A stretch of DNA of 64,000 nt, taken from positions 42,883,909-42,947,908 of the forward strand of contig CM034547.1 in the NCBI GenBank assembly GCA_020055645.1, in the 5' to 3' direction. This stretch comes from Tomocerus qinae (taxonomy: Eukaryota; Arthropoda; Collembola; Entomobryomorpha; Tomoceridae). Every line of letters begins with the position of its first letter. Within the stretch, counting starts at the first letter, position 1. Of this stretch, positions 1 to 64,000 are shown piece after piece. The notes under the pieces are model-generated. The model searched no databases, was not told where the DNA came from, and saw nothing but the letters and a program-made list of their open reading frames with translations. Made by a program: the position numbers and the translations under genes.

Positions 1-385
1 ATATAGAATAGTATCTAGGGGATATCTCCCAACAACATGCCCCATATAGCGGGGTAATATTTTCACACTATAGCGGTGTCCATAATTAAATTTGCCGTAT
101 TCTTTTACCCCGTTGGGATGAATTTCAACATCCAAATCCAATAGTTACATTTACCCAATATGGGGGTAAACCCCCTATATAGCGGGGTTTTATTTTCACA
201 CTATAGCGGTGTCTATATTTAAATTCGCCGTATTCTTTTACCCCGTAGGGATTAATTTTAACAACCAAATCCAATATTTACATTTCCCAAATATGGGGGT
301 AAACCCCCTATATAGCGGGGTATTATTTTCACACTATAGCGGTATCCATATTTGAATTCGCCATATTCTTTTACTCCGTAGGGCT
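1..385. repeat. 133-bp tandem repeat, about 2.9 copies
   Basis: The motif AGCGGGGT recurs at 48, 181 and 314, an exact 133-bp spacing. Each unit contains TTTCACACTATAGCGGT, a TTCTTTTACCCCGT block and a GGGGGTAAACCCCC-like block. Copies differ by scattered substitutions. The array runs off the left edge of the window and the third copy decays near 385. It looks like a satellite fragment or the end of a larger repeat. Confidence 0.85.
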
Positions 386-686
386 GAGTACCAATTTTTA
401 ATTCTGACATTTTCAAAGTTTCTATCTGCTAAATGTGTAACATAACCAGTTGTCCTTTTTGTGGAATTCGGGTGATTCGTGTCATTGAGGTGATTTAGTA
501 ATACTGACTGTCTATCTGGAATGCTTTTATTTGATATGCTCATTAAAAATAGAAGGAATAACATAAAAAATTCGAATTTTTTTTAAAAGGTAGAGAATGT
601 TTCAGGCTTTTTTTGATAAGGCTAACTCATTTAAAATAAATTTAGCCAATGGTTTAAATTCCTGTAGAAGGTCACAATTATCCATA
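386..686. other. no gene seen
   Basis: AT-rich spacer between the tandem repeat and the first inverted-repeat element. No convincing coding frame or RNA gene is visible. Confidence 0.5.
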
Positions 687-1608
687 CTGTTACAATTATC
701 GCTACGCGATATTTTTCAAATAATAACCGCAGTGAAAATCGCTTCTGATTGGTCGATGCATTTTTGAAATTGACCAATCAGAGCACAGGATTCCATAGCA
801 AAATTTTATATGATTTTCATAAATCATTCCCAAGGGAAATATTTATTTTAACACTGAACTTTGAACTACAGACTTGTGATAGGATAGGAAGATACGGATT
901 CACACTTTTAGCATAATCGCAAACTAATACACTGCACTCAACTCTATGATGCTTACTTCCTGAACAGAGCAACTGCTTGTTTGTTCAGACTGCTTATAAT
1001 AGTGAAGTAATAATCAAATTTGTAATACATGCAAGCAGTTGCTCTGTTCAGTAAGTAAATTAGTTAGTCTGTAATTTAATTTAATTTATAGTACACTGTA
1101 TTAGTTTGCGATTATGTTAAAAAAATTTATGCAAAATATTTTCAATCATATCTTGTAATTGTAATTTTAAAAGTAAATCTAATTAATTAGTTTGTACTAC
1201 TTCATAGAGAACGATGAATACGGAGTGTAGTAGTGGTGATAATATTGATGCAAAATGTTATGATTATATGTTTGTTCAGACTGCTTAGTGAAGTAATAAT
1301 CAATTGTAACACATGCAAGCAGTTGCTCTGTTCAGCAAGTAAGCATCATAAAGTTGAATGCAGTGTATTAGTTTGCGATTATGCTAAAAAAGTGAATCCG
1401 TATCTTCCTATCCTATCACAAGTCTGTAGTTCAAAGTTCAGTGTTAAAATAAATATTTCCCTTGGGAATGATTTATGAAAATCATATAAAATTTTGCTAT
1501 GGAATCCTGTGCTCTGATTGGTCAATTTCAAAAATGCATCGACCAATCAGAAGCGATTTTCACTGCGGTTATTATTTGAAAAATATCGCGTAGCGATAAT
1601 TGTAACAG
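687..1608. mobile_element. TA-flanked long inverted-repeat (foldback/MITE-like) element, 922 bp
   Basis: The element opens with CTGTTACAATTATCGCTACG at 687 and closes with its reverse complement at 1608. TA lies directly outside both ends (685-686 and 1609-1610). The arms match for more than 250 bp inward. The middle holds extra partial copies of the same segments, such as CAAGCAGTTGCTCTGTTCAG near 1030 and 1315, so the interior has been rearranged. No transposase frame is seen. TA duplication suggests Tc1/mariner-type mobilisation in trans, which is an inference. Confidence 0.85.
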
Positions 1609-1831
1609 TAACTTTGGAACTGTACATTTAACAAATATGTTTTTACAGACCGACGTAATGTCTTGAAAGTATGAAAGTAGTTTCCACTCCTACTCCTATC
1701 CTATATTCCTTGCTCCGATCCAAGGAATCTATATGAAAGTAACTGACTCTTACGGCTTTGAATAGAAAGGATGTCAGGTGTGATGAGACCTATAGGATAA
1801 GGTAGGTATACACTTCCGATGAAACGCTATT
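1609..1831. other. spacer, no gene seen
   Basis: Short unique-looking sequence between the 922-bp element and the 17-kb element. Nothing recognised. Confidence 0.4.
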
Positions 1832-1839
1832 GAGTCACT

Positions 1840-2105
1840 CAAGATGCCTAGAATTTGTCACTCTATAGTAACGCATTTATTTAAATCAACTCCATTACAA
1901 GGTGAAGACTTAGACGGGGTTTCCCGGGTTTTTGCACCCAATCCGTATTTACTTTCTACCACAGAGAGGTAGGCATCCAAACCAAATAACCATGGTTACT
2001 TTCGGCTTGGGTGCTTGCTTCTCTGTGGCAGTATAGGTAGAATTCGAATTGTGTGCAAACTCGGGGAATATCCCTCTGTCTTCACCTTGTAATGAAGGCA
2101 TCTTG
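1840..2105 (+). repeat. 266-bp end unit (MITE-like) of the giant element, left
   Basis: This unit is bounded by CAAGATGCC at 1840 and GGCATCTTG at 2097-2105, so it looks like a small transposon in its own right. Inside are sub-terminal inverted segments CATTACAAGGTGAAGAC and GTCTTCACCTTGTAATG. An inverted copy of equal length closes the giant element at 18608-18873. Inner flanks of both units are the same sequence (GTGCGAGCC...), so the inner ends have no GAGTCACT. That fits two end units framing a cargo. Confidence 0.75.
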
Positions 2106-2352
2106 GTGCGAGCCATATACAAAGTTAGCAGTTTTTTCACATTCCATAAACAATTTTCATTCGGTATAAAAAACGCTTGTTTTTACAAGTGTATTATATC
2201 TAATTTTGCCCTATGAAGCATTCACCTACAAACACCAACTTCAAAAAATGCTGTTACTGACTGACGCCCAGTCACATTCATCGATTTATATGTTAAATGC
2301 ATCCCTTTACAACAATGCCAATTTTTCTTAAAGACAATGATGTATGATTATT

Positions 2353-3471
2353 AATAAGAGGTTCGCTCTTATTCATGCGAATAGTTTGTGTTTCTGTCTG
2401 GATGTCTGTCTGTCTGTCTGTGGTCCACTCCTCCATGCATAAGCTATATGGTCAATAACTTTTGACAGAAGTAAAATTTTTAAATTCTGTCTTCGGATCC
2501 TGAAACAAGACGTATGATTTAAGATCGAGTTCGTTAATGGGTCACATCGGTCACACCCACAGGTCATGGGGAGTGACTTAATATCAATGACCGTTACATT
2601 TCATTGTAGTTACAATTTGATGCAATATGATGCCACATTCCAGTTTCCCGCAGACCCGCCACATGTTTTACTTCTTCCACTCATTCCACCGTGACTTAAA
2701 TTTTCGTATATCCACTGCGTATTCTGCTTTACGTCCCTATCAAGCGTCACTTTACAGTTCGTACTTCAATTTTCGCGTATTTTACATTTTGTTTCACCTA
2801 TTTAACGTTGATTTCGTCATTACATTCACCTTCACAATTCAACAGTTATCTCAATCGTCGTGAAATTATTTATTTTATTTCGTTTGTTACACGTATCACA
2901 CGTCAAAGGTACTTTTTTTTCACCTTTTTTTACATTACATTTTCTTCACACATATTTTATATCGATTTCATTACATTTTACCTCCACATTTCAACAGTTA
3001 TCTTCCCATTACGTACGTTTGTTATTTCATCATTCATCGAAGATACATCCCTTTGGGTACTTCATTTTGACTACTCAGTGAGGTGGAATTCGGCTAGATT
3101 TCCTTCGGGTCTTTTAGTTCAACAGCGTCTGTTTTCAAAATTCAGTTGGTTTTGTACATCGTATAGTCATGTAATGGTTCTTCCAAAAAAGCTTCTTAAA
3201 CAACTTTTGAAATACTATATGACAAATACCTTAATCCCCCGTCTGGAGAAGTGGATAACTTTCATTCTGTACATTCTAACCACTTCTTTTGACTCCGAAA
3301 CACTTTTCATGTTACCGAATGATTCAAAATACATTTCAGGGTCGGTCTGTCGTGGGGGCTAAATGGTCAGCCGCCTGGGCCCCATGATGTTTAACACAAA
3401 ATTTTACTGTCTTTTTTAACCTTTGACCTTTTTTGAACCTCTTATTGCTTACATCCTGTGTGTAACACAGT
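2353..3471. mobile_element. 1,119-bp insertion in the left arm with TTATT duplication
   Basis: The right arm (near 15000) runs straight through this site, so the extra DNA is an insertion. TTATT occurs on both sides (2348-2352 and 3472-3476), while the empty site in the other arm has it once. The insert begins with a perfect short hairpin, AATAAGAG-gttcg-CTCTTATT. AATAAGAGGTTC recurs inverted at about 3434-3445, close to the other end. It is pyrimidine-rich on the plus strand. A 184-codon frame at 2808-3362 has no recognisable domain and is probably fortuitous. The superfamily was not identified. Confidence 0.75.
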
Positions 3472-3818
3472 TTATTTCTTGTTTTAAAACTTCTTAGTAT
3501 GTTACATAATCTGTATGAATCTATTTCCAATTATGAACTGTCTGCTAGCTGAGAAAAATGTGAACAACTTTAAATAAATGCCCAAAAAAGTACTATGTTG
3601 GTGCTAAAATCCCTGCCTAAAAGTTCTGATGCATCAATCAAAATTATGAATAAATAAAAATGACATAAAGTAGATTTCTCAAGATACAGATTTATTTACA
3701 CCTTTGGTAGTTATTACATACAAAATGCACAGACAAAAACAATAAATAAAATAATATAATTGTAAACATGAGATAAATACAAATAAATGCTAATTGTAGA
3801 AAGTTGGTTGAGAGTCGG

Positions 3819-5364
3819 TTAGAAGATCCTGACTCGTCCATTGAGGTCGAGAACGGCGAGGTATCCAGCACGCATGACGGAAATATCCAAAGGCAGGTCG
3901 AGGAGGCAGTTGTTGCCAACAGAGTGGATGGTCTGAACAAGTTTTCCAGAGGACGAGTTGAAGACTTTGACCGAGTTGCTCCTTGAGTCGCAGACGATAA
4001 CGTTGCCACAAATATCCACATCGAGTCCAGATGGGCGCCGAAGAAGAGTGTTGTCCACCAGAAGTACGCTCATCCCGGTTCTCACGTCCACCTTGAAGAT
4101 GCAGTGCAGATTGAAGTCCGTCACGAACACGCTGCTCCCTATAATCAACAAAAACAGTTAAAATAGAATTAGATTTATGTGGCTACTTGAAAAGTAAAAA
4201 GACATGAAAAGTTAGTTACCTGTGTTATCGAAGGCCACTCCCCTCGGGTACTTGAACTCTCCACGGTGTTGACGGATGAATCGGCCGGTCGAGTCGAAGA
4301 ACTGGATCCTAGCGTTTCTCGAGTCGGCCACCACGATCAGTTGTCCATCCTTAGAAACGGCGATATCCCACGGAAATCTGAATTGGCCCGCACCATGTCC
4401 ACGACTCCCGAACGAAGAAATGAATTGTCCAGTGCAAGTGAAGATTTGAATCCGATGGTTGTCCTTGTCCACCACAAGAAGACGATCTCCAGCACAGTCA
4501 AACGCCATGGCAGTCGGACGGTTCAACTCCCCATCACCACTCCCAAGAGATCCGAACCGGAAATCAAATTCTCCATCAGGACGGAAGATAAGAACCTCGT
4601 GCTTCTCCCGATCACAGATCCCCAACTGCAATAATCAACAACAAACTTAATTTAGTTCCCTTCCAGAATAAATAATCTCATCATACACAAAAAGTAAATA
4701 TATCTCATTATCTATAATATCGATCTCATTAAATAGTATAATTTATAAATAATTCAATAAAGACTTAATTACCTGTTCAGTGGTTTTGCTGGTGGCGACT
4801 CCCCAGGGTTTTCTTTTTAAGGAGTTGTCCAGTCGATTCGTCCACCTCAATATCCAGGGAGACCACAGGACTAGGGTAATGGAGCACCGACGAGTAGTTT
4901 CTGGAAACATGGAAGGAGAGTGAAGACTGGATCCGGTCCCCAATGACGAGGAAAGCCATGTGGGGTCCGCACTCCAGAGGACGATAGACACATGAAATCC
5001 GAGACAAGTCACCCCTCAGTTCCAGCTGGACAGGATACCGGAATATTGAAGGGCTCCTCACGTAGCAGTCCAAAGTCATCAGGTCCATCTTCTCCAAGTT
5101 TGTTCCATCCACCCAGAATTCGCCCGCTTGGTCCTTGAAATGCTCCAGTTCCCCGCTCTTGAGTTCCAGAGTCTCGTAGACCTCCTCTTCAGTAACGGCG
5201 AACATGGACACAAGATCCGCAAGGCTTGTCCCTTCAGACGTCTCCTCCGGTGTGGCCAAAGCGGTAGAGTATTCACAACTATCCAGTCCATCTTCGAAAA
5301 GATCCGATGGCAAGGCGAAGAAACTCATCTCTGCTTCCAGATATCGTTCAACGATTGTCTCCAT
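3819..5364 (-). pseudogene. filamin-NHL protein, LIN-41/TRIM71-like C-terminal half, left copy (frameshifted in exon 1)
   Basis: Exons read 5364-4773, 4625-4220 and 4138-3819 with GT-AG introns. The ATG follows directly after a splice acceptor, and a 5' UTR intron lies upstream. The first about 90 residues are acidic and unrecognised. Residues about 110-185 look like a filamin/ABP280 repeat (CVYRPLECGPHMAFLVIGD). The rest is NHL beta-propeller repeats with TRIM71-style signatures DKDNHRIQIF, PWDIAV, YPRGVAF and VTDFNLH. RING, B-box and coiled coil of full LIN-41 are absent. TRIM-NHL proteins use the NHL face to bind mRNA, so an RNA-binding fragment is the likely ancestral product. One extra A in the lysine-rich run at about 4812-4818 shifts the frame near residue 185, before the NHL repeats. 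Exons 2 and 3 are intact here. A single homopolymer error could mimic this lesion. Confidence 0.85.
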
Positions 5365-5551
5365 CTGAAAATAACAAATAAATAAAATATACTCATAAAT
5401 ACACGAAATCATAAATACAAACCTGGCAATGAAACCAATCAATTAAATCAACTTGAAACAAATAAAAAAGCCATCACTCACCGTAGAAATAAAAAAGTCT
5501 CGAAAAAGGACTCTGTAGTAATAGTAAAAGTTCAGAGTTCGGTGAAGGTTT

Positions 5552-5583
5552 AGAGTTTGGAGGAGAGCTCTCCTCCAAACTCT
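5552..5583. promoter_or_regulatory. 32-bp perfect palindrome in the 5' UTR (left copy)
   Basis: AGAGTTTGGAGGAGAG followed at once by its exact reverse complement, inside the transcribed leader of the left gene copy. In RNA it could form a tight hairpin near the cap. In DNA it is a symmetrical protein-binding candidate. A shorter CTCGAG-centred palindrome adjoins it. Confidence 0.7.
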
Positions 5584-5646
5584 CTCTCGAGAGATATGGT
5601 TTGTGCAAGAGCAAAAATTGCTACGAAACTTGAAGGGGACTGGGGA

Positions 5647-5658
5647 CCTTTTATATGG
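5647..5658 (-). promoter_or_regulatory. TATA box of the left filamin-NHL copy
   Basis: On the minus strand it reads CCATATAAAAGG, about 65 bp upstream of the 5' UTR palindrome and upstream of a UTR intron whose donor TACG|GTGAG has its mirror image at 13018 in the right arm. The motif also fits a CArG/SRF-type box. In the extra upstream copies in the element core it is altered (CCATATAATTCC), so only the two gene-proximal copies keep it. Confidence 0.6.
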
Positions 5659-6533
5659 AACCGAAGGTTCCTTAATTATTTGTACCCACGTCTATACGAG
5701 TTGGTTAATATCCACAAAAAACGCCCCCTCCCTTTCTCTTCCATTCCAGTTCCAAGCTGCATGCAGTTCCACAATTAGATATTCCAGGCTCGGTCGGATG
5801 CAGGATTAGTGGATGCAGAGAGACTGCATGTCTGCCCATGCAGCCTTTCACTTCCAGAAACTCCCCCTTCTTCTCCATTCAGTATCACCCTAATTAGTTA
5901 AAAAGGGCGTTTCTTCCCACGGAAGGATTAAATAAATAATCTCATTTAACAATTTCTTCCTAATTATTATTATTTTCTTAAATAATTTTAAACAACTACC
6001 TTAAAAGTAATAATATTATTACCGTATCTATCATTACCATTTCATTACTAGATATAGAGACTTAGAGAGAGTAACGCTACAATAATATTATTATAATTCG
6101 CACATTGAACTTTTAGGCCACAAAACAAACTATTTCCTTCCAATAATCAGTTTTTAAGGAATGTTTAATGAAGAAATGGCCGTTATTACAAATTTATGAC
6201 ATTTTCGAATTAGAAATACTAAGGGCACACTGTTAATACATGTAACTTCATTGTGTAATAATAAATTAAAACTTCATTTAAAGTAACTGTCACCACATCA
6301 CATATTTTCACCATTTTACTTTTACAAGGCAAACATTTTTAGTCTTGTGAATTTCCTAAACCAAGGAATTTTTCGCATTTGATATTTTCGAATAATTAGT
6401 TTCAATTGGGACACAATGGCAATATTTGTGTCGTACTATTTCAAGTTCATCAAAATCTTATAATATTGTACATCTTGTGCATGCACTAACAAAAACTAAC
6501 AAAAACTAACAAAAACTAACTAACAAAAACTAA

Positions 6534-7537
6534 GAATATTTAAAGAAAAATGTTATTAAAACTAGTTGTTATTTAGTTTGTTTTGTCGCCTAACAGTTCA
6601 ATGTGCTAATTATAATATTATTGTATTATTATTATTATAAATTATTTAAGAAAATAATAATTAGGAAGAAATTGTTAAATGAGATTATTTATTTAATCCT
6701 TCCGTGGGAAGAAACGCCCTTTTTAATTAATAATGTGGGGATGAGGTTCCCCAATTGAATGCAGTGGACTGTGGTTTGAACTTATTATCTATCTCTAGCT
6801 TGTGTCTGGTGTAATGCGTTGTGTGTACTGGTTTCAGAAATTATGAAACTAACCAAAAATGATGTAGTCACACAGGTGTAAATAATCTAAACTAATTTAT
6901 TTACTAACCTAAGTATAATGTGACAATTAGTTACAATTAATAGAATTAAAAGATAACTACACTGAAAAGAATTGATCTATGGAGAGCACAAAAGGCATGC
7001 GTCCACACTGGAGCAAGTATCGTAATCAATTGATTTTGAAATGGTAGACAGAATGGTAGAAAAGAACGCTATATTAAAATAAGTGCGCGCAGGCACAGTA
7101 TCCTATGAAATAAAAGAGTAACGGTTATCATTCTCCCAAACATAGGGTGATACTGAATGGAGACGAAGGGGAAGTTTCTGGAAGTGAAAGGCTGCATGGG
7201 CAGACATGCAGTCTCTCCTGCATCCACTAATCCTGCATCCGACCGAGCCTGGAATATCTAATTGTGGAACTGCATGCAGCTTGGAACTGGAATGGAAGAG
7301 AAAGGGAGGGGGCGTTTTTTGTGGATATTAACCAACTGGTATAGACGTGGGTACAAATAATTAAGGACACTTCGGTTCCATATAATTCCATATTTCCCAC
7401 GCAATGTTTTCGATTCTACTTCATCTTCTTCCTCGTTAGGGCTTAGTTAGCGTTTTTTACACCTTAATTACAAACTAACAAAAGGATTTTTTACTTAAAC
7501 GTTTTTCTATGTTGCAGGCAAGATGCATTTTAGTTTT
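6534..7537. repeat. element core: diverged copy of the gene-upstream segment with a 0.4-kb insertion
   Basis: The segment repeats motifs of the gene-upstream region, for example GGAAGAAACGCCCTTTTTAA near 6705 and the CTGCATGGGCAGACATGCAG block near 7190. About 415 bp at roughly 6722-7142 is absent from the equivalent positions in the other copies and is presumably an insertion. No coding region was found. Confidence 0.6.
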
Positions 7538-8644
7538 TGTTAGTTTTTGTTAGTATTTGCTAGTTTTTGTTAATTTTTGTTAGGTTTTGCTACTTTTTGT
7601 TAGTTTTTGTTAGTTTTTGTTAGTTTTTGTTAGTTTTTGTTAGTTTTTGCTAGTTTTTGTTAGTTTTTGCTTGTTTTTGTTAGTTTTTGTTACTTTTTGT
7701 TAGTTTTTGTTAGTTTTTGCTAGTTTTTGTTAGTTTTTGCTAATTTTTGCCAGTTTTTGTTAGTTTTTGCTACTTTTTGTTATTTTTTGCTAGTTTTTAA
7801 TAGTTTTTGTTAGTTTTTGCTAGTTTTTGTTAGTTTTTGCTAGTTTTTGTTAGTTTTTGCTAGTTTTTGTTAGTTTTTGCTAGTTTTTGTTAGTTTTTGC
7901 TAGTTTTTGTTAGTTTTTGCTAATTTTTGCCAGTTTTTGTTAGTTTTTGCTACTTTTTGTTATTTTTTGTTATTTTTTGCTAGTTTTTAATAGTTTTTGT
8001 TAGTTTTTGCTAGTTTTTGTTAGTTTTTGCTAGTTTTTGTTAGTTTTTGCTAGTTTTTGTTAGTTTTTGCTAGTTTTTGTTAGTTTTTCCTAGTTTTTGC
8101 TAGTTTTTGTTAAGTTTTGCTAGTTTTTGTTAATTTTTGCTAGTTTTTGTTAGTTTTTGCTAGTTTTTGTTAGTTTTTGCTAGTTTTTGTTAGTTTTTGC
8201 TAGTTTTTGTTAGTTTTTGCTAGTTTTTGTTAGTTTTTGCTAGTTTTTGTTAGTTTTTGCTAGTTTTTGTTAGTTTTTTTTGTTAGTTTTTGCTAGTTTT
8301 TGTTAGTTTTTGCTAGTTTTTGTTAGTTTTTGTTAGTTTTTGCTAGTTTTTGTTAGTTTTTGTTAGTTTTTGTTAGTTTTTGTTAGTTTTTGTTAGTTTT
8401 TGCTAGTTTTTGTTAGTTTTTGTTAGTTTTTGCTAGTTTTTGTTAGTTTTTGTTAGTTTTTGCTAGTTTTTGTTAGTTTTTGCTAGTTTTTGTTAGCTTT
8501 TGCTAGTTTTTGTTAGTTTTTGCTTGTTTTTGTTAGTTTTTGTTAGTTTTTGTTAGTTTTTGCTAGTTTTTGTTAGTTTTTGCTAGTTTTTGTTAGTTTT
8601 TGTTAGTTTTTGCTAGTTTTTGTTAGTTTTTGCTAGTTTTTGTA
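7538..8644 (+). repeat. 10-bp minisatellite array TAGTTTTTGY (array 1)
   Basis: About 110 tandem copies of TAGTTTTTGT or TAGTTTTTGC, largely alternating T and C in the last position, with a few 1-2 bp slips. Every unit has a T5 run, so T-tracts recur each 10 bp, close to one helical turn. Confidence 0.95.
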
Positions 8645-11036
8645 TGAAATCCACAAGACTAAAAATGTTTACCTTGTAAAAGTAAAATGGTGAAAATATG
8701 TGATGTGGTGACAGCCACTTTAAATGAAGTGTTAATTTATTATTACACAATGAAGTTACATGTATTAACAGTGTGCCCTTAGTATTTCTAATTCGAAAAT
8801 TCTAAATATGTCATAAATTTGTAATAAACGACCATTTCTTCATAAAACATTGCTTAAAAACTGATTATTGGAAGGAAATATTTTGTTTTGTGGCCTAACG
8901 GTTCAATGTGGGAATTATAATATTATTATTGTAGCATTACTCTCTCTAAGTCTCTATATCTAGTAGTGAAATGGTAATGATAGATACGGTAATAATATTA
9001 TTACTTTTAAGATAGTTGTTTAAAATTATTTAAGAAAATAATAATTAGGAAGAAATTGTTAAATGAGATTATTTATTTAATCCTTCCGTGGGAAGAAACG
9101 CCCTTTTTAACTAATTAGGGTGATACGGAATGGAGAAGAAGGGGAGTTTCTGGAAGTGAAAGGCTGCATGGGCAGACATGCAGTCTCTCCTGCATCCACT
9201 AATCCTGCATCCGACCGAGCCTGGAATATCTAATTGTGGAACTGCATGCAGCTTGGAACTGGAATGGAAGAGAAAGGGAGGGGGCGTTTTTTGTGGATAT
9301 TAACCAACTGGTATAGACGTGGGTACAAATAATTAAGGACACTTCGGTTCCATATAATTCCATATTTCCCATGCAATGTTTTCGATTCTACTTCATCTTC
9401 TTCCTCGTTAAGGCTTAGTTAGCGTTTTTTACACCTTAATTACAAACTAAAAAAGGGATTTTTTACTTAAACATTTTTCTATGATGCAGGCAAGATGCAT
9501 TTTAGTTTTCATTAGTTTTTATTAGTTTTTGCTAGTTTTTGTTAGTTTTTGTTAGTTTTTGTTAGTTTTTGTTAGTTTTTGTTAGTTTTTGCTAGTTTAT
9601 GTTAGTTTTTGCTAGTTTTTGTTAGTTTTTGCTAGTTTTTGTTAGTTTTTTCTAGTTTTTGTTAATTTTTGCTAGTTTTTGTTAGTTTTTGTTTGTTTTT
9701 GCTAGTTTTTGTTTTGTTGGTTTTTGCTAGTTTTTGTTAGTTTTTGCTAGTTTTTGTTAGCTTTTGCTAGTTTTTGTTAGTTTTTGCTTGTTTTTGTTAG
9801 TTTTTGTTAGTTTTTGTTAGTTTTTGCTAGTTTTTGTTAGTTTTTGCTAGTTTTTGTTAGTTTTTGTTAGTTTTTGCTAGTTTTTGTTAGTTTTTGCTAG
9901 TTTTTGTATGAAATCCACAAGACTAAAAATGTTTACCTTGTAAAAGTAAAATGGTGAAAATATGTGATGTGGTGACAGCCACTTTAAATGAAGTGTTAAT
10001 TTATTATTACACAATGAAGTTACATGTATTAACAGTGTGCCCTTAGTATTTCTAATTCGAAAATTCTAAATATGTCATAAATTTGTAATAAACGACCATT
10101 TCTTCATAAAACATTGCTTAAAAACTGATTATTGGAAGGAAATATTTTGTTTTGTGGCCTAACGGTTCAATGTGGGAATTATAATATTATTATTGTAGCA
10201 TTACTCTCTCTAAGTCTCTATATCTAGTAGTGAAATGGTAATGATAGATACGGTAATAATATTATTACTTTTAAGATAGTTGTTTAAAATTATTTAAGAA
10301 AATAATAATTAGGAAGAAATTGTTAAATGAGATTATTTATTTAATCCTTCCGTGGGAAGAAACGCCCTTTTTAACTAATTAGGGTGATACGGAATGGAGA
10401 AGAAGGGGGAGTTTCTGGAAGTGAAAGGCTGCATGGGCAGACATGCAGTCTCTCCTGCATCCACTAATCCTGCATCCGACCGAGCCTGGAATATCTAATT
10501 GTGGAACTGCATGCAGCTTGGAACTGGAATGGAAGAGAAAGGGAGGGGGCGTTTTTTGTGGATATTAACCAACTGGTATAGACGTGGGTACAAATAATTA
10601 AGGACACTTCGGTTCCATATAATTCCATATTTCCCATGCAATGTTTTCGATTCTACTTCATCTTCTTCCTCGTTAAGGCTTAGTTAGCGTTTTTTACACC
10701 TTAATTACAAACTAAAAAAGGGATTTTTTACTTAAACATTTTTCTATGATGCAGGCAAGATGCATTTTAGTTTTCATTAGTTTTTATTAGTTTTTGCTAG
10801 TTTTTGTTAGTTTTTGTTAGTTTTTGTTAGTTTTTGTTAGTTTTTGTTAGTTTTTGCTAGTTTATGTTAGTTTTTGCTAGTTTTTGTTAGTTTTTGCTAG
10901 TTTTTTGTTAGTTTTTTCTAGTTTTTGTTAATTTTTGCTAGTTTTTGTTAGTTTTTGTTTGTTTTTGCTAGTTTTTGTTTTGTTGGTTTTTGCTAGTTTT
11001 TGTTAGTTTTTGCTAGTTTTTGTTAGTTTTTGCTAA
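8645..11036 (+). repeat. 1,264-bp direct tandem duplication in the element core
   Basis: TGTATGAAATCCACAAGACT starts at 8641 and again at 9905. The sequences that follow are near identical. Each unit has a spacer, the GGAAGAAACGCCC segment, the gene-upstream block with a degenerate TATA region, and a stretch of 10-bp array. The second unit merges into array 3. A further partial copy starts at about 12135 and leads into the intact right gene. Confidence 0.85.
9509..9906 (+). repeat. 10-bp minisatellite array 2
   Basis: About 40 units of TAGTTTTTGY, with irregularities (TTTTCATTAG, TTTTGTTTTGTTGG) that recur at the same offsets in array 3. The array was therefore copied within the larger duplication. 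Confidence 0.9.
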
Positions 11037-12007
11037 TTTTTGTTAGTTTTTGCTACTTTTTGTTAGTTTTTGCTAGTTTTTGTTAGATTTTGCTAGTTTT
11101 TGTTAGTTTTTGCTAGTTTTTGTTAGTTTTTCCTAGTTTTTGCTAGTTTTTGTTAATTTTTGCTAGTTTTTGTTAATTTTTGCTAGTTTTTGTTAGTTTT
11201 TGCTAGTTTTTGTTAGATTTTGCTAGTTTTTGTTAGTTTTTGCTAGTTTTTGCTAGTTTTTGTTAGTTTTTGTTAGTTTTTGCTAGTTTTTGTTAATTTT
11301 TGCTAGTTTTTGTTAGTTTTTGCTAGTTTTTGCTAGTTTTTGTTAGTTTTTGTTAGTTTTTGTTAGTTTTTGCTAGTTTATGTTAGTTTTTGCTTGTTTT
11401 TGTTAGTTTTTGCTAGTTTTTGTTAATTTTTGCTAGTTTTTTGTTAGTTTTTGCTAGTTTTTGTTAGTTTTTGCTACTTTTTGTTGGTTTTTGTTAGTTT
11501 TTGCTAGTTTTTGTTAATTTTTGCTAGTTTTTGCTACTTTTTGTTAGTTTTTGCTAGTTTTTGTTAGTTTTTGCTACTTTTTGCTAGTTTTCGTTAGTTT
11601 TTGCTAGTATTTGTTAATTTTTGCTAGTTTTTGCTAGTTTTTGTTAGTTTTTGCTAATTTTTGTTAGTTTTTGCTAATTTTTGTTAGTTTTTGCTAATTT
11701 TTGTTAGTTTTTGCTAATTTTTGTTAGTTTTTGCTAATTTTTGTTAGTTTTTGCTAATTTTTGTTAGTTTTTGCTAATTTTTGTTAGTTTTCGCTAGTTT
11801 TTGTTAGTTTTTGCTAGTTTTTGTTAGTTTTTGCTAGTTTTTGTTAGTTTTTGCTAGTTTTTGTTAGTTTTTGCTTGTTTTTGTTAGTTTTTGTTAGTTT
11901 TTGCTAGTTTTTTTTAATTTTTGCTAGTTTTTGTTAGTTTTCGTTAGTTTTTGTTAGTTTTTGTTAGTTTTCGTTAGTTTTTGTTAGTTTTTGTTAGTTT
12001 TTGTTAG
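10770..12007 (+). repeat. 10-bp minisatellite array 3
   Basis: About 123 units of TAGTTTTTGY with local sub-variants such as a block of TAATTTTTGT units near 11640-11790. It ends at TTAGTGCATGCACAAGATG, which also bounds the short array remnant in the left arm. Confidence 0.9.
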
Positions 12008-12842
12008 TGCATGCACAAGATGTACAATATTATAAGATTTTGATGAACGTGAAATAGTACGACATAAATATTGCCATTGTGTCCCAATTGAAACTAATTA
12101 TTCGAAAATATCAAATGCTATAAATTCCTTGGTTTATGAAATCCACAAGACTAAAAATGTTTACCTTGTAAAAGTAAAATGGTGAAAATATGTGATGTGG
12201 TGACAGCCACTTTAAATGAAGTGTTAATTTATTATTACACAATGAAGTTACATGTATTAACAGTGTGCCCTTAGTATTTCTAATTCGAAAATTCTAAATA
12301 TGTCATAAATTTGTAATAAACGGCCATTTCTTCATAAGACATTGCTTAAAAACTGATTTTTCGAAGGAAATATTTTGTTTAGTGGCCTAACAGTTCAATG
12401 TGCGAATTATAATATTATTATTGTAGCATTACTCTCTCTAAGTCTCTATATCTAGTAATGAAATGGTATTGATAGATACGGTAATAATATTATTACTTTT
12501 AAGGTAGTTGTTTAAAATCATTTAAGAAAATAATAATTAGGAAGAAATTGTTAAATGAGATTATTTATTTAATCCTTCCGTGGGAAGAAACGCCCTTTTT
12601 AACTAATTAGGGTGATACTGAATGGAGAAGAAGGGGGAGTTTCTGGAAGTGAAAGGCTGCATGGGCAGACATGCAGTCTCTCCTGCATCCACTAATCCTG
12701 CATCCGACCGAGCCTGGAATATCTAATTGTGGAACTGCATGCAGCTTGGAACTGGAATGGAAGAGAAAGGGAGGGGGCGTTTTTTGTGGATATTAACCAA
12801 CTAGTATAGACGTGGGTACAAATAATTAAGGACACTTCGGTT

Positions 12843-12854
12843 CCATATAAAAGG
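12843..12854 (+). promoter_or_regulatory. TATA box of the right filamin-NHL copy
   Basis: CCATATAAAAGG lies about 290 bp before the ATG. Transcription is inferred to start about 30 bp downstream. A UTR exon then runs to the donor at 13018 and is spliced to the acceptor at 13133. Confidence 0.6.
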
Positions 12855-12916
12855 TCCCCAGTTTCTTCAAGTTTCGTAGCAATTTTTGCTCTTCCACAAA
12901 CCACATCTCTCTCGAG

Positions 12917-12948
12917 AGAGTTTGGAGGAGAGCTCTCCTCCAAACTCT
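12917..12948. promoter_or_regulatory. 32-bp perfect palindrome in the 5' UTR (right copy)
   Basis: Identical to the palindrome at 5552-5583, so it predates the inverted duplication or has been kept the same since. It is preceded by CTCTCTCGAGAGAG (12907-12920), a second overlapping palindrome. Confidence 0.7.
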
Positions 12949-13133
12949 AAACCTTCACCGAACTCTGAACTTTTACTATTACTACAGAGTCCTTTTTCGA
13001 GACTTTTTTATTTCTACGGTGAGTGATGGCTTTTTTATTTGTTTCAAGTTGATTTAATTGATTGGTTTCATTTCCAGGTTTGTATTTATGATTTCGTTTA
13101 TTTATGAGTATTTTATTTATTTGTTATTTTCAG

Positions 13134-14662
13134 ATGGAGACAATCGTTGAGCGATGTCTGGAAGCAGAGATGAGTTTCTTCGCCTTGCCATCGGATCTTT
13201 TCGAAGATGGACTGGATAGTTGTGAATACTCTACCGCTTTGGCCACACCGGAGGAGACGTCTGAAGGGACAAGCCTTGCGGATCTTGTGTCCATGTTCGC
13301 CGTTACTGAAGAGGAGGTCTACGAGACTCTGGAACTCAAGAGCGGGGATCTGGAGCATTTCAAGGACCAAGCGGGCGAATTCTGGGTGGATGGAACAAAC
13401 TTGGAGAAGATGGACCTGATGACCTTGGACTGCTACGTGAGGAGCCCTTCAGTATTCCGGTATCCTGTCCAGCTGGAACTGAGGGGTGACTTGTCTCGGA
13501 TTTCATGTGTCTATCGTCCTCTGGAGTGCGGACCCCACATGGCTTTCCTCGTCATTGGGGACCGGATCCAGTCTTCACTCTCCTTCCATGTTTCCAGAAA
13601 CTACTCGTCGGTGCTCCATTACCCTAGTCCTGTGGTCTCCCTGGATATTGAGGTGAACGAATCGACTGGACAACTCATTAAACGAAAACCCTGGGGAGTC
13701 GCCACCAGCAAAACCACTGAACAGGTAATTAAGTCCTTATTGAATTATTTATAAATTATACTATTTAATGAGATCGATATTATAGATAATGAGATATATT
13801 TCCTTTTTATGTATGATGAGATTATTTATTCTGGAAGGGAACTAAATTAAGTTTTTTGTTGATTATTGCAGTTGGGGATCTATGATCGGGAGAAGCACGA
13901 GGTTCTTATCTTCCGTCCTGATGGAGAATTTGATTTCCGGTTCGGATCTCTTGGGAGTGGTGATGGGGAGTTGAACCGTCCGACTGCCATGGCGTTTGAC
14001 TGTGCTGGAGATCGTCTTCTTGTGGTGGACAAGGACAACCATCGGATTCAAATCTTCACTTGCACTCGTTCGGGAGTCGTGGACATGGTGCGGGCCAATT
14101 CAGATTTCCGTGGGATATCGCCGTTTCTAAGGATGGACAACTGATCGTGGTGGCCGACTCGAGAAACGCTAGGATCCAGTTCTTCGACTCGACCGACCGA
14201 TTCATCCGTCAACACCGTGGAGAGTTCAAGTACCCGAGGGGAGTGGCCTTCGATAACACAGGTAACTAACTTTTCATGTCTTTTTACTTTTCAAGTAGCC
14301 ACATAAATCTAATTCTATTTTAACTGTTTTTGTTGATTATAGGGAGCAGCGTGTTCGTGACGGACTTCAATCTGCACTGCATCTTCAAGGTGGACGTGAG
14401 AACCGGGATGAGCGTACTTCTGGTGGACAACACTCTTCTTCGGCGCCCATCTGGACTCGATGTGGATATTTGTGGCAACGTTATCGTCTGCGACTCAAGG
14501 AGCAACTCGGTCAAAGTCTTCAACTCGTCCTCTGGAAAACTTGTTCAGACCATCCACTCTGTTGGCAACAACTGCCTCCTCGACCTGCCTTTGGATATTT
14601 CCGTCATGCGTGCTGGATACCTCGCCGTTCTCGACCTCAATGGACGAGTCAGGATCTTCTAA
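13134..14662 (+). pseudogene. filamin-NHL protein, LIN-41/TRIM71-like C-terminal half, right copy (16-bp deletion in exon 2)
   Basis: Exons are 13134-13724, 13872-14261 and 14343-14662, with the same splice sites as the left copy. Exon 1 is open to its donor (197 codons), and here the lysine run is in frame. Exon 2 is 390 nt against 406 nt on the left: 16 bp are missing at about 14066/14067, just after the NHL strand ending RIQIFTC. This shifts the frame and truncates the propeller. Exon 3 is unchanged. In exon 1 the proteins differ by about six substitutions (for example Y/C after ER, and D/N in the VDES motif). AATAAA occurs in the 3' flank near 14785. Introns are retained, so the gene was captured as DNA and not as a processed mRNA. 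The coding DNA is clearly more GC-rich than the chromosomal genes at 27-64 kb. Confidence 0.85.
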
Positions 14663-15234
14663 CCGACTCTCAACCAACTTTCTACAATTAGCATTTATTT
14701 GTATTTATCTCATGTTTACAATTATATTATTTTATTTATTGTTTTTGTCTGTGCATTTTGTATGTAATAACTACCAAAGGTGTAAATAAATCTGTATCTT
14801 GAGAAATCTACTTTATGTCATTTTTATTTATTCATAATTTTGATTGATGCATCAGAACTTTTAGGCAGGGATTTTAGCACCAACATAGTACTTTTTTGGG
14901 CATTTATTTAAAGTTGTTCACATTTTTCTCAGCTAGCAGACAGTTCATAATTGGAAATAGATTAATACAGATTATGTAACATACTAAGAAGTTTTAAAAC
15001 AAGAAATAATCATACATCATTGTCTTTAAGAAAAATTGGCATTGTTGTAAAGGGATGCATTTAACATATAAATCGATGAATGTGACTGGGCGTCAGTCAG
15101 TAACAGCATTTTTTGAAGTTGGTGTTTGTAGGTGAATGCTTCATAGGGCAAAATTAGATATAATACACTTGTAAAAACAAGCGTTTTTTATACCGAAATT
15201 GTTTATGGAATGTGAAAAAATTGCTAACTTTGTA

Positions 15235-15610
15235 CAGGGTGGCCAAAGATGAATGACATACACTTTGACCCTGAATAACTTCTGAACGGTGTTCCTTACA
15301 TTTGAAGACAGTTGATTTTCACACTAAATCGCACGGTCTTTCCATTGCCGTTGATCTCTTTCCTCTACACCTAAAATTTCAAACACCATTTAAGATCAAA
15401 GGTGTTCAAAGTCATTTACCAATGGAGAGTTACAACATTTTTCGTCCCCCAACGTTTTACACATTTAAAGTTTTTTGTAAACAATAATATTCGGCTAATT
15501 TTTAAGTTATTTCTTGGTCTTTCGACTGGTATATTCCGCATTTAAATATCTCAAACCGTTCAAAAGTTATTCAGGGTCAAAGTGTATGTCATTCATCTTT
15601 GGCCACCTTG
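15235..15610. mobile_element. TA-flanked MITE (mariner/Tc1-type ends), 376 bp
   Basis: The ends are CAGGGTGGCCAAAGATGAAT and the inverse ...TTTGGCCACCTTG, with inverted repeats of about 55 bp. The left arm of the giant element shows the empty site as ...TTTGTATATGG..., containing one TA where the filled site has two. CAGGGTG-type termini with TA duplication are usual for Tc1/mariner relatives in arthropods. A 61-codon frame inside is not recognisable. Confidence 0.85.
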
Positions 15611-15674
15611 TATATTGCCTAGAATCTATACCGTTATTGCTTTCCAGCAATACGGTCTAGTATCGTTGGCTCTA

Positions 15675-17146
15675 TTACCCCATCACCTTTTCTTTGACCT
15701 GCATGCATTTTCGATTCATGTCCAGTGTGCGAAACAACATCCACTACCCCCTCTACAAATATGAGAGTTTTCGTTCACACTGTACAGTTCCCATTCAAAC
15801 TCGTAGACAAAAGAAATTTTCCGAGTCGAGGAAGGCTGACATTATAGGTGATAGTGGCCAGTGGTAGAAACTGGCACGAATGGAATTGGCCGACAGAAAC
15901 AATTCAAAATGGAAAATAATGTCCACACAGTTCCAATTTCAGCTTTTGTGTCGTTCTTTTGACATCAAGGCGTGTCAAAGGGCAAGGTCGACAGGCCAAT
16001 ACACTCAACGCCCCCTATAATAATACCAAGTGCAGTCTACGCTAATTATGTAATGATATAAATTATAAAATTTCGTGTATTGTATTTATTAATTCCGTAC
16101 TAAATGATATACCAAATTAAATATTAACAAAAAATATTAGGGACCGGAATTTTTCCGAATTTCTCCGGAATTTTTCCGAATTTCTCCGGAATTTTTCCGA
16201 ATTTCTCCGGAATTTTTCCGAATTTCTCCGGAATTTTTCCCAATTTCTCCGGAAATTTTCCGAATTTCTCAGGAATTTTTCCGAATTTCTCCGGAATTTT
16301 TCCGAATTTCTCCGGAATTTTTCCGAATTTCTCCGGAATTTTTCCCAATTTCTCCGGAATTTTTCCGAATTTCTCCGGAATTTTTCCGAATTTCTCCGGA
16401 ATTTTTCCGAATTTCTCCGGAATTTTTCCGAATTTCTCCGGAATTTTTCCGAATTTCTCCGGAATTTTTCCGAATTTCTCCGGAATTTTTCCGAATTTCT
16501 CCGGAATTTTTCCGAATTTCTCCGGAATTTTTCCGAATTTCTCCAGAATTTTTCCGAATTTCTCCGGAATTTTTCCGAATTTCTCCGGAAATTTTCCGAA
16601 TTTCTCCGGAATTTTTCCCAATTTCTCCGGAATTTTTCCACAATTTCTCCGGAATTTTTCCCAATTTCTCCGGAATTTTTCTCAATTTCTCCGGAATTTT
16701 TCCCAATTTCTCCGGAATCGGAATTTTATAATTTATATCATTACATAATTAGCGGAGACAGCCCTTGGTATTATTATAGGGGGCGTTGAGTGTCGACCTT
16801 GCCCTGTTGAGTGTTGAGTGTCGAGCCTGTCGACCTTGCCCTTTGACACGCCTTGATGTCAAAAGAACGACACAAATGCTGAAATTGGAAGTGTGTGGAC
16901 ATTATCTTCCATTTTGGACTGTTTCTGTCGGCCTATTCCGTTCGTGCCAGTTTCTACCACTGGCCACTATCACCTATAATGTCAGCCTTCCTCAACTCGG
17001 AAAATTTCTTTTGTCTACGAGTTTGAATGGGAACTGTACAGTGTGAACGAAAACTCTCATATTTGTAGAGGGGGTAGTGGATGTTGTTTCGCACACTGGA
17101 CATGAATCGAAAATGCATGCAGGTCAAAGAAAAGGTGATGGGGTAA
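15675..17146. mobile_element. minisatellite-bearing TIR element, short copy (1,472 bp)
   Basis: It begins TTACCCCATCACC and ends GGTGATGGGGTAA with TA on each side. The opposite arm of the host element has the empty site GGCTCTACC. Inverted arms of about 400 bp flank an internal array of 21-bp repeats. A second copy with a far longer array is at 21386-25542, and the arms of the two copies are almost identical. No transposase frame was recognised. Confidence 0.9.
16145..16718. repeat. 21-bp minisatellite array inside the TIR element, about 27 units
   Basis: The unit is GGAATTTTTCCGAATTTCTC plus C (21 bp), with variants at position 12 (G or C) and a few others. The length is a multiple of three and lacks stops in several frames, so long open frames are artefacts of the repeat. 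Confidence 0.95.
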
Positions 17147-17623
17147 TACCATATGCATTCTGTTTGCCACGGAATCCGTGGCAAACAGAGGTGAAGACCG
17201 ACAATGAGGCGAGGTGGAAATGAGTGGATGCGGCCAAAATATCCATGGTTATTATAATAAATAATAAATCAGAACACAGCATTTCATTTCAAAAGTTGTA
17301 TGACTTTCATTAACATTCTCAGGGGGAATATTTATTGCAATATGCGAATGTATTCGTTTAATATGATATACTACATACATTTGAGCATATTACATTATTA
17401 TCACCATCCTAAGCTACACTTTCTACAGTGCGTACTCAGCTCTATGAATAATACAAGCTATAATATTTTATTGGATTAACTTTCGAACTATGAAAACATC
17501 ATAATAGACTAGATTATCTTAATTAATTACTGTTTGGAAGGAGCAACTGCTGACACACAAAATAGAAAGACACAGTAAATTTTTGGGTTATAAATCATCA
17601 ATATTGTAAGTTACTGCATAAAA

Positions 17624-17694
17624 AATTTTACAACCTTTCCGAATAAATTACAACCTTTCCGAATAAATTACAACCTTTCCGAATAAATTACAAC
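17624..17694. repeat. 21-bp direct repeat, three units
   Basis: AATTACAACCTTTCCGAATA-type units occur three times in a row in the left arm of the palindromic element. Fewer copies appear in its right arm near 18000-18045. Confidence 0.75.
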
Positions 17695-17699
17695 ATAGA

Positions 17700-17804
17700 A
17701 TGTTGGCCAAACAAGAAGAACCGATAGATGAAGAAATGGAATTACCTAACCGTATATACCCAACATTAAGACCTCCGCGACTTGTGCGAGATTGGCAGGA
17801 TTAA
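17700..17804 (+). pseudogene. 34-codon coding-like remnant at the centre of the palindromic element
   Basis: An open stretch with protein-like composition, acidic then proline and arginine rich (EEPIDEEME, LRPPRLVRDW), ends in TAA. It lies in the unpaired centre between the two arms, where a transposon's own or captured coding sequence would be. It may be the last codons of a lost gene. It is too short to identify. Confidence 0.3.
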
Positions 17805-18607
17805 TTACATTTCACTTGGAATGCATGCCAAAAGCTTTTAGCCGTGAAATAAATTCATAAAATAATTACATTTCGTCCAACATTTTATCATTTTGTAATT
17901 TTATGTTATTGATGTATTCAAATCTTAATCCTTGCCGTAGAAGTAGATGAAATTCTCATGAAGTATCCTTAAGCCTTATCTGCGTAATAATTGTAATAAT
18001 TTATTCGGAAATGTTGTAATTTATTCGGAAAGGTTGTAATTTGTTCTAAAATTTTTTATGCAGTGACTTACAATATTGATGATTTATAACCCAAAAATTT
18101 ACTGTGTCTTTCTATTTTGTGTGTCAGCAGTTGCTCCTTCCAAACAGTAATTAATTAAGATAATCTAGTCTATTATGATGTTTTCATAGTTCGAAAGTTA
18201 ATCCAATAAAATATTATAGCTTGTATTATTCATAGAGCTGAGTACGCACTGTAGAAAGTGTAGCTTAGGATGGTGATAATAATGTAATATGCTCAAATGT
18301 ATGTAGTATATCATATTAAACGAATACATTCGCATATTGCAATAAATATTCCCCCTGAGAATGTTGATGAAAGTCATACAACTTTTGAAATGAAATGCTG
18401 TGTTCTGATTTATTATTTATTATAATAACCATGGATATTTTGGCCGCCTCCACTCATTTCCACCTCGCCTCATTGTCGGTCTTCACCTCTGTTTGCCACG
18501 GATTCCGTGGCAAACAGAATGCATTTGGTAGAGCCAACGATACTAGACCGTATTGCTGGAAAGCAATAACGGTATAGATTCTAGACAACCTTGTATATGG
18601 CTCGCAC

Positions 18608-18873
18608 CAAGATGCCTTCATTACAAGGTGAAGACAGAGGGATATTCCCCGAGTTTGCACACAATTCGAATTCTACTTATACTGCCACAGAGAAGCAAGC
18701 ACCCAAGCCGAAAGTAACCATGGTTATTTGGTTTGGATGCCTACCTCTCTGTGGTAGAAAGTAAATACGGATTGGGTGCAAAAATCCGGGAAACCCCCTC
18801 TAAGTCTTCACCTTGTAATGGAGTTGATTTAAATAAATGCGTTACTATAGAGTGACAAATTCGAGGCATCTTG
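18608..18873 (-). repeat. 266-bp end unit (MITE-like) of the giant element, right
   Basis: Inverted copy of 1840-2105 with the same CAAGATGCC / GGCATCTTG boundaries and the same length. Its outer edge abuts GAGTCACT at 18874-18881, identical to the 8 bp outside the left end. Confidence 0.75.
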
Positions 18874-18881
18874 GAGTCACT

Positions 18882-19693
18882 TTTAATTGGAGATAATGCA
18901 GTTGCAGTACTTTTGGAGCCGAAGACCTAAGACAAGAAAGAACTTTGGAATTTAAAATTGCGACCGCTGACGCTGACTGACAGAAAATTGTATTTTCTAT
19001 TTCGTTTCTGTTCACGGGACAAAATCATGACGAAAACATGTAATTTCCAAACAAATATTTATGTTACCATGGGAATTAAATTTAGTGGATTGCGAGAAAT
19101 GGTTTAGGAGATATCCATACTAATTTCTTTCAACAAACTGTATATTTTCAGGGTGTAAGATTATTACAATACGATGAACTTACAAGTTGAATGTAACATC
19201 TATACAAGATTCATATGAGAAATAATGAACATGGCCAGTCGTACAACAATCTTATAAGATCTATTGTAGAACTTATAAGATTTTTGCGTAAGGGTCATAC
19301 TCATTCTCAGTATATTTTATTCTAGGTTTTTTGAATCTCATATTATATCTATAGCATAGAAATAATTATTACAATTACAAGTACATGAAGAAGGTATGCA
19401 ATGCAAAGTATGCATTGAGGTGGTTGGTCTTAGCATGTACTAGTACATAAGGTACAACTACAAGTACTATAGTAGAGTCTATGATAAAGATAAAGATAAG
19501 ATGTAGAATGCAAATAATGGTGTAGAAATGTTTCGGGAGTGCATTTCGTTTTGTCTTTTGACTTCACCAAAACATAAATAATAAATAGATGATAGAATAT
19601 ATCATATCGGTAATTTGCCTATAACTGTTTATAATGATATGATAATATATGATAATAATGAGTAAACACAATAATTTGAACTAAATATGTATA
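18882..19693. other. spacer between the two large elements, no gene seen
   Basis: Unique-looking AT-rich DNA. It contains the short repeated phrase CTTATAAGAT near 19250-19280 but no convincing coding frame. Confidence 0.45.
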
Positions 19694-20025
19694 TGTCGTA
19701 GACTGGGAGGGAAAGGTGACTGGGAGGGATATAATGTCCCTCTCCGACTAGACTGGGTGGGATAGCTCTGTACCGCTAGCGGTACCGAACCATGAGGTTT
19801 CCGACTGGGAGGGATAGGTTGTAAAGATTGATATTATGAATGATCCTATGTGTATAATTGCCACAACTATCGCAGATTTTAGGTTACTCTTACATGTTTT
19901 ATTCATTGTAATCATTATTTTCTATAATATTCATGAATGTTAAGTATATATTGCACATTTTGCATCAGTCATAATTAAATCATAAATTATTATTATCGCA
20001 GATTTTAGGTTGCTCAACAACAAGG

Positions 20026-20057
20026 TCAGTGTGCATCGAACGTTCGATGCACACTGA
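20026..20057. repeat. 32-bp perfect palindrome
   Basis: TCAGTGTGCATCGAAC followed immediately by its reverse complement, just inside the left arm of the Ginger-like element. A cruciform or a symmetrical binding site is possible. It is not present at the right arm. Confidence 0.85.
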
Positions 20058-20180
20058 ACAAGGTAATCGGTATAAAAAACCTACGGCAAGCCGTAACAGA
20101 AGCTCGCCTGATCAAAGGGGACCGTGTACACATTTTTTGCTAGAACAATAATAGAAATACATTTATTTTGATTAGTATTG

Positions 20181-20645
20181 ATTAATAGATTAATATTGAC
20201 TATCAAAATCAACAGAAAATCAAAATAGATTAATATTGACTATTAAAATCAACAGAAAATCAAAATAGATTAATATTGACTATTAAAATCATCAGAAAAT
20301 CAAAATAGGTTAATATTGACTATTAAAATCAACAGAAAATCAAAATAGATTAATATTGGCTATTAAAATCAACAGAAAATCAAAAAAGATTAATATTGAC
20401 TATTAAAATCAACAGATAATCAAAATAGATTAATATTGACTATTAAAATCAACAGATAATCAAAATAGATTAATATTGACTATTAAAATCAACATAAAAT
20501 CAAAATAGATTGATATTGACTATTAAAATAAACAAAAAATCAAAATTGTCTAATATTGAATATCAAAATAGACAAAAAATCAATAATGATTAATATTGAG
20601 TATCAAAATCAAAAGAAAATCAAAATCGGTTAATATATACTATCA
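20181..20645 (+). repeat. 40-bp minisatellite, about 12 copies
   Basis: The unit contains TAATATTGACTATTAAAATC and AACAGAAAATCAAAATAGAT. The period is exactly 40 bp for most of the array. Copies decay toward the right end, as expected at the edge of an ageing array. Confidence 0.9.
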
Positions 20646-21024
20646 TAATGAAAAGCAATTCGAAAAATGTAAATTTGACTATCAATTTGCATATAAATGC
20701 GAAATAGATTTATTTCCGTCCTATAATAGGTACTTTCCGGTTTTATTTACTTTATTATTAAATCTTAAATTTGGTCGAAGCGGCATTTAATATTTTGTAC
20801 TATCCCGCTAACAATCCGTTGGAAGCACAATTGAACTTCTAATGTCCCTTTAATGCCATATTTTCATTTTGACTATCAAAATGAAGACAAAGTGAGCGCG
20901 CGGCATCTCAGCAACCTATTGACCAATGTGGTTCATTTGCAATAGGCTTTGTCACAGGTCCATAGGCAATGTTTTTGCCAAGTTTAGTTGAAATCCATCA
21001 ATGTCTTCAAAAGTTATCGTGTAA

Positions 21025-21072
21025 ACGGACGCACGGACGCACGGACACACGGACGCACGGACGGACGGACGG
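21025..21072 (+). repeat. CGGACGCA / GGAC microsatellite
   Basis: Imperfect repeats of ACGGACGC passing into pure GGAC repeats, directly upstream of the AGGCGAGCT end motif. Similar GGAC runs near element ends are common in invertebrate repeats. Confidence 0.8.
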
Positions 21073-21385
21073 CGATTCTATAAGCTGCCTTATCAGGCGA
21101 GCTAAAAAGCTTAGTGAGAGGGCAGTTACTGTTGGCAGTATTGTTTCTTTACCCATTCCCAAAATCGACAGATCAAATACTGATCCAACAAACTTACCAT
21201 GTAAAGTTCTCCAAAGACTAGAAAATGGTAATCTTAAACTACAATGTGCCAAGGGGATCATTGAATGTATGGTAAGTGAAATAAATGTCGGTCGATGGAC
21301 CGCTGAAATCGACACAACTGGATGGCCGGAGGCACCTATAAAGTACATAACTACGTACGATAACCGTACTATGATGTTATCCGTA

Positions 21386-24300
21386 TTACCCCATCACCTT
21401 TTCTTTGACCTGCATGCATTTTCGATTCATGTCCAGTGTGCGAAACAACATCCACTACCCCCTCTACAAATATGAGAGTTTTCGTTCACACTGTACAGTT
21501 CCCATTCAAACTCGTAGACAAAAGAAATTTTCCGAGTCGAGGAAGGCTGACATTATAGGTGATAGTGGCCAGTGGTAGAAACTGGCACGAATGGAATTGG
21601 CCGACAGAAACAATTCAAAATGGAAAATAATGTCCACACAGTTCCAATTTCAGCTTTTGTGTCGTTCTTTTGACATCAAGGCGTGTCAAAGGGCAAGGTC
21701 GACAGGCCAATACACTCAACGCCCCCTATAATAATACCAAGTGCAGTCTACGCTAATTATGTAATGATATAAATTATAAAATTTCGTGTATTGTATTTAT
21801 TAATTCCGTACTAAATGATATACCAAATTAAATATTAACAAAAAATATTAGGGACCGGAATTTTTCCGAATTTCTCCGGAATTTTTCCGAATTTCTCCGG
21901 AATTTTTCCGAATTTCTCCGGAATTTTTCCCAATTTCTCCGGAATTTTTCCCAATTTCTCCGGAAATTTTCCGAATTTCTCAGGAATTTTTCCGAATTTC
22001 TCCGGAATTTTTCCGAATTTCTCCGGAATTTTTCCCAATTTCTCCGGAATTTTTCCGAATTTCTCCGGAATTTTTCCCAATTTCTCCGGAATTTTTCCCA
22101 ATTTCTCCGGAATTTTTCCGAATTTCTCCGGAATTTTTCCCAATTTCTCCGGAATTTTTCCGAATTTCTCCGGAATTTTTCCCAATTTCTCCGGAATTTT
22201 TCCCAATTTCTCCGGAATTTTTCCGAATTTCTCAGGAATTTTTCCGAATTTCTCCGGAATTTTTCCCAATTTCTCCGGAATTTTTCCGAATTTCTCAGGA
22301 ATTTTTCCGAATTTCTCCGGAATTTTTCCGAATTTCTCCGGAATTTTTCCCAATTTCTCCGGAATTTTTCCGAATTTCTCCGGAATTTTTCCGAATTTCT
22401 CCGGAATTTTTCCCAATTTCTCCGGAATTTTTCCGAATTTCTCCGGAATTTTTCCGAATTTCTCAGGAATTTTTCCGAATTTCTCCGGAATTTTTCCGAA
22501 TTTCTCCGGAATTTTTCCCAATTTCTCCGGAATTTTTCCGAATTTCTCCGGAATTTTTCCCAATTTCTCCGGAATTTTTCCCAATTTCTCCGGAATTTTT
22601 CCCAATTTCTCCGGAATTTTTCCGAATTTCTCCGGAATTTTTCCGAATTTCTCCGGAATTTTTCCCAATTTCTCCGGAATTTTTCCGAATTTCTCAGGAA
22701 TTTTTCCGAATTTCTCCGGAATTTTTCCATATTTCTCCGGAATTTTTCCCAATTTCTCCGGAATTTTTCCGAATTTCTCCGGAATTTTTCCGAATTTCTC
22801 CGGAATTTTTCCGAATTTCTCCGGAATTTTTCCAATTTCTCCGGAATTTTTCCGAATTTCTCCGGAATTTTTCCCAATTTCTCCGGAATTTTTCCCAATT
22901 TCTCCGGAATTTTTCCGAATTTCTCCGGAATTTTTCCCAATTTCTCCGGAATTTTTCCGAATTTCTCCGGAATTTTTCCCAATTTCTCCGGAATTTTTCC
23001 GAATTTCTCCGGAATTTTTCCGAATTTCTCCGGAATTTTTCCCAATTTCTCCGGAATTTTTCCCAATTTCTCCGGAATTTTTCCGAATTTCTCAGGAATT
23101 TTTCCGAATTTCTCCGGAATTTTTCCCAATTTCTCCGGAATTTTTCCCAATTTCTCCGGAATTTTTCCCAATTTCTCCGGAATTTTTCCGAATTTCTCCG
23201 GAATTTTTCCCAATTTCTCCGGAATTTTTCCCAATTTCTCCGGAATTTTTCCCAATTTCTCCGGAATTTTTCCCAATTTCTCCGGGATTTTTCCGAATTT
23301 CTCCGGAATTTTTCCGAATTTCTCCGGAATTTTTCCCAATTTCTCCGGAATTTTTGCCAATTTCTCCGGAATTTTTCCGAATTTCTCAGGAATTTTTCCG
23401 AATTTCTCCGGAATTTTTCCCAATTTCTCCGGAAATTTTCCGAATTTCTCCGGAATTTTTCCCAATTTCTCCGGAATTTTTCCGAATTTCTCCAGAAATT
23501 TTCCGAATTTCTCCGGAATTTTTCCAAATTTCTCCGGAATTTTTCCGAATTTCTCCGGAATTTTTCCAAATTTCTCCGGAATTTTTCCCAATTTCTCCGG
23601 AAATTTTCCCAATTTCTCCGGAATTTTTCCCAATTTCTCCGGAATTTTTCCGAATTTCTCCGGAATTTTTCCCAATTTCTCCGGAATTTTTCCCAATTTC
23701 TCCGGAATTTTTCCGAATTTCTCCGGAATTTTTCCGAATTTCTTCGGAATTTTTCCCAATCTTCGGAAATTTTCCGAATTTCTCCGGAATTTTTCCCAAT
23801 TTCTCCGGAATTTTTCCCAATTTCTCCGGAATTTTTCCGAATTTCTCAGGAATTTTTCCGAATTTCTCCGGAATTTTTCCCAATTTCTCCGGAATTTTTC
23901 CCAATTTCTCCGGAATTTTTCCGAATTTCTCCGGAATTTTTCCGAATTTCTCAGGAATTTTTCCGAATTTCTCCGGAATTTTTCCGAATTTCTCCGGAAT
24001 TTTTCCGAATTTCTCCGGAATTTTTCCGAATTTCTCCGGAATTTTTCCCAATTTCTCCGGAATTTTTCCCAATTTCTCCGGAATTTTTCCCAATTTCTCC
24101 GGAATTTTTCCCAATTTCTCCGGAATTTTTCCCAATTTCTCCGGAATTTTTCCCAATTTCTCCGGAAATTTTTTCGAATTTCTCCGGAATTTTTCCGAAT
24201 TTCTCCGGAATTTTTCCCAATTTCTCCGGAAATTTTCCGAATTTCTCCGGAATTTTTCCGAATTAATCCGGAATTTTTCCGAATTTCTCCGGAATTTTTC

Positions 24301-25542
24301 CGAATTTCTCCGGAATTTTTCCGAATTTCTCCGGAATTTTTCCGAATTTCTCCGGAATTTTTCCGAATTTCTCCGGAATTTTTCCGAATTTCTCCGGAAT
24401 TTTTCCGAATTTCTCCGGAATTTTTCCGAATTTCTCCGGAATTTTTCCCAATTTCTCCGGAAATTTTCCGAATTTCTCCGGAATTTTTCCGAATTTCTCA
24501 GGAATTTTTCCGAATTTCTCCGGAATTTTTCCGAATTTCTCCGGAATTTTTCCCAATTTCTCCGGAATTTTTCCGAATTTCTCCGGAATTTTTCCGAATT
24601 TCTCCGGAAATTTTCCGAATTTCTCCGGAATTTTTCCCAATTTCTCCGGAATTTTTCCGAATTTCTCCGGAATTTTTCCCAATTTCTCCGGAAATTTTCC
24701 GAATTTCTCCGGAATTTTTCCGAATTTCTCCGGAATTTTTCCCAATTTCTCCGGAAATTTTCCGAATTTCTCCGGAATTTTTCCCAATTTCTCCGGAATT
24801 TTTCCGAATTTCTCCGGAAATTTTCCCAATTTCTCCGGAATTTTTCCGAATTTCTCCGGAAATTTTCCGAATTTCTCCGGAATTTTTCCCAATTTCTCCG
24901 GAAATTTTCCGAATTTCTCCGGAATTTTTCCCAATTTCTCCGGAATTTTTCCCAATTTCTCCGGAATTTTTCCCAATTTCTCCGGAATTTTTCCCAATTT
25001 CTCCGGAATTTTTCCCAATTTCTCCGGAATTTTTCCCAATTTCTCCGGAATTTTTCCCAATTTCTCCGGAATTTTTCCCAATTTCTCCGGAATTTTTCCC
25101 AATTTCTCCGGAATCGGAATTTTATAATTTATATCATTACATAATTAGCGGAGACAGCCCTTGGTATTATTATAGGGGGCGTTGAGTGTCGACCTTGCCC
25201 TGTTGAGTGTTGAGTGTCGAGCCTGTCGACCTTGCCCTTTGACACGCCTTGATGTCAAAAGAACGACACAAATGCTGAAATTGGAAGTGTGTGGACATTA
25301 TCTTCCATTTTGGACTGTTTCTGTCGGCCTATTCCGTTCGTGCCAGTTTCTACCACTGGCCACTATCACCTATAATGTCAGCCTTCCTCGACTCGGAAAA
25401 TTTCTTTTGTCTACGAGTTTGAATGGGAACTGTACAGTGTGAACGAAAACTCTTATATTTGTAGAGGGGGTAGTGGATGTTGTTTCGCACACTGGACATG
25501 AATCGAAAATGCATGCAGGTCAAAGAAAAGGTGATGGGGTAA
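21386..25542. mobile_element. minisatellite-bearing TIR element, long copy (4,157 bp)
   Basis: It has the same TTACCCCATCACC ends and about 400-bp arms as the copy at 15675-17146, with TA on each side (21384-21385, 25543-25544). It sits inside the Ginger-like integrase fragment, which fixes its boundaries. The difference in size from the short copy lies wholly in the 21-bp array. Confidence 0.9.
21856..25113. repeat. 21-bp minisatellite array, about 155 units
   Basis: Same unit as 16145-16718 with more variety. G/C alternation at position 12 gives TTTTTCCGAAT or TTTTTCCCAAT, CTCAGG replaces CTCCGG in some units, and TTTTTCC sometimes becomes AATTTTCC. Higher-order blocks of variants recur. 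The 3' end is a run of nearly pure CCC variants. A few single-base slips change the reading frame. Confidence 0.95.
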
Positions 25543-26057
25543 TAACATCATACACCTCTCAATCCATGTTAAAGGGTAACTGTCAAAGCAAAAATGTCCC
25601 TGTAAAAAGAATGGTATTCACTGTGGTACTGAATGCCACAACGGCAGCAGCAGTTCCTGCAAAAATTTAGATGATCGAACTCCTAGCTTTGGAAAAAATA
25701 GCCATTAATAAATATAATAGCAGCGTAACCTTACTTAACCATTTGACTGTCAATCTTGACTTAATAATTTATGATTTATGACTGATACAAAAAGGGCAAT
25801 ATACTTAATATTTATAAATATTTATTTAATGATTACAATGAATAAAACATGTAAGAGTAACTTAAACTAAAATCTGCGATAGTTGTGGCACTTATACACA
25901 TAGGATCATTCATATCAATCCTTTACAACCTATCCCTCCCAGTCGGAAACCTCATGGTTCGGTACCGCTAGCGGTACAGAGCTATCCCACCCAGTCTAGT
26001 CGGAGAGGGACATTATATCCCTCCCAGTCACCTTTCCCTCCCAGTCTACGACATATA

Positions 26058-26986
26058 TACTACGACATTTGGAGAAGAATCATTAATTTTATTTGTGTTT
26101 GTATCACTTTTATTTAAGCAAAATAGCTGACATAACGAGAATGAGATCAAGTACTTGCTTTATTACTGAATGTGCCTTCATATTGATGGCTCTATGTACA
26201 TGTTAACATATTAATAGTATAATATTAGATAATAAGCAATGTTTTCTATATCAATACAATACATCTTGTAGAAGAATTTTTGAAATTAAAAGGACTTTTT
26301 AATAAAGGGATCTTACAAAGTGGCATATTTTGAATGAAGCCATACCTTCTGCATGACCCTTAAAGGATTACATAATGTGATTTTATTTGGATTTCATTAT
26401 GTAAATACACTTAATACACAGCCCCACAAAAATATAAAAATGGTGAAGTCAGAAGGACTAAAATTTTGAAATGTTAACTTAGTTTTTAGAATTGCCTTTT
26501 CCTTTGGTTAGCTCTAAAACTTGAGATTAAAAAATGCACTTTCCATGAAAAGTGCTATTTAAGCATCATATAAAGAGAATGCTTCAGCCTTGAGTATGCT
26601 AGCTATAAATAAACGTAACAAAGACTTGTGTTTAAAGTAGATCTATAAATCTACTTTTATACCCATCACCCAGGGATTACTCATAGGTAGCTATTATGTC
26701 ATGTCTTACTATTAATGAATGCATGTCATAATTAGTCAATCTAATCCATATACTGCACGTAGGACTTATAAAGAATCACTTTTAGAGTTTATCTTCTCTA
26801 CAGTTTCTTTCCTGTACTCTATATAAGACTTTAAATAGGTCCTTCGAAAATGATGACAATTTTTCAATAAATTGAGTTGATAATTTTCCTTTTATGGTCT
26901 TTCCTTCCTGGGTCTGCATGCACTAATTATATCTCTATACTGTAAATTAAATGCATTATTCTAAACACAACAATAAGACTTTAAAT
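26058..26986. other. 3' flank of the GPCR gene, no other gene seen
   Basis: AT-rich sequence downstream of the minus-strand receptor stop codon. It probably includes its 3' UTR. Nothing else recognised. Confidence 0.4.
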
Positions 26987-29957
26987 TCACGGATGTTTCC
27001 TAATAGTATTACTAGTTCCAGCACTAGTCGTACTAGTGGCTGTTCCTCTCCTTTTCATATTTTGTGACGAGTCCCGTACTTCGCGTTCGTAACCAAATCT
27101 CTCTTTGACCATGTTCCATACCTTTGGTTTAAAATCAAAAGCCAAGAAAATAAAAGTCCCTTGCGAGCCATTAAAGAAGACAAAGAGATACCAAAATGCA
27201 TCCCAGCCAGTTGAATTAGCAACAAATCCTAAGATCCAGGTTAATCCCATGATAAGTGCAAGTTTCCAATAAAGTTTTACCAGGATCTCGTTGGACTTTT
27301 TTGATGAAGTAGATGAAGCTGCAATAGCTTTGTTATTAATGCTTAAACAGGTGGCCCTTGAATCGTTAGACTTGAGAACTCGATTGGCTTCGCGATGTTG
27401 TTTCAGTATGGTTTGTGCAGTCAAAAGAAACAAGGTTAGATTTGCCACTATGATGCACCCAACTGGCATAGCAAAAAATAATAACAAAGATAATCCTTGA
27501 TTTATCCAACATAGATTATCGTGTCCGTACAAGGGTTGGACTATATTCACCATGGATCTCAATTTTCCTGTCTCTAGAAGATTATCTGCGAGAATAAAAT
27601 CAATTATGACAGCCAACAGTACGATAATTGCTGGAGAAATCCAAGCAAAAATACTATACTTGACAAATGTCCTCGTAGAATCATTTGATTGCCTTTTGAC
27701 TAGAAATTCTGAACTAAATGTTCTCCAGATGTCAAAACCCATGACATTCATCCAGAAAAATCCACTGAGAAAGAAATAATGCATTGTTATTGCTGCCCCC
27801 ACGCATAGAATCTTATTTGAATGCTCAATCAATGTAAGAAAAATCAACTGGGAAATAAGAAGGGACAGAGTGAGACAAAAAAGATTCTGACCAGGGAGAT
27901 TTCTCAATTTAGGAAGTAAAATATATAAAGTGATGTGAATCAATGAGGAAACAACTGAAGTGCCCAAGGCCACTAAAGTAACATAGTGCAGTCCTTTAGG
28001 AAACTTTGTTTGAAACCCGTCTTGAAGATCTCTAGCGCATACTGACACTGTAGTGTTATTCCATCTCTCGTATTCATTGCTTGAAAACTTTAGCTGGGTT
28101 AATGAACCTGAAATAGTTTTGTTGAAAACTATCGTTTTGTTATCCATCATTTCGTACTCGTTTTCATGCAATAATATCGTATAGCATTTTTTGACCAGGT
28201 CTTCTCCCGATCCTGGTTGAGATGCATTTAACTGAATTTGTGTTTCGTTTCCAGAAATGGTTTCGTTTGTGACAATTTCTACACACACATTGTTCTCCAA
28301 AATGTGATCTTTAGGGCACATGATGACGTGACATTTTTCATGGAGGAAATCCCAAATTTCATTTTCCTGGCATTTGAATTTATAGCCTACATAAGTCTCG
28401 TCAAATGCAAATGTAAAATCAAAAAGAAGACTGATTCCTCCTGAAGCCCTGGTTTCAGGAGTGATTGTAATTCGATTAACACAAGATTGTGGACCTACTG
28501 GACAACTAGTGTCATTCGTATTAATATCTTCAACATAAATAATGCATTTTGTATTTCCTTTCATGTTTGTTGTGCTTATCTGCATATCTTGAAGGTGACA
28601 TTTGACACAGTGGGGATTTTTGAAAATCGTTTCTCTGATAAACCTCGTTTCCGTATGCTGTGTATAGCTTAAGCAAAGATCGTTTGTTTTTTCGTCCGAA
28701 TTTTCCGGGCAGTAGTCGATTACATCGGGTCCACAAAAACGAATACCAGGAATAGTTTCCTCCACTCTATGGCTCTCGAATTCGGTAAAATAAATTCCGC
28801 AGTAAATATCCAAATCCTTCCAGAAGCGGCGCCCGGGTACATATCGGGCTCTTTTCGTAAAAGTTTCTAAAGTGACCGAGTCCATTTCTTTACTGCAGAG
28901 CATTTTCTTTTCCATGTACTGAATCTGTCGCGATGTGACTCCATTGCAAAAAGCGCAGTAAATGTTCTTGTAGATCTTTTTAGTAAAGTTGCTGTAAACT
29001 GGAATATCTAAATGATGCGTGTAGTTACTCTTAGGTGTCAACTCAGGACTCGTGCACAGTTGTTGGAGATCCCGTATCGCATCCTTATGGCAAGTGCTGA
29101 TCATCATCGCCCAAGTTTTCTAATACAAAATGAACATAAGAATAGAAATGATTTTCTTAGTTTCTTTGCTGGCTGTATCTGTAATGCATGCTTGCAAAAC
29201 TTTTTGCGTAAACTTAAAGAAAATGGCATGTTTGATTAGTATTCGACCTTCATTTGTGCTATAAAAGCATAAGTATCATTGATATTTGGTCAATCAAGCG
29301 AAAATTTACCTCATGTTGCAATCTGTTACATCGCCATGGGTTGTAAGTAGACAATTTATCCACAATGTTATAGCAGCAGTCGCCATAAATCTGACAAATG
29401 TCATCGCATCTGCAAAGAAACGGTTTTCGTTGAAAATCAATTTCTTGCGGACGAACTTTTGCAAATTTAGAGATTTGTGTAGTTGTAGCATAGGAAATAG
29501 TATCATCGACTGTACTGTGACATTTATCCAGAACACATTTTCGTATCAAATCACTAGGAAGAAATTTAGACATTTCTTCGGGTTTCGCTGACGTGGGTAT
29601 ACTCTTTGCTGTAGTCGATGGGTTTTCATATGGAAAATCAGATTGAGTTTCCTCTTCATCAATCTCGTCTTCCCTTTTGGTATTGAAGTGCAAGTTTATG
29701 GCTTCGTCGTAATCATTTTCCGTATCATTACTAGTGGAGCTTTTCGGTCTTAAAATAGGGTACTTTGTGGGTGAAATCGAGTAGGTTGATGAGTTATCAG
29801 TTTTCTCAAAATCTTCTCCCAATACTAATTCGAGATGATCCATTGAGTTTGGGTAACTGTTTGCTCCTTCAAATTGACAGGAAATAGGCAGAGGAAACAG
29901 GAGAATAAATGTTAGTGTTAGCACATGTAAACACCGGAAATGTTTCACAAGCCACAT
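26987..29957 (-). CDS. Methuselah-like class B GPCR with somatomedin B domain
   Basis: Two exons (29957-29310 and 29119-26987) joined in phase 0 give 925-926 residues. The start is an ATG opening a clear signal peptide (HVLTLTFILLFPLPISCQ). Residues about 30-170 are acidic and low complexity. About 180-214 is a cysteine-dense somatomedin B module (FLCRCDDICQIYGDCCYN...PWRC). A long cysteine-rich ectodomain with many N-glycosylation sequons follows. Seven membrane segments then begin near GLHYVTLVALGTSVVSSLI and end near GTFIFLAFDFKPKVWNMV. This is typical of secretin/Methuselah family members (WILGF, FNGSQG). A Ser/Thr-rich tail closes the protein. It would act at the plasma membrane as a G-protein-coupled receptor; the ligand is unknown. 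No GPS cleavage motif was seen. Confidence 0.9.
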
Positions 29958-32900
29958 TTTGTCTTCAGTGGTTAAAATATTCTGTTCTTCTAGTGTAAGT
30001 ATATCTTGAACACTTGTTTTACTAACCGGAAATAGTTCACAAACATTTCACTGAATCTTTTAAAAAGATTTGCTCTTGTCTCAAATCATCACTGGAGCAA
30101 GAAAATCACTTGTGATTACCTTTTGCACGTTTTAGTGTTATTCTCAATATTTCTAGTCACAAAATTTTCTTTGTAATTTGTAGAATAAATCTTCACCTCC
30201 ATAATTATAATGTCAAGAACAATGTTCGCTGATTTAATCCATAAAAACTGTTCAAGACTAGAAAAATGAGGACAGAACTTTATTGTTAAGCTTAAAACTA
30301 TTAACTAACCAAACTTCCAACCCAACCGGCCTTGCTTCCATTGAAAAGAAAATAAATAAACAATTTCTTGTAGAGAAACTTCAATGTCCGTGTAAGTAGT
30401 ATGACGAGAGACGAGAGTAAAATGCGAACTGAAGCTAGATGTATGTTATTCGGTCTAGAATATCTCAACTACTTAAGTTTAGCACATTTCTGTAATTTTG
30501 CCCTTCCGTCGTAACTTTTCTGTGCTTTAATCTTATTTACAGAACTAAGTGCGTGTATCCGTAAACTGAGAGCTGGTTGTACTCTTGTGCACATGACTAA
30601 GATAAGTTAGTGACTATGCACTGCAGCCTAACCTAACTCTACTGGCGACGTGTGTATGCTTTCTCTGAACTCAAGATCTGTGGATGTGGCTCTTCCTTCG
30701 TCTACATCAACATCATAATCACAGTGAGTACTAAGAATACTTCAATAATACAGACCAGCTCAACGTGTCAGTCGTAAATGTGCAACCTAGTGTAATGAGA
30801 ACAAATTGGAGAAGAGATATTAAGCCCATCATAATATCCTAGAGAGACTCCTTTGGCAGTGGAGAAGCCTAGCTTTGTTTTGTTTATAGCTAATTGTTTG
30901 TCGATTCTTAGTAAACTAGAGTAATGTACAAACATCATGGTATTAAGAGTATTAATTGTATGTGGGTAGAAAGCAGCGGTCTAACAAAAGACTCCTGATG
31001 GTAGTCTCATTGTCATTGTCACTAAAATCTCCATAATAGTATGTCTCTCTATGCAATTGCGATGCTATACAATAGTATTTGCTCTAATGTTCTGTAAACT
31101 ATGATTGAGATAAAGTGTTGATTCTGAAATTGTACTTTGTGCATGTAACCGTTTACGTATGATGCTACACGTGTAGGTAATTAAGTTCATTAAAACTATT
31201 CTATTACTATTACCTTCCACAAAATTATATTCCTTCAGTCGTAGATATACACTATACATTATAAGTAAATCATGCATCTTAAATAGTGAAGTATAATAGT
31301 AGAGATAAGGGTCCAAATTTTGTAGTATTCTATATGTATTAGTAAATACAAATGAGAACATAAATATTTGTCATCGATGCATATACTCTTGATAAATCAT
31401 GGATCGATACATGCTTAAGAAAATACCTTTATCTTTACTTTTAAAAGGTTTTCTTGACTTTGTTATTATTTTTGTTTCTTGATTGAGCTTAGTACGTACA
31501 GAAACTGGAATGGGTTACTTACTCCGGTAAATATCAGTTAAATATTAAGATTAAGGTGTATGTTTAAAATATTTGATTCCGTGTCTTAAATCTGCCCACC
31601 CGAATACAGATATTGGAGTGAAAATGGGTTAAGGTTTGTTTGTCTGGCATTAATGTACTAGGAAGTCAACCTATTTCAAATTATTTGAATCATTATCCTT
31701 CCTATTTATTTATCTGATTAAAAACACTGACCCTACTCTGTCTTAATAGCTATCATTCGCTGAAATGCAACTTTATTTAATACTACTGTGTCTAAATTCA
31801 TGTACAAACTACGTCATCATGCTTATGTGCAAAAGTATAAATAGTTGTGCCCAGAATAAATTTTTTAATGTACTAGTGTTTATTTTTTCATACTTTTCGT
31901 ATAATCTCTTGCCACATTCCCATATTTTGTGAACATGGCCACACCAAAATGTTTAAAAAAATCAAGATCTACGCATAATATTACACAAGATCATAAATAA
32001 ATGTATATTTTTTTGATTTTGCTTATTATGTGTACATTCAATCATCTATCTTGATGTTGGTAGAAAAATAAAGAAGACAGAAAAACACAGATTTAAAGAA
32101 TGCTGAGTTTTGCATATTTTCACATATTTTCTATGTATAAGTACGGTTGGGTGGTGTTATTACACAGTAGGTATTGAATACTAGGATTCTCTAATTCTAA
32201 TACTACACACTAATAAAGTTGTGTAAAATGTAGATGTATGTAATGTAATATTCTGTAAATCGATGTTCCATATATTTCTTCTTTGTTTGACATTTATGAT
32301 TTACGTGATTAGCAATTACTAACTGCATTGCTGTCGGCGATATATCGCATCATATGTAGACTGCTGACTACTATACGAAGTGGCTGTCAAAATGTACATT
32401 CTGAACAGGACTGTTAGTGCCCTTTAGAGATTACCAGGATTTATGACACGATCTTTTGTTCGGAGGCAGATGAGAGCGAGGCTAAAGTCAATGCCAATGT
32501 GTGCACATCCCCTACGTCTATTTTATCGTCTCAACATGATCAGTAAGTACATATTTACATTTTATATTGACTACACACACTCTCTACTTAACTATGGCTG
32601 TGTGCTATGCAAACACAACCGGGGAAATAATAACTGGGCATTACTATTAAATATTAATACTAGGCTAAGCATTAATAGAGCATGTCACAGTGTAATATTG
32701 TACTTTAGATTTCGTCTCTTGAACCTTAACTTCCCACCGGGTGACTACGTACGTCTCAAACTCCCACAGATATTAGTAACAAGGTGTTTTTATTTTCAGA
32801 AAAACGTCTGTAACGACAATATATATGGGAAAGCAAATTCATTTCATGAACGGATCATTTCTTTGCTTTCCTGGGGCTGCGAATATCCAGCTCTTATTAA

Positions 32901-33018
32901 TTGATGTTTGTCAGATGAACGAGTGTACGAAACGTACCATGTAGGGTTGTAGAGGTATTTGTGCCTCTATTCAATGTATGTAGGAAACGCATTCGTTTCA
33001 TCCCTATGAAAAGTATTC
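29958..33018. other. gene-poor stretch, nothing convincing
   Basis: AT-rich DNA upstream of the GPCR, presumably including its promoter. Open frames at 31065-31361 (minus) and 32443-32904 (plus) lack recognisable domains, splice support or codon bias and are not called. Confidence 0.4.
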
Positions 33019-33549
33019 TGTAGTAATTCTTTTTGTTTGTTCCTTTTTCTCTTCCTTACTGACCAAGTACCACGTGCTCAGTAAATTACTGAGCACGTGT
33101 CTTTGGTTGGTAAGCAGAGCCTACCTATAGTGTAGTAGAAGTAGTATGAGTGGGGTCGTGAGTAACGGAACTGCTCCTCTTATTTTTCTTGCCCTTTATG
33201 GCCCCCAATATCTTTTATTGGACCAATGGCGTTATTTGCTGTAAACTTACTCACGGCTCTAACGTCCGCACTCCTAAGGGCTGCAGTATATAAGCTCAGC
33301 TCACAGCTTTAGCAACCAATTCATTTCACCAATTCGTTTCACCTTAATTATAAGCATTATTATTGTAATTCTCTTCTGGATTGTTCCTGTCTCTAGTGCC
33401 TCGTGGCACCTCTTCCGTAATTTTGACATTACGGCATTTTCGGTCATCTAGACCCCTAATTTAAATAGTGAGTGTATTTTAGTTTAAATAAATAGTTGTA
33501 GGAATTTCTGTTTTCCAATTACACATTTATTTGCCAGTACACATCACAC
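33019..33549 (+). repeat. possible solo LTR or isolated promoter-polyA unit
   Basis: The stretch has LTR-like order: CCAAT (about 33219), TATATAAG (33287-33294), a pyrimidine-rich leader with the repeated phrase CCAATTCATTTCACC / CCAATTCGTTTCACC, and AATAAA near 33487. It starts TGTAG and has TACA near 33535, but no target duplication was found. A cellular promoter for a non-coding RNA is equally possible. Confidence 0.25.
33071..33099. promoter_or_regulatory. 29-bp palindrome with two CACGTG E-boxes
   Basis: CACGTGCTCAGTAA, one central A, then the exact reverse complement. Both outer hexamers are CACGTG, the canonical bHLH (Myc/Max, Clock/Cycle, USF) site. It lies about 215 bp upstream of the TATATAAG motif. 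Confidence 0.7.
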
Positions 33550-35898
33550 ATTGCAGAAATTAGCTAGCCATCACCGGTCAACAGTTTTTGCCATTGCATT
33601 GGATCTTACAAATCTAGTGCAATTCATCTCTATCGTTCATCCATCATCCTCACACACGGAACTAACGCAAATTCACATCCAGTGCACGAAACAACGAGAA
33701 ATGTTATTACAGCATGCTGTTTTATTCAAGGAGATCACTATTTCAATTCGAATAAAAGAGGCTTAAGACAGGAGCATAAACATGTGCAATATTGTTCTTA
33801 ACTTTCGCAGACTTAGTTAATATTAAATTATTAGCACACTGAAAATCAACGGGAAAACTGCAAGGAGTCAGTATTTTATACTCGACAAATTAACTGAAAA
33901 CTACAGCAATTAAACGAATCTTCATTTCTTAGCTATAATAGCCTTTGATTAGGTAAACACATCTTAATATCTTAACACATCTTAGTGTTAGTTTTATCTC
34001 ATTTTATTGCCAGTGTGCATAAGGGTCAATTTACTTAAGAAGTTGGGGATTTTATTTTTGAGACTACTATTTATAAAAGCTTTACTAACTAAACCTTCAC
34101 CATTTTGATTTAAATTTGCATCATCTGGTTAATACAAAAAAACAGTTTTTAATTAATTCAATACTAGAAGCCAGGGGCGTAAAGTAGGTATTACCAAAAC
34201 AGTTTCATGGAAATAAAAATGAAAAATACCCAAGCAAGTGAGACGAAAAATCATTATAAAGTTAGTTCCAGAGTTTCCTAACGTCTAGCTGCTAACACTA
34301 AAATGATTACCTATGTCACAGTTTACTTGGTGGGCAAATTAATCGGAAGACTGCTGATGTCTTCTGAGAATAGAAAAATCCATCCATCATCGACGGGTTA
34401 ATTTATTTCGTGACATGCAATTATCAACACAGTTACATTGCATAGTATGGTGATGCAGTGGTGAGAGTGAAACGGATGACGTAAAACTGAACTCTTCTAC
34501 TAATCTTGCAATTGCAGCTTATTTGATGTTCGCAGAAAGTAAGTACCCTGAGAAAACAACTACTTTATCTTGTCTATATTAGTTTTTCGGGTTTATTTAA
34601 CAAGTACCTCCATATAGAAGATCCTTTTTTGTCAGCAGAATTATACATGGTTAGGTTAATTTATTTGTAGGTTAGAGTAGGTTATAACTATGACCTTCTC
34701 TTCAAGAGCGAAATGCACACTGTGTTGGTACTTAAAAGTAGTAATTAATTTTGGATACTATTTAGAACTTCATCAGTTTATATAAGTCTTTTGTATCAGA
34801 TCAATGCAACTTATCCATAGCCAAATTATAACAAAGTTAGCAAAATAAGCTTTAGAAAGCTGATCAGCACTTAATTTAGTAAGTATGATTGTTGCAGAAG
34901 AATTAGGTATCTATATTTCCGAAAAATTCAACTTCTGTGGATGAGATACCAATTACTTAGTGCTCTGCAGTATTAAATTATTATCATTTTAACGATACAC
35001 TGATACACTGTGCATACATCGCACAGGTAGGTCATACGATAATTTGACGGTTTTTCACACAACCCTGTATACATAATACTTGTTAGCGTTTTAACACCAC
35101 CTTTGGCGGCTTGATTTATTAATACATTCGCAAGCACATTTATTATTACACTTTCATAACATAATGTTCAACATTACACGAACGAACTGCATGACAAAAC
35201 GACTACTTAAGATGGACACACATACATGCTGGTATACATTTTTCGTAAGAACATTATGTAAGTTTATGCCATGCAGATTTTGTATATGCCTATATAACTT
35301 TGTACATCAAGAAAGACTTACTCAACCACAAAGTTTGTGCGATGACACATAAAAGAAAGTAAATGTGCAAAGTTCTCATGACAAATTCACATGTTGAATA
35401 CCTACTCCGGTAAACACACAACGGACAAGCATCGTTTACCTGATACTGCAAACACACGCTTTGCGAGTAAATCAGAGTAATTCATAAATTTTTGCTTACA
35501 AAGGTAGTAAAGCCCAAGGTAAAGAAGAAGTGCAAATATTCAGTAGTGTAGCGTTTGCAGCTTAAAAAGTAATCACTGGCAATAATGTAAAAGTTGAGAG
35601 ACAGCATTGGTTGCATATTAAGTCTACACGTTTATAAGCAAATAAAGGTTTCTGCGAAACAGTAAAACGACATCTGAGGATCTGATATGGACAAAAATAA
35701 CATGAAATGTATTCACATTAGGCATGCAAAAAGATGAGCAGGATTTTATGAACCTTTATAAAAATTTAGCATTTACTATTTACATTACAACTATTATCTA
35801 TACTACACCACGTATACAATAACGCTACAGATATCAGGATACAAAATATCTCTGATATACCAAATGCCAAGTACAATTCCATTTTTAGATTGGTTTAT
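33550..35898. other. gene-poor stretch, nothing convincing
   Basis: AT-rich sequence downstream of the LTR-like unit and downstream of the transporter's stop codon. Short open frames (33551-33766, 35164-35352) are not supported. Confidence 0.4.
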
Positions 35899-38300
35899 TC
35901 ATGCAATACTATTTCCAGCAGTTGAACCATGCACAACAAATATATTTGAATTATTTGATTTATTTCCTTGGGGTTCATCCTCCAAAGGTTTCCCGGCAGT
36001 TTCATTCATTAAAAATGAAACTAGAGATCCACCGACACTTACAGCAGCGAAGACAAAAAATGGAACAGATGGCCAACCTACAAGAATCATAAAATGTATT
36101 TTTTAAGTGAACACAGATTTATTTTGCTGATTTCAAAGAACATTCTAGATATGCGGTGTTACGTGAGCCAAGAAATGCCAGTTGTGGACAAATCATTCCA
36201 CCGAAATTAGCAGCAACACCTCCAATGCCCAAACCCATCGTTCTAACCGCAGTTGGGAAGGATTCGCCCGAAAGGAGTCGAGCTGCACTGCGAGCCCCAG
36301 CCATTCCTAGCACTCCCAGAAGACTTAAAATAACAACTAAATTGGGATACAATTTTGTGTCCAGGGCCAGCTCTAAAATTGCAAGAGCTACTAGAGAAGC
36401 AGCACAAAATGTCAGCGATACGAAGAGAGATTTCCGTCGACCAAGACTAATAAAATAACACAGCTATTAGAACTTTATCGGACAGAATTACTTTTTGACT
36501 TTTTAATAATTGTAATTGTAACTCGCCGATTGTTTATCAGAATTGCAGCCTTTTGACCAACTGAGTTGGCTAGTCCAAGGAAGAAAACATTCCAGTAAAT
36601 ATTTCCTTTTACGTTTTTTAAATTGTAGCCTATTCCATAATAAATCATAGACCACGAACACCAAATAGCACTCATAAACAGAGTTGTCCTCCTTAGAGTT
36701 GGATCCTTAAAAAAGTCGATGTAGCCAATTTTCTTTTGCTCAGAATCTTCCGAATTCAGCTCTTTCTCTCCAATCTTTTCCAACAGCTTCATGTCTACTG
36801 GAACAGTGCCGTTAACTTTTGCTATTAATTCAATTACTTTGTGTGCTTCTGCAAATTTCTTATTTCGAATTAACCATCGTGGACTCTCGGGAAGAATTCT
36901 AATTTAATGACGGATGGTGATGAAGCTTAAATTGCATTATATTGTTTAGTAAATTTATCTGTAAGTATAAATAAATTTTTACGGATATATAATCAAAGCC
37001 AGAAGAAATGGTGAGGTGGTAGCCCAGTAAAGAGTACGCCATGGTCGTATGAAATATGCCATTATACTTAGAATCATAATGCCTTCTCCAGTAGGTCCAA
37101 CACTATTTGATACAGACCTCCATTTTGGTGGTACAAATTCCATGGAGGCCATAGAAGTAATATTTATGAATCCTGTCAAAGATTTCAAAAATGCAGTACA
37201 AAAGAAAAGTAAATCACGTTTTTCGTTTTCTAAATTAAATATTTAGAGATAGATACTGTCCTTTTGCAACATAAAATAGTTTTCTTTCTGCATACATTTT
37301 GATTTTGTACCTGATATTCCAGCTCCGCAAAATAATCGTGCCACTGCATAAACATACGGATTTGGCGCAACTGCAGAAACTGAAGAACCAAAACCAAGAA
37401 GGAACGTCGTAACCAAGAATCCATATTTTCTTCCATACCTTTTTCCATTTAAAAAGAAATGACAAATAATAGAGTTAATTATCTTAACAACATTTATTTT
37501 ATGAGAATGTGAGATACGGGTGTAATTTTACCAATCTGCAAACTGACTAGCAAGTGTATTTCCAAAAAGCATTCCCAACATTTGGATACTTGTAATGAAA
37601 TCAGAGACCCAGGCAGTATCACAGATAAGCATCCACTATAAAAGGAAAGAATTGCATAAGGTTGATTTTGATTAAGGAGATGGTAAAGTAATAATGGACG
37701 GTAGATTGTATCATACCTCAGAAACAATTGTACTTATATCTGAATTTTCTGAATAAAATGTTTCATTACAGCTGCAGCTTTGTTGATCCTTATTCACAAC
37801 ATGAGAATTTACTGTTTGATAATCATTTGACATTTCATCGTGTGCATTTTTGGAGCATAGCCAAAAGTCTGGATATTTACCTGTGATGGACAAAACGAAA
37901 TTTCCTCCATTATATACCATAAATGTATATACACGTAATATAAGTAGAAATTATTGAGTATCTAAGGTAGATTGGAATGAAAGAAATTTTACACACCTAC
38001 AAATATTGGTATAAACGTTACGAAGGCTGTGGGAAGCTCCAGGATAAGGAGCATTATTAAAATAAGAAACTGGAATTTTCCAAATCCTCCTAAAATACAA
38101 TATACTAAATAAATTCATTGCATGTATGATTTATTCGTAATATTTTGTGCACAGACTAGAATGGAGTATGAATATCTACACACAAACTGTTTTGCCTTAC
38201 CCAAATGGTCCAATATATCTTCAAAATTTTCTGGAGATGTCTTCTTACCCTTGTCAAGATCATTTTTTGAAACTAATTGCAATTTACCTGTTTTCTTCAT
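35899..38300 (-). CDS. SLC22-like organic ion transporter (major facilitator superfamily)
   Basis: Nine exons on the minus strand, approximately 38300-38201, 38089-37998, 37880-37717, 37635-37532, 37438-37311, 37172-36983, 36898-36527, 36446-36163 and 36077-35899. They encode about 537 residues. Signatures: a first membrane helix (LILIMLLILELPTAFVTFIP) with a glycosylated extracellular loop after it, the MFS loop motif ADWYGRKYG, ESPRWLIRNKKF at the start of the central loop, RLGRRKS after helix 8, and a PETRGKP-like end reading NETAGKPLEDE. SLC22 proteins move organic cations, anions or carnitine across the plasma membrane; the substrate cannot be told. Exon 7 appears to end at a GC donor, because only that junction restores the conserved RLGRR. 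Exon 2 is inferred with a one-base uncertainty. Confidence 0.85.
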
Positions 38301-39591
38301 CTTTTAGGAGGCAGTCGTAGCCGTAGTACAACTTTTTGTTAACAATTTTGGTCTCTGAACTGGTGATAAAAAATGTATAATACTACTGCCTCGCATGAAG
38401 ACATCAAAATTCACAATTCAGGATTTTATATTGTGAGTACGACATGAGCTGAATAATTAGTGTCAGACCCTTTTGTATTTTTCGGAATACGATTACGAAC
38501 AAGTAACGGAATTTTTTCAATTCATTCAGGAGTATTAAAATGTACAAGAATATTAAGGAATACTGAAGGTTATTTATTGTATTAATGGCAACGTTCTGTG
38601 TTTCTTTGTCGTTTCGTCCATTCGTTGAGACGAATGATATTATAATATTGATGATATCAAATGTCATGATTATACAACTGCATAATAAGACGTTAAGAAT
38701 ATTTAAAGTGTCATTCTATAGTATCAAGGTCATTATCATTGGTAAACTGACAAAGTAAGGATTACTCCAAACTTGATTCTGCCAAATAAGAAAACCTAAA
38801 ACTAAGATTTGTATAATAATACTCATAATGGTACGAAGCCGAATTTACAAACATGTTAAACTGAAAAGCTACACCTTTTTGGACTCTCCGTCCATTAGTT
38901 CAGGATTATTTGTGTTATAGGCATGTACGCAATCGTGTTTGAATTTCATTAATACAGGGTGAAAATAGAAATGCATATTTGCACAGCAGGTTTTCTTGAA
39001 ATGAGGAGCTGAGCCATTTTGAGGATTATGGTGCAACTTTGATTGTAAATATTGTAATTTGTGGTAAAATACAGGAAGTAATTTTTAGCTTTAATAATGT
39101 ACAATTGTTTGTATTGCAAGAATATAATATTAGGTAAACATCGAATATTTGAACACGTGTTGCGACTACCATACCGTAAAATGTGCATTATTTGCCATGC
39201 CGAAAATTTCCACTGTGGTTATGAGTCTTGAGATTTGAATCCATCAGGAGGCAGAATCCGGGTATGACAAAATTATAATAAATATACATGCTAGAGAGAA
39301 ATCTACTTTTGAAAACTAATTTTAATTTTTAGAGCTTTTTAAATCTTGATCTATAGTCAGTGTCATACTCTTTAATAACTCTAGCAAATGTATTGATGGA
39401 TCATAGCTTAAAATAGTCCAGGGTACATAATTTAATCTTTATGTCCGAAATGTGCCTTATAGACATATTCTATACCGTATAGACAGAATATTCTTCAGTC
39501 CAATAAAATGCTTCCTAATGAAATGAAAATAACTGCTTTATAATCTCATTCCCAAATAATTTTCTAATGCCAGTAACTTAGTGCAGAAATA
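38301..39591. other. divergent spacer between transporter and hydrolase genes
   Basis: Shared upstream region of a minus-strand and a plus-strand gene. Nothing coding is recognised. The frames at 38404-38667 and 38949-39188 look random. Confidence 0.4.
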
Positions 39592-40757
39592 ATGGTCACT
39601 TTTATCTTAGTAGTGGTATTGATGGCAGGAGGTGTTACTGGAGATGTGTATAACTTTTGGAATAATATTTCTGGTAAGGCAGGTAGAAGTTATCAAAATA
39701 TTGTAATATCCTTAATTTTTTTTTATATATTTACTAACTAGAAGTGAAGACAAGAGGCTTAACGAGAGGCCTTCCTACGACGAAGCTGATTAACTTGTCA
39801 AAATACGAGCCAAGTGGAAGGCATATTAAAGTTTCAGAGAACAACATCACAATTTATGAATCGGGTTCATTTGTCTCAAAAAAAGTGTTGATTCTTATTT
39901 ATGACTTGTTTGGTCTTGATCCACATTTCCAATTCATTGCAGACAATTTATCAGATAACTCTGGGAATTTTAGTGTCGTAATTCCTGATTTTTTCAGAGG
40001 GAAGCCTTTCCTTAAGAAAAATTGGCCTCCAAGAAAGTAAAAATAAATAATCAGAGATCTTCAATGAAAATCTCCAAAATGCGAAAAATAATTTATCGAA
40101 ATGTTTTGCAGTCCTCAGATTGTCACCAATTTTATTAATCGAAATGGTTCCTGGGCCCGCATAGTCAAAAAGGACCTTCGAAGTGTTTTCAAATATTATC
40201 AATCAAAGCACTCGGTTGAAAGTTTTGGAATATTCGGGTATTGCTGGGGTGGGAAAATGGCTGTCAATGTTGCCAGCGATCTCGAATTTTCACCAAAATG
40301 TCGGGAAAGCAATTGTAGTGATTCGTTAAATGTCCGCGCTATAGGACTAGTTCACCCTTCGTTAGTGACGACTTCAGATGCAAATAAAATCAATCGACCG
40401 ACCATTGTTTTGCCGAGTAAAGATGAGATCAATATGGTACATTATAATATTCTTAAAATAAGGATGTCACATTACCGATTATTATGATTAGTTTAAAAAG
40501 ACTGGAATTATTTCGAATTTATTGGAACGAATTGGAGTGCATGTTTATGTGTTTATGTATGCATCATGCAGGTACCGTTTTGTAATCGAATTAAACTTCT
40601 ACAAGGACCAGACACGTGTTTCCAGAAGAGATTTACAGACATGTCGCATGGGTTTTCTGGAGCTCTTAGCAATTGGGCTAGACAAAATGTGGGGAAAAGG
40701 GTAATGGAATCCATACAATATTTGAAGTCCTTTTTTGACAAAAATATGAATTTATAA
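39592..40757 (+). CDS. dienelactone hydrolase-like protein, predicted secreted
   Basis: Four exons (39592-39673, 39742-40036, 40112-40436, 40572-40757) sum to 888 nt and 295 residues. The first exon is a signal peptide (MVTFILVVVLMAGGVTGDVY). The body matches the dienelactone hydrolase / carboxymethylenebutenolidase fold. The nucleophile motif is GYCWGGK (Cys), a probable acid residue lies in PSKDEI, and the catalytic His is in the MSHGF motif, in the usual C-D-H order. FFRGKP is the typical segment after strand 3. The family hydrolyses cyclic esters and lactones. Secretion is unusual for it, since the human CMBL and bacterial enzymes are cytosolic, so a digestive or detoxifying role outside the cell is possible but inferred. 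Confidence 0.88.
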
Positions 40758-41116
40758 TTTTGATTAAAATATATTCATGGCAAAATGATTCCGACTGAGT
40801 TCAAATTGTGCATCTATCTTTCTATTAGCTAGAAAAATCGCGTCTGTTTAGTTAAAGATTATTAAAGTGATAAGAACCCACAAGTAAACAATAGCTGCAT
40901 GAGTAGCTGTGATTGATGAGCCTTTTTGATTAACCATTCTTACATTGGGTATCAATTAAGATTGTAAATACAATTTTATATTTTATTGTATTATGTCATT
41001 AAAAGCAAGATTTATGTTAAACAGCAGAAGATATCACATTAGAAATACATTTTGGAAACATCTTAATAATAGATACTGTAACAGTATAGACGTGCTCACA
41101 ATAAATATGTCGGAGA
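40758..41116. other. convergent spacer, no gene seen
   Basis: 3' flanks of the plus-strand hydrolase and the minus-strand inhibitor-like gene. AATAAA-like signals are present. Nothing coding. Confidence 0.4.
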
Positions 41117-41479
41117 TCATGACATAGTATGGCAAACACCCTCCTCTCTGATTAGTTCTATATCAGGTAATGCAGCAAGGCTTTCTACCAGTGCCAGACC
41201 AGCACCTTTAACGTAAATCTCATTGTTTATCCAAAATGATGTAAACTGGACGTTTCTTTCCGTCAAAAATGCTTTCACAGCTTCTTGAGTCACTCTAGCA
41301 TGTTCTGTCAAGGCGTTATGGACGGCTGTAGCCCTTTCTTCCCGAGAAGCGAACTCTCTTGCTTCAATTTGACTCAAAATATCCGTCGTTGATTGCTTCA
41401 ATTTTAAAAATATATCGGCTTGCCCTTTTGATCGTAAATTCTCCAGAAGTGTAGCCTCGATTTTCTCCATTCCGCTCAT
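41117..41479 (-). CDS. stand-alone subtilisin-propeptide-like (inhibitor I9 type) protein
   Basis: A single open frame of 120 residues from the ATG at 41479. An upstream in-frame GTG is ignored because eukaryotic starts are ATG. The N-terminal half is helical (VHNALTEHARVTQEAVKAFL). The C-terminal half reads NVQFTSFWINNEIYVKGAG followed by LPDIELIREE. This is the pattern at the N terminus of bacillopeptidase F-like subtilases, where the propeptide folds and inhibits the protease. Here the chain stops right after the propeptide: there is no catalytic Asp/His/Ser domain and no signal peptide. It may be an intracellular protease inhibitor or chaperone, or the orphaned first part of a lost protease gene. 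A CAG acceptor lies just upstream, so a 5' UTR exon is likely. Confidence 0.65.
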   Translation of the reverse strand: MSGMEKIEATLLENLRSKGQADIFLKLKQSTTDILSQIEAREFASREERATAVHNALTEHARVTQEAVKAFLTERNVQFTSFWINNEIYVKGAGLALVESLAALPDIELIREEGVCHTMS

Positions 41480-41593
41480 TTTTCTACAGCTCACTGCATG
41501 TGGGATAAATTAAAATTTATTATTCATTTTAACGCATACTAGAAAGATGTAACAGGGTGACAGAATTTGTTTCTGTTATAAAGACAATAATTA

Positions 41594-41847
41594 CTGAGTT
41601 TCCGATTATAAGTCTTCTGGCGGATTTGGTCGTCAACAAGTGAGAATTCATCGTTATTGTGCTCGATAGATGCCTCACCACTGCACTAAAGGAAATGTGC
41701 GTGTAAAATCAGTCAAAGCATGTGCATGTGCACTTTAAATACACGTTTCCTTCAGGGCAGTGGTGGGGCATCTATCGAGCACAATAACGATGAATTTTCA
41801 CTTCGTGACGACCAAATCCGCCAGAAGACTTATAATCGGAAACTCAG
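41594..41847. mobile_element. TA-flanked MITE, 254 bp
   Basis: The ends are CTGAGTTTCCGATTATAAGT and its inverse, with TA on both sides (41592-41593, 41848-41849). Arms of about 95 bp enclose a short unpaired centre. It is located just upstream of the propeptide-like gene. Confidence 0.85.
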
Positions 41848-41849
41848 TA

Positions 41850-43832
41850 ATACTATCTCGATGTAACATGTACGCAGTAAAAATGTCACTAATGCTATTT
41901 GCATTTGCATTCCTATGATTGATTCTATTTTTGAATGGAACGATTTAGTTGGCTATCTCCAAAACGAAATTCAACTCAATAATGGGATTTTAATTATTTA
42001 CATCATACAGAAAACTGGTTTAAATTTTGAAGCATATGAAGACACTGTGAAGATTTTGTTTCATTTGTATAAAATGCATGTTTAAAATGCTGTACATGCT
42101 TCAAATCCTCCAATAAAATGCAAATTGTTATGAAACCTTCAAATGACCAATGAAGGATCAGTGAAAAGATCAATTTTTTATCGATTACGTATTTTCCTCC
42201 CATCGCACCTAAGCACAGGAATTTCTTTTGTCTTTTTGGGTCATTGTCACGGATTTATTTATTCCTTTCATTGCAATAGCCTGTCTCACTAATAGAGACA
42301 AACAATAAAGTATCAATTATTCTGTTAGTATACACGATTCTATAATGATTTAAAATATTACTTACGTAGTGTAGGACGTAGGAAGTCGATTAAAGACTGA
42401 AATATTGTTTTAGTATCGAATTTGAATGAACTGTCAGTTTATTAATGGCAACAATTGTGCACAGAAAAATAATTTGCAAATCAGCAGAATAATGTGAATG
42501 GAAACAGGGAGGATCTGTGTTTATTTGAATTGAATCATGAGTAGATGAGTAAGAAAGCTAAGAGCTAGAAATAGGAATACTTCACATAGTTCACGGTGAT
42601 ACTTTATACTTTATACCCACTCTTCAGGCTGACTGTTGCTGCATGTAATATATTAGCCATCTCATTCCATGCCTATATGTCTGATGTACAAAATAATACT
42701 TACGTGGTTTTACCTCTACAAATTATGTTTGGCAGAATGGCAGATATAGTGAATGACACATATTGAACACAGATATATATCTCAACGTATCTATATTATA
42801 ATTATGAGGGAATAACTGATAATTCACTCAACACCATTAAATGTCGTATAATTAACGATAATGTAATATTGCTGCATAGGACATTTGTTTTATCTTTGTT
42901 TGTACACAGGATTTTTGATAATAACTCTTCACAGAGGATTTTTGTGATTCATTTTCCTGTGACCATGAACATAATATTGTACAAATATGTGAATCTGGCT
43001 ATGCTATACCTTGAAAGTTGACACTTGCATCTGTACATTTCCATTAAATGTTCTGTTTCCTTTTTTGGTGAATCTTTCCCTTGCCTATAGCTGTGTACTA
43101 TATAACTATATAATATGATTATATTGGCAATGTATAATGTATAACTATAGTCACCTTAACTCGTGACGCATTGATATATCTGAAGCAATTTATTGTGATT
43201 GTAATTTATTGCCATTGGTAGATTTATGATTTCGTAAAATTATAGCTTGTATTTGCAAAATGTGTGTAGTTATTTTGTGATATGCTTTATAAACGGTTGA
43301 TTGAACCTACACAGGTAGCCGATGAACTGTTATCATTATTTGTACACTAGAGTGTACCTGTGTTTAAAGTTTTAGTTGGATATAGATCTGTATAAATGTT
43401 ATAAATGTATGATAGTCTGATAATTGCTGTTAAATCTATAGAATTTCATTAACTTAGCTGCAAAAATGGAAATCACACTAAAGGAAATATTATGTAAATA
43501 TTACAACTATGATCAAAAGTAAAATCATTAAACGCTTTTACTCCTAGTGATTTATAATCAAAAGATTTGAGTCAGGAAAAGTTCTCAATAGGCATATGGT
43601 TTGCAAACACATATAAGGCAGACATGAAAATAAATAAACTTTATTTCAATCAAACTTTACATGCCAAGTCAATTACTATCTCATCCGCAGTTTAGCAATA
43701 ATTTATGCTATCCAACTATACTCGATCTAAAAGTAAAAGCTTAATATGCTTATAAATTAATGATTCAAATAGAATTCACATACTTGGGTAATTTGTACAT
43801 ACTCAATATAAAATTACAATACTTATATTGGA
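41850..43832. other. gene-poor spacer
   Basis: AT-rich, many short direct repeats of TATA and ATTT type. No coding region was recognised. It presumably contains the 3' UTR of the lipocalin-like gene at its right edge. Confidence 0.4.
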
Positions 43833-44754
43833 TTATTTGCAATTTTCAGAATGCAAAACAACGCTAGTAGAATCAAGTCCTATGGCATGTAAATGTTTGT
43901 TAATCATTTTCTTCTCCTCTTCAGTAATAGTTTTGGTAAGAGCAGCAGCATACCACGCAACATCGCCATCCTCAAAGCAGATAACAGCGACAAAAAAATT
44001 CTTGGCTTCTCTTTCATCAAAGTAACTTACATAAGCTGAGCCATGATCACCTGTAAAAGGACAAAGGAGTTCGAATTGGGATTTGGGTTTGTCAAAATAG
44101 TGAGTAGCAAAATAAAAAGAGATAAATCTTGACAATTTGGTGTCCGAATTATTTCTAGTATCACCTACCGTAATTTTGATTAGAGTTGGAAAGATAGTCA
44201 CACTTGAATTTTTCTTCCACGAAATTACAATTCCACTCTGCAGATTGTTTACCATAGCCAGAGTATTTTCCATCGAATTTCCCATCCACATGGTCTATGT
44301 TAATACTGAATTTTGAGCACATATTCGCGAAATCCGCAGAATCAGTCAGGTTCTTGCCCAGGAGAAATTGAGAAATGTGTTTTCTAGCTGCGACATTTCC
44401 GACAGGCAGATTCCATCCTTCTTTTGCATTGTCGTGAATCTGTACCATCAAATCTTTAAATAGTATTTGGCTTCACTTTTGCAATTTTTTGGTTATGATA
44501 TGAATAAATATATTTTTCTGTTACCCAATCCGCGTCAAAATTATCGGCAACGGTAGGGCTGTGGATTTTAAATAGAGTAACATTAATCATCGAATCGAGA
44601 TAAATCTCAATACGGTATTACAGGATATTGTAAATTGGTACCTGGTACAATAACTTGGTACAGCATTTTGTGTAATAATAGCCCCTTCAGAGATTACCCA
44701 GGTAGATTGAAGCACTGCTAACGAAAATTGGAGAAAAAGGCTTAGTTTGTACAT
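43833..44754 (-). CDS. lipocalin-like secreted protein, paralogue 1
   Basis: Four exons (44754-44642, 44558-44525, 44439-44169, 44050-43833) give 211 residues. The N terminus is a signal peptide (MYKLSLFLQFSLAVLQSTW). The mature start reads C-T-S-PTVADNFDADW, resembling the Cys, NFD and W elements that open apolipoprotein-D-type lipocalins. The C-terminal exon has the strand pair AYVSYFD ... FFVAVICFEDGDVAWYAAALTK, an amphipathic helix (EEEKKMINKHL) and a terminal Cys, as in the lipocalin tail. About 48% of visible positions match the neighbour at 46445-47324. The family binds small hydrophobic ligands extracellularly; the ligand is unknown. The fold assignment rests on motif order and not on a database match. 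Confidence 0.65.
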
Positions 44755-44846
44755 TATAAAATGCCTTTTAGCCGTTGAATTTGAGTAGGAATGCTAAGTA
44801 TTTCCGTCCCAATGTTGAAATGACAATTTTCTTCTTTGCATCCGTC

Positions 44847-44856
44847 GTTTATATAG
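44847..44856 (-). promoter_or_regulatory. TATA box of lipocalin-like gene 1
   Basis: The minus strand reads CTATATAAAC about 95 bp upstream of the ATG at 44754. This implies a leader of roughly 60-70 nt. Confidence 0.55.
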
Positions 44857-46444
44857 TTAACCCATCTTCAGCCGACAATCATTTCTTGCTTTACTTATAA
44901 TTACCAGTAATAATAGTTATAATAGTTGGGTGGATAGTATATATGTACCATTTTGCCTTTATTTCTGAGAAAATTATAAAAAAAAGGACCAAAAGTGCTC
45001 TCAAGTTGATTCGTTAATTATTGCTGTAAATATAAAGTGATCAAGGTACATACAATTCAACAAATGTGGCGAAAAAACAAACAAACCAATTGTGTACGTC
45101 TGCATCTGAGTTAGAAAATGCAGTCTTATGCATTCTTCTTGTTTATTTTATTGCATTTTGTTTTTGCTGAGGTGGAAATGGCAAATTATAAGCTCAAGGG
45201 CATGTTTCCTTGTTGACTTGTCGTATTCTCTGAATCTAAGCAGTTCCTTTTCTTGTACATCCTTATCTCTCTAATTGCATGTACTCTGAGCTATTACAGC
45301 TAAATGGTCATCCCAACTAACAAAATCCTATGCAATAAAACATATGTACGAAAAATAAATATATGTAAACACTTGTGATATCTAAGTACACAGTCCAACA
45401 ACTCTATTCCGAAGACATGCGCCTAAAAAACAAACCTTCAAGCTAATTTCACCTTTGGCCATTAAACTGTCATATCAACATGCCGTTTTGATAGACACAT
45501 GATTATGGACAAACATACCAAATGCACATAGGTATATATACTTAATATGAATCAAGTTTGACAATACTACTCAGCAGACTCTACATGCACTGCACTAACT
45601 ACGTATGCTTGTGATTTTGACCTTTAAAAATGCTAGCAGCATTTCCCTAGGTAAAATCTTAAGTGTTATGTTTGTATTGCCATTTTGTCTATATGACTTT
45701 TAATGTTGCAACAGAATAGTTAAACTATTAACGTACTTAAGGAGCAATTATTTTATTCAATTACCAATTCTTGGACAGGGATTTCAACTTGTATCCTGCG
45801 AGTTGGACGCTATACCTTTATATACAATGACCCAATCCTGTACAAATCAATTTCGACATCATTTGGATACAGGTTTGGGTATAATATATGATTGTTGCTA
45901 TTATGAACATGTTTTTAGTTGAATTAGAACTTCTTTTGATGAATCATGTTTCAGAGGGATCTATATTTCCGATATCTATATTTGAGATATTATTCAATTA
46001 GAAAATACTTGATCAATGTTTTTGAAAACAGGTTTTATTGTCGTATTAATCAATACAGTAGTACAAAATGTGGAAATACCTAATAGCTAAGTGCTTACAA
46101 AATTATAAATACCTTGAACTTGTTATCTGTCTTTATATTGCAATTTTATGTTTTTTTTCGTGATGAGTTCAATTTATTTAATAGCTGCAGCTGCAGTCGA
46201 GGCTATTGTTGTGCATTCTTAATTATTCCGCCTCGAAATAAGGGAAATGTAAATAACGACCTCTTCGACTATAAATTTTCTTAATTTGGGAACCCAATAA
46301 GATAATAAGATTTCAAATAGGGTTATTTCTAATTCTTCCAAAAGGATTTTTGAATAAATATTGACTTCAATTTAACAGTGTTCTTGCATGACTAAAATTA
46401 TTTTATGCATGTACCTATACCTTCTAATAAATTTTATTAATACC
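44857..46444. other. spacer between the two lipocalin-like genes
   Basis: AT-rich, no coding sequence recognised. The right portion is the 3' flank of paralogue 2. Confidence 0.4.
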
Positions 46445-47324
46445 TTAAGCACATTTACTTGAGTGCAAATCAACATTGAGATTGGGATCAAAGCCAATAG
46501 ATTTTAAGTGGCTGTTGACAGCCTCCTTTTCTTCTTTTGTAATTGTTTTGGTTAAGGATGCTGCAAACCAGCCTGAGTCACCATTGTCAAAGCAAAGTAC
46601 AGCTACAAAAACATTGTGGTCATCTTTTCCATCAAAGTAACTCAAATAGGCTTGACCATTTTGAACTGAAAAATATTGAAAGATTTCAATGAAGTTTTCC
46701 AATTTAGGATGGAATTTGTAGAAAATAATGAATAAAAATAGATTTACCGTAAGTAGGATCTTGAGTATTTTGATATTTGCATTGGAAATTGTCGTTATCA
46801 AAATTACAATTCCAATCTGCACTTTTGTCTCCATATCCGAAATATTTTCCTCTAATGTCACTAGTGCTGTCTATGTCAATAGTGAACTTGGTGCACATAT
46901 CAGAATATTCTGAGACAGCATTTTCTGTCAGATTCTTTCCTTGAAGAATTTCGTAAATGTGGTTTCTTGCTTGCTTATTTCCAGTGGTAATGTACCATCC
47001 TTCGTGAGAATGGTCGTGAGCCTAAGAAATCAAAATTGCAAGTTTTAAAATGCCATTATTTAGTTAGAATTATTTAATTTGGATAAAAATGAACAATTAG
47101 GTCCAAATAATATTGCAATAAATTATAACGAGTCAAGGAAATTCGTTTTGCTCTAGGTATTGCAATTTCCTAAGAAAAATATAAAATTGTACCCAATCAA
47201 TGTCGAAATTATCAGCAACAGTTGGGGCAGCACAAAATCCAACGTTTTGTTCTAAAGTGGCACCTTCTATTGATACCGCACCGAATACGGTAAATAATAG
47301 TATAAGGGTTTTGATAGCCATCAT
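46445..47324 (-). CDS. lipocalin-like secreted protein, paralogue 2
   Basis: Three exons (47324-47193, 47021-46748, 46665-46445) encode 208 residues. The signal peptide is MMAIKTLILLFTVFGAVSIEG. The mature start reads VGFCAAPTVADNFDIDW, then HSHEGWY, then a middle exon with MCTKFTIDID and DWNCNF, and the end exon AYLSYFDG ... VAVLCFDNGDSGWFAASLTK with a final CA. The NFD-W-GWY start and Cys-ended tail suggest a lipocalin. The last two introns correspond exactly in position and phase to those of paralogue 1, which has one extra intron near the signal-peptide junction. This points to tandem duplication in the same orientation, about 1.7 kb apart. Confidence 0.65.
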
Positions 47325-47420
47325 GATTAAAATAATCCGAAAATTATTAGAAAATTTTCAAACTTATTGTATTTGTTCTTGGTTCTCTTCTCTATGATCT
47401 AATTGAGCAAAGCTTCTGTC

Positions 47421-47430
47421 ATTTATATAC
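47421..47430 (-). promoter_or_regulatory. TATA box of lipocalin-like gene 2
   Basis: The minus strand reads GTATATAAAT about 100 bp upstream of the start codon, the same spacing as in paralogue 1. Confidence 0.55.
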
Positions 47431-48647
47431 TAAATGAAAATGACATAAAAACTCATTATTTTTTACTTTTCACTTTTGGCATCTGTAGAATGGAACATGG
47501 CTATAAATTGTTTTAGAAAAATAAATGAAATTTTAACATTTCTTAAGTGCTTGTACAAGTCGTGTTAAACAATAAAGATGAGAATTGAGTAAGGGCGTTT
47601 ACCTCTTTTTTGCGAAATAGATCGTAACTTATCAGATTAAGCTTCAACATTCCTGATGATTACGCGATTACAGTGCAAAGAATAAATTATGTATCTTTAA
47701 ATGACATTATCATAGCCTGTTCCTTGATGAAAAGATAGAAAGCTTTAAATTCTGTTCTCAATTAAACGGGACAATTTCTTTCTGTGCATAATTTGTCTTC
47801 TAAGCCTTAAAATTGTATGTGAACCTTGAAAAGTGTGCATTTAAGTTGTAAATTAAATTATGGGTAAACATATTTTTCTTCATAAATGTAAAATTTTTAG
47901 CACATGCTTTTTCTTCTTTCATTCGTAATTAATAAAATTATAGTAAGGTACCTTCTTCAACCATGTAATAGCAAGAATAATGACCATTTTGCTGCGGCTA
48001 TAAAGGTAGATACAACCAATGATAAGATTTTGTTATAAGAGTTAGGCATACCACAATTTACGAGAGCAAGAATCACAATGCATATGACTCATGCAAAAAC
48101 ATGCAGAATCAAGCCAACAAAGGGCAAGGTCATAAAAATAGGCGTAACGATGAATTAAGTAGCATTGAGTTAAATGTTTAAGCTAGTCTTTGTTCAGGTA
48201 CTAATTGAAAGGATTTAGCCCGCAGATGTAGATTATTTAGTTCTTTGCGAATTTTAAAGATTTTGCAGTTTGATTTTGTAATAGTTTTCTGGTACTACCA
48301 ACATGATGCTGTGAGAGAGTATTGTGGAGGCAAGAAAGTTGGAATGAAAATAATTTAGGTAATTTGATATGAATAGATTGTTCCCAAGAAAAATAATGTT
48401 TATCGAACAATATTTTAAGACATGGCAATCCACAACAAAAAATTCCATGAATTGTTAGAAAGATTTTTACCATAAAATTAAAAATGCTCAGTAATTTAGT
48501 AATAGTATTATTTATTTATAATTATTGCATAATAAATATATAGAAACATTGGATGACTCAATCTATCTTTAGTTTTAAGTTTTTGTTTAAGTTTTAAGCT
48601 ATTGAAAGCAGGACAAGAGAGAATTTCAATTTTTAATGTCCATAGTT
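47431..48647. other. spacer, no gene seen
   Basis: AT-rich DNA. The frame at 48237-48473 (minus) is not supported by composition or motifs. Confidence 0.4.
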
Positions 48648-49097
48648 TTAAGACCGTTTTGAACTATCCCAATCAACTGTTGGGGCGTCACGGGAAGAAA
48701 ACACACCACCACTAACGTTCCACAGTTTACTGTCTCGAGTGTCTCTAAAAAATTCACATAAAAATTTAAACAGTTGTAAATAGTGATATTATGATGTATA
48801 TACGTAATGTCTAGGCATAAATATATACCGATAATGGTCTTAATAAGTCTTTTTTGAAAATATTACTATCCAATTACCTATGAATTTCCTGATTTTCGCT
48901 TGCAGGAATGGCAGCCCCATCAGCCCCGGTGGCAAAATATACGATGCAAAAAGTTGCAATCATTCCGATGATCTAATCAGTATAACCACAAATACATAAA
49001 ATGATGGTAAATCACATGAATTCCAAAAACTGCATAATATTAAAATAGTTACAAAATACGTTTCGAAAATATGACTCACCAAAGTTTTAGACTGCAT
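48648..49097 (-). CDS. small secreted peptide precursor, 69 residues
   Basis: Three short exons (49097-49080, 48972-48878, 48744-48648) sum to exactly 210 nt. All junctions are GT-AG. The product opens with a hydrophobic signal sequence split by the first intron (MQSKTL, then IIGMIATFCIVYFATGADG). The mature part is about 42 residues, hydrophilic and without cysteines: AIPASENQEIHRDTRDSKLW, then NVSGGVFSSRDAPTVDWDSS and a KRS end. Lys-Arg near the C terminus is a possible processing site. It lacks an amidation signal and matches no neuropeptide family I can name. A strong TATA box precedes it, and the multi-exon frame closes perfectly. Its small exons would hide it from simple open-frame searches. 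Confidence 0.6.
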
Positions 49098-49250
49098 TAT
49101 GGATATATTTTACAATGTTTGTCTCCGTTTATGACTTGTTCTTCAGAAATCTTTAATAACAAATTTTCAAAAATAGTTTGAATTCGGGTTAGTTAGTTTT
49201 CAGGAAGAGGAGTGTTAATGAAGTATGAATTGGGGTTTACAAACACTCTG

Positions 49251-49260
49251 TATTTATACT
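49251..49260 (-). promoter_or_regulatory. TATA box of the small secreted peptide gene
   Basis: AGTATAAATA on the minus strand, close to a textbook TATA box. It lies about 155 bp upstream of the ATG and implies a leader of roughly 125 nt. Confidence 0.55.
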
Positions 49261-51353
49261 CAATTTTACATGATATCTATCCATGCATACTAATCGGTTA
49301 ATGGTTATGATTTGCGATTATCTTTCGTGTTTTCATAATAAACGTTTGTAATCACGAAGTCATGAAATATGGTGAGTCAATGAGTGGAAAGTGGAAGAAT
49401 GAACAAAAGTTAGAAAACTCCAGAAAAATTTCCGCTGTATTATGCAAGATGCAGAATCATCAGCATCACATTTACAATTCCATAATTATGATCATATGGG
49501 GCATGGACATCAGTTACACATTATAGGGAATAATAGCTACATGTATGCAAACCGCAACATTGATTGGTATGGAGTGGTATGTAGTATAAGTACAATAAAA
49601 ACAATACTCTTAATTGTAATCCACTTGTGAATGGTAATGGGTAGACGAAAGTCTCAAGTTTCAAGCAAGACACGGAAAAATAGTATTAGGATAATCAGTA
49701 ATCACGAAGGGGGAATGAGCTTATAGCAGTTTTAAACTATTTAACCACACAACTATATTTCTAACTGATGTAACGTTTAGAAATAAGGGCATTTTATTAA
49801 GTCCCGATTTTGCACTACAAAACAACGAAATATACCTAACTATGAACTAGCACTCCATAGTACTGTGCTGCAAATCGCACCGAAAAGCGCCTTTCGGACT
49901 GGTAAGTGATTAGTAAGTGATTTGTAGTAGTAGTGATTGGTAAGTCATTACCCACATAATCCACTGACGTTTGTAGCTGCACAATTTTAGTACTCTATCC
50001 AAGGCTTAAAAAATGTCAAAAGTGATCAACTGAAGTATGCCTCTATGATTAATTGAATGACTCAAAGTTTACATAATCGACATCTCCATTTAATAGTCAC
50101 GGATAATCACTCCTATAATAATAATGACTAATGGAAATTTGTAAGTAGGTAACTGCTCATTAGTGGCAAGTAACACACTGTGTAATTTACCATTGCCATA
50201 ACCAATTATAAGAATAGTACATAACTAATAGTAATAGTATTGAGTATCCGTTATCCATATATTTGTTCCTGTAATATATCTAATGTCTGAAGTCTAAAAC
50301 TAAATTATACCCAATGTTATGTGGTGGAATTTTGTTCATTTAGGTACTGTACTTAAAAGTGGTATTATTGTGCTACCAAATACTATCCCAGAGAACGAAA
50401 CTTAATGACAAATGTAAACAACCATTCACTGCACTGATTTCCATCGTTCCATCATCATTATGCTGAAAATTTTGATACCAAATGGAAAAATTATTTGCAT
50501 TAGGCATGCATGTATAAATTGTATGATTAATCATGCTACATCATAAGATTATATATCCCATGATGTCTATGATGGCAAGTACTTTCAGTGTTTTGATGAC
50601 AATGAAAATTGAAACCATCTGTTTTCTGATTAACCTTAGTAGATCGAATGTATAATTTAATAATTATGAGAATTTGAATGAATCAAATTCCTACCGGAAT
50701 TGGGAATTTCAGTATTATTTAGATGTGATTTGAGGATTTAAAATGAAAATTGAATAATATAGTAATTTAATTGAGATTGATATTTCAATCAACAGGCCGA
50801 ACAGTACTAAATATATTAGCATAACAAAATATTAGTGCCCCTATGTCTTGTCTTGTCTAACATATTCGAATGTCGGTGGATGGAAGATACTTAATTTGCA
50901 AAGAAGATGTAATTTTTGGTAACGCTAATTCTAAACCAATAAGGAAGAAGTTTGGTAAATTGGCAGTCGCAGCTATATCTCAATAGCAATAGCAGTCTTA
51001 TTGTACAAAGACATGTTTTAGTCTATGCTTAATTTGTAGTGTGTCGGACCGGACTGCAAACTGCAAAGTGGAAATTGTCCGATTTTCCATTTCAATTGCT
51101 CGCCAAATATGACGGGGTGCGTTGAGAATTTGAGAACTTTAAGCTGAGTATTGCTGCAGTTGGCTCCACTGTTCAAATGCTTTCTTCCCATAAAATCTAA
51201 CCTCCTGATCAGACATTAAAATTTTGAATTATTTATGTGAAATATTTTACTTTTTGCAATAATTGGACTGTGCAGAGTGGCTCATCACTACTCTATAAAA
51301 TAGTGTGCATTTTGGTCGGCAGAAAGTTTATCTCACTCGAAATCTGTTGGAAA
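49261..51353. other. gene-poor spacer
   Basis: AT-rich divergent spacer between the secreted peptide gene and SDHD. No coding or RNA gene recognised. Confidence 0.4.
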
Positions 51354-52144
51354 ATGAGCTACCTACTTGGTCGACTAGTTCTTGCCAGGGGTATTTTTTA
51401 TATTTCATATTTGACCTTTTTTATTTATGTAGCTGTAGCTAACAATTTTCGAGTATAACTTAAATTAAGTTTAGATAAGACGATAATAATTGATTCTAAT
51501 GTCTATTTCCGTTAAATTATAGGGGCTTCAGCCAACCCTTTTGGAAAAGTCACATTGAAATCCTTTAGCTCACTTCAGATCTCAAAAGGAGCTCCAGCAA
51601 TTTTGGGAAATATGTCGGATTCTCACAACAAAAGAATTTTACCATCAAAATTGTCTATACAACCAGCTCGCTTATCATCACAAGGGGATCATGTAGCATT
51701 GTGGACCGCAGAAAAGATTTTCTCAGGAATTCTTATCCCCGTAATACCGCTAGCCCTCATGTTCCCAAATCCAGCGCTTGACTATTTAATGGCGTTTACT
51801 ATCACCATTCATTCTCATTGGTAAGTTCTATTACTATTAGAGTAATGTGTTAGTATTTCGAATTTCACGTCCACTTGTCTACATATCTACGACTGACGAA
51901 TGTTTAATTTCTTACTGTGTAACTTTATGCAACTGGGTAGCTAATGGGGCAACTTTTTGTTTACAGGGGTATCGAAGCAATTGTTGTCGACTATGTTCGA
52001 GAATCCGTCTTCGGCTCAGTCATCCCAAAAGTCGGTGTTGCTTTGGTGTACGCGCTGAGCGCAATGACCCTCGGAGGTCTTTTCTATTTTACGTATACTG
52101 ACGTAGGGCTTGGCAATGCTGTTAGAATGTTGTGGAAGTTGTAA
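51354..52144 (+). CDS. SDHD: succinate dehydrogenase small cytochrome b subunit (CybS), complex II
   Basis: Exons 51354-51390, 51523-51820 and 51967-52144 total 513 nt, 170 residues. The N terminus is basic and hydroxylated, a mitochondrial presequence. The mature region follows the SDHD pattern: ALWTAEKIFSGILIPVIPLA for helix 1, then MAFTITIHSHWGIEAIVVDY. The H-x-HWG segment carries the heme-ligand histidine, and the DY pair lies at the ubiquinone pocket. The last helix ends TYTDVGLGNAVRMLWKL, nearly the same ending as the human protein. With SDHC it anchors the SDHA/SDHB dimer in the inner membrane and passes electrons from succinate to ubiquinone. Length is normal for the family. Confidence 0.95.
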
Positions 52145-53872
52145 ACTTAAATCTTGTAAATGTGAATAGACGTGGTTATCAAAAGTAATACCATGTAATA
52201 CTATTGTAGAAATGTACTCGAATGTGTAACAAAGTGCATATACATACATACATTATAATGTAAGCTATACACGGAATAAAAATATTTATTATGAATGTAA
52301 CGGTGTTTGGATTGTTTAAAACTTTCGTTTTTTTGCGTACATATTTGGTTTGTTTAGTATGTTCGATATATTTAAAATGTTTAGCAATTTAGTCACGTTC
52401 GAAATAGAAAATATATGAAATCCTGATAGTTTGGAAGACTTGAAACATTTCTTGAGTTTGTAGAAAGTACTTGGATGTTTTGATATATGCAATATCATGT
52501 TTATTACATCAAGTTTATCGGCCCGAAACCATATAGGTTTGTTATAAATCAAAGTTTTGGTTTTTTTGTAAATACATTTTTATCCTAGGCATTTTACGTA
52601 TGTATATCCGACCTGTACTAATTTCCTGAAACATATACGCCTTTAAAACCGTTAAATAGCTGTTTTAAAATGACCACCGCCTCCTCACCCTCCTCTGCAA
52701 CCTGTGTCTTACTTCAACCACAAATGCAATATATTGGGGCAACAGGGGGAACGAAAGCAATATATTGGGGAAACGGGGGCAACTAATTCAATAGGTTACG
52801 TATAGGCCAAAGCCTCTGCCTTCTGCTTTAGGCCTTGTCCCACATACTGTACAGTTTAGCTGGCGGCTTGTGTGGCGACATTTGAGTGCAATCGTCAGCC
52901 GCGAGCCAAGAAAATACAAACACACCAATCATGATGATGAGCGAAGTGCAAGTTGTAGTGTTCTACTGTGTTCTACTGTTTAGTTCGCACTCCCAACGTC
53001 ACACAAGGGGCGCTGGGGCCAGGCAAGTGGTAATTATCCACTCGCCTGGCTCGCTTTTCGTGCTTCTAGTCTATATACTAGTAGGTATAATAAAATTCTG
53101 TGGTATAGGCACATTAGAAGCACTTGGGACAACGGGGGAAATAAATTAGGTAAATAGTTAAGTGGCAAAACTTGGGGCAATTGTGTCAACGAGATCCCGC
53201 TGCCTAAATCCAGGCAATTTATAAGGGTGAAAAAGTATATCCATCAAGCCGTCATAAATGTTACCGTCAAAAGTAAATTTTAGAGTCTTTTGTAGCCGCC
53301 ACGATCCACTTCCTACACTCCAACTTAGAACGTTATTGCTATTAGTGTTGCAAAAATTGAGATGATTTTTATGGCGAATTTTATGCATATACAATAAATA
53401 TAAAGGCCATTTTAGCGACTGGCTAACAAAGAATTTTAACCAGCCGGATAGCCATTTAGCCAGCCATTTTAGCCGACCAGCCGGCTGGTCACCGAACACT
53501 GTCTGTGAGCCGAAAAGCATCCTTCGCGTTCGCTGCCTTCGGTGAAAGTTGAAGTTTGAAGTTTAACAAGGATGCTGGCAAATACCGCTAAATTTGGTTG
53601 CCATTATTGGAATTATTGGAACTGGAAATGGAAGTAAAAAATAACCTGAAATGAATTTGCCTGAATTTCGGTTGATTTCAAAGTTTTTTGACAACTGCTT
53701 TTTGACACAGTTAACATTTAACAGTAGCTTTTAATTTAACTAACGAGTGACAAGTAGAAGATAGCTGTTTATCCGAACTAAATCTAACATTCACCGCAAC
53801 GCAATACAACTATATACAATACACAACTATCAACTACACTTAATTTTGAATATTGCATCGTACATTCGGAAA
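52145..53872. other. spacer with short palindromes, no gene seen
   Basis: The left part is the SDHD 3' flank. From about 52670 to 53530 the DNA is GC-richer, with repeated phrases such as ATATTGGGG and CAACGGGGG. It includes a hairpin CCAGGCAAGTGG/CCACTCGCCTGG (53018-53049) and the perfect 16-mer GACCAGCCGGCTGGTC near 53474. It is probably old repeat debris. Confidence 0.4.
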
Positions 53873-56233
53873 ATGTCAGTTTCAGAAGCAACCACACAAG
53901 ACGATGATCTATGTTGCTGTGAATATGTCAATGCTCAAGGTGAGCGAACGCATATTTTGGCATTTTTCTGTGAATGCGATCTCATTGACGATTCTTTTGA
54001 TAGGTAATTTTTTCTTAAAACAATAAATTATTAGTATAGTAACTAGTAAGCCGTAAGCCTTATCTGTACTTTCCCAACAAAGTGTTGTCTGTTCATTCTA
54101 AACAAATTGACCCTTTCAGAGAAACTCGTTTGGGCGGAAAATTGTAGGAATTTACATTGAAAGAGTACGGATTTTTTAGAAAATTGCCTGTTACTTTTGA
54201 TCTAAAAGAGTAAAGTGGCATATCTCAGCAAGTGTAAGATGGGAAATTTAATCAGCTTTGCATATCTGTAAAGCACAAATCTACGATATCTACATCTCAA
54301 ATTATTGTCATTTTACCAAAGCACCTTTTTCGACATGGGGGAGAATATAGCCATTGGATTTAATAAGATGCGAGGCGACACTTATTAATAATACAAAGAC
54401 TGTTATCCCCCCATGTCGAAAAAGGTGTTTTGGTAAAATGATCATAATTTGAGTTATATATAGACATCGTAGGAAGTTGTGCTTTACAGATATGCGAAAC
54501 TGATATGCCAACTTCCACTCACTGACATATGCCACTTTACTCTTTTAGATCAAAAGTTACAGGCAGTTTTCTAAAAAGTCCGTACTCTTTCAATGTAAAT
54601 TCCTACAATTTTCCGCCCAACGAGATTCTCTGAAAGGGTTTCCACAGTCTGAAAGGGTCAATTGGTTTACAGTCTGTATAACATTATCAATGATCCACAT
54701 TCACATATTATTCTGGTTTTATGATGCATTTATAAATCTGTTTGCAGATTATTTCATAAACAAGAAAGGCCGTTTCCTCCCGGTAGAATGAATGATATTC
54801 TTCACACAATTTTTGACAGAATGAGAGTTCCTTATTATGGTGGTGCTAAAAAGCTATCGATGGATACTGTTGCACCAATGATTATTCTTCCCTTGTGGAT
54901 GTATTGGGCAACCTGGGGCCCATGTTGGACGATTGCTTCGATTGTCTCATTGCCGTTCCTGATTCGGATGTTAGGGAGATCTCTTCGTAAAACCAACAGT
55001 GTCAAACATTTCTACTACTGCTTCACGGTTTTAGGGATTATCATGTGGCATTTGGTAAATCAAAGTTAAAAATATATTTTAATATTCAATGAAGCTTAAG
55101 CATTTTTCTCATATTAATTAAAGTACAATAATCTATAGTACTATAGAAGTTCATTATAATTATTTATTATTCAATGTCCTCCTTGACACAGTAATATAAT
55201 ACCATATGCTGACTGAGGTTAACGACAACAGTATAAACAATTCTACTGCATTCTATTCAACTTTTATCTAAAAATGGATAACATCTGTTTTAATGTCAAA
55301 ATAATGATCAAAAGTTTCTTCTGGAAAATTAAATTATTCTTTCTTTTGCATGGTTAACTTTTTCAACTCTAAAGAACAGCCAATTACGGAAGGAGAAACA
55401 AGACATTCGTTCGATGGGAATATTATATAATTTTTTTCATTGCAATTTTTGTGTTTTAACTAGATTTTCGAGACTGTAATAATGCCCGAATTGAAAGTCA
55501 CGAGAAAAGAATACGTTACCAGCATGATGCTTATTACTGCTACCATATTTACCATATACAAAACAAAAACCTTAGTTGCGGATGATTCCCATGAAAATGA
55601 AACTTCTAGCGAGAGCTTGCCTCATTACTACTACTGCCGAAGTTGTGAAAAGACAATTATAAAACGAGATCACCATTGCGTGTGGCTGAATTGCTGCGTG
55701 GGTGTCAAAAATAGGTATTGGTTTATCGGATTCCTACTGACATGTTCTGCTTGGATCATCTTCACAACGTACTTATCCCTTACTTCGATTTGCTACCCGG
55801 TTTACCTATTCAAGGGGAAAGACTACGGATTTTTTCTGGTTCCGTTAAATTGCCCTGACGCATATCATCGTTTTGGGTAATTAAACTTTAAATTCATATT
55901 CTTGGTAAAATTTAAACAAAATATTGCAAATGTCAAAATTGTTCACTGAAAGGAAACAAAATTTTATTAGCACTCTAATAATTTTCTTACTTAAATATTT
56001 TTATCCTAAGTTGTATACTTCTTGGTTGTCTGGAGGCTTGTTAATAAAAATTAAATTAACTTTTAACAATTTATTTATTTAGTGCAAGCATTTGCTTCGT
56101 TGCGGCGATGTATGCTCTGTGTGTTGCCATTTTCTTGATGGCTATCGCTACACATCAGTTGAGGATGCTGTACAAGGGATTGTCTTATTTGGAGTGGAAG
56201 TACGGTTCGAAAGTGGACATTAGAAAACCTTGA
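53873..56233 (+). CDS. ZDHHC23-like protein S-palmitoyltransferase
   Basis: Four exons (53873-54003, 54748-55054, 55464-55876, 56083-56233) give 1002 nt and 333 residues. The N-terminal LCCCEYVNAQGERTHILAFF and acidic CDLIDDSFDRLF are the ZDHHC23 hallmark. At least four hydrophobic helices follow. The catalytic DHHC lies in CRSCEKTIIKRDHHCVWLNC, with CVGVKNRYWF next, as in palmitoyltransferases that acylate cysteines of membrane proteins through a DHHC-Cys intermediate. The cysteine-rich zinc region is reduced: the first CxxC is missing upstream and the third finger Cys is Thr. DHHC itself is intact. Intron 1 holds a palindromic element. Confidence 0.85.
54107..54661. mobile_element. palindromic MITE in intron 1 of the ZDHHC23-like gene, about 555 bp
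   Basis: It starts TTGACCCTTTCAGA and ends TCTGAAAGGGTCAA. The arms pair through GGCGGAAAATTGTAGGAATT, the AAAGTGGCATAT segment and an inner hairpin TTTGGTAAAATG-type core around ACCTTTTTCGACATGGGGG. The right end has a second TCTGAAAGGG 20-odd bp inward, a small duplication. Target duplication is not clear. Confidence 0.8.
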
Positions 56234-56854
56234 GGATTAGTGATTGATAAAGAAAAGACTAAATAGTACTAAGTAAGTAAGTAAGTACTTATGTAACTAA
56301 TATATGCATTCCTCTGTCATCGACAACATTGTTTTTAACTTTACTTTGATAATTTTTACTGAGCCTGTTTTAAGTATTAAGATGTAATGTTTGATGTTAG
56401 TATAGTAAATTTAATTTACATTTGCGGAATATATGTAGAATGATTATTAGTGTTCAATTTAATGAGTATAATACTGTTAGATAGGCATATATTATTAGAT
56501 TTGATAGAAACTATACAATAGCAAAATTTTATTGCCTGATTAACAGCTGTGGTAGAAGGTGTCGCATAATTCTCTAATCTCACAAGACACGGGTAGTACA
56601 TTAAGGATATTAAAGGCGAGTCAGAGTAACGCAGTCCAAAGCAATATACATACCTGGTTTCAAAAATCAAATAGAAATTAGACTCTAAAGGGCGAAGTTT
56701 TAGAATATTTATTGACTTTTGGTCATAAGCCTTTTTGATAAATCCTGGAAAATGTTTACAATCACTGTAATCACAATGTTTAAGATTGGATTGGAGTGAT
56801 TAGAATTTTAAGTATTTCTATAAAAGAAATATTAGAAAATCTCACCTTTTTAAT

Positions 56855-57260
56855 TCATGAATTCTTTTGAACTTTTATTTTAACATAGTAATTTCTCTCT
56901 TTTATGCGATGAAAATTTTTCAAATTTTTCATATTTTTGCAGTTATTTATTCCTCTCTGGTGGGCTATGTCCTTAAAAATTAATTTAACGTATACGTATA
57001 AAGTATAACTACTTACTACTGCTACTGTCAGTATCACACGTTTATTAGTCAGTATGTCAACAGTGTGTTCACGGTAAGCACAATAATAAAATGCACTTAG
57101 AAATATTGTTAGCCCTATTACTATAATTAACCCTCCTGTCTTGTATTTCTGTGCATAGCAATAAATTGGTTTATAAGTTGCATCAAAAATAGAGTAAAAT
57201 GCTATGTGGGAGTAAAATAAAAAAGCCAATATTAATGCGTTAAGAATGTAACTACAGTGA
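56855..57260 (-). CDS. possible small multi-pass membrane protein exon
   Basis: An open frame of about 130 codons with three hydrophobic segments (ALILAFLFYSHIAFYSIF, GGLIIVIGLTIFLSAFYYC, VILTVAVVSSYTLYVYV), separated by basic loops and followed by a lysine-rich tail. A CTGTAG acceptor sits just before the segment, but no convincing upstream exon with a start was assembled. It may be a real partial gene or chance hydrophobicity in AT-rich DNA. Confidence 0.25.
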
Positions 57261-59316
57261 AGATGTTATATGGAATCATCCGCAACTTTCAACCTTATCG
57301 GCTCTTTCCATGCATAACTATCATCATCTTGTCAATTATTTGGTTTGCCAAAAACGTTTCTGTAAATATCAATTCATCCAATCGACTGATAATATATATA
57401 CCATAATTCCTATTATTTCAATGCGCCGTACATTTAGAAATGTAAGCATATTATAGTGATTTAATTGCAAAACTAAAGGAGACCTTTGAGACCTAAGGTT
57501 ATAAAGAAAATAGTTTGACCGAAAAATGCCCGATATTGGATAAAGGAACACCAGACTCAGGTAGGTGTATTTTTTTCCTATAATGTAATTCATTTGGTAT
57601 CATTGTATGCAAATGCCAGTTGACAGTTGCAATTTCTCTGTCTACTTTATCTAGTCTTGTGAAGTTGTGGTCTCTATCTACATTCGACATTGTATATAGT
57701 AAATGAACGTGTCAGTATCTTCACACTTCACAACGCAACGCTACATACCTATAGATACGTATACCATAATATGCTTGTATGGATAAACTCAAAACCATCG
57801 TTTGCTTGTTACCGCGATAATGCTGGAGCTGAAGCTCCAGTTGTAAGCAGATAGCAGATCCAACTTTCTCGTTGTCTGTATACAAGCTGTATCTGTCTGT
57901 ATGTGTAAGTCTGTATTCTGTGTATCTGTATCTACATTGCAATGTACATAACATGCTGTTTTGTTTTGTGTTTGTGTGTGCACACATTTTGATTCAAAAA
58001 TTCAAATGCTTGTAATTACATTACAATGAAATGAACAGCATTATAAATGTACCTATATCAAACCAAACAAGCAACCCTATCCTAAAAGTATATCAGACAT
58101 AGAAACATGTCTCACTGTCTCACCTTCACTTAAAAACAAGCTTAGCTACACAAGTCTGACTTACACTTACATACAGCACAACAATTAATGTACTTTTGCG
58201 ATTGCCACTGCGAGTGCCTAGTCTAGTTTAAATTTTACATTTCTGTTAGCGAGTTAGTGTACATTTACACGTAAGCTCTGTGTGATAGTTTTATTCTTAT
58301 TTTGTGTATATTTTTCTTCTATTGTGTAGCGTCTGACTGTTTGGCTTTTTATGGATCCTTGACGAATCAGTTAACCAAGCACAAATTCTCCGGGGGACTT
58401 TCGGCACCGTTGCCCGTCGAAGTACGTTCATATCTTTTACCACCCCTTTAGGAAACTTACTTTAGCAATACATCCTAATTTGCAACTATAACGTTATTTG
58501 ACTGTCTGTATAAGGCCTTCATTATTTTGAAGTATGCTGTTAGCGACTAGGTAAATAAGACAGTACTGACAGTAGGAAATCCACACATAACATTACAGCG
58601 GGGTGACGATACAAAAGCAACTTGACACGACGACAGGCACATTTTACTTCATGTCCACGTTGGAGGCATCCTAGAGTGACGTGTTAGGGTAGAATAGAAA
58701 TACCGAATAGAAAATCCTGGTGAATGGGAGAGGACAGTTTCAGTGTGCCTGTTGATTCCGTGGTGTACTGTGTGTATTTCTCGTTTACCAATTTCGATTT
58801 CTATTAACGATTGACATTCTTCAGTTGAGCATCATTTTATTAGTAAGCATATTTATTTTTATATATTTATAGATAACCCGTCAGGGTAGAGCCTATATAT
58901 AAGGATTTTTGCCGTTTCTCCTGTGATCAGCATAAGCATTTATACATTATAGACATTCACTGACAAGCACACTATAATTAGAACTTGTTACTTGCTGCAA
59001 GAAGAAAATATGTTTCATCCGATTCCATTTCCAAATATTTAATTTGCAAGGTTTTTAGAATGTTTTCATAGTAGTGCATTTATTCTACGAATGTTAATTG
59101 CAGAAAACTGGACTTCGCTATTCCTTATCGCAAGCGCGATTAAGTTGTAGCGATAGATAAAGATGTTTGAGAATGTTTTCTATCATTATCATATCAACAC
59201 CATTTAAAATATAACCAATGTGTATCTGGAATGAACATTAACGAAACATAATCAACTGTTTAATTAATGTAATTGTGTTTCTGCATGAAATTTTAGTTTC
59301 AGAATAGCTCGAGATA
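57261..59316. other. upstream region of the piwi gene
   Basis: No supported coding region. The CTATATATAAGG motif near 58890 followed by a leader-like segment could be the piwi core promoter. TTTCAG at about 59298 just before the start codon suggests a 5' UTR intron. Short imperfect palindromes occur (CTGGAGCTGAAGCTCCAG near 57822). Confidence 0.35.
58891..58903 (+). promoter_or_regulatory. candidate TATA box for the piwi gene
   Basis: CTATATATAAGG about 420 bp upstream of the start codon. It is plausible only if a 5' UTR intron ends at the TTTCAG near 59298. Confidence 0.25.
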
Positions 59317-62300
59317 ATGGACGGAGGAAGAGGTAATTCGCAAGGAGCTTGGGGAAGTGGACCACCGAAAGGTGCATGGGCTCGAGGAAGTCCTCAACGA
59401 GGAGGACAAAGTGGTAGAGGAGGACATCCTTCTGGAGGAGACAATATAAGGGGACCTCCACCCGGAGGAGAAAATATGGGAGGGCCAACTAACTCTACTG
59501 CCCCTCAGGGAGCTTGGGCTGGAAGAGGACGGGGAGTACAAGAAAATTTCCGAGGTGGACCTCAAGCGACAAGGGGCCGAGGGAATGGAAGAGGTGAGCC
59601 AGTCAATGGACGAGGAAATGGGAGAGGTGGCGGAAATGGGCAACGCCCTCAGATACCTACTGATGAAAGACGAGAAGGCCCGGAAGGGAATGATGGACGT
59701 TCAGTTCATAGTGGAGAAGGGCGACGTGGAGCGAGGCGTCCTGCAAGAGACAGGGTTGAACAACATGATATGGTGGTATCAAAACCCAACGATTGCAAGA
59801 AGCAAGGAACTACAGGAGTAAGCTTGGAATTGGTTGCCAACTTTTTTGAATTGGAGAAAAAGACGGATTGGTGTATTTTTCAATACCGTGTGGACTACAA
59901 TCCGGATTTGGAATTGACAAAAGAGAAAAAGAAACTTATGCGTCCCCACGCTGCCTCTTTAGGTGCACATATTTTTGATGGAGCATCGCTGTATACAGCA
60001 AGTCGCCTTTCACCAGATGTAATTCGTAAAATATCTACATAGTACCTATTTCACAAACATGACATGGCAAGAATTTATGCTATTCATCCACTGAGTCACT
60101 TTTATTTAAATGTTTTATTGTATTGTATTTACAGCCTTTGGAACTGTTTTCTTTCCGAGAAAATTCAATGGAGAAAATCCAAATCACGGTACGATTGGTG
60201 TCCCCCTTGGATCCAACAGATTCTATGTATCTTCAAGTTTTCAATATCTTTGTACGAAGGATGATGGAAGCCATGGGCCTGGAGGAAATCGGAAGAAATT
60301 TTTACGATCCTAACACTGCAATCCGTATGGAGAGGGAAAGATTGGAATTGTGGCCTGGGTATAAAACCAGCATGCGTCATCATGAACATAAAACACTTTT
60401 GTGTGTTGAAATGACTCATAAAGTTCTCCGCCTAGACTCATGCTTGAAAATCATCCGTGACGCCAGAGGAGACAGAGTGAGTACCTATATTAGTCGACCA
60501 TTTTATTAACTAATGTTTTCAATAATGTACCCCAACGCATACCTTCATGTGCTAAATTTAGTACATAGGGGTATGCGTTGGGGTACATTAATTCGATCGG
60601 TGTAAATAGTACTTACTTCCGGGTTGTTTTTCATGTACTTTTCAGAGAAAAATAACTGACGAACTTATTGGTGCCGTTGTGATTACGCACTACAATCGCA
60701 AAAACTATCGGATTCATGATATTGATTGGGACACAGGACCTACTTCTACTTTTTTGCAAAATAATGTGAACGTCAGTTTTGTGGACTATTATCGACAAAA
60801 GTATAATATGGAAATCAGAGACCGTGATCAGCCAATGCTTGTTTCACGTCCACGAAAAAAGGATTTCCATCGAGGGATGACTGGCCCCATTTTGCTCATT
60901 CCAGAGCTTTGCCAAATGACTGGATTGAGTGATAGAATGAGAGCGGACTTCCAACTTACTAAACAGTTGACAAGTCATCTTGCAGTTCTCCCTGAGAAAA
61001 GAATGGGCGTTATCCAGGGATTCATATTGAAAACACAATCAACTAAAAGTGTAAGCAATTTTGATTTTTATTAATTAATAAAAATCAAAACTTTGGAAAA
61101 TTCAAATGAGTAATTAATTGTGAATTTGCGTTGGAGTTTGATTGGAACTTTTCAAGGCATATGAATCCATTGAATTGAAAATAATTGTTAAATAAACAGA
61201 TCCAAGAAGAATGGAAACGCTGGGACTTAAAACTGGGGAGCAACCCAGTATCTCTAAGAGGACGTCAATTGCCTGGAGAAGATATGTATTTCGATGGCGA
61301 TAGGGCCGGCGGAAATCCCAAATGTGAGAAGGAGATCGATGGAGATTTTACCCAAATGTGCAAAAGTAAAGTTCTTTCTTAACTTACTTATAATTTTATC
61401 AATAGTTTGTACTTATTTTCTTTAAAATGGACTTTTTTCTTTTTAAGAATACGCCATGTACCATGTTGTCCATTTGACCAAATGGGTCGTAATTGTGCCA
61501 CAGCAATTAAAAGTAGCGGCTGACCAATTGGTTAAAACTATAAAAGAGCTCAAAGGATTGGGAATGCAATCAAACAATCCTAACATGTAACATAACATTG
61601 TTATTGGTTCTTTAAATGATGTTTGTGTTGGAAACCTTATCCCCCTGATGTTTGTTACAGGATAATGATACCCCAAGATGGGGCTGGGCATTACAATGCA
61701 GGAGTAAAGGAAGCAATGAACATGTACGGAAATAGTCTTCAGATCATTTTTGCAGTTCTGCCGACCAGAAACAATGCAGATGCTTATGCTGCTGTTAAGA
61801 AGACCTGTTGTCTTGAATATGGAAGTTAGTATTTAGTAATAAAATCCGTTTGTTCAATTCAGATTAATTGTAAAACGAATAAGTTGTACAAATGTACGAT
61901 GTTAACAGTCACTTTGGTTCGCATTTTACAGTTCCGTCTCAATGTTTGTTGGCCAAAAATACTGAAAATCCAGGGAAATTTAGATCTGTTTGCACAAAGT
62001 TGATGATACAGGTGAACGCTAAACTGGGAGGAGCACCGTGGACTGTTAGAGTGCCCCTGAATGTAACTATTTTTAAAATTGTCTTTGTCTATTTCATTTT
62101 AATGTATCTTATTTACAATGTCTATCCAAAATCCAAATACAACTTGAATACGACACTAGCCACTGATCATTCTTGTGCTACATAAGAATAGTCTTTTAGT
62201 TGCGCATTTAGTTATGTTATTATTAGTATTAAGATGGAAATCAAGAGGTAATGATTTATTGACGTGGTGGTTTCATTTTACAGCAATTAATGGTCATTGG

Positions 62301-63299
62301 TTTTGATGTCTATCATTGCGGAAAAAATAAGGGACGTAGTGTTGGTGCTGTGGTTGCGTCAACAAATAAAGATTTGTCTTCCTACATCAGTGTGACATCG
62401 TATCACGATTCCAGGGAAGAACTGGCAAGCAACTTAGCTAGTGACATAACAAGTTAGTGAAATCAATGATTAAACCCATTACTATTTTTTATACATGTAA
62501 TAAATTATTTGCTCAATAACAAATTCAATTCCATGTTTATAGAATGTCTCCATTCTTACAAATCTCTAAATCAGTGTTTGCCAGCACGTATCATCATGTA
62601 CCGCGACGGGGTTGGTGAAGGTCAACTCACTTTTGTTTATCGCATTGAGCTGGAGCAAATAAAGGTTAAATTTTCTAAATAGACTTCCTATATGTACCAA
62701 TTGGTAATTAAAGCTAATGTAATAATGAAATAAGAAATAACGTTTGTAACTTTTGTATTTACTTTTAGAATGCAATGAAAAATGTTTACAAATCTTGTAA
62801 TGCACCTGAGCCAAAATTTTCATTTTTGGTTGTCAACAAGCGAATTAATGCAAGGATTTTTCAGAGAAGCGTAAGACCTGGTGGACCACCTTCAAATCCG
62901 CCAGCTGGAACTGTTGTAGACGATGTTATTACACTGCCAGAACGGTAAATATATTGCGATGATAATATTTAGTTTGAATTTTGAATTCTTTTGAGTTTTA
63001 ATTGATTAAATAAATGTTCTTGCAGATTTGACTTCTATCTGATTGCTCAAAAGGTTGGCGTCGGAAGCGTCAGTCCTACATCGTACAATGTGTTAGTTGA
63101 CCAGCAGGGCCTGACTGCCGATCGACTGCAACTGTTGACTTACAAGCTGTGTCACATGTATTACAATTGGTCTGGCACTGTGGCTGTACCTGCACCGTGT
63201 CAATATGCACATAAATTGGCATACTTGACTGGTGTTGCTCTTCAATCTTGTGTATCTCCAGGTTTGGCACGTTTGTCCAACAAACTCTACTACCTATAA
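59317..63299 (+). CDS. piwi: PIWI-clade Argonaute protein
   Basis: Eleven exons: 59317-60018, 60135-60476, 60646-61050, 61200-61365, 61448-61586, 61661-61824, 61932-62062, 62284-62452, 62543-62664, 62769-62944 and 63026-63299. They sum to 2790 nt, 929 residues, with every phase consistent. Residues 1-130 are Gly/Arg rich with GRG and RGG repeats, the arginine-methylation sites that recruit Tudor proteins. The PAZ domain follows ([15 protein letters not shown]). MID has [12 protein letters not shown] and CCLEYG...PSQC. The PIWI domain has all four slicer residues: D in VIGFDVYH, E in SREELASN, D in YRDGVGEGQ and H in CQYAHKLAY. The terminal LSNKLYYL is PIWI-type and not AGO-type. It should use piRNAs to silence transposons, and slicing is predicted to be intact. 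Which paralogue (Piwi or Aubergine type) is not resolved. Confidence 0.95.
60523..60590. other. 68-nt hairpin in piwi intron 2
   Basis: TAATGTACCCCAACGCATAC pairs with its near-perfect complement at the other end. The stem continues for about 33 bp with three or four mismatches around a tiny loop (CTAAATTTAG). The size and shape resemble a microRNA precursor. A tiny palindromic repeat is the alternative. Confidence 0.6.
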
Positions 63300-64000
63300 T
63301 TCAGTTCCCTGAGCCAAAAGGCTAGGAGAGCTTTAGGAGAGAGAGAGAGTCCTTTCATCGTCGATTTCAACTTTTTCATCTGTCTTTCAATATTTTCACT
63401 ACTATCTTAAATATTTTGAGAAGGAGTGAAAATGTCTTGGACGTATCAAATGACTCTATTTAATTGTGAACATGCATGGTTTCTTTAGTACAATGCAAAG
63501 CGAAATATACCATTTAAACGTACAAAGGGAGTACATAATTACTTTTGGAAATATAGAAGACGAAATAAAATGATTCCATTGGCAGCTGTTATGCTATCGT
63601 CTATTTTCCTGTTTTACTGTGCCTTAAGCTATCCTTCCACTACTTATAGAAAAGGAGTTTTAACTACATACAAAACGATCATGATATTCAATGACGATAA
63701 TATATATAGTACTCCATTTGAAACCTAATGTTCAAATCGAAATTAGCAATAAATCTAAGCGTACATAGCTCTGGAAATTAAGTTAAAATAATACTACCTT
63801 CCAACAAACCCATTAATTGATCAATTATTTATTGGGTGTTGTAAATAATGGGGACTGTGAATCATGACCTGTTCAAGGATACAAATAATGACGAAGCTCA
63901 TTTGTTACAAATATATTATTCACTGCCACGTTGTCCTTGCCCAACGACTTAGTGACTAGAAAATAGTTCAAAAGACACGTTTGATACAATCTCAGAAATA
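63300..64000. other. 3' flank of piwi
   Basis: Begins with the probable 3' UTR, including a GAGAGAGAGAGAG run at about 63338. Nothing coding recognised to the window edge. Confidence 0.45.

Follow-up and report, generated by a model that had tools for sequence, protein, structure and literature searches.

Inverted copies of one MITE bound a 17-kb gene-bearing block, probably a composite transposon, in the springtail Tomocerus qinae

Architecture of the block and its target site

The window (the whole stretch of DNA analysed, 64,000 nucleotides from Tomocerus qinae) contains on C2 a block of 17,034 bp (1840-18873), which starts with CAAGATGCC, ends with GGCATCTTG and is built from two inverted arms around a centre. 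The octamer GAGTCACT occurs as an unstranded direct repeat on both sides of the block, with its left copy at 1832-1839 and its right copy at 18874-18881 (8/8 identical; chance of an exact match at a fixed place about 1 in 65,536), and the integration site on C2 reads TATT-GAGTCACT-TTTA. Self-comparison pairs 1833-2126 with 18881-18587, 2118-2352 with 15234-15005 and 3472-6523 with 15009-11970, the three parts differing by 4/266, 1/223 and 49/3023 substitutions. Hence, the intact 8-bp duplication, the exact 17,034-bp spacing of the ends, the 266-bp end units and the inverted arms reported in an initial sequence-only reading are all confirmed.

The main parts of the arms extend from 3478 to 6523 (minus strand, left) and from 11970 to 15003 (plus strand, right), and a 767-bp tract of the left arm (3518-4284) shows zero differences to the right one. 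Both arms are interrupted, by ~1.1 kb on the left (2353-3477) and by ~3.35 kb on the right (15235-18587). The left interruption represents a later insertion with apparent 5-bp repeats (TTATT). On the right, a later, TA-flanked MITE-like element (15235-15611, unstranded) harbours a nested element of ~3 kb (15612-18588) with 9-bp repeats (TATACAAGG); the ends of all three were read by eye. The centre (6534-12008, plus strand) consists of three gene-less blocks alternating with a (TTAGTTTTTG)n minisatellite. These blocks correspond to the promoter-upstream sequence (U) plus a link, U being partial in the first block.

The cargo gene pair

Each arm carries a TRIM71/LIN-41-like NHL gene, the left one at 3819-5364 on the minus strand (coding exons 5364-4773, 4625-4220 and 4138-3819) and the right one at 13134-14662 on the plus strand (coding exons 13134-13724, 13872-14261 and 14343-14662). 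Pfam detected NHL repeats of the TRIM71 type (PF01436, 5 stretches), and the best PDB matches of the cargo protein are TRIM71 NHL domains; neither RING nor B-box was among the Pfam matches of the 438-aa product. The earlier description as a complete filamin-NHL gene in each arm has to be revised in both respects. A filamin domain (PF00630) is carried by several relatives, but Pfam detected none in this protein, and both copies are frameshifted: the left gene loses its frame in the first coding exon by a 1-bp difference at ~4812-4822, and the right gene lacks 16 bp of its second coding exon (~14066/14067).

The end units belong to a dispersed MITE family

The 266-bp end units are located at 1840-2105 (plus strand, outer 5' end at 1840) and, inverted, at 18608-18873 (minus strand, outer 5' end at 18873). 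Since the terminal 9-bp repeat is present not only at the outer but also at the inner end of each unit, which the sequence-only reading had missed, each unit represents a whole MITE. Exact copies of the 9-mer CAAGATGCC occur in the window only at the four MITE ends, and copies with one mismatch are not enriched there (11 observed versus 9.2 expected). The units are short, bear terminal inverted repeats and are predicted to form a hairpin (z -9.71; 0/200 shuffles equally stable). They appear to be non-coding, the two overlapping ORFs of at least 60 aa yielding no Pfam match. They also have dispersed copies with target duplications of fixed size, as is typical of MITEs.

A genome search, in which 40 out of 450 candidates were scored, yielded 39 further full-length copies with many different 8-bp flanks; thus, the refuting condition named in the sequence-only reading, absence of other copies with these ends, did not hold. 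Their target duplication measures 8 bp in 37 (two with one mismatch) and 9 bp in 2. When 37 copies were read singly, 33 showed a perfect 8-bp duplication, 2 matched in 7/8 positions and 2 had a perfect 9-bp duplication; the control locus L053, an adjacent inverted MITE pair, displays one perfect duplication per MITE. Taken singly, the two block MITEs are without such a duplication (3/8 and 1/8), and only the pair has one (8/8). The family prefers TANN-N8-NNTA as target (12/30 distinct sites versus 2,509/273,984 positions), to which the C2 site conforms, as does the presumed site of the first insertion (see below). In six other copies, inspected for ~1.5 kb on each side, nothing beyond the MITE matches the block. 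A blind sample of the genome, 210 kb in all, gave no MITE match, which is uninformative. A 17-bp MITE motif led to four stretches of viral contigs, which share 14-22 bp pieces with the MITE and were taken as chance.

The two block MITEs have five substitutions and a 1-base deletion in common, six states seen in none of the 39 other copies, which indicates that one MITE was duplicated and speaks against two independent insertions. Both outer ends of the block are the MITE 5' end with its extra 42-43 nt.

The hAT superfamily generates 8-bp target duplications, and the P superfamily (Galileo-like) combines a P-type (THAP) transposase with 7-8-bp duplications. In the MITE family, the duplication measures 8 bp in 37/39 copies and 9 bp in 2, a size compatible with the P superfamily; Pfam found no transposase domain around or within the block (0 matches for 39 of 80 stop-to-stop ORFs of at least 60 aa from 1-27000). 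The ORF list for this region omitted two 21-bp arrays, and the 41 ORFs outside the scan belong to the genes, the centre repeats and a GPCR gene. Assignment of the family to hAT or P is not established. Scans for tRNAs and Rfam families across the window returned nothing.

Related tandem arrays on C3

The cargo gene has 29 matches on another chromosome, C3, each covering at least 1,931 of its 2,173 bases. Judged from these matches, the cargo derives from tandem arrays of TRIM71/LIN-41-like NHL genes of the kind present there. The block differs from four sampled C3 genes by 3.9-4.9%, and these differ among themselves by 0-4.0%. Shared versus unshared changes of the two arms are alike for MITE (6/4) and gene (40/21; Fisher p 0.73).

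Array-unit sequence continues downstream of the left gene (2106-2352, minus strand), and its right-arm counterpart (15005-15234, plus strand) is recognized by arm pairing and by its C3 match. The C3 homology to the left arm ends at 2106, i.e., at the MITE boundary. In 7/10 C3 stretches the units run uninterrupted through GCT(C/G)GCAC exactly where the MITE starts in the block, reading ATGGCT(C/G)GCACTGT without a MITE, and an eighth stretch is a two-base variant; from its sequence, this is a donor-type empty site. The inner flank of the block at 2106-2113 (unstranded) reads GTGCGAGC (GCTCGCAC in gene sense) and has a mirror copy at 18600-18607; it is presumed to be the duplication from the original MITE insertion. 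For the junction on this inner side, the genome contains just two exact matches, each inside the block, and two further ones with 2 mismatches on C1; the genome search for the exact outer (donor) junction gave 0 matches. Neither of the 2 C3 upstream stretches read contains the minisatellite, and its derivation from the array was rejected.

Probable formation and movement of the block

Taken together, the block is very probably a non-autonomous composite transposon (macrotransposon) that was moved to C2 by the outermost ends of one duplicated MITE. In the proposed course of events, a MITE would have landed at a GCTCGCAC site ~250 bp downstream of one TRIM71/LIN-41-like gene in a tandem array resembling those on C3. 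The stretch from the MITE through the gene to its upstream region would then have duplicated head-to-head, centred beside the minisatellite, so that two inverted copies of one MITE enclosed the genes. We infer that movement came after this duplication: a transposase from elsewhere may have acted on the two outermost MITE ends, ignoring the inner ones, and integration at TATT-GAGTCACT-TTTA would have created the 8-bp duplication. Later, gene conversion between the arms, nested insertions and frameshifts probably altered the block.

As expected for a composite, the block has a copy of the same element at either end, and the target duplication lies outside the pair only. In the one assembly examined the block was neither seen moving nor in several places, and no array unit with the MITE as donor, second composite, empty C2 site, transposase or autonomous partner was seen, which we count against the composite reading. 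Movement of the whole block as one unit, as originally proposed, is nevertheless well supported, since its ends are those of a MITE family with dispersed copies, the C2 site fits the target preference of this family and the cargo belongs on C3. What does not stand is the notion of an ordinary cargo transposon: the unit is a composite with two copies of a single MITE.

An unlikely alternative is growth in place: a lone MITE at GAGTCACT on C2 would have broken and been filled by template-switch repair into the gene array, without any movement of the block as a whole. Such repair is put forward as the principal origin of animal Pack-TIRs that exist in a single copy (PMC8277862), as the block does, but filling a single MITE should have left a 5' end on one side and a 3' end on the other, whereas both outer ends are 5' and both MITEs are complete; moreover, the stop of array sequence exactly at the MITE boundary with GCTCGCAC would be unexplained, unless the copied unit already had the MITE. 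We consider it highly unlikely that the block is an ordinary foldback-type element, whose long inverted repeats normally include the cargo gene and of which the MITE family would be a short derivative. Long, variable and recombining terminal repeats are indeed reported for foldback-like families (Galileo, PMC3573991; Tm1, PMC3169594), but the MITE-cargo junction is exact only in the block, the surroundings of the six other MITE copies lack block sequence, and the gene resides in MITE-free array units. Hardly credible is an error of assembly, or a simple inverted duplication of the gene unrelated to transposition, even though the arms diverge little and inverted gene blocks, with 11 palindromes, are described for the springtail Folsomia candida (PMC5490193): the symmetry stops at the MITE ends, next to an 8/8 direct repeat in keeping with the target preference of the family, the sequences outside the block are not alike, the insertions are private to each arm, and the block sits within a 71.8-Mb contig.

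Beyond this locus, the composite transposon reading allows a more general, tentative proposal, which we regard as possible rather than probable: a non-coding MITE family may by itself build working animal composites. MITE plus gene would be duplicated head-to-head (perhaps by transposase breaks on sister chromatids and fusion beside a minisatellite), and the block would move between chromosomes, thereby exporting array members beyond the reach of array homogenisation.

Gene-moving TIR elements are known from plants and some animals, and MITEs are usually regarded as passive. To our knowledge, the route by which a whole intron-bearing gene gets between transposon ends is rarely visible. Here, one genome displays an uninterrupted site of donor type, the target duplication presumed to stem from the first insertion, the doubled MITE and the target duplication made last; as all four are readable together, relatives can be used to test in which order the events took place. 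MITEs would thus act as composite ends in an animal, seemingly providing miniature transposons with a route to move whole genes between the chromosomes of a springtail. The literature consulted contains no recognised MITE-ended gene composite in an animal, which does not establish its absence from print.

Comparison with known systems

The inverted gene duplications of F. candida resemble the block, but the part of the description drawn on here mentions neither transposon ends nor target duplications (PMC5490193). Galileo (P superfamily) shares long inverted repeats shaped by recombination and conversion, but as portrayed in the account used has 7-bp duplications and TIRs of at most ~1.25 kb, with no host gene mentioned there (PMC3573991). 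Tm1, a Mutator/foldback element of root-knot nematodes, is likewise an inverted-repeat element with a target duplication around a transcribed locus (Cg-1), but is described with 9-bp duplications, composite TIRs of short tandem motifs and a size of ~1-3 kb (PMC3169594).

In maize, Ac/Ds macrotransposons and composite insertions are reported, with excision of a block of 28 kb and reinsertion of one of 10.3 kb (PMC9910405, PMC3260210). As in the present block, two neighbouring element copies form the ends of a large unit with an 8-bp target duplication; in maize, however, the ends derive from Ac or fractured Ac and the transposase is known, whereas here they are inverted copies of one non-coding MITE, the host is an animal, the ORF scan revealed no transposase and the jump is deduced from sequence.

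Animal gene-bearing TIR elements have already been described (PMC8277862). Like Pack-TIRs, the block holds host gene sequence between TIR ends, with parental copies elsewhere (the C3 arrays). Animal Pack-TIRs, such as Drosophila Ssk-FB4, carry a near-complete intron-bearing gene and its upstream region between inverted-repeat ends and are reported to have moved to new places with target duplications (PMC8277862). Ssk-FB4, according to the same source, is multicopy, with ~700-bp TIRs, 9-10-bp duplications and one gene, whereas the block of T. qinae exists in one copy and combines two inverted, broken genes with complete MITEs as ends and 8-bp duplications.

Architecture of the block and divergence of its arms

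The window corresponds to C2:42883909-42947908 of the assembly (334,443,149 bases in 115 contigs; C1-C3 denote its contigs). The inverted block at 1840-18873 (17,034 bp) is flanked on both sides by GAGTCACT (8/8 identical), in agreement with the 8-bp target duplication claimed in the sequence-only reading, and the inverted pairing of its arms was likewise borne out by self-comparison and arm alignments. Substitutions between the arms amount to 4/266 in the terminal units, 1/223 in the part at 2125-2352 and 49/3023 in the main part (3478-6523 vs 11970-15003). These differences are patchy, with none in 767 bp (3518-4284), a run matched in none of 20,000 randomisations of 57 events. We interpret this patchiness as a trace of gene conversion between the two arms. 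An insertion of about 1.1 kb is present in the left arm alone, and a TA-flanked MITE-like element, split by a nested 3-kb element with 9-bp repeats TATACAAGG (read by eye), in the right arm alone.

Several other features were observed in the window: a 295-bp inverted repeat (98% identity) just left of the block (685-979 and 1316-1610), two copies (15673-17152 and 21384-25548) of an element built around a 21-bp minisatellite of about 27 and 155 units, with ends TTACCCC...GGGGTAA and, read by eye, apparent TA repeats at the second copy, and, at 59308-61074, exons of a gene with a PAZ domain and an N-terminus rich in glycine and arginine, which is probably a Piwi/Argonaute gene.

The terminal MITEs

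The block ends (1840-2105, forward; 18608-18873, reverse) are MITEs: each 266-bp unit has an exact 9-mer at both ends, contains a subterminal 17-mer twice and folds as a full-length hairpin (z -9.71). The search for further copies suggested in the sequence-only reading yielded at least 41 full-length matches, two of them the block's own (a lower bound, 40 having been scored among 450 candidates). All 39 copies outside the block were surveyed, 37 fetched singly and two as one adjacent inverted pair. Among the 37, the 8-bp duplication is perfect in 33 and matches at 7/8 positions in two, while two have a perfect 9-bp duplication. Four of the 37 (L051, L058, L061 and L066) have a common flank and the duplication TAAACTGTAAAG, and are therefore one insertion inside another repeat, itself multiplied. 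The adjacent pair (C1:85719929-85720593), in which about 50 bp separate the inverted MITEs and each has a perfect duplication of its own, is a natural control for the block's pair and a possible future composite; the block's MITEs, taken singly, lack duplications of their own (3/8 and 1/8 matches only).

In an alignment of the 41 copies, the block's two MITEs have 11 non-majority column states in common, six of which (five substitutions plus a 1-base deletion) occur in none of the other 39, in addition to three left-only differences and one right-only difference. They differ from each other by 1.5% and from every other copy aligned by at least 3.0%. Their origin was duplication of one MITE.

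Cargo gene and home arrays on C3

Each arm holds a multi-exon NHL gene (3819-5364, reverse; 13134-14662, forward), as had been proposed; the proposed completeness did not hold, both copies being frame-broken. A 1-bp difference in the first coding exon shifts the frame of the left gene, and 16 bp are missing from the second coding exon of the right gene; aligned relatives are conserved at both places. The encoded protein is TRIM71/LIN-41-like and contains NHL repeats, and the domain search matched neither RING nor B-box. Among the best 120 of 782 matches, the closest named proteins come from springtails (Allacma fusca, Orchesella dallaii, Folsomia candida), outscored by two unnamed metagenome proteins. 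These three species also head the named matches of a GPCR near the block. Eight codons differ between the arm genes outside indels, six changing the amino acid and two silent, a small number compatible with relaxed selection.

A genome search with the gene DNA (40 scored among 203 candidates) gave at least 29 C3 matches, each covering at least 1,931 of 2,173 bases at 87-93% identity, as well as additional partial ones on C3; those scored on C1 comprise one partial copy at 94% (C1:19210547-19211503) and three matches at 77-79%. Many C3 matches are spaced 5.62-5.66 kb, the unit of large tandem arrays with near-identical neighbours at C3:30.45-34.30 Mb. Two array copies, L084 and L087, show no substitution, yet an indel breaks one of them. 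Four C3 copies were read: the 438-codon frame is open in two of them and broken in the other two, so that broken copies are not peculiar to the block.

The arm genes are 1.07% apart and 3.9-4.9% from the four sampled C3 genes, which differ mutually by 0-4.0%. Since only four were compared, a much closer unit may exist among those unsampled, and these distances do not date the departure from C3. Forty gene states occur in both arms but in none of the four C3 genes; 10 and 11 are private to single arms. The shared/unshared ratios of gene (40/21) and MITE (6/4) are alike (Fisher p 0.73), as expected if both travelled together.

Centre of the block

The centre (6534-12008) contains three repeats of a promoter-upstream block (U, the first partial) and an adjoining link block, oriented like the right gene, and a (TTAGTTTTTG)n minisatellite. 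In two C3 upstream stretches, link and U precede the gene in the same order, separated by about 260-285 bp of other sequence; the centre is therefore a run of array units that have lost the gene. The minisatellite is absent from these two stretches, which places its origin either in the lineage of the block or in array units other than those read. Next to it, at about 6533/6534, is the centre of the palindrome; a break at this point, accompanied by sister fusion or template switching, could plausibly have occurred. In the C3 stretches, a splice-acceptor-like end precedes the sequence between link and U, which has the look of coding sequence and may belong to a second gene or an exon within the array unit.

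Donor-type site and probable composite origin

Array units on C3 extend beyond the gene through the block's arm sequence, homology ending at 2106. Of ten C3 stretches fetched, seven contain ATGGCT(C/G)GCACTGT without interruption, in the exact form GCTCGCAC in three and as GCTGGCAC in four; in an eighth (L077) the corresponding place reads GCTTCCAC, and the site is not seen in the remaining two (L079, L081). The MITE's 17-mer is absent from all ten. In both arms of the block, GCTCGCAC directly precedes the MITE and is best read as the duplication from the original MITE insertion, the outer copy of which would not have been carried along once the outer MITE ends came into use. Of 30 distinct MITE target sites, 17 begin with TANN, 22 end with NNTA and 12 do both (background for TA-N12-TA, 2,509/273,984 positions). 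The sites on C2 (TATT-GAGTCACT-TTTA) and C3 (TATG-GCTCGCAC-TGTA) both match this preference.

Weighing against the composite reading, the genome search gave no match to the exact outer (donor) junction, so that a donor with MITE was not found, and neither a second composite nor an empty C2 site was found in this one assembly. The exact inner junction has two genome matches, both inside the block, and at the 2-mismatch level two on C1. In six other MITE copies, read with about 1.5 kb of flank to either side, there is no further match to the block, and a Pfam search of 39 ORFs in and around it revealed no transposase.

Comparison with known systems

In maize, blocks of 10.3-28 kb are reported to be excised or reinserted as Ac macrotransposons, with 8-bp footprints (PMC9910405), and a Ds-Ac pair moved up to 100 kb (PMC3260210). 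Gene capture in animals is described for Pack-TIRs and Ssk-FB4, with gap-filling and fork-switching as models (PMC8277862); Tm1 and Galileo serve as foldback comparisons. Gene palindromes have been reported in springtails, the available portion of that account making no mention of transposon ends (PMC5490193). We place the block as a macrotransposon formed in an animal from two inverted copies of one MITE, and its cargo as part of a tandem gene array.
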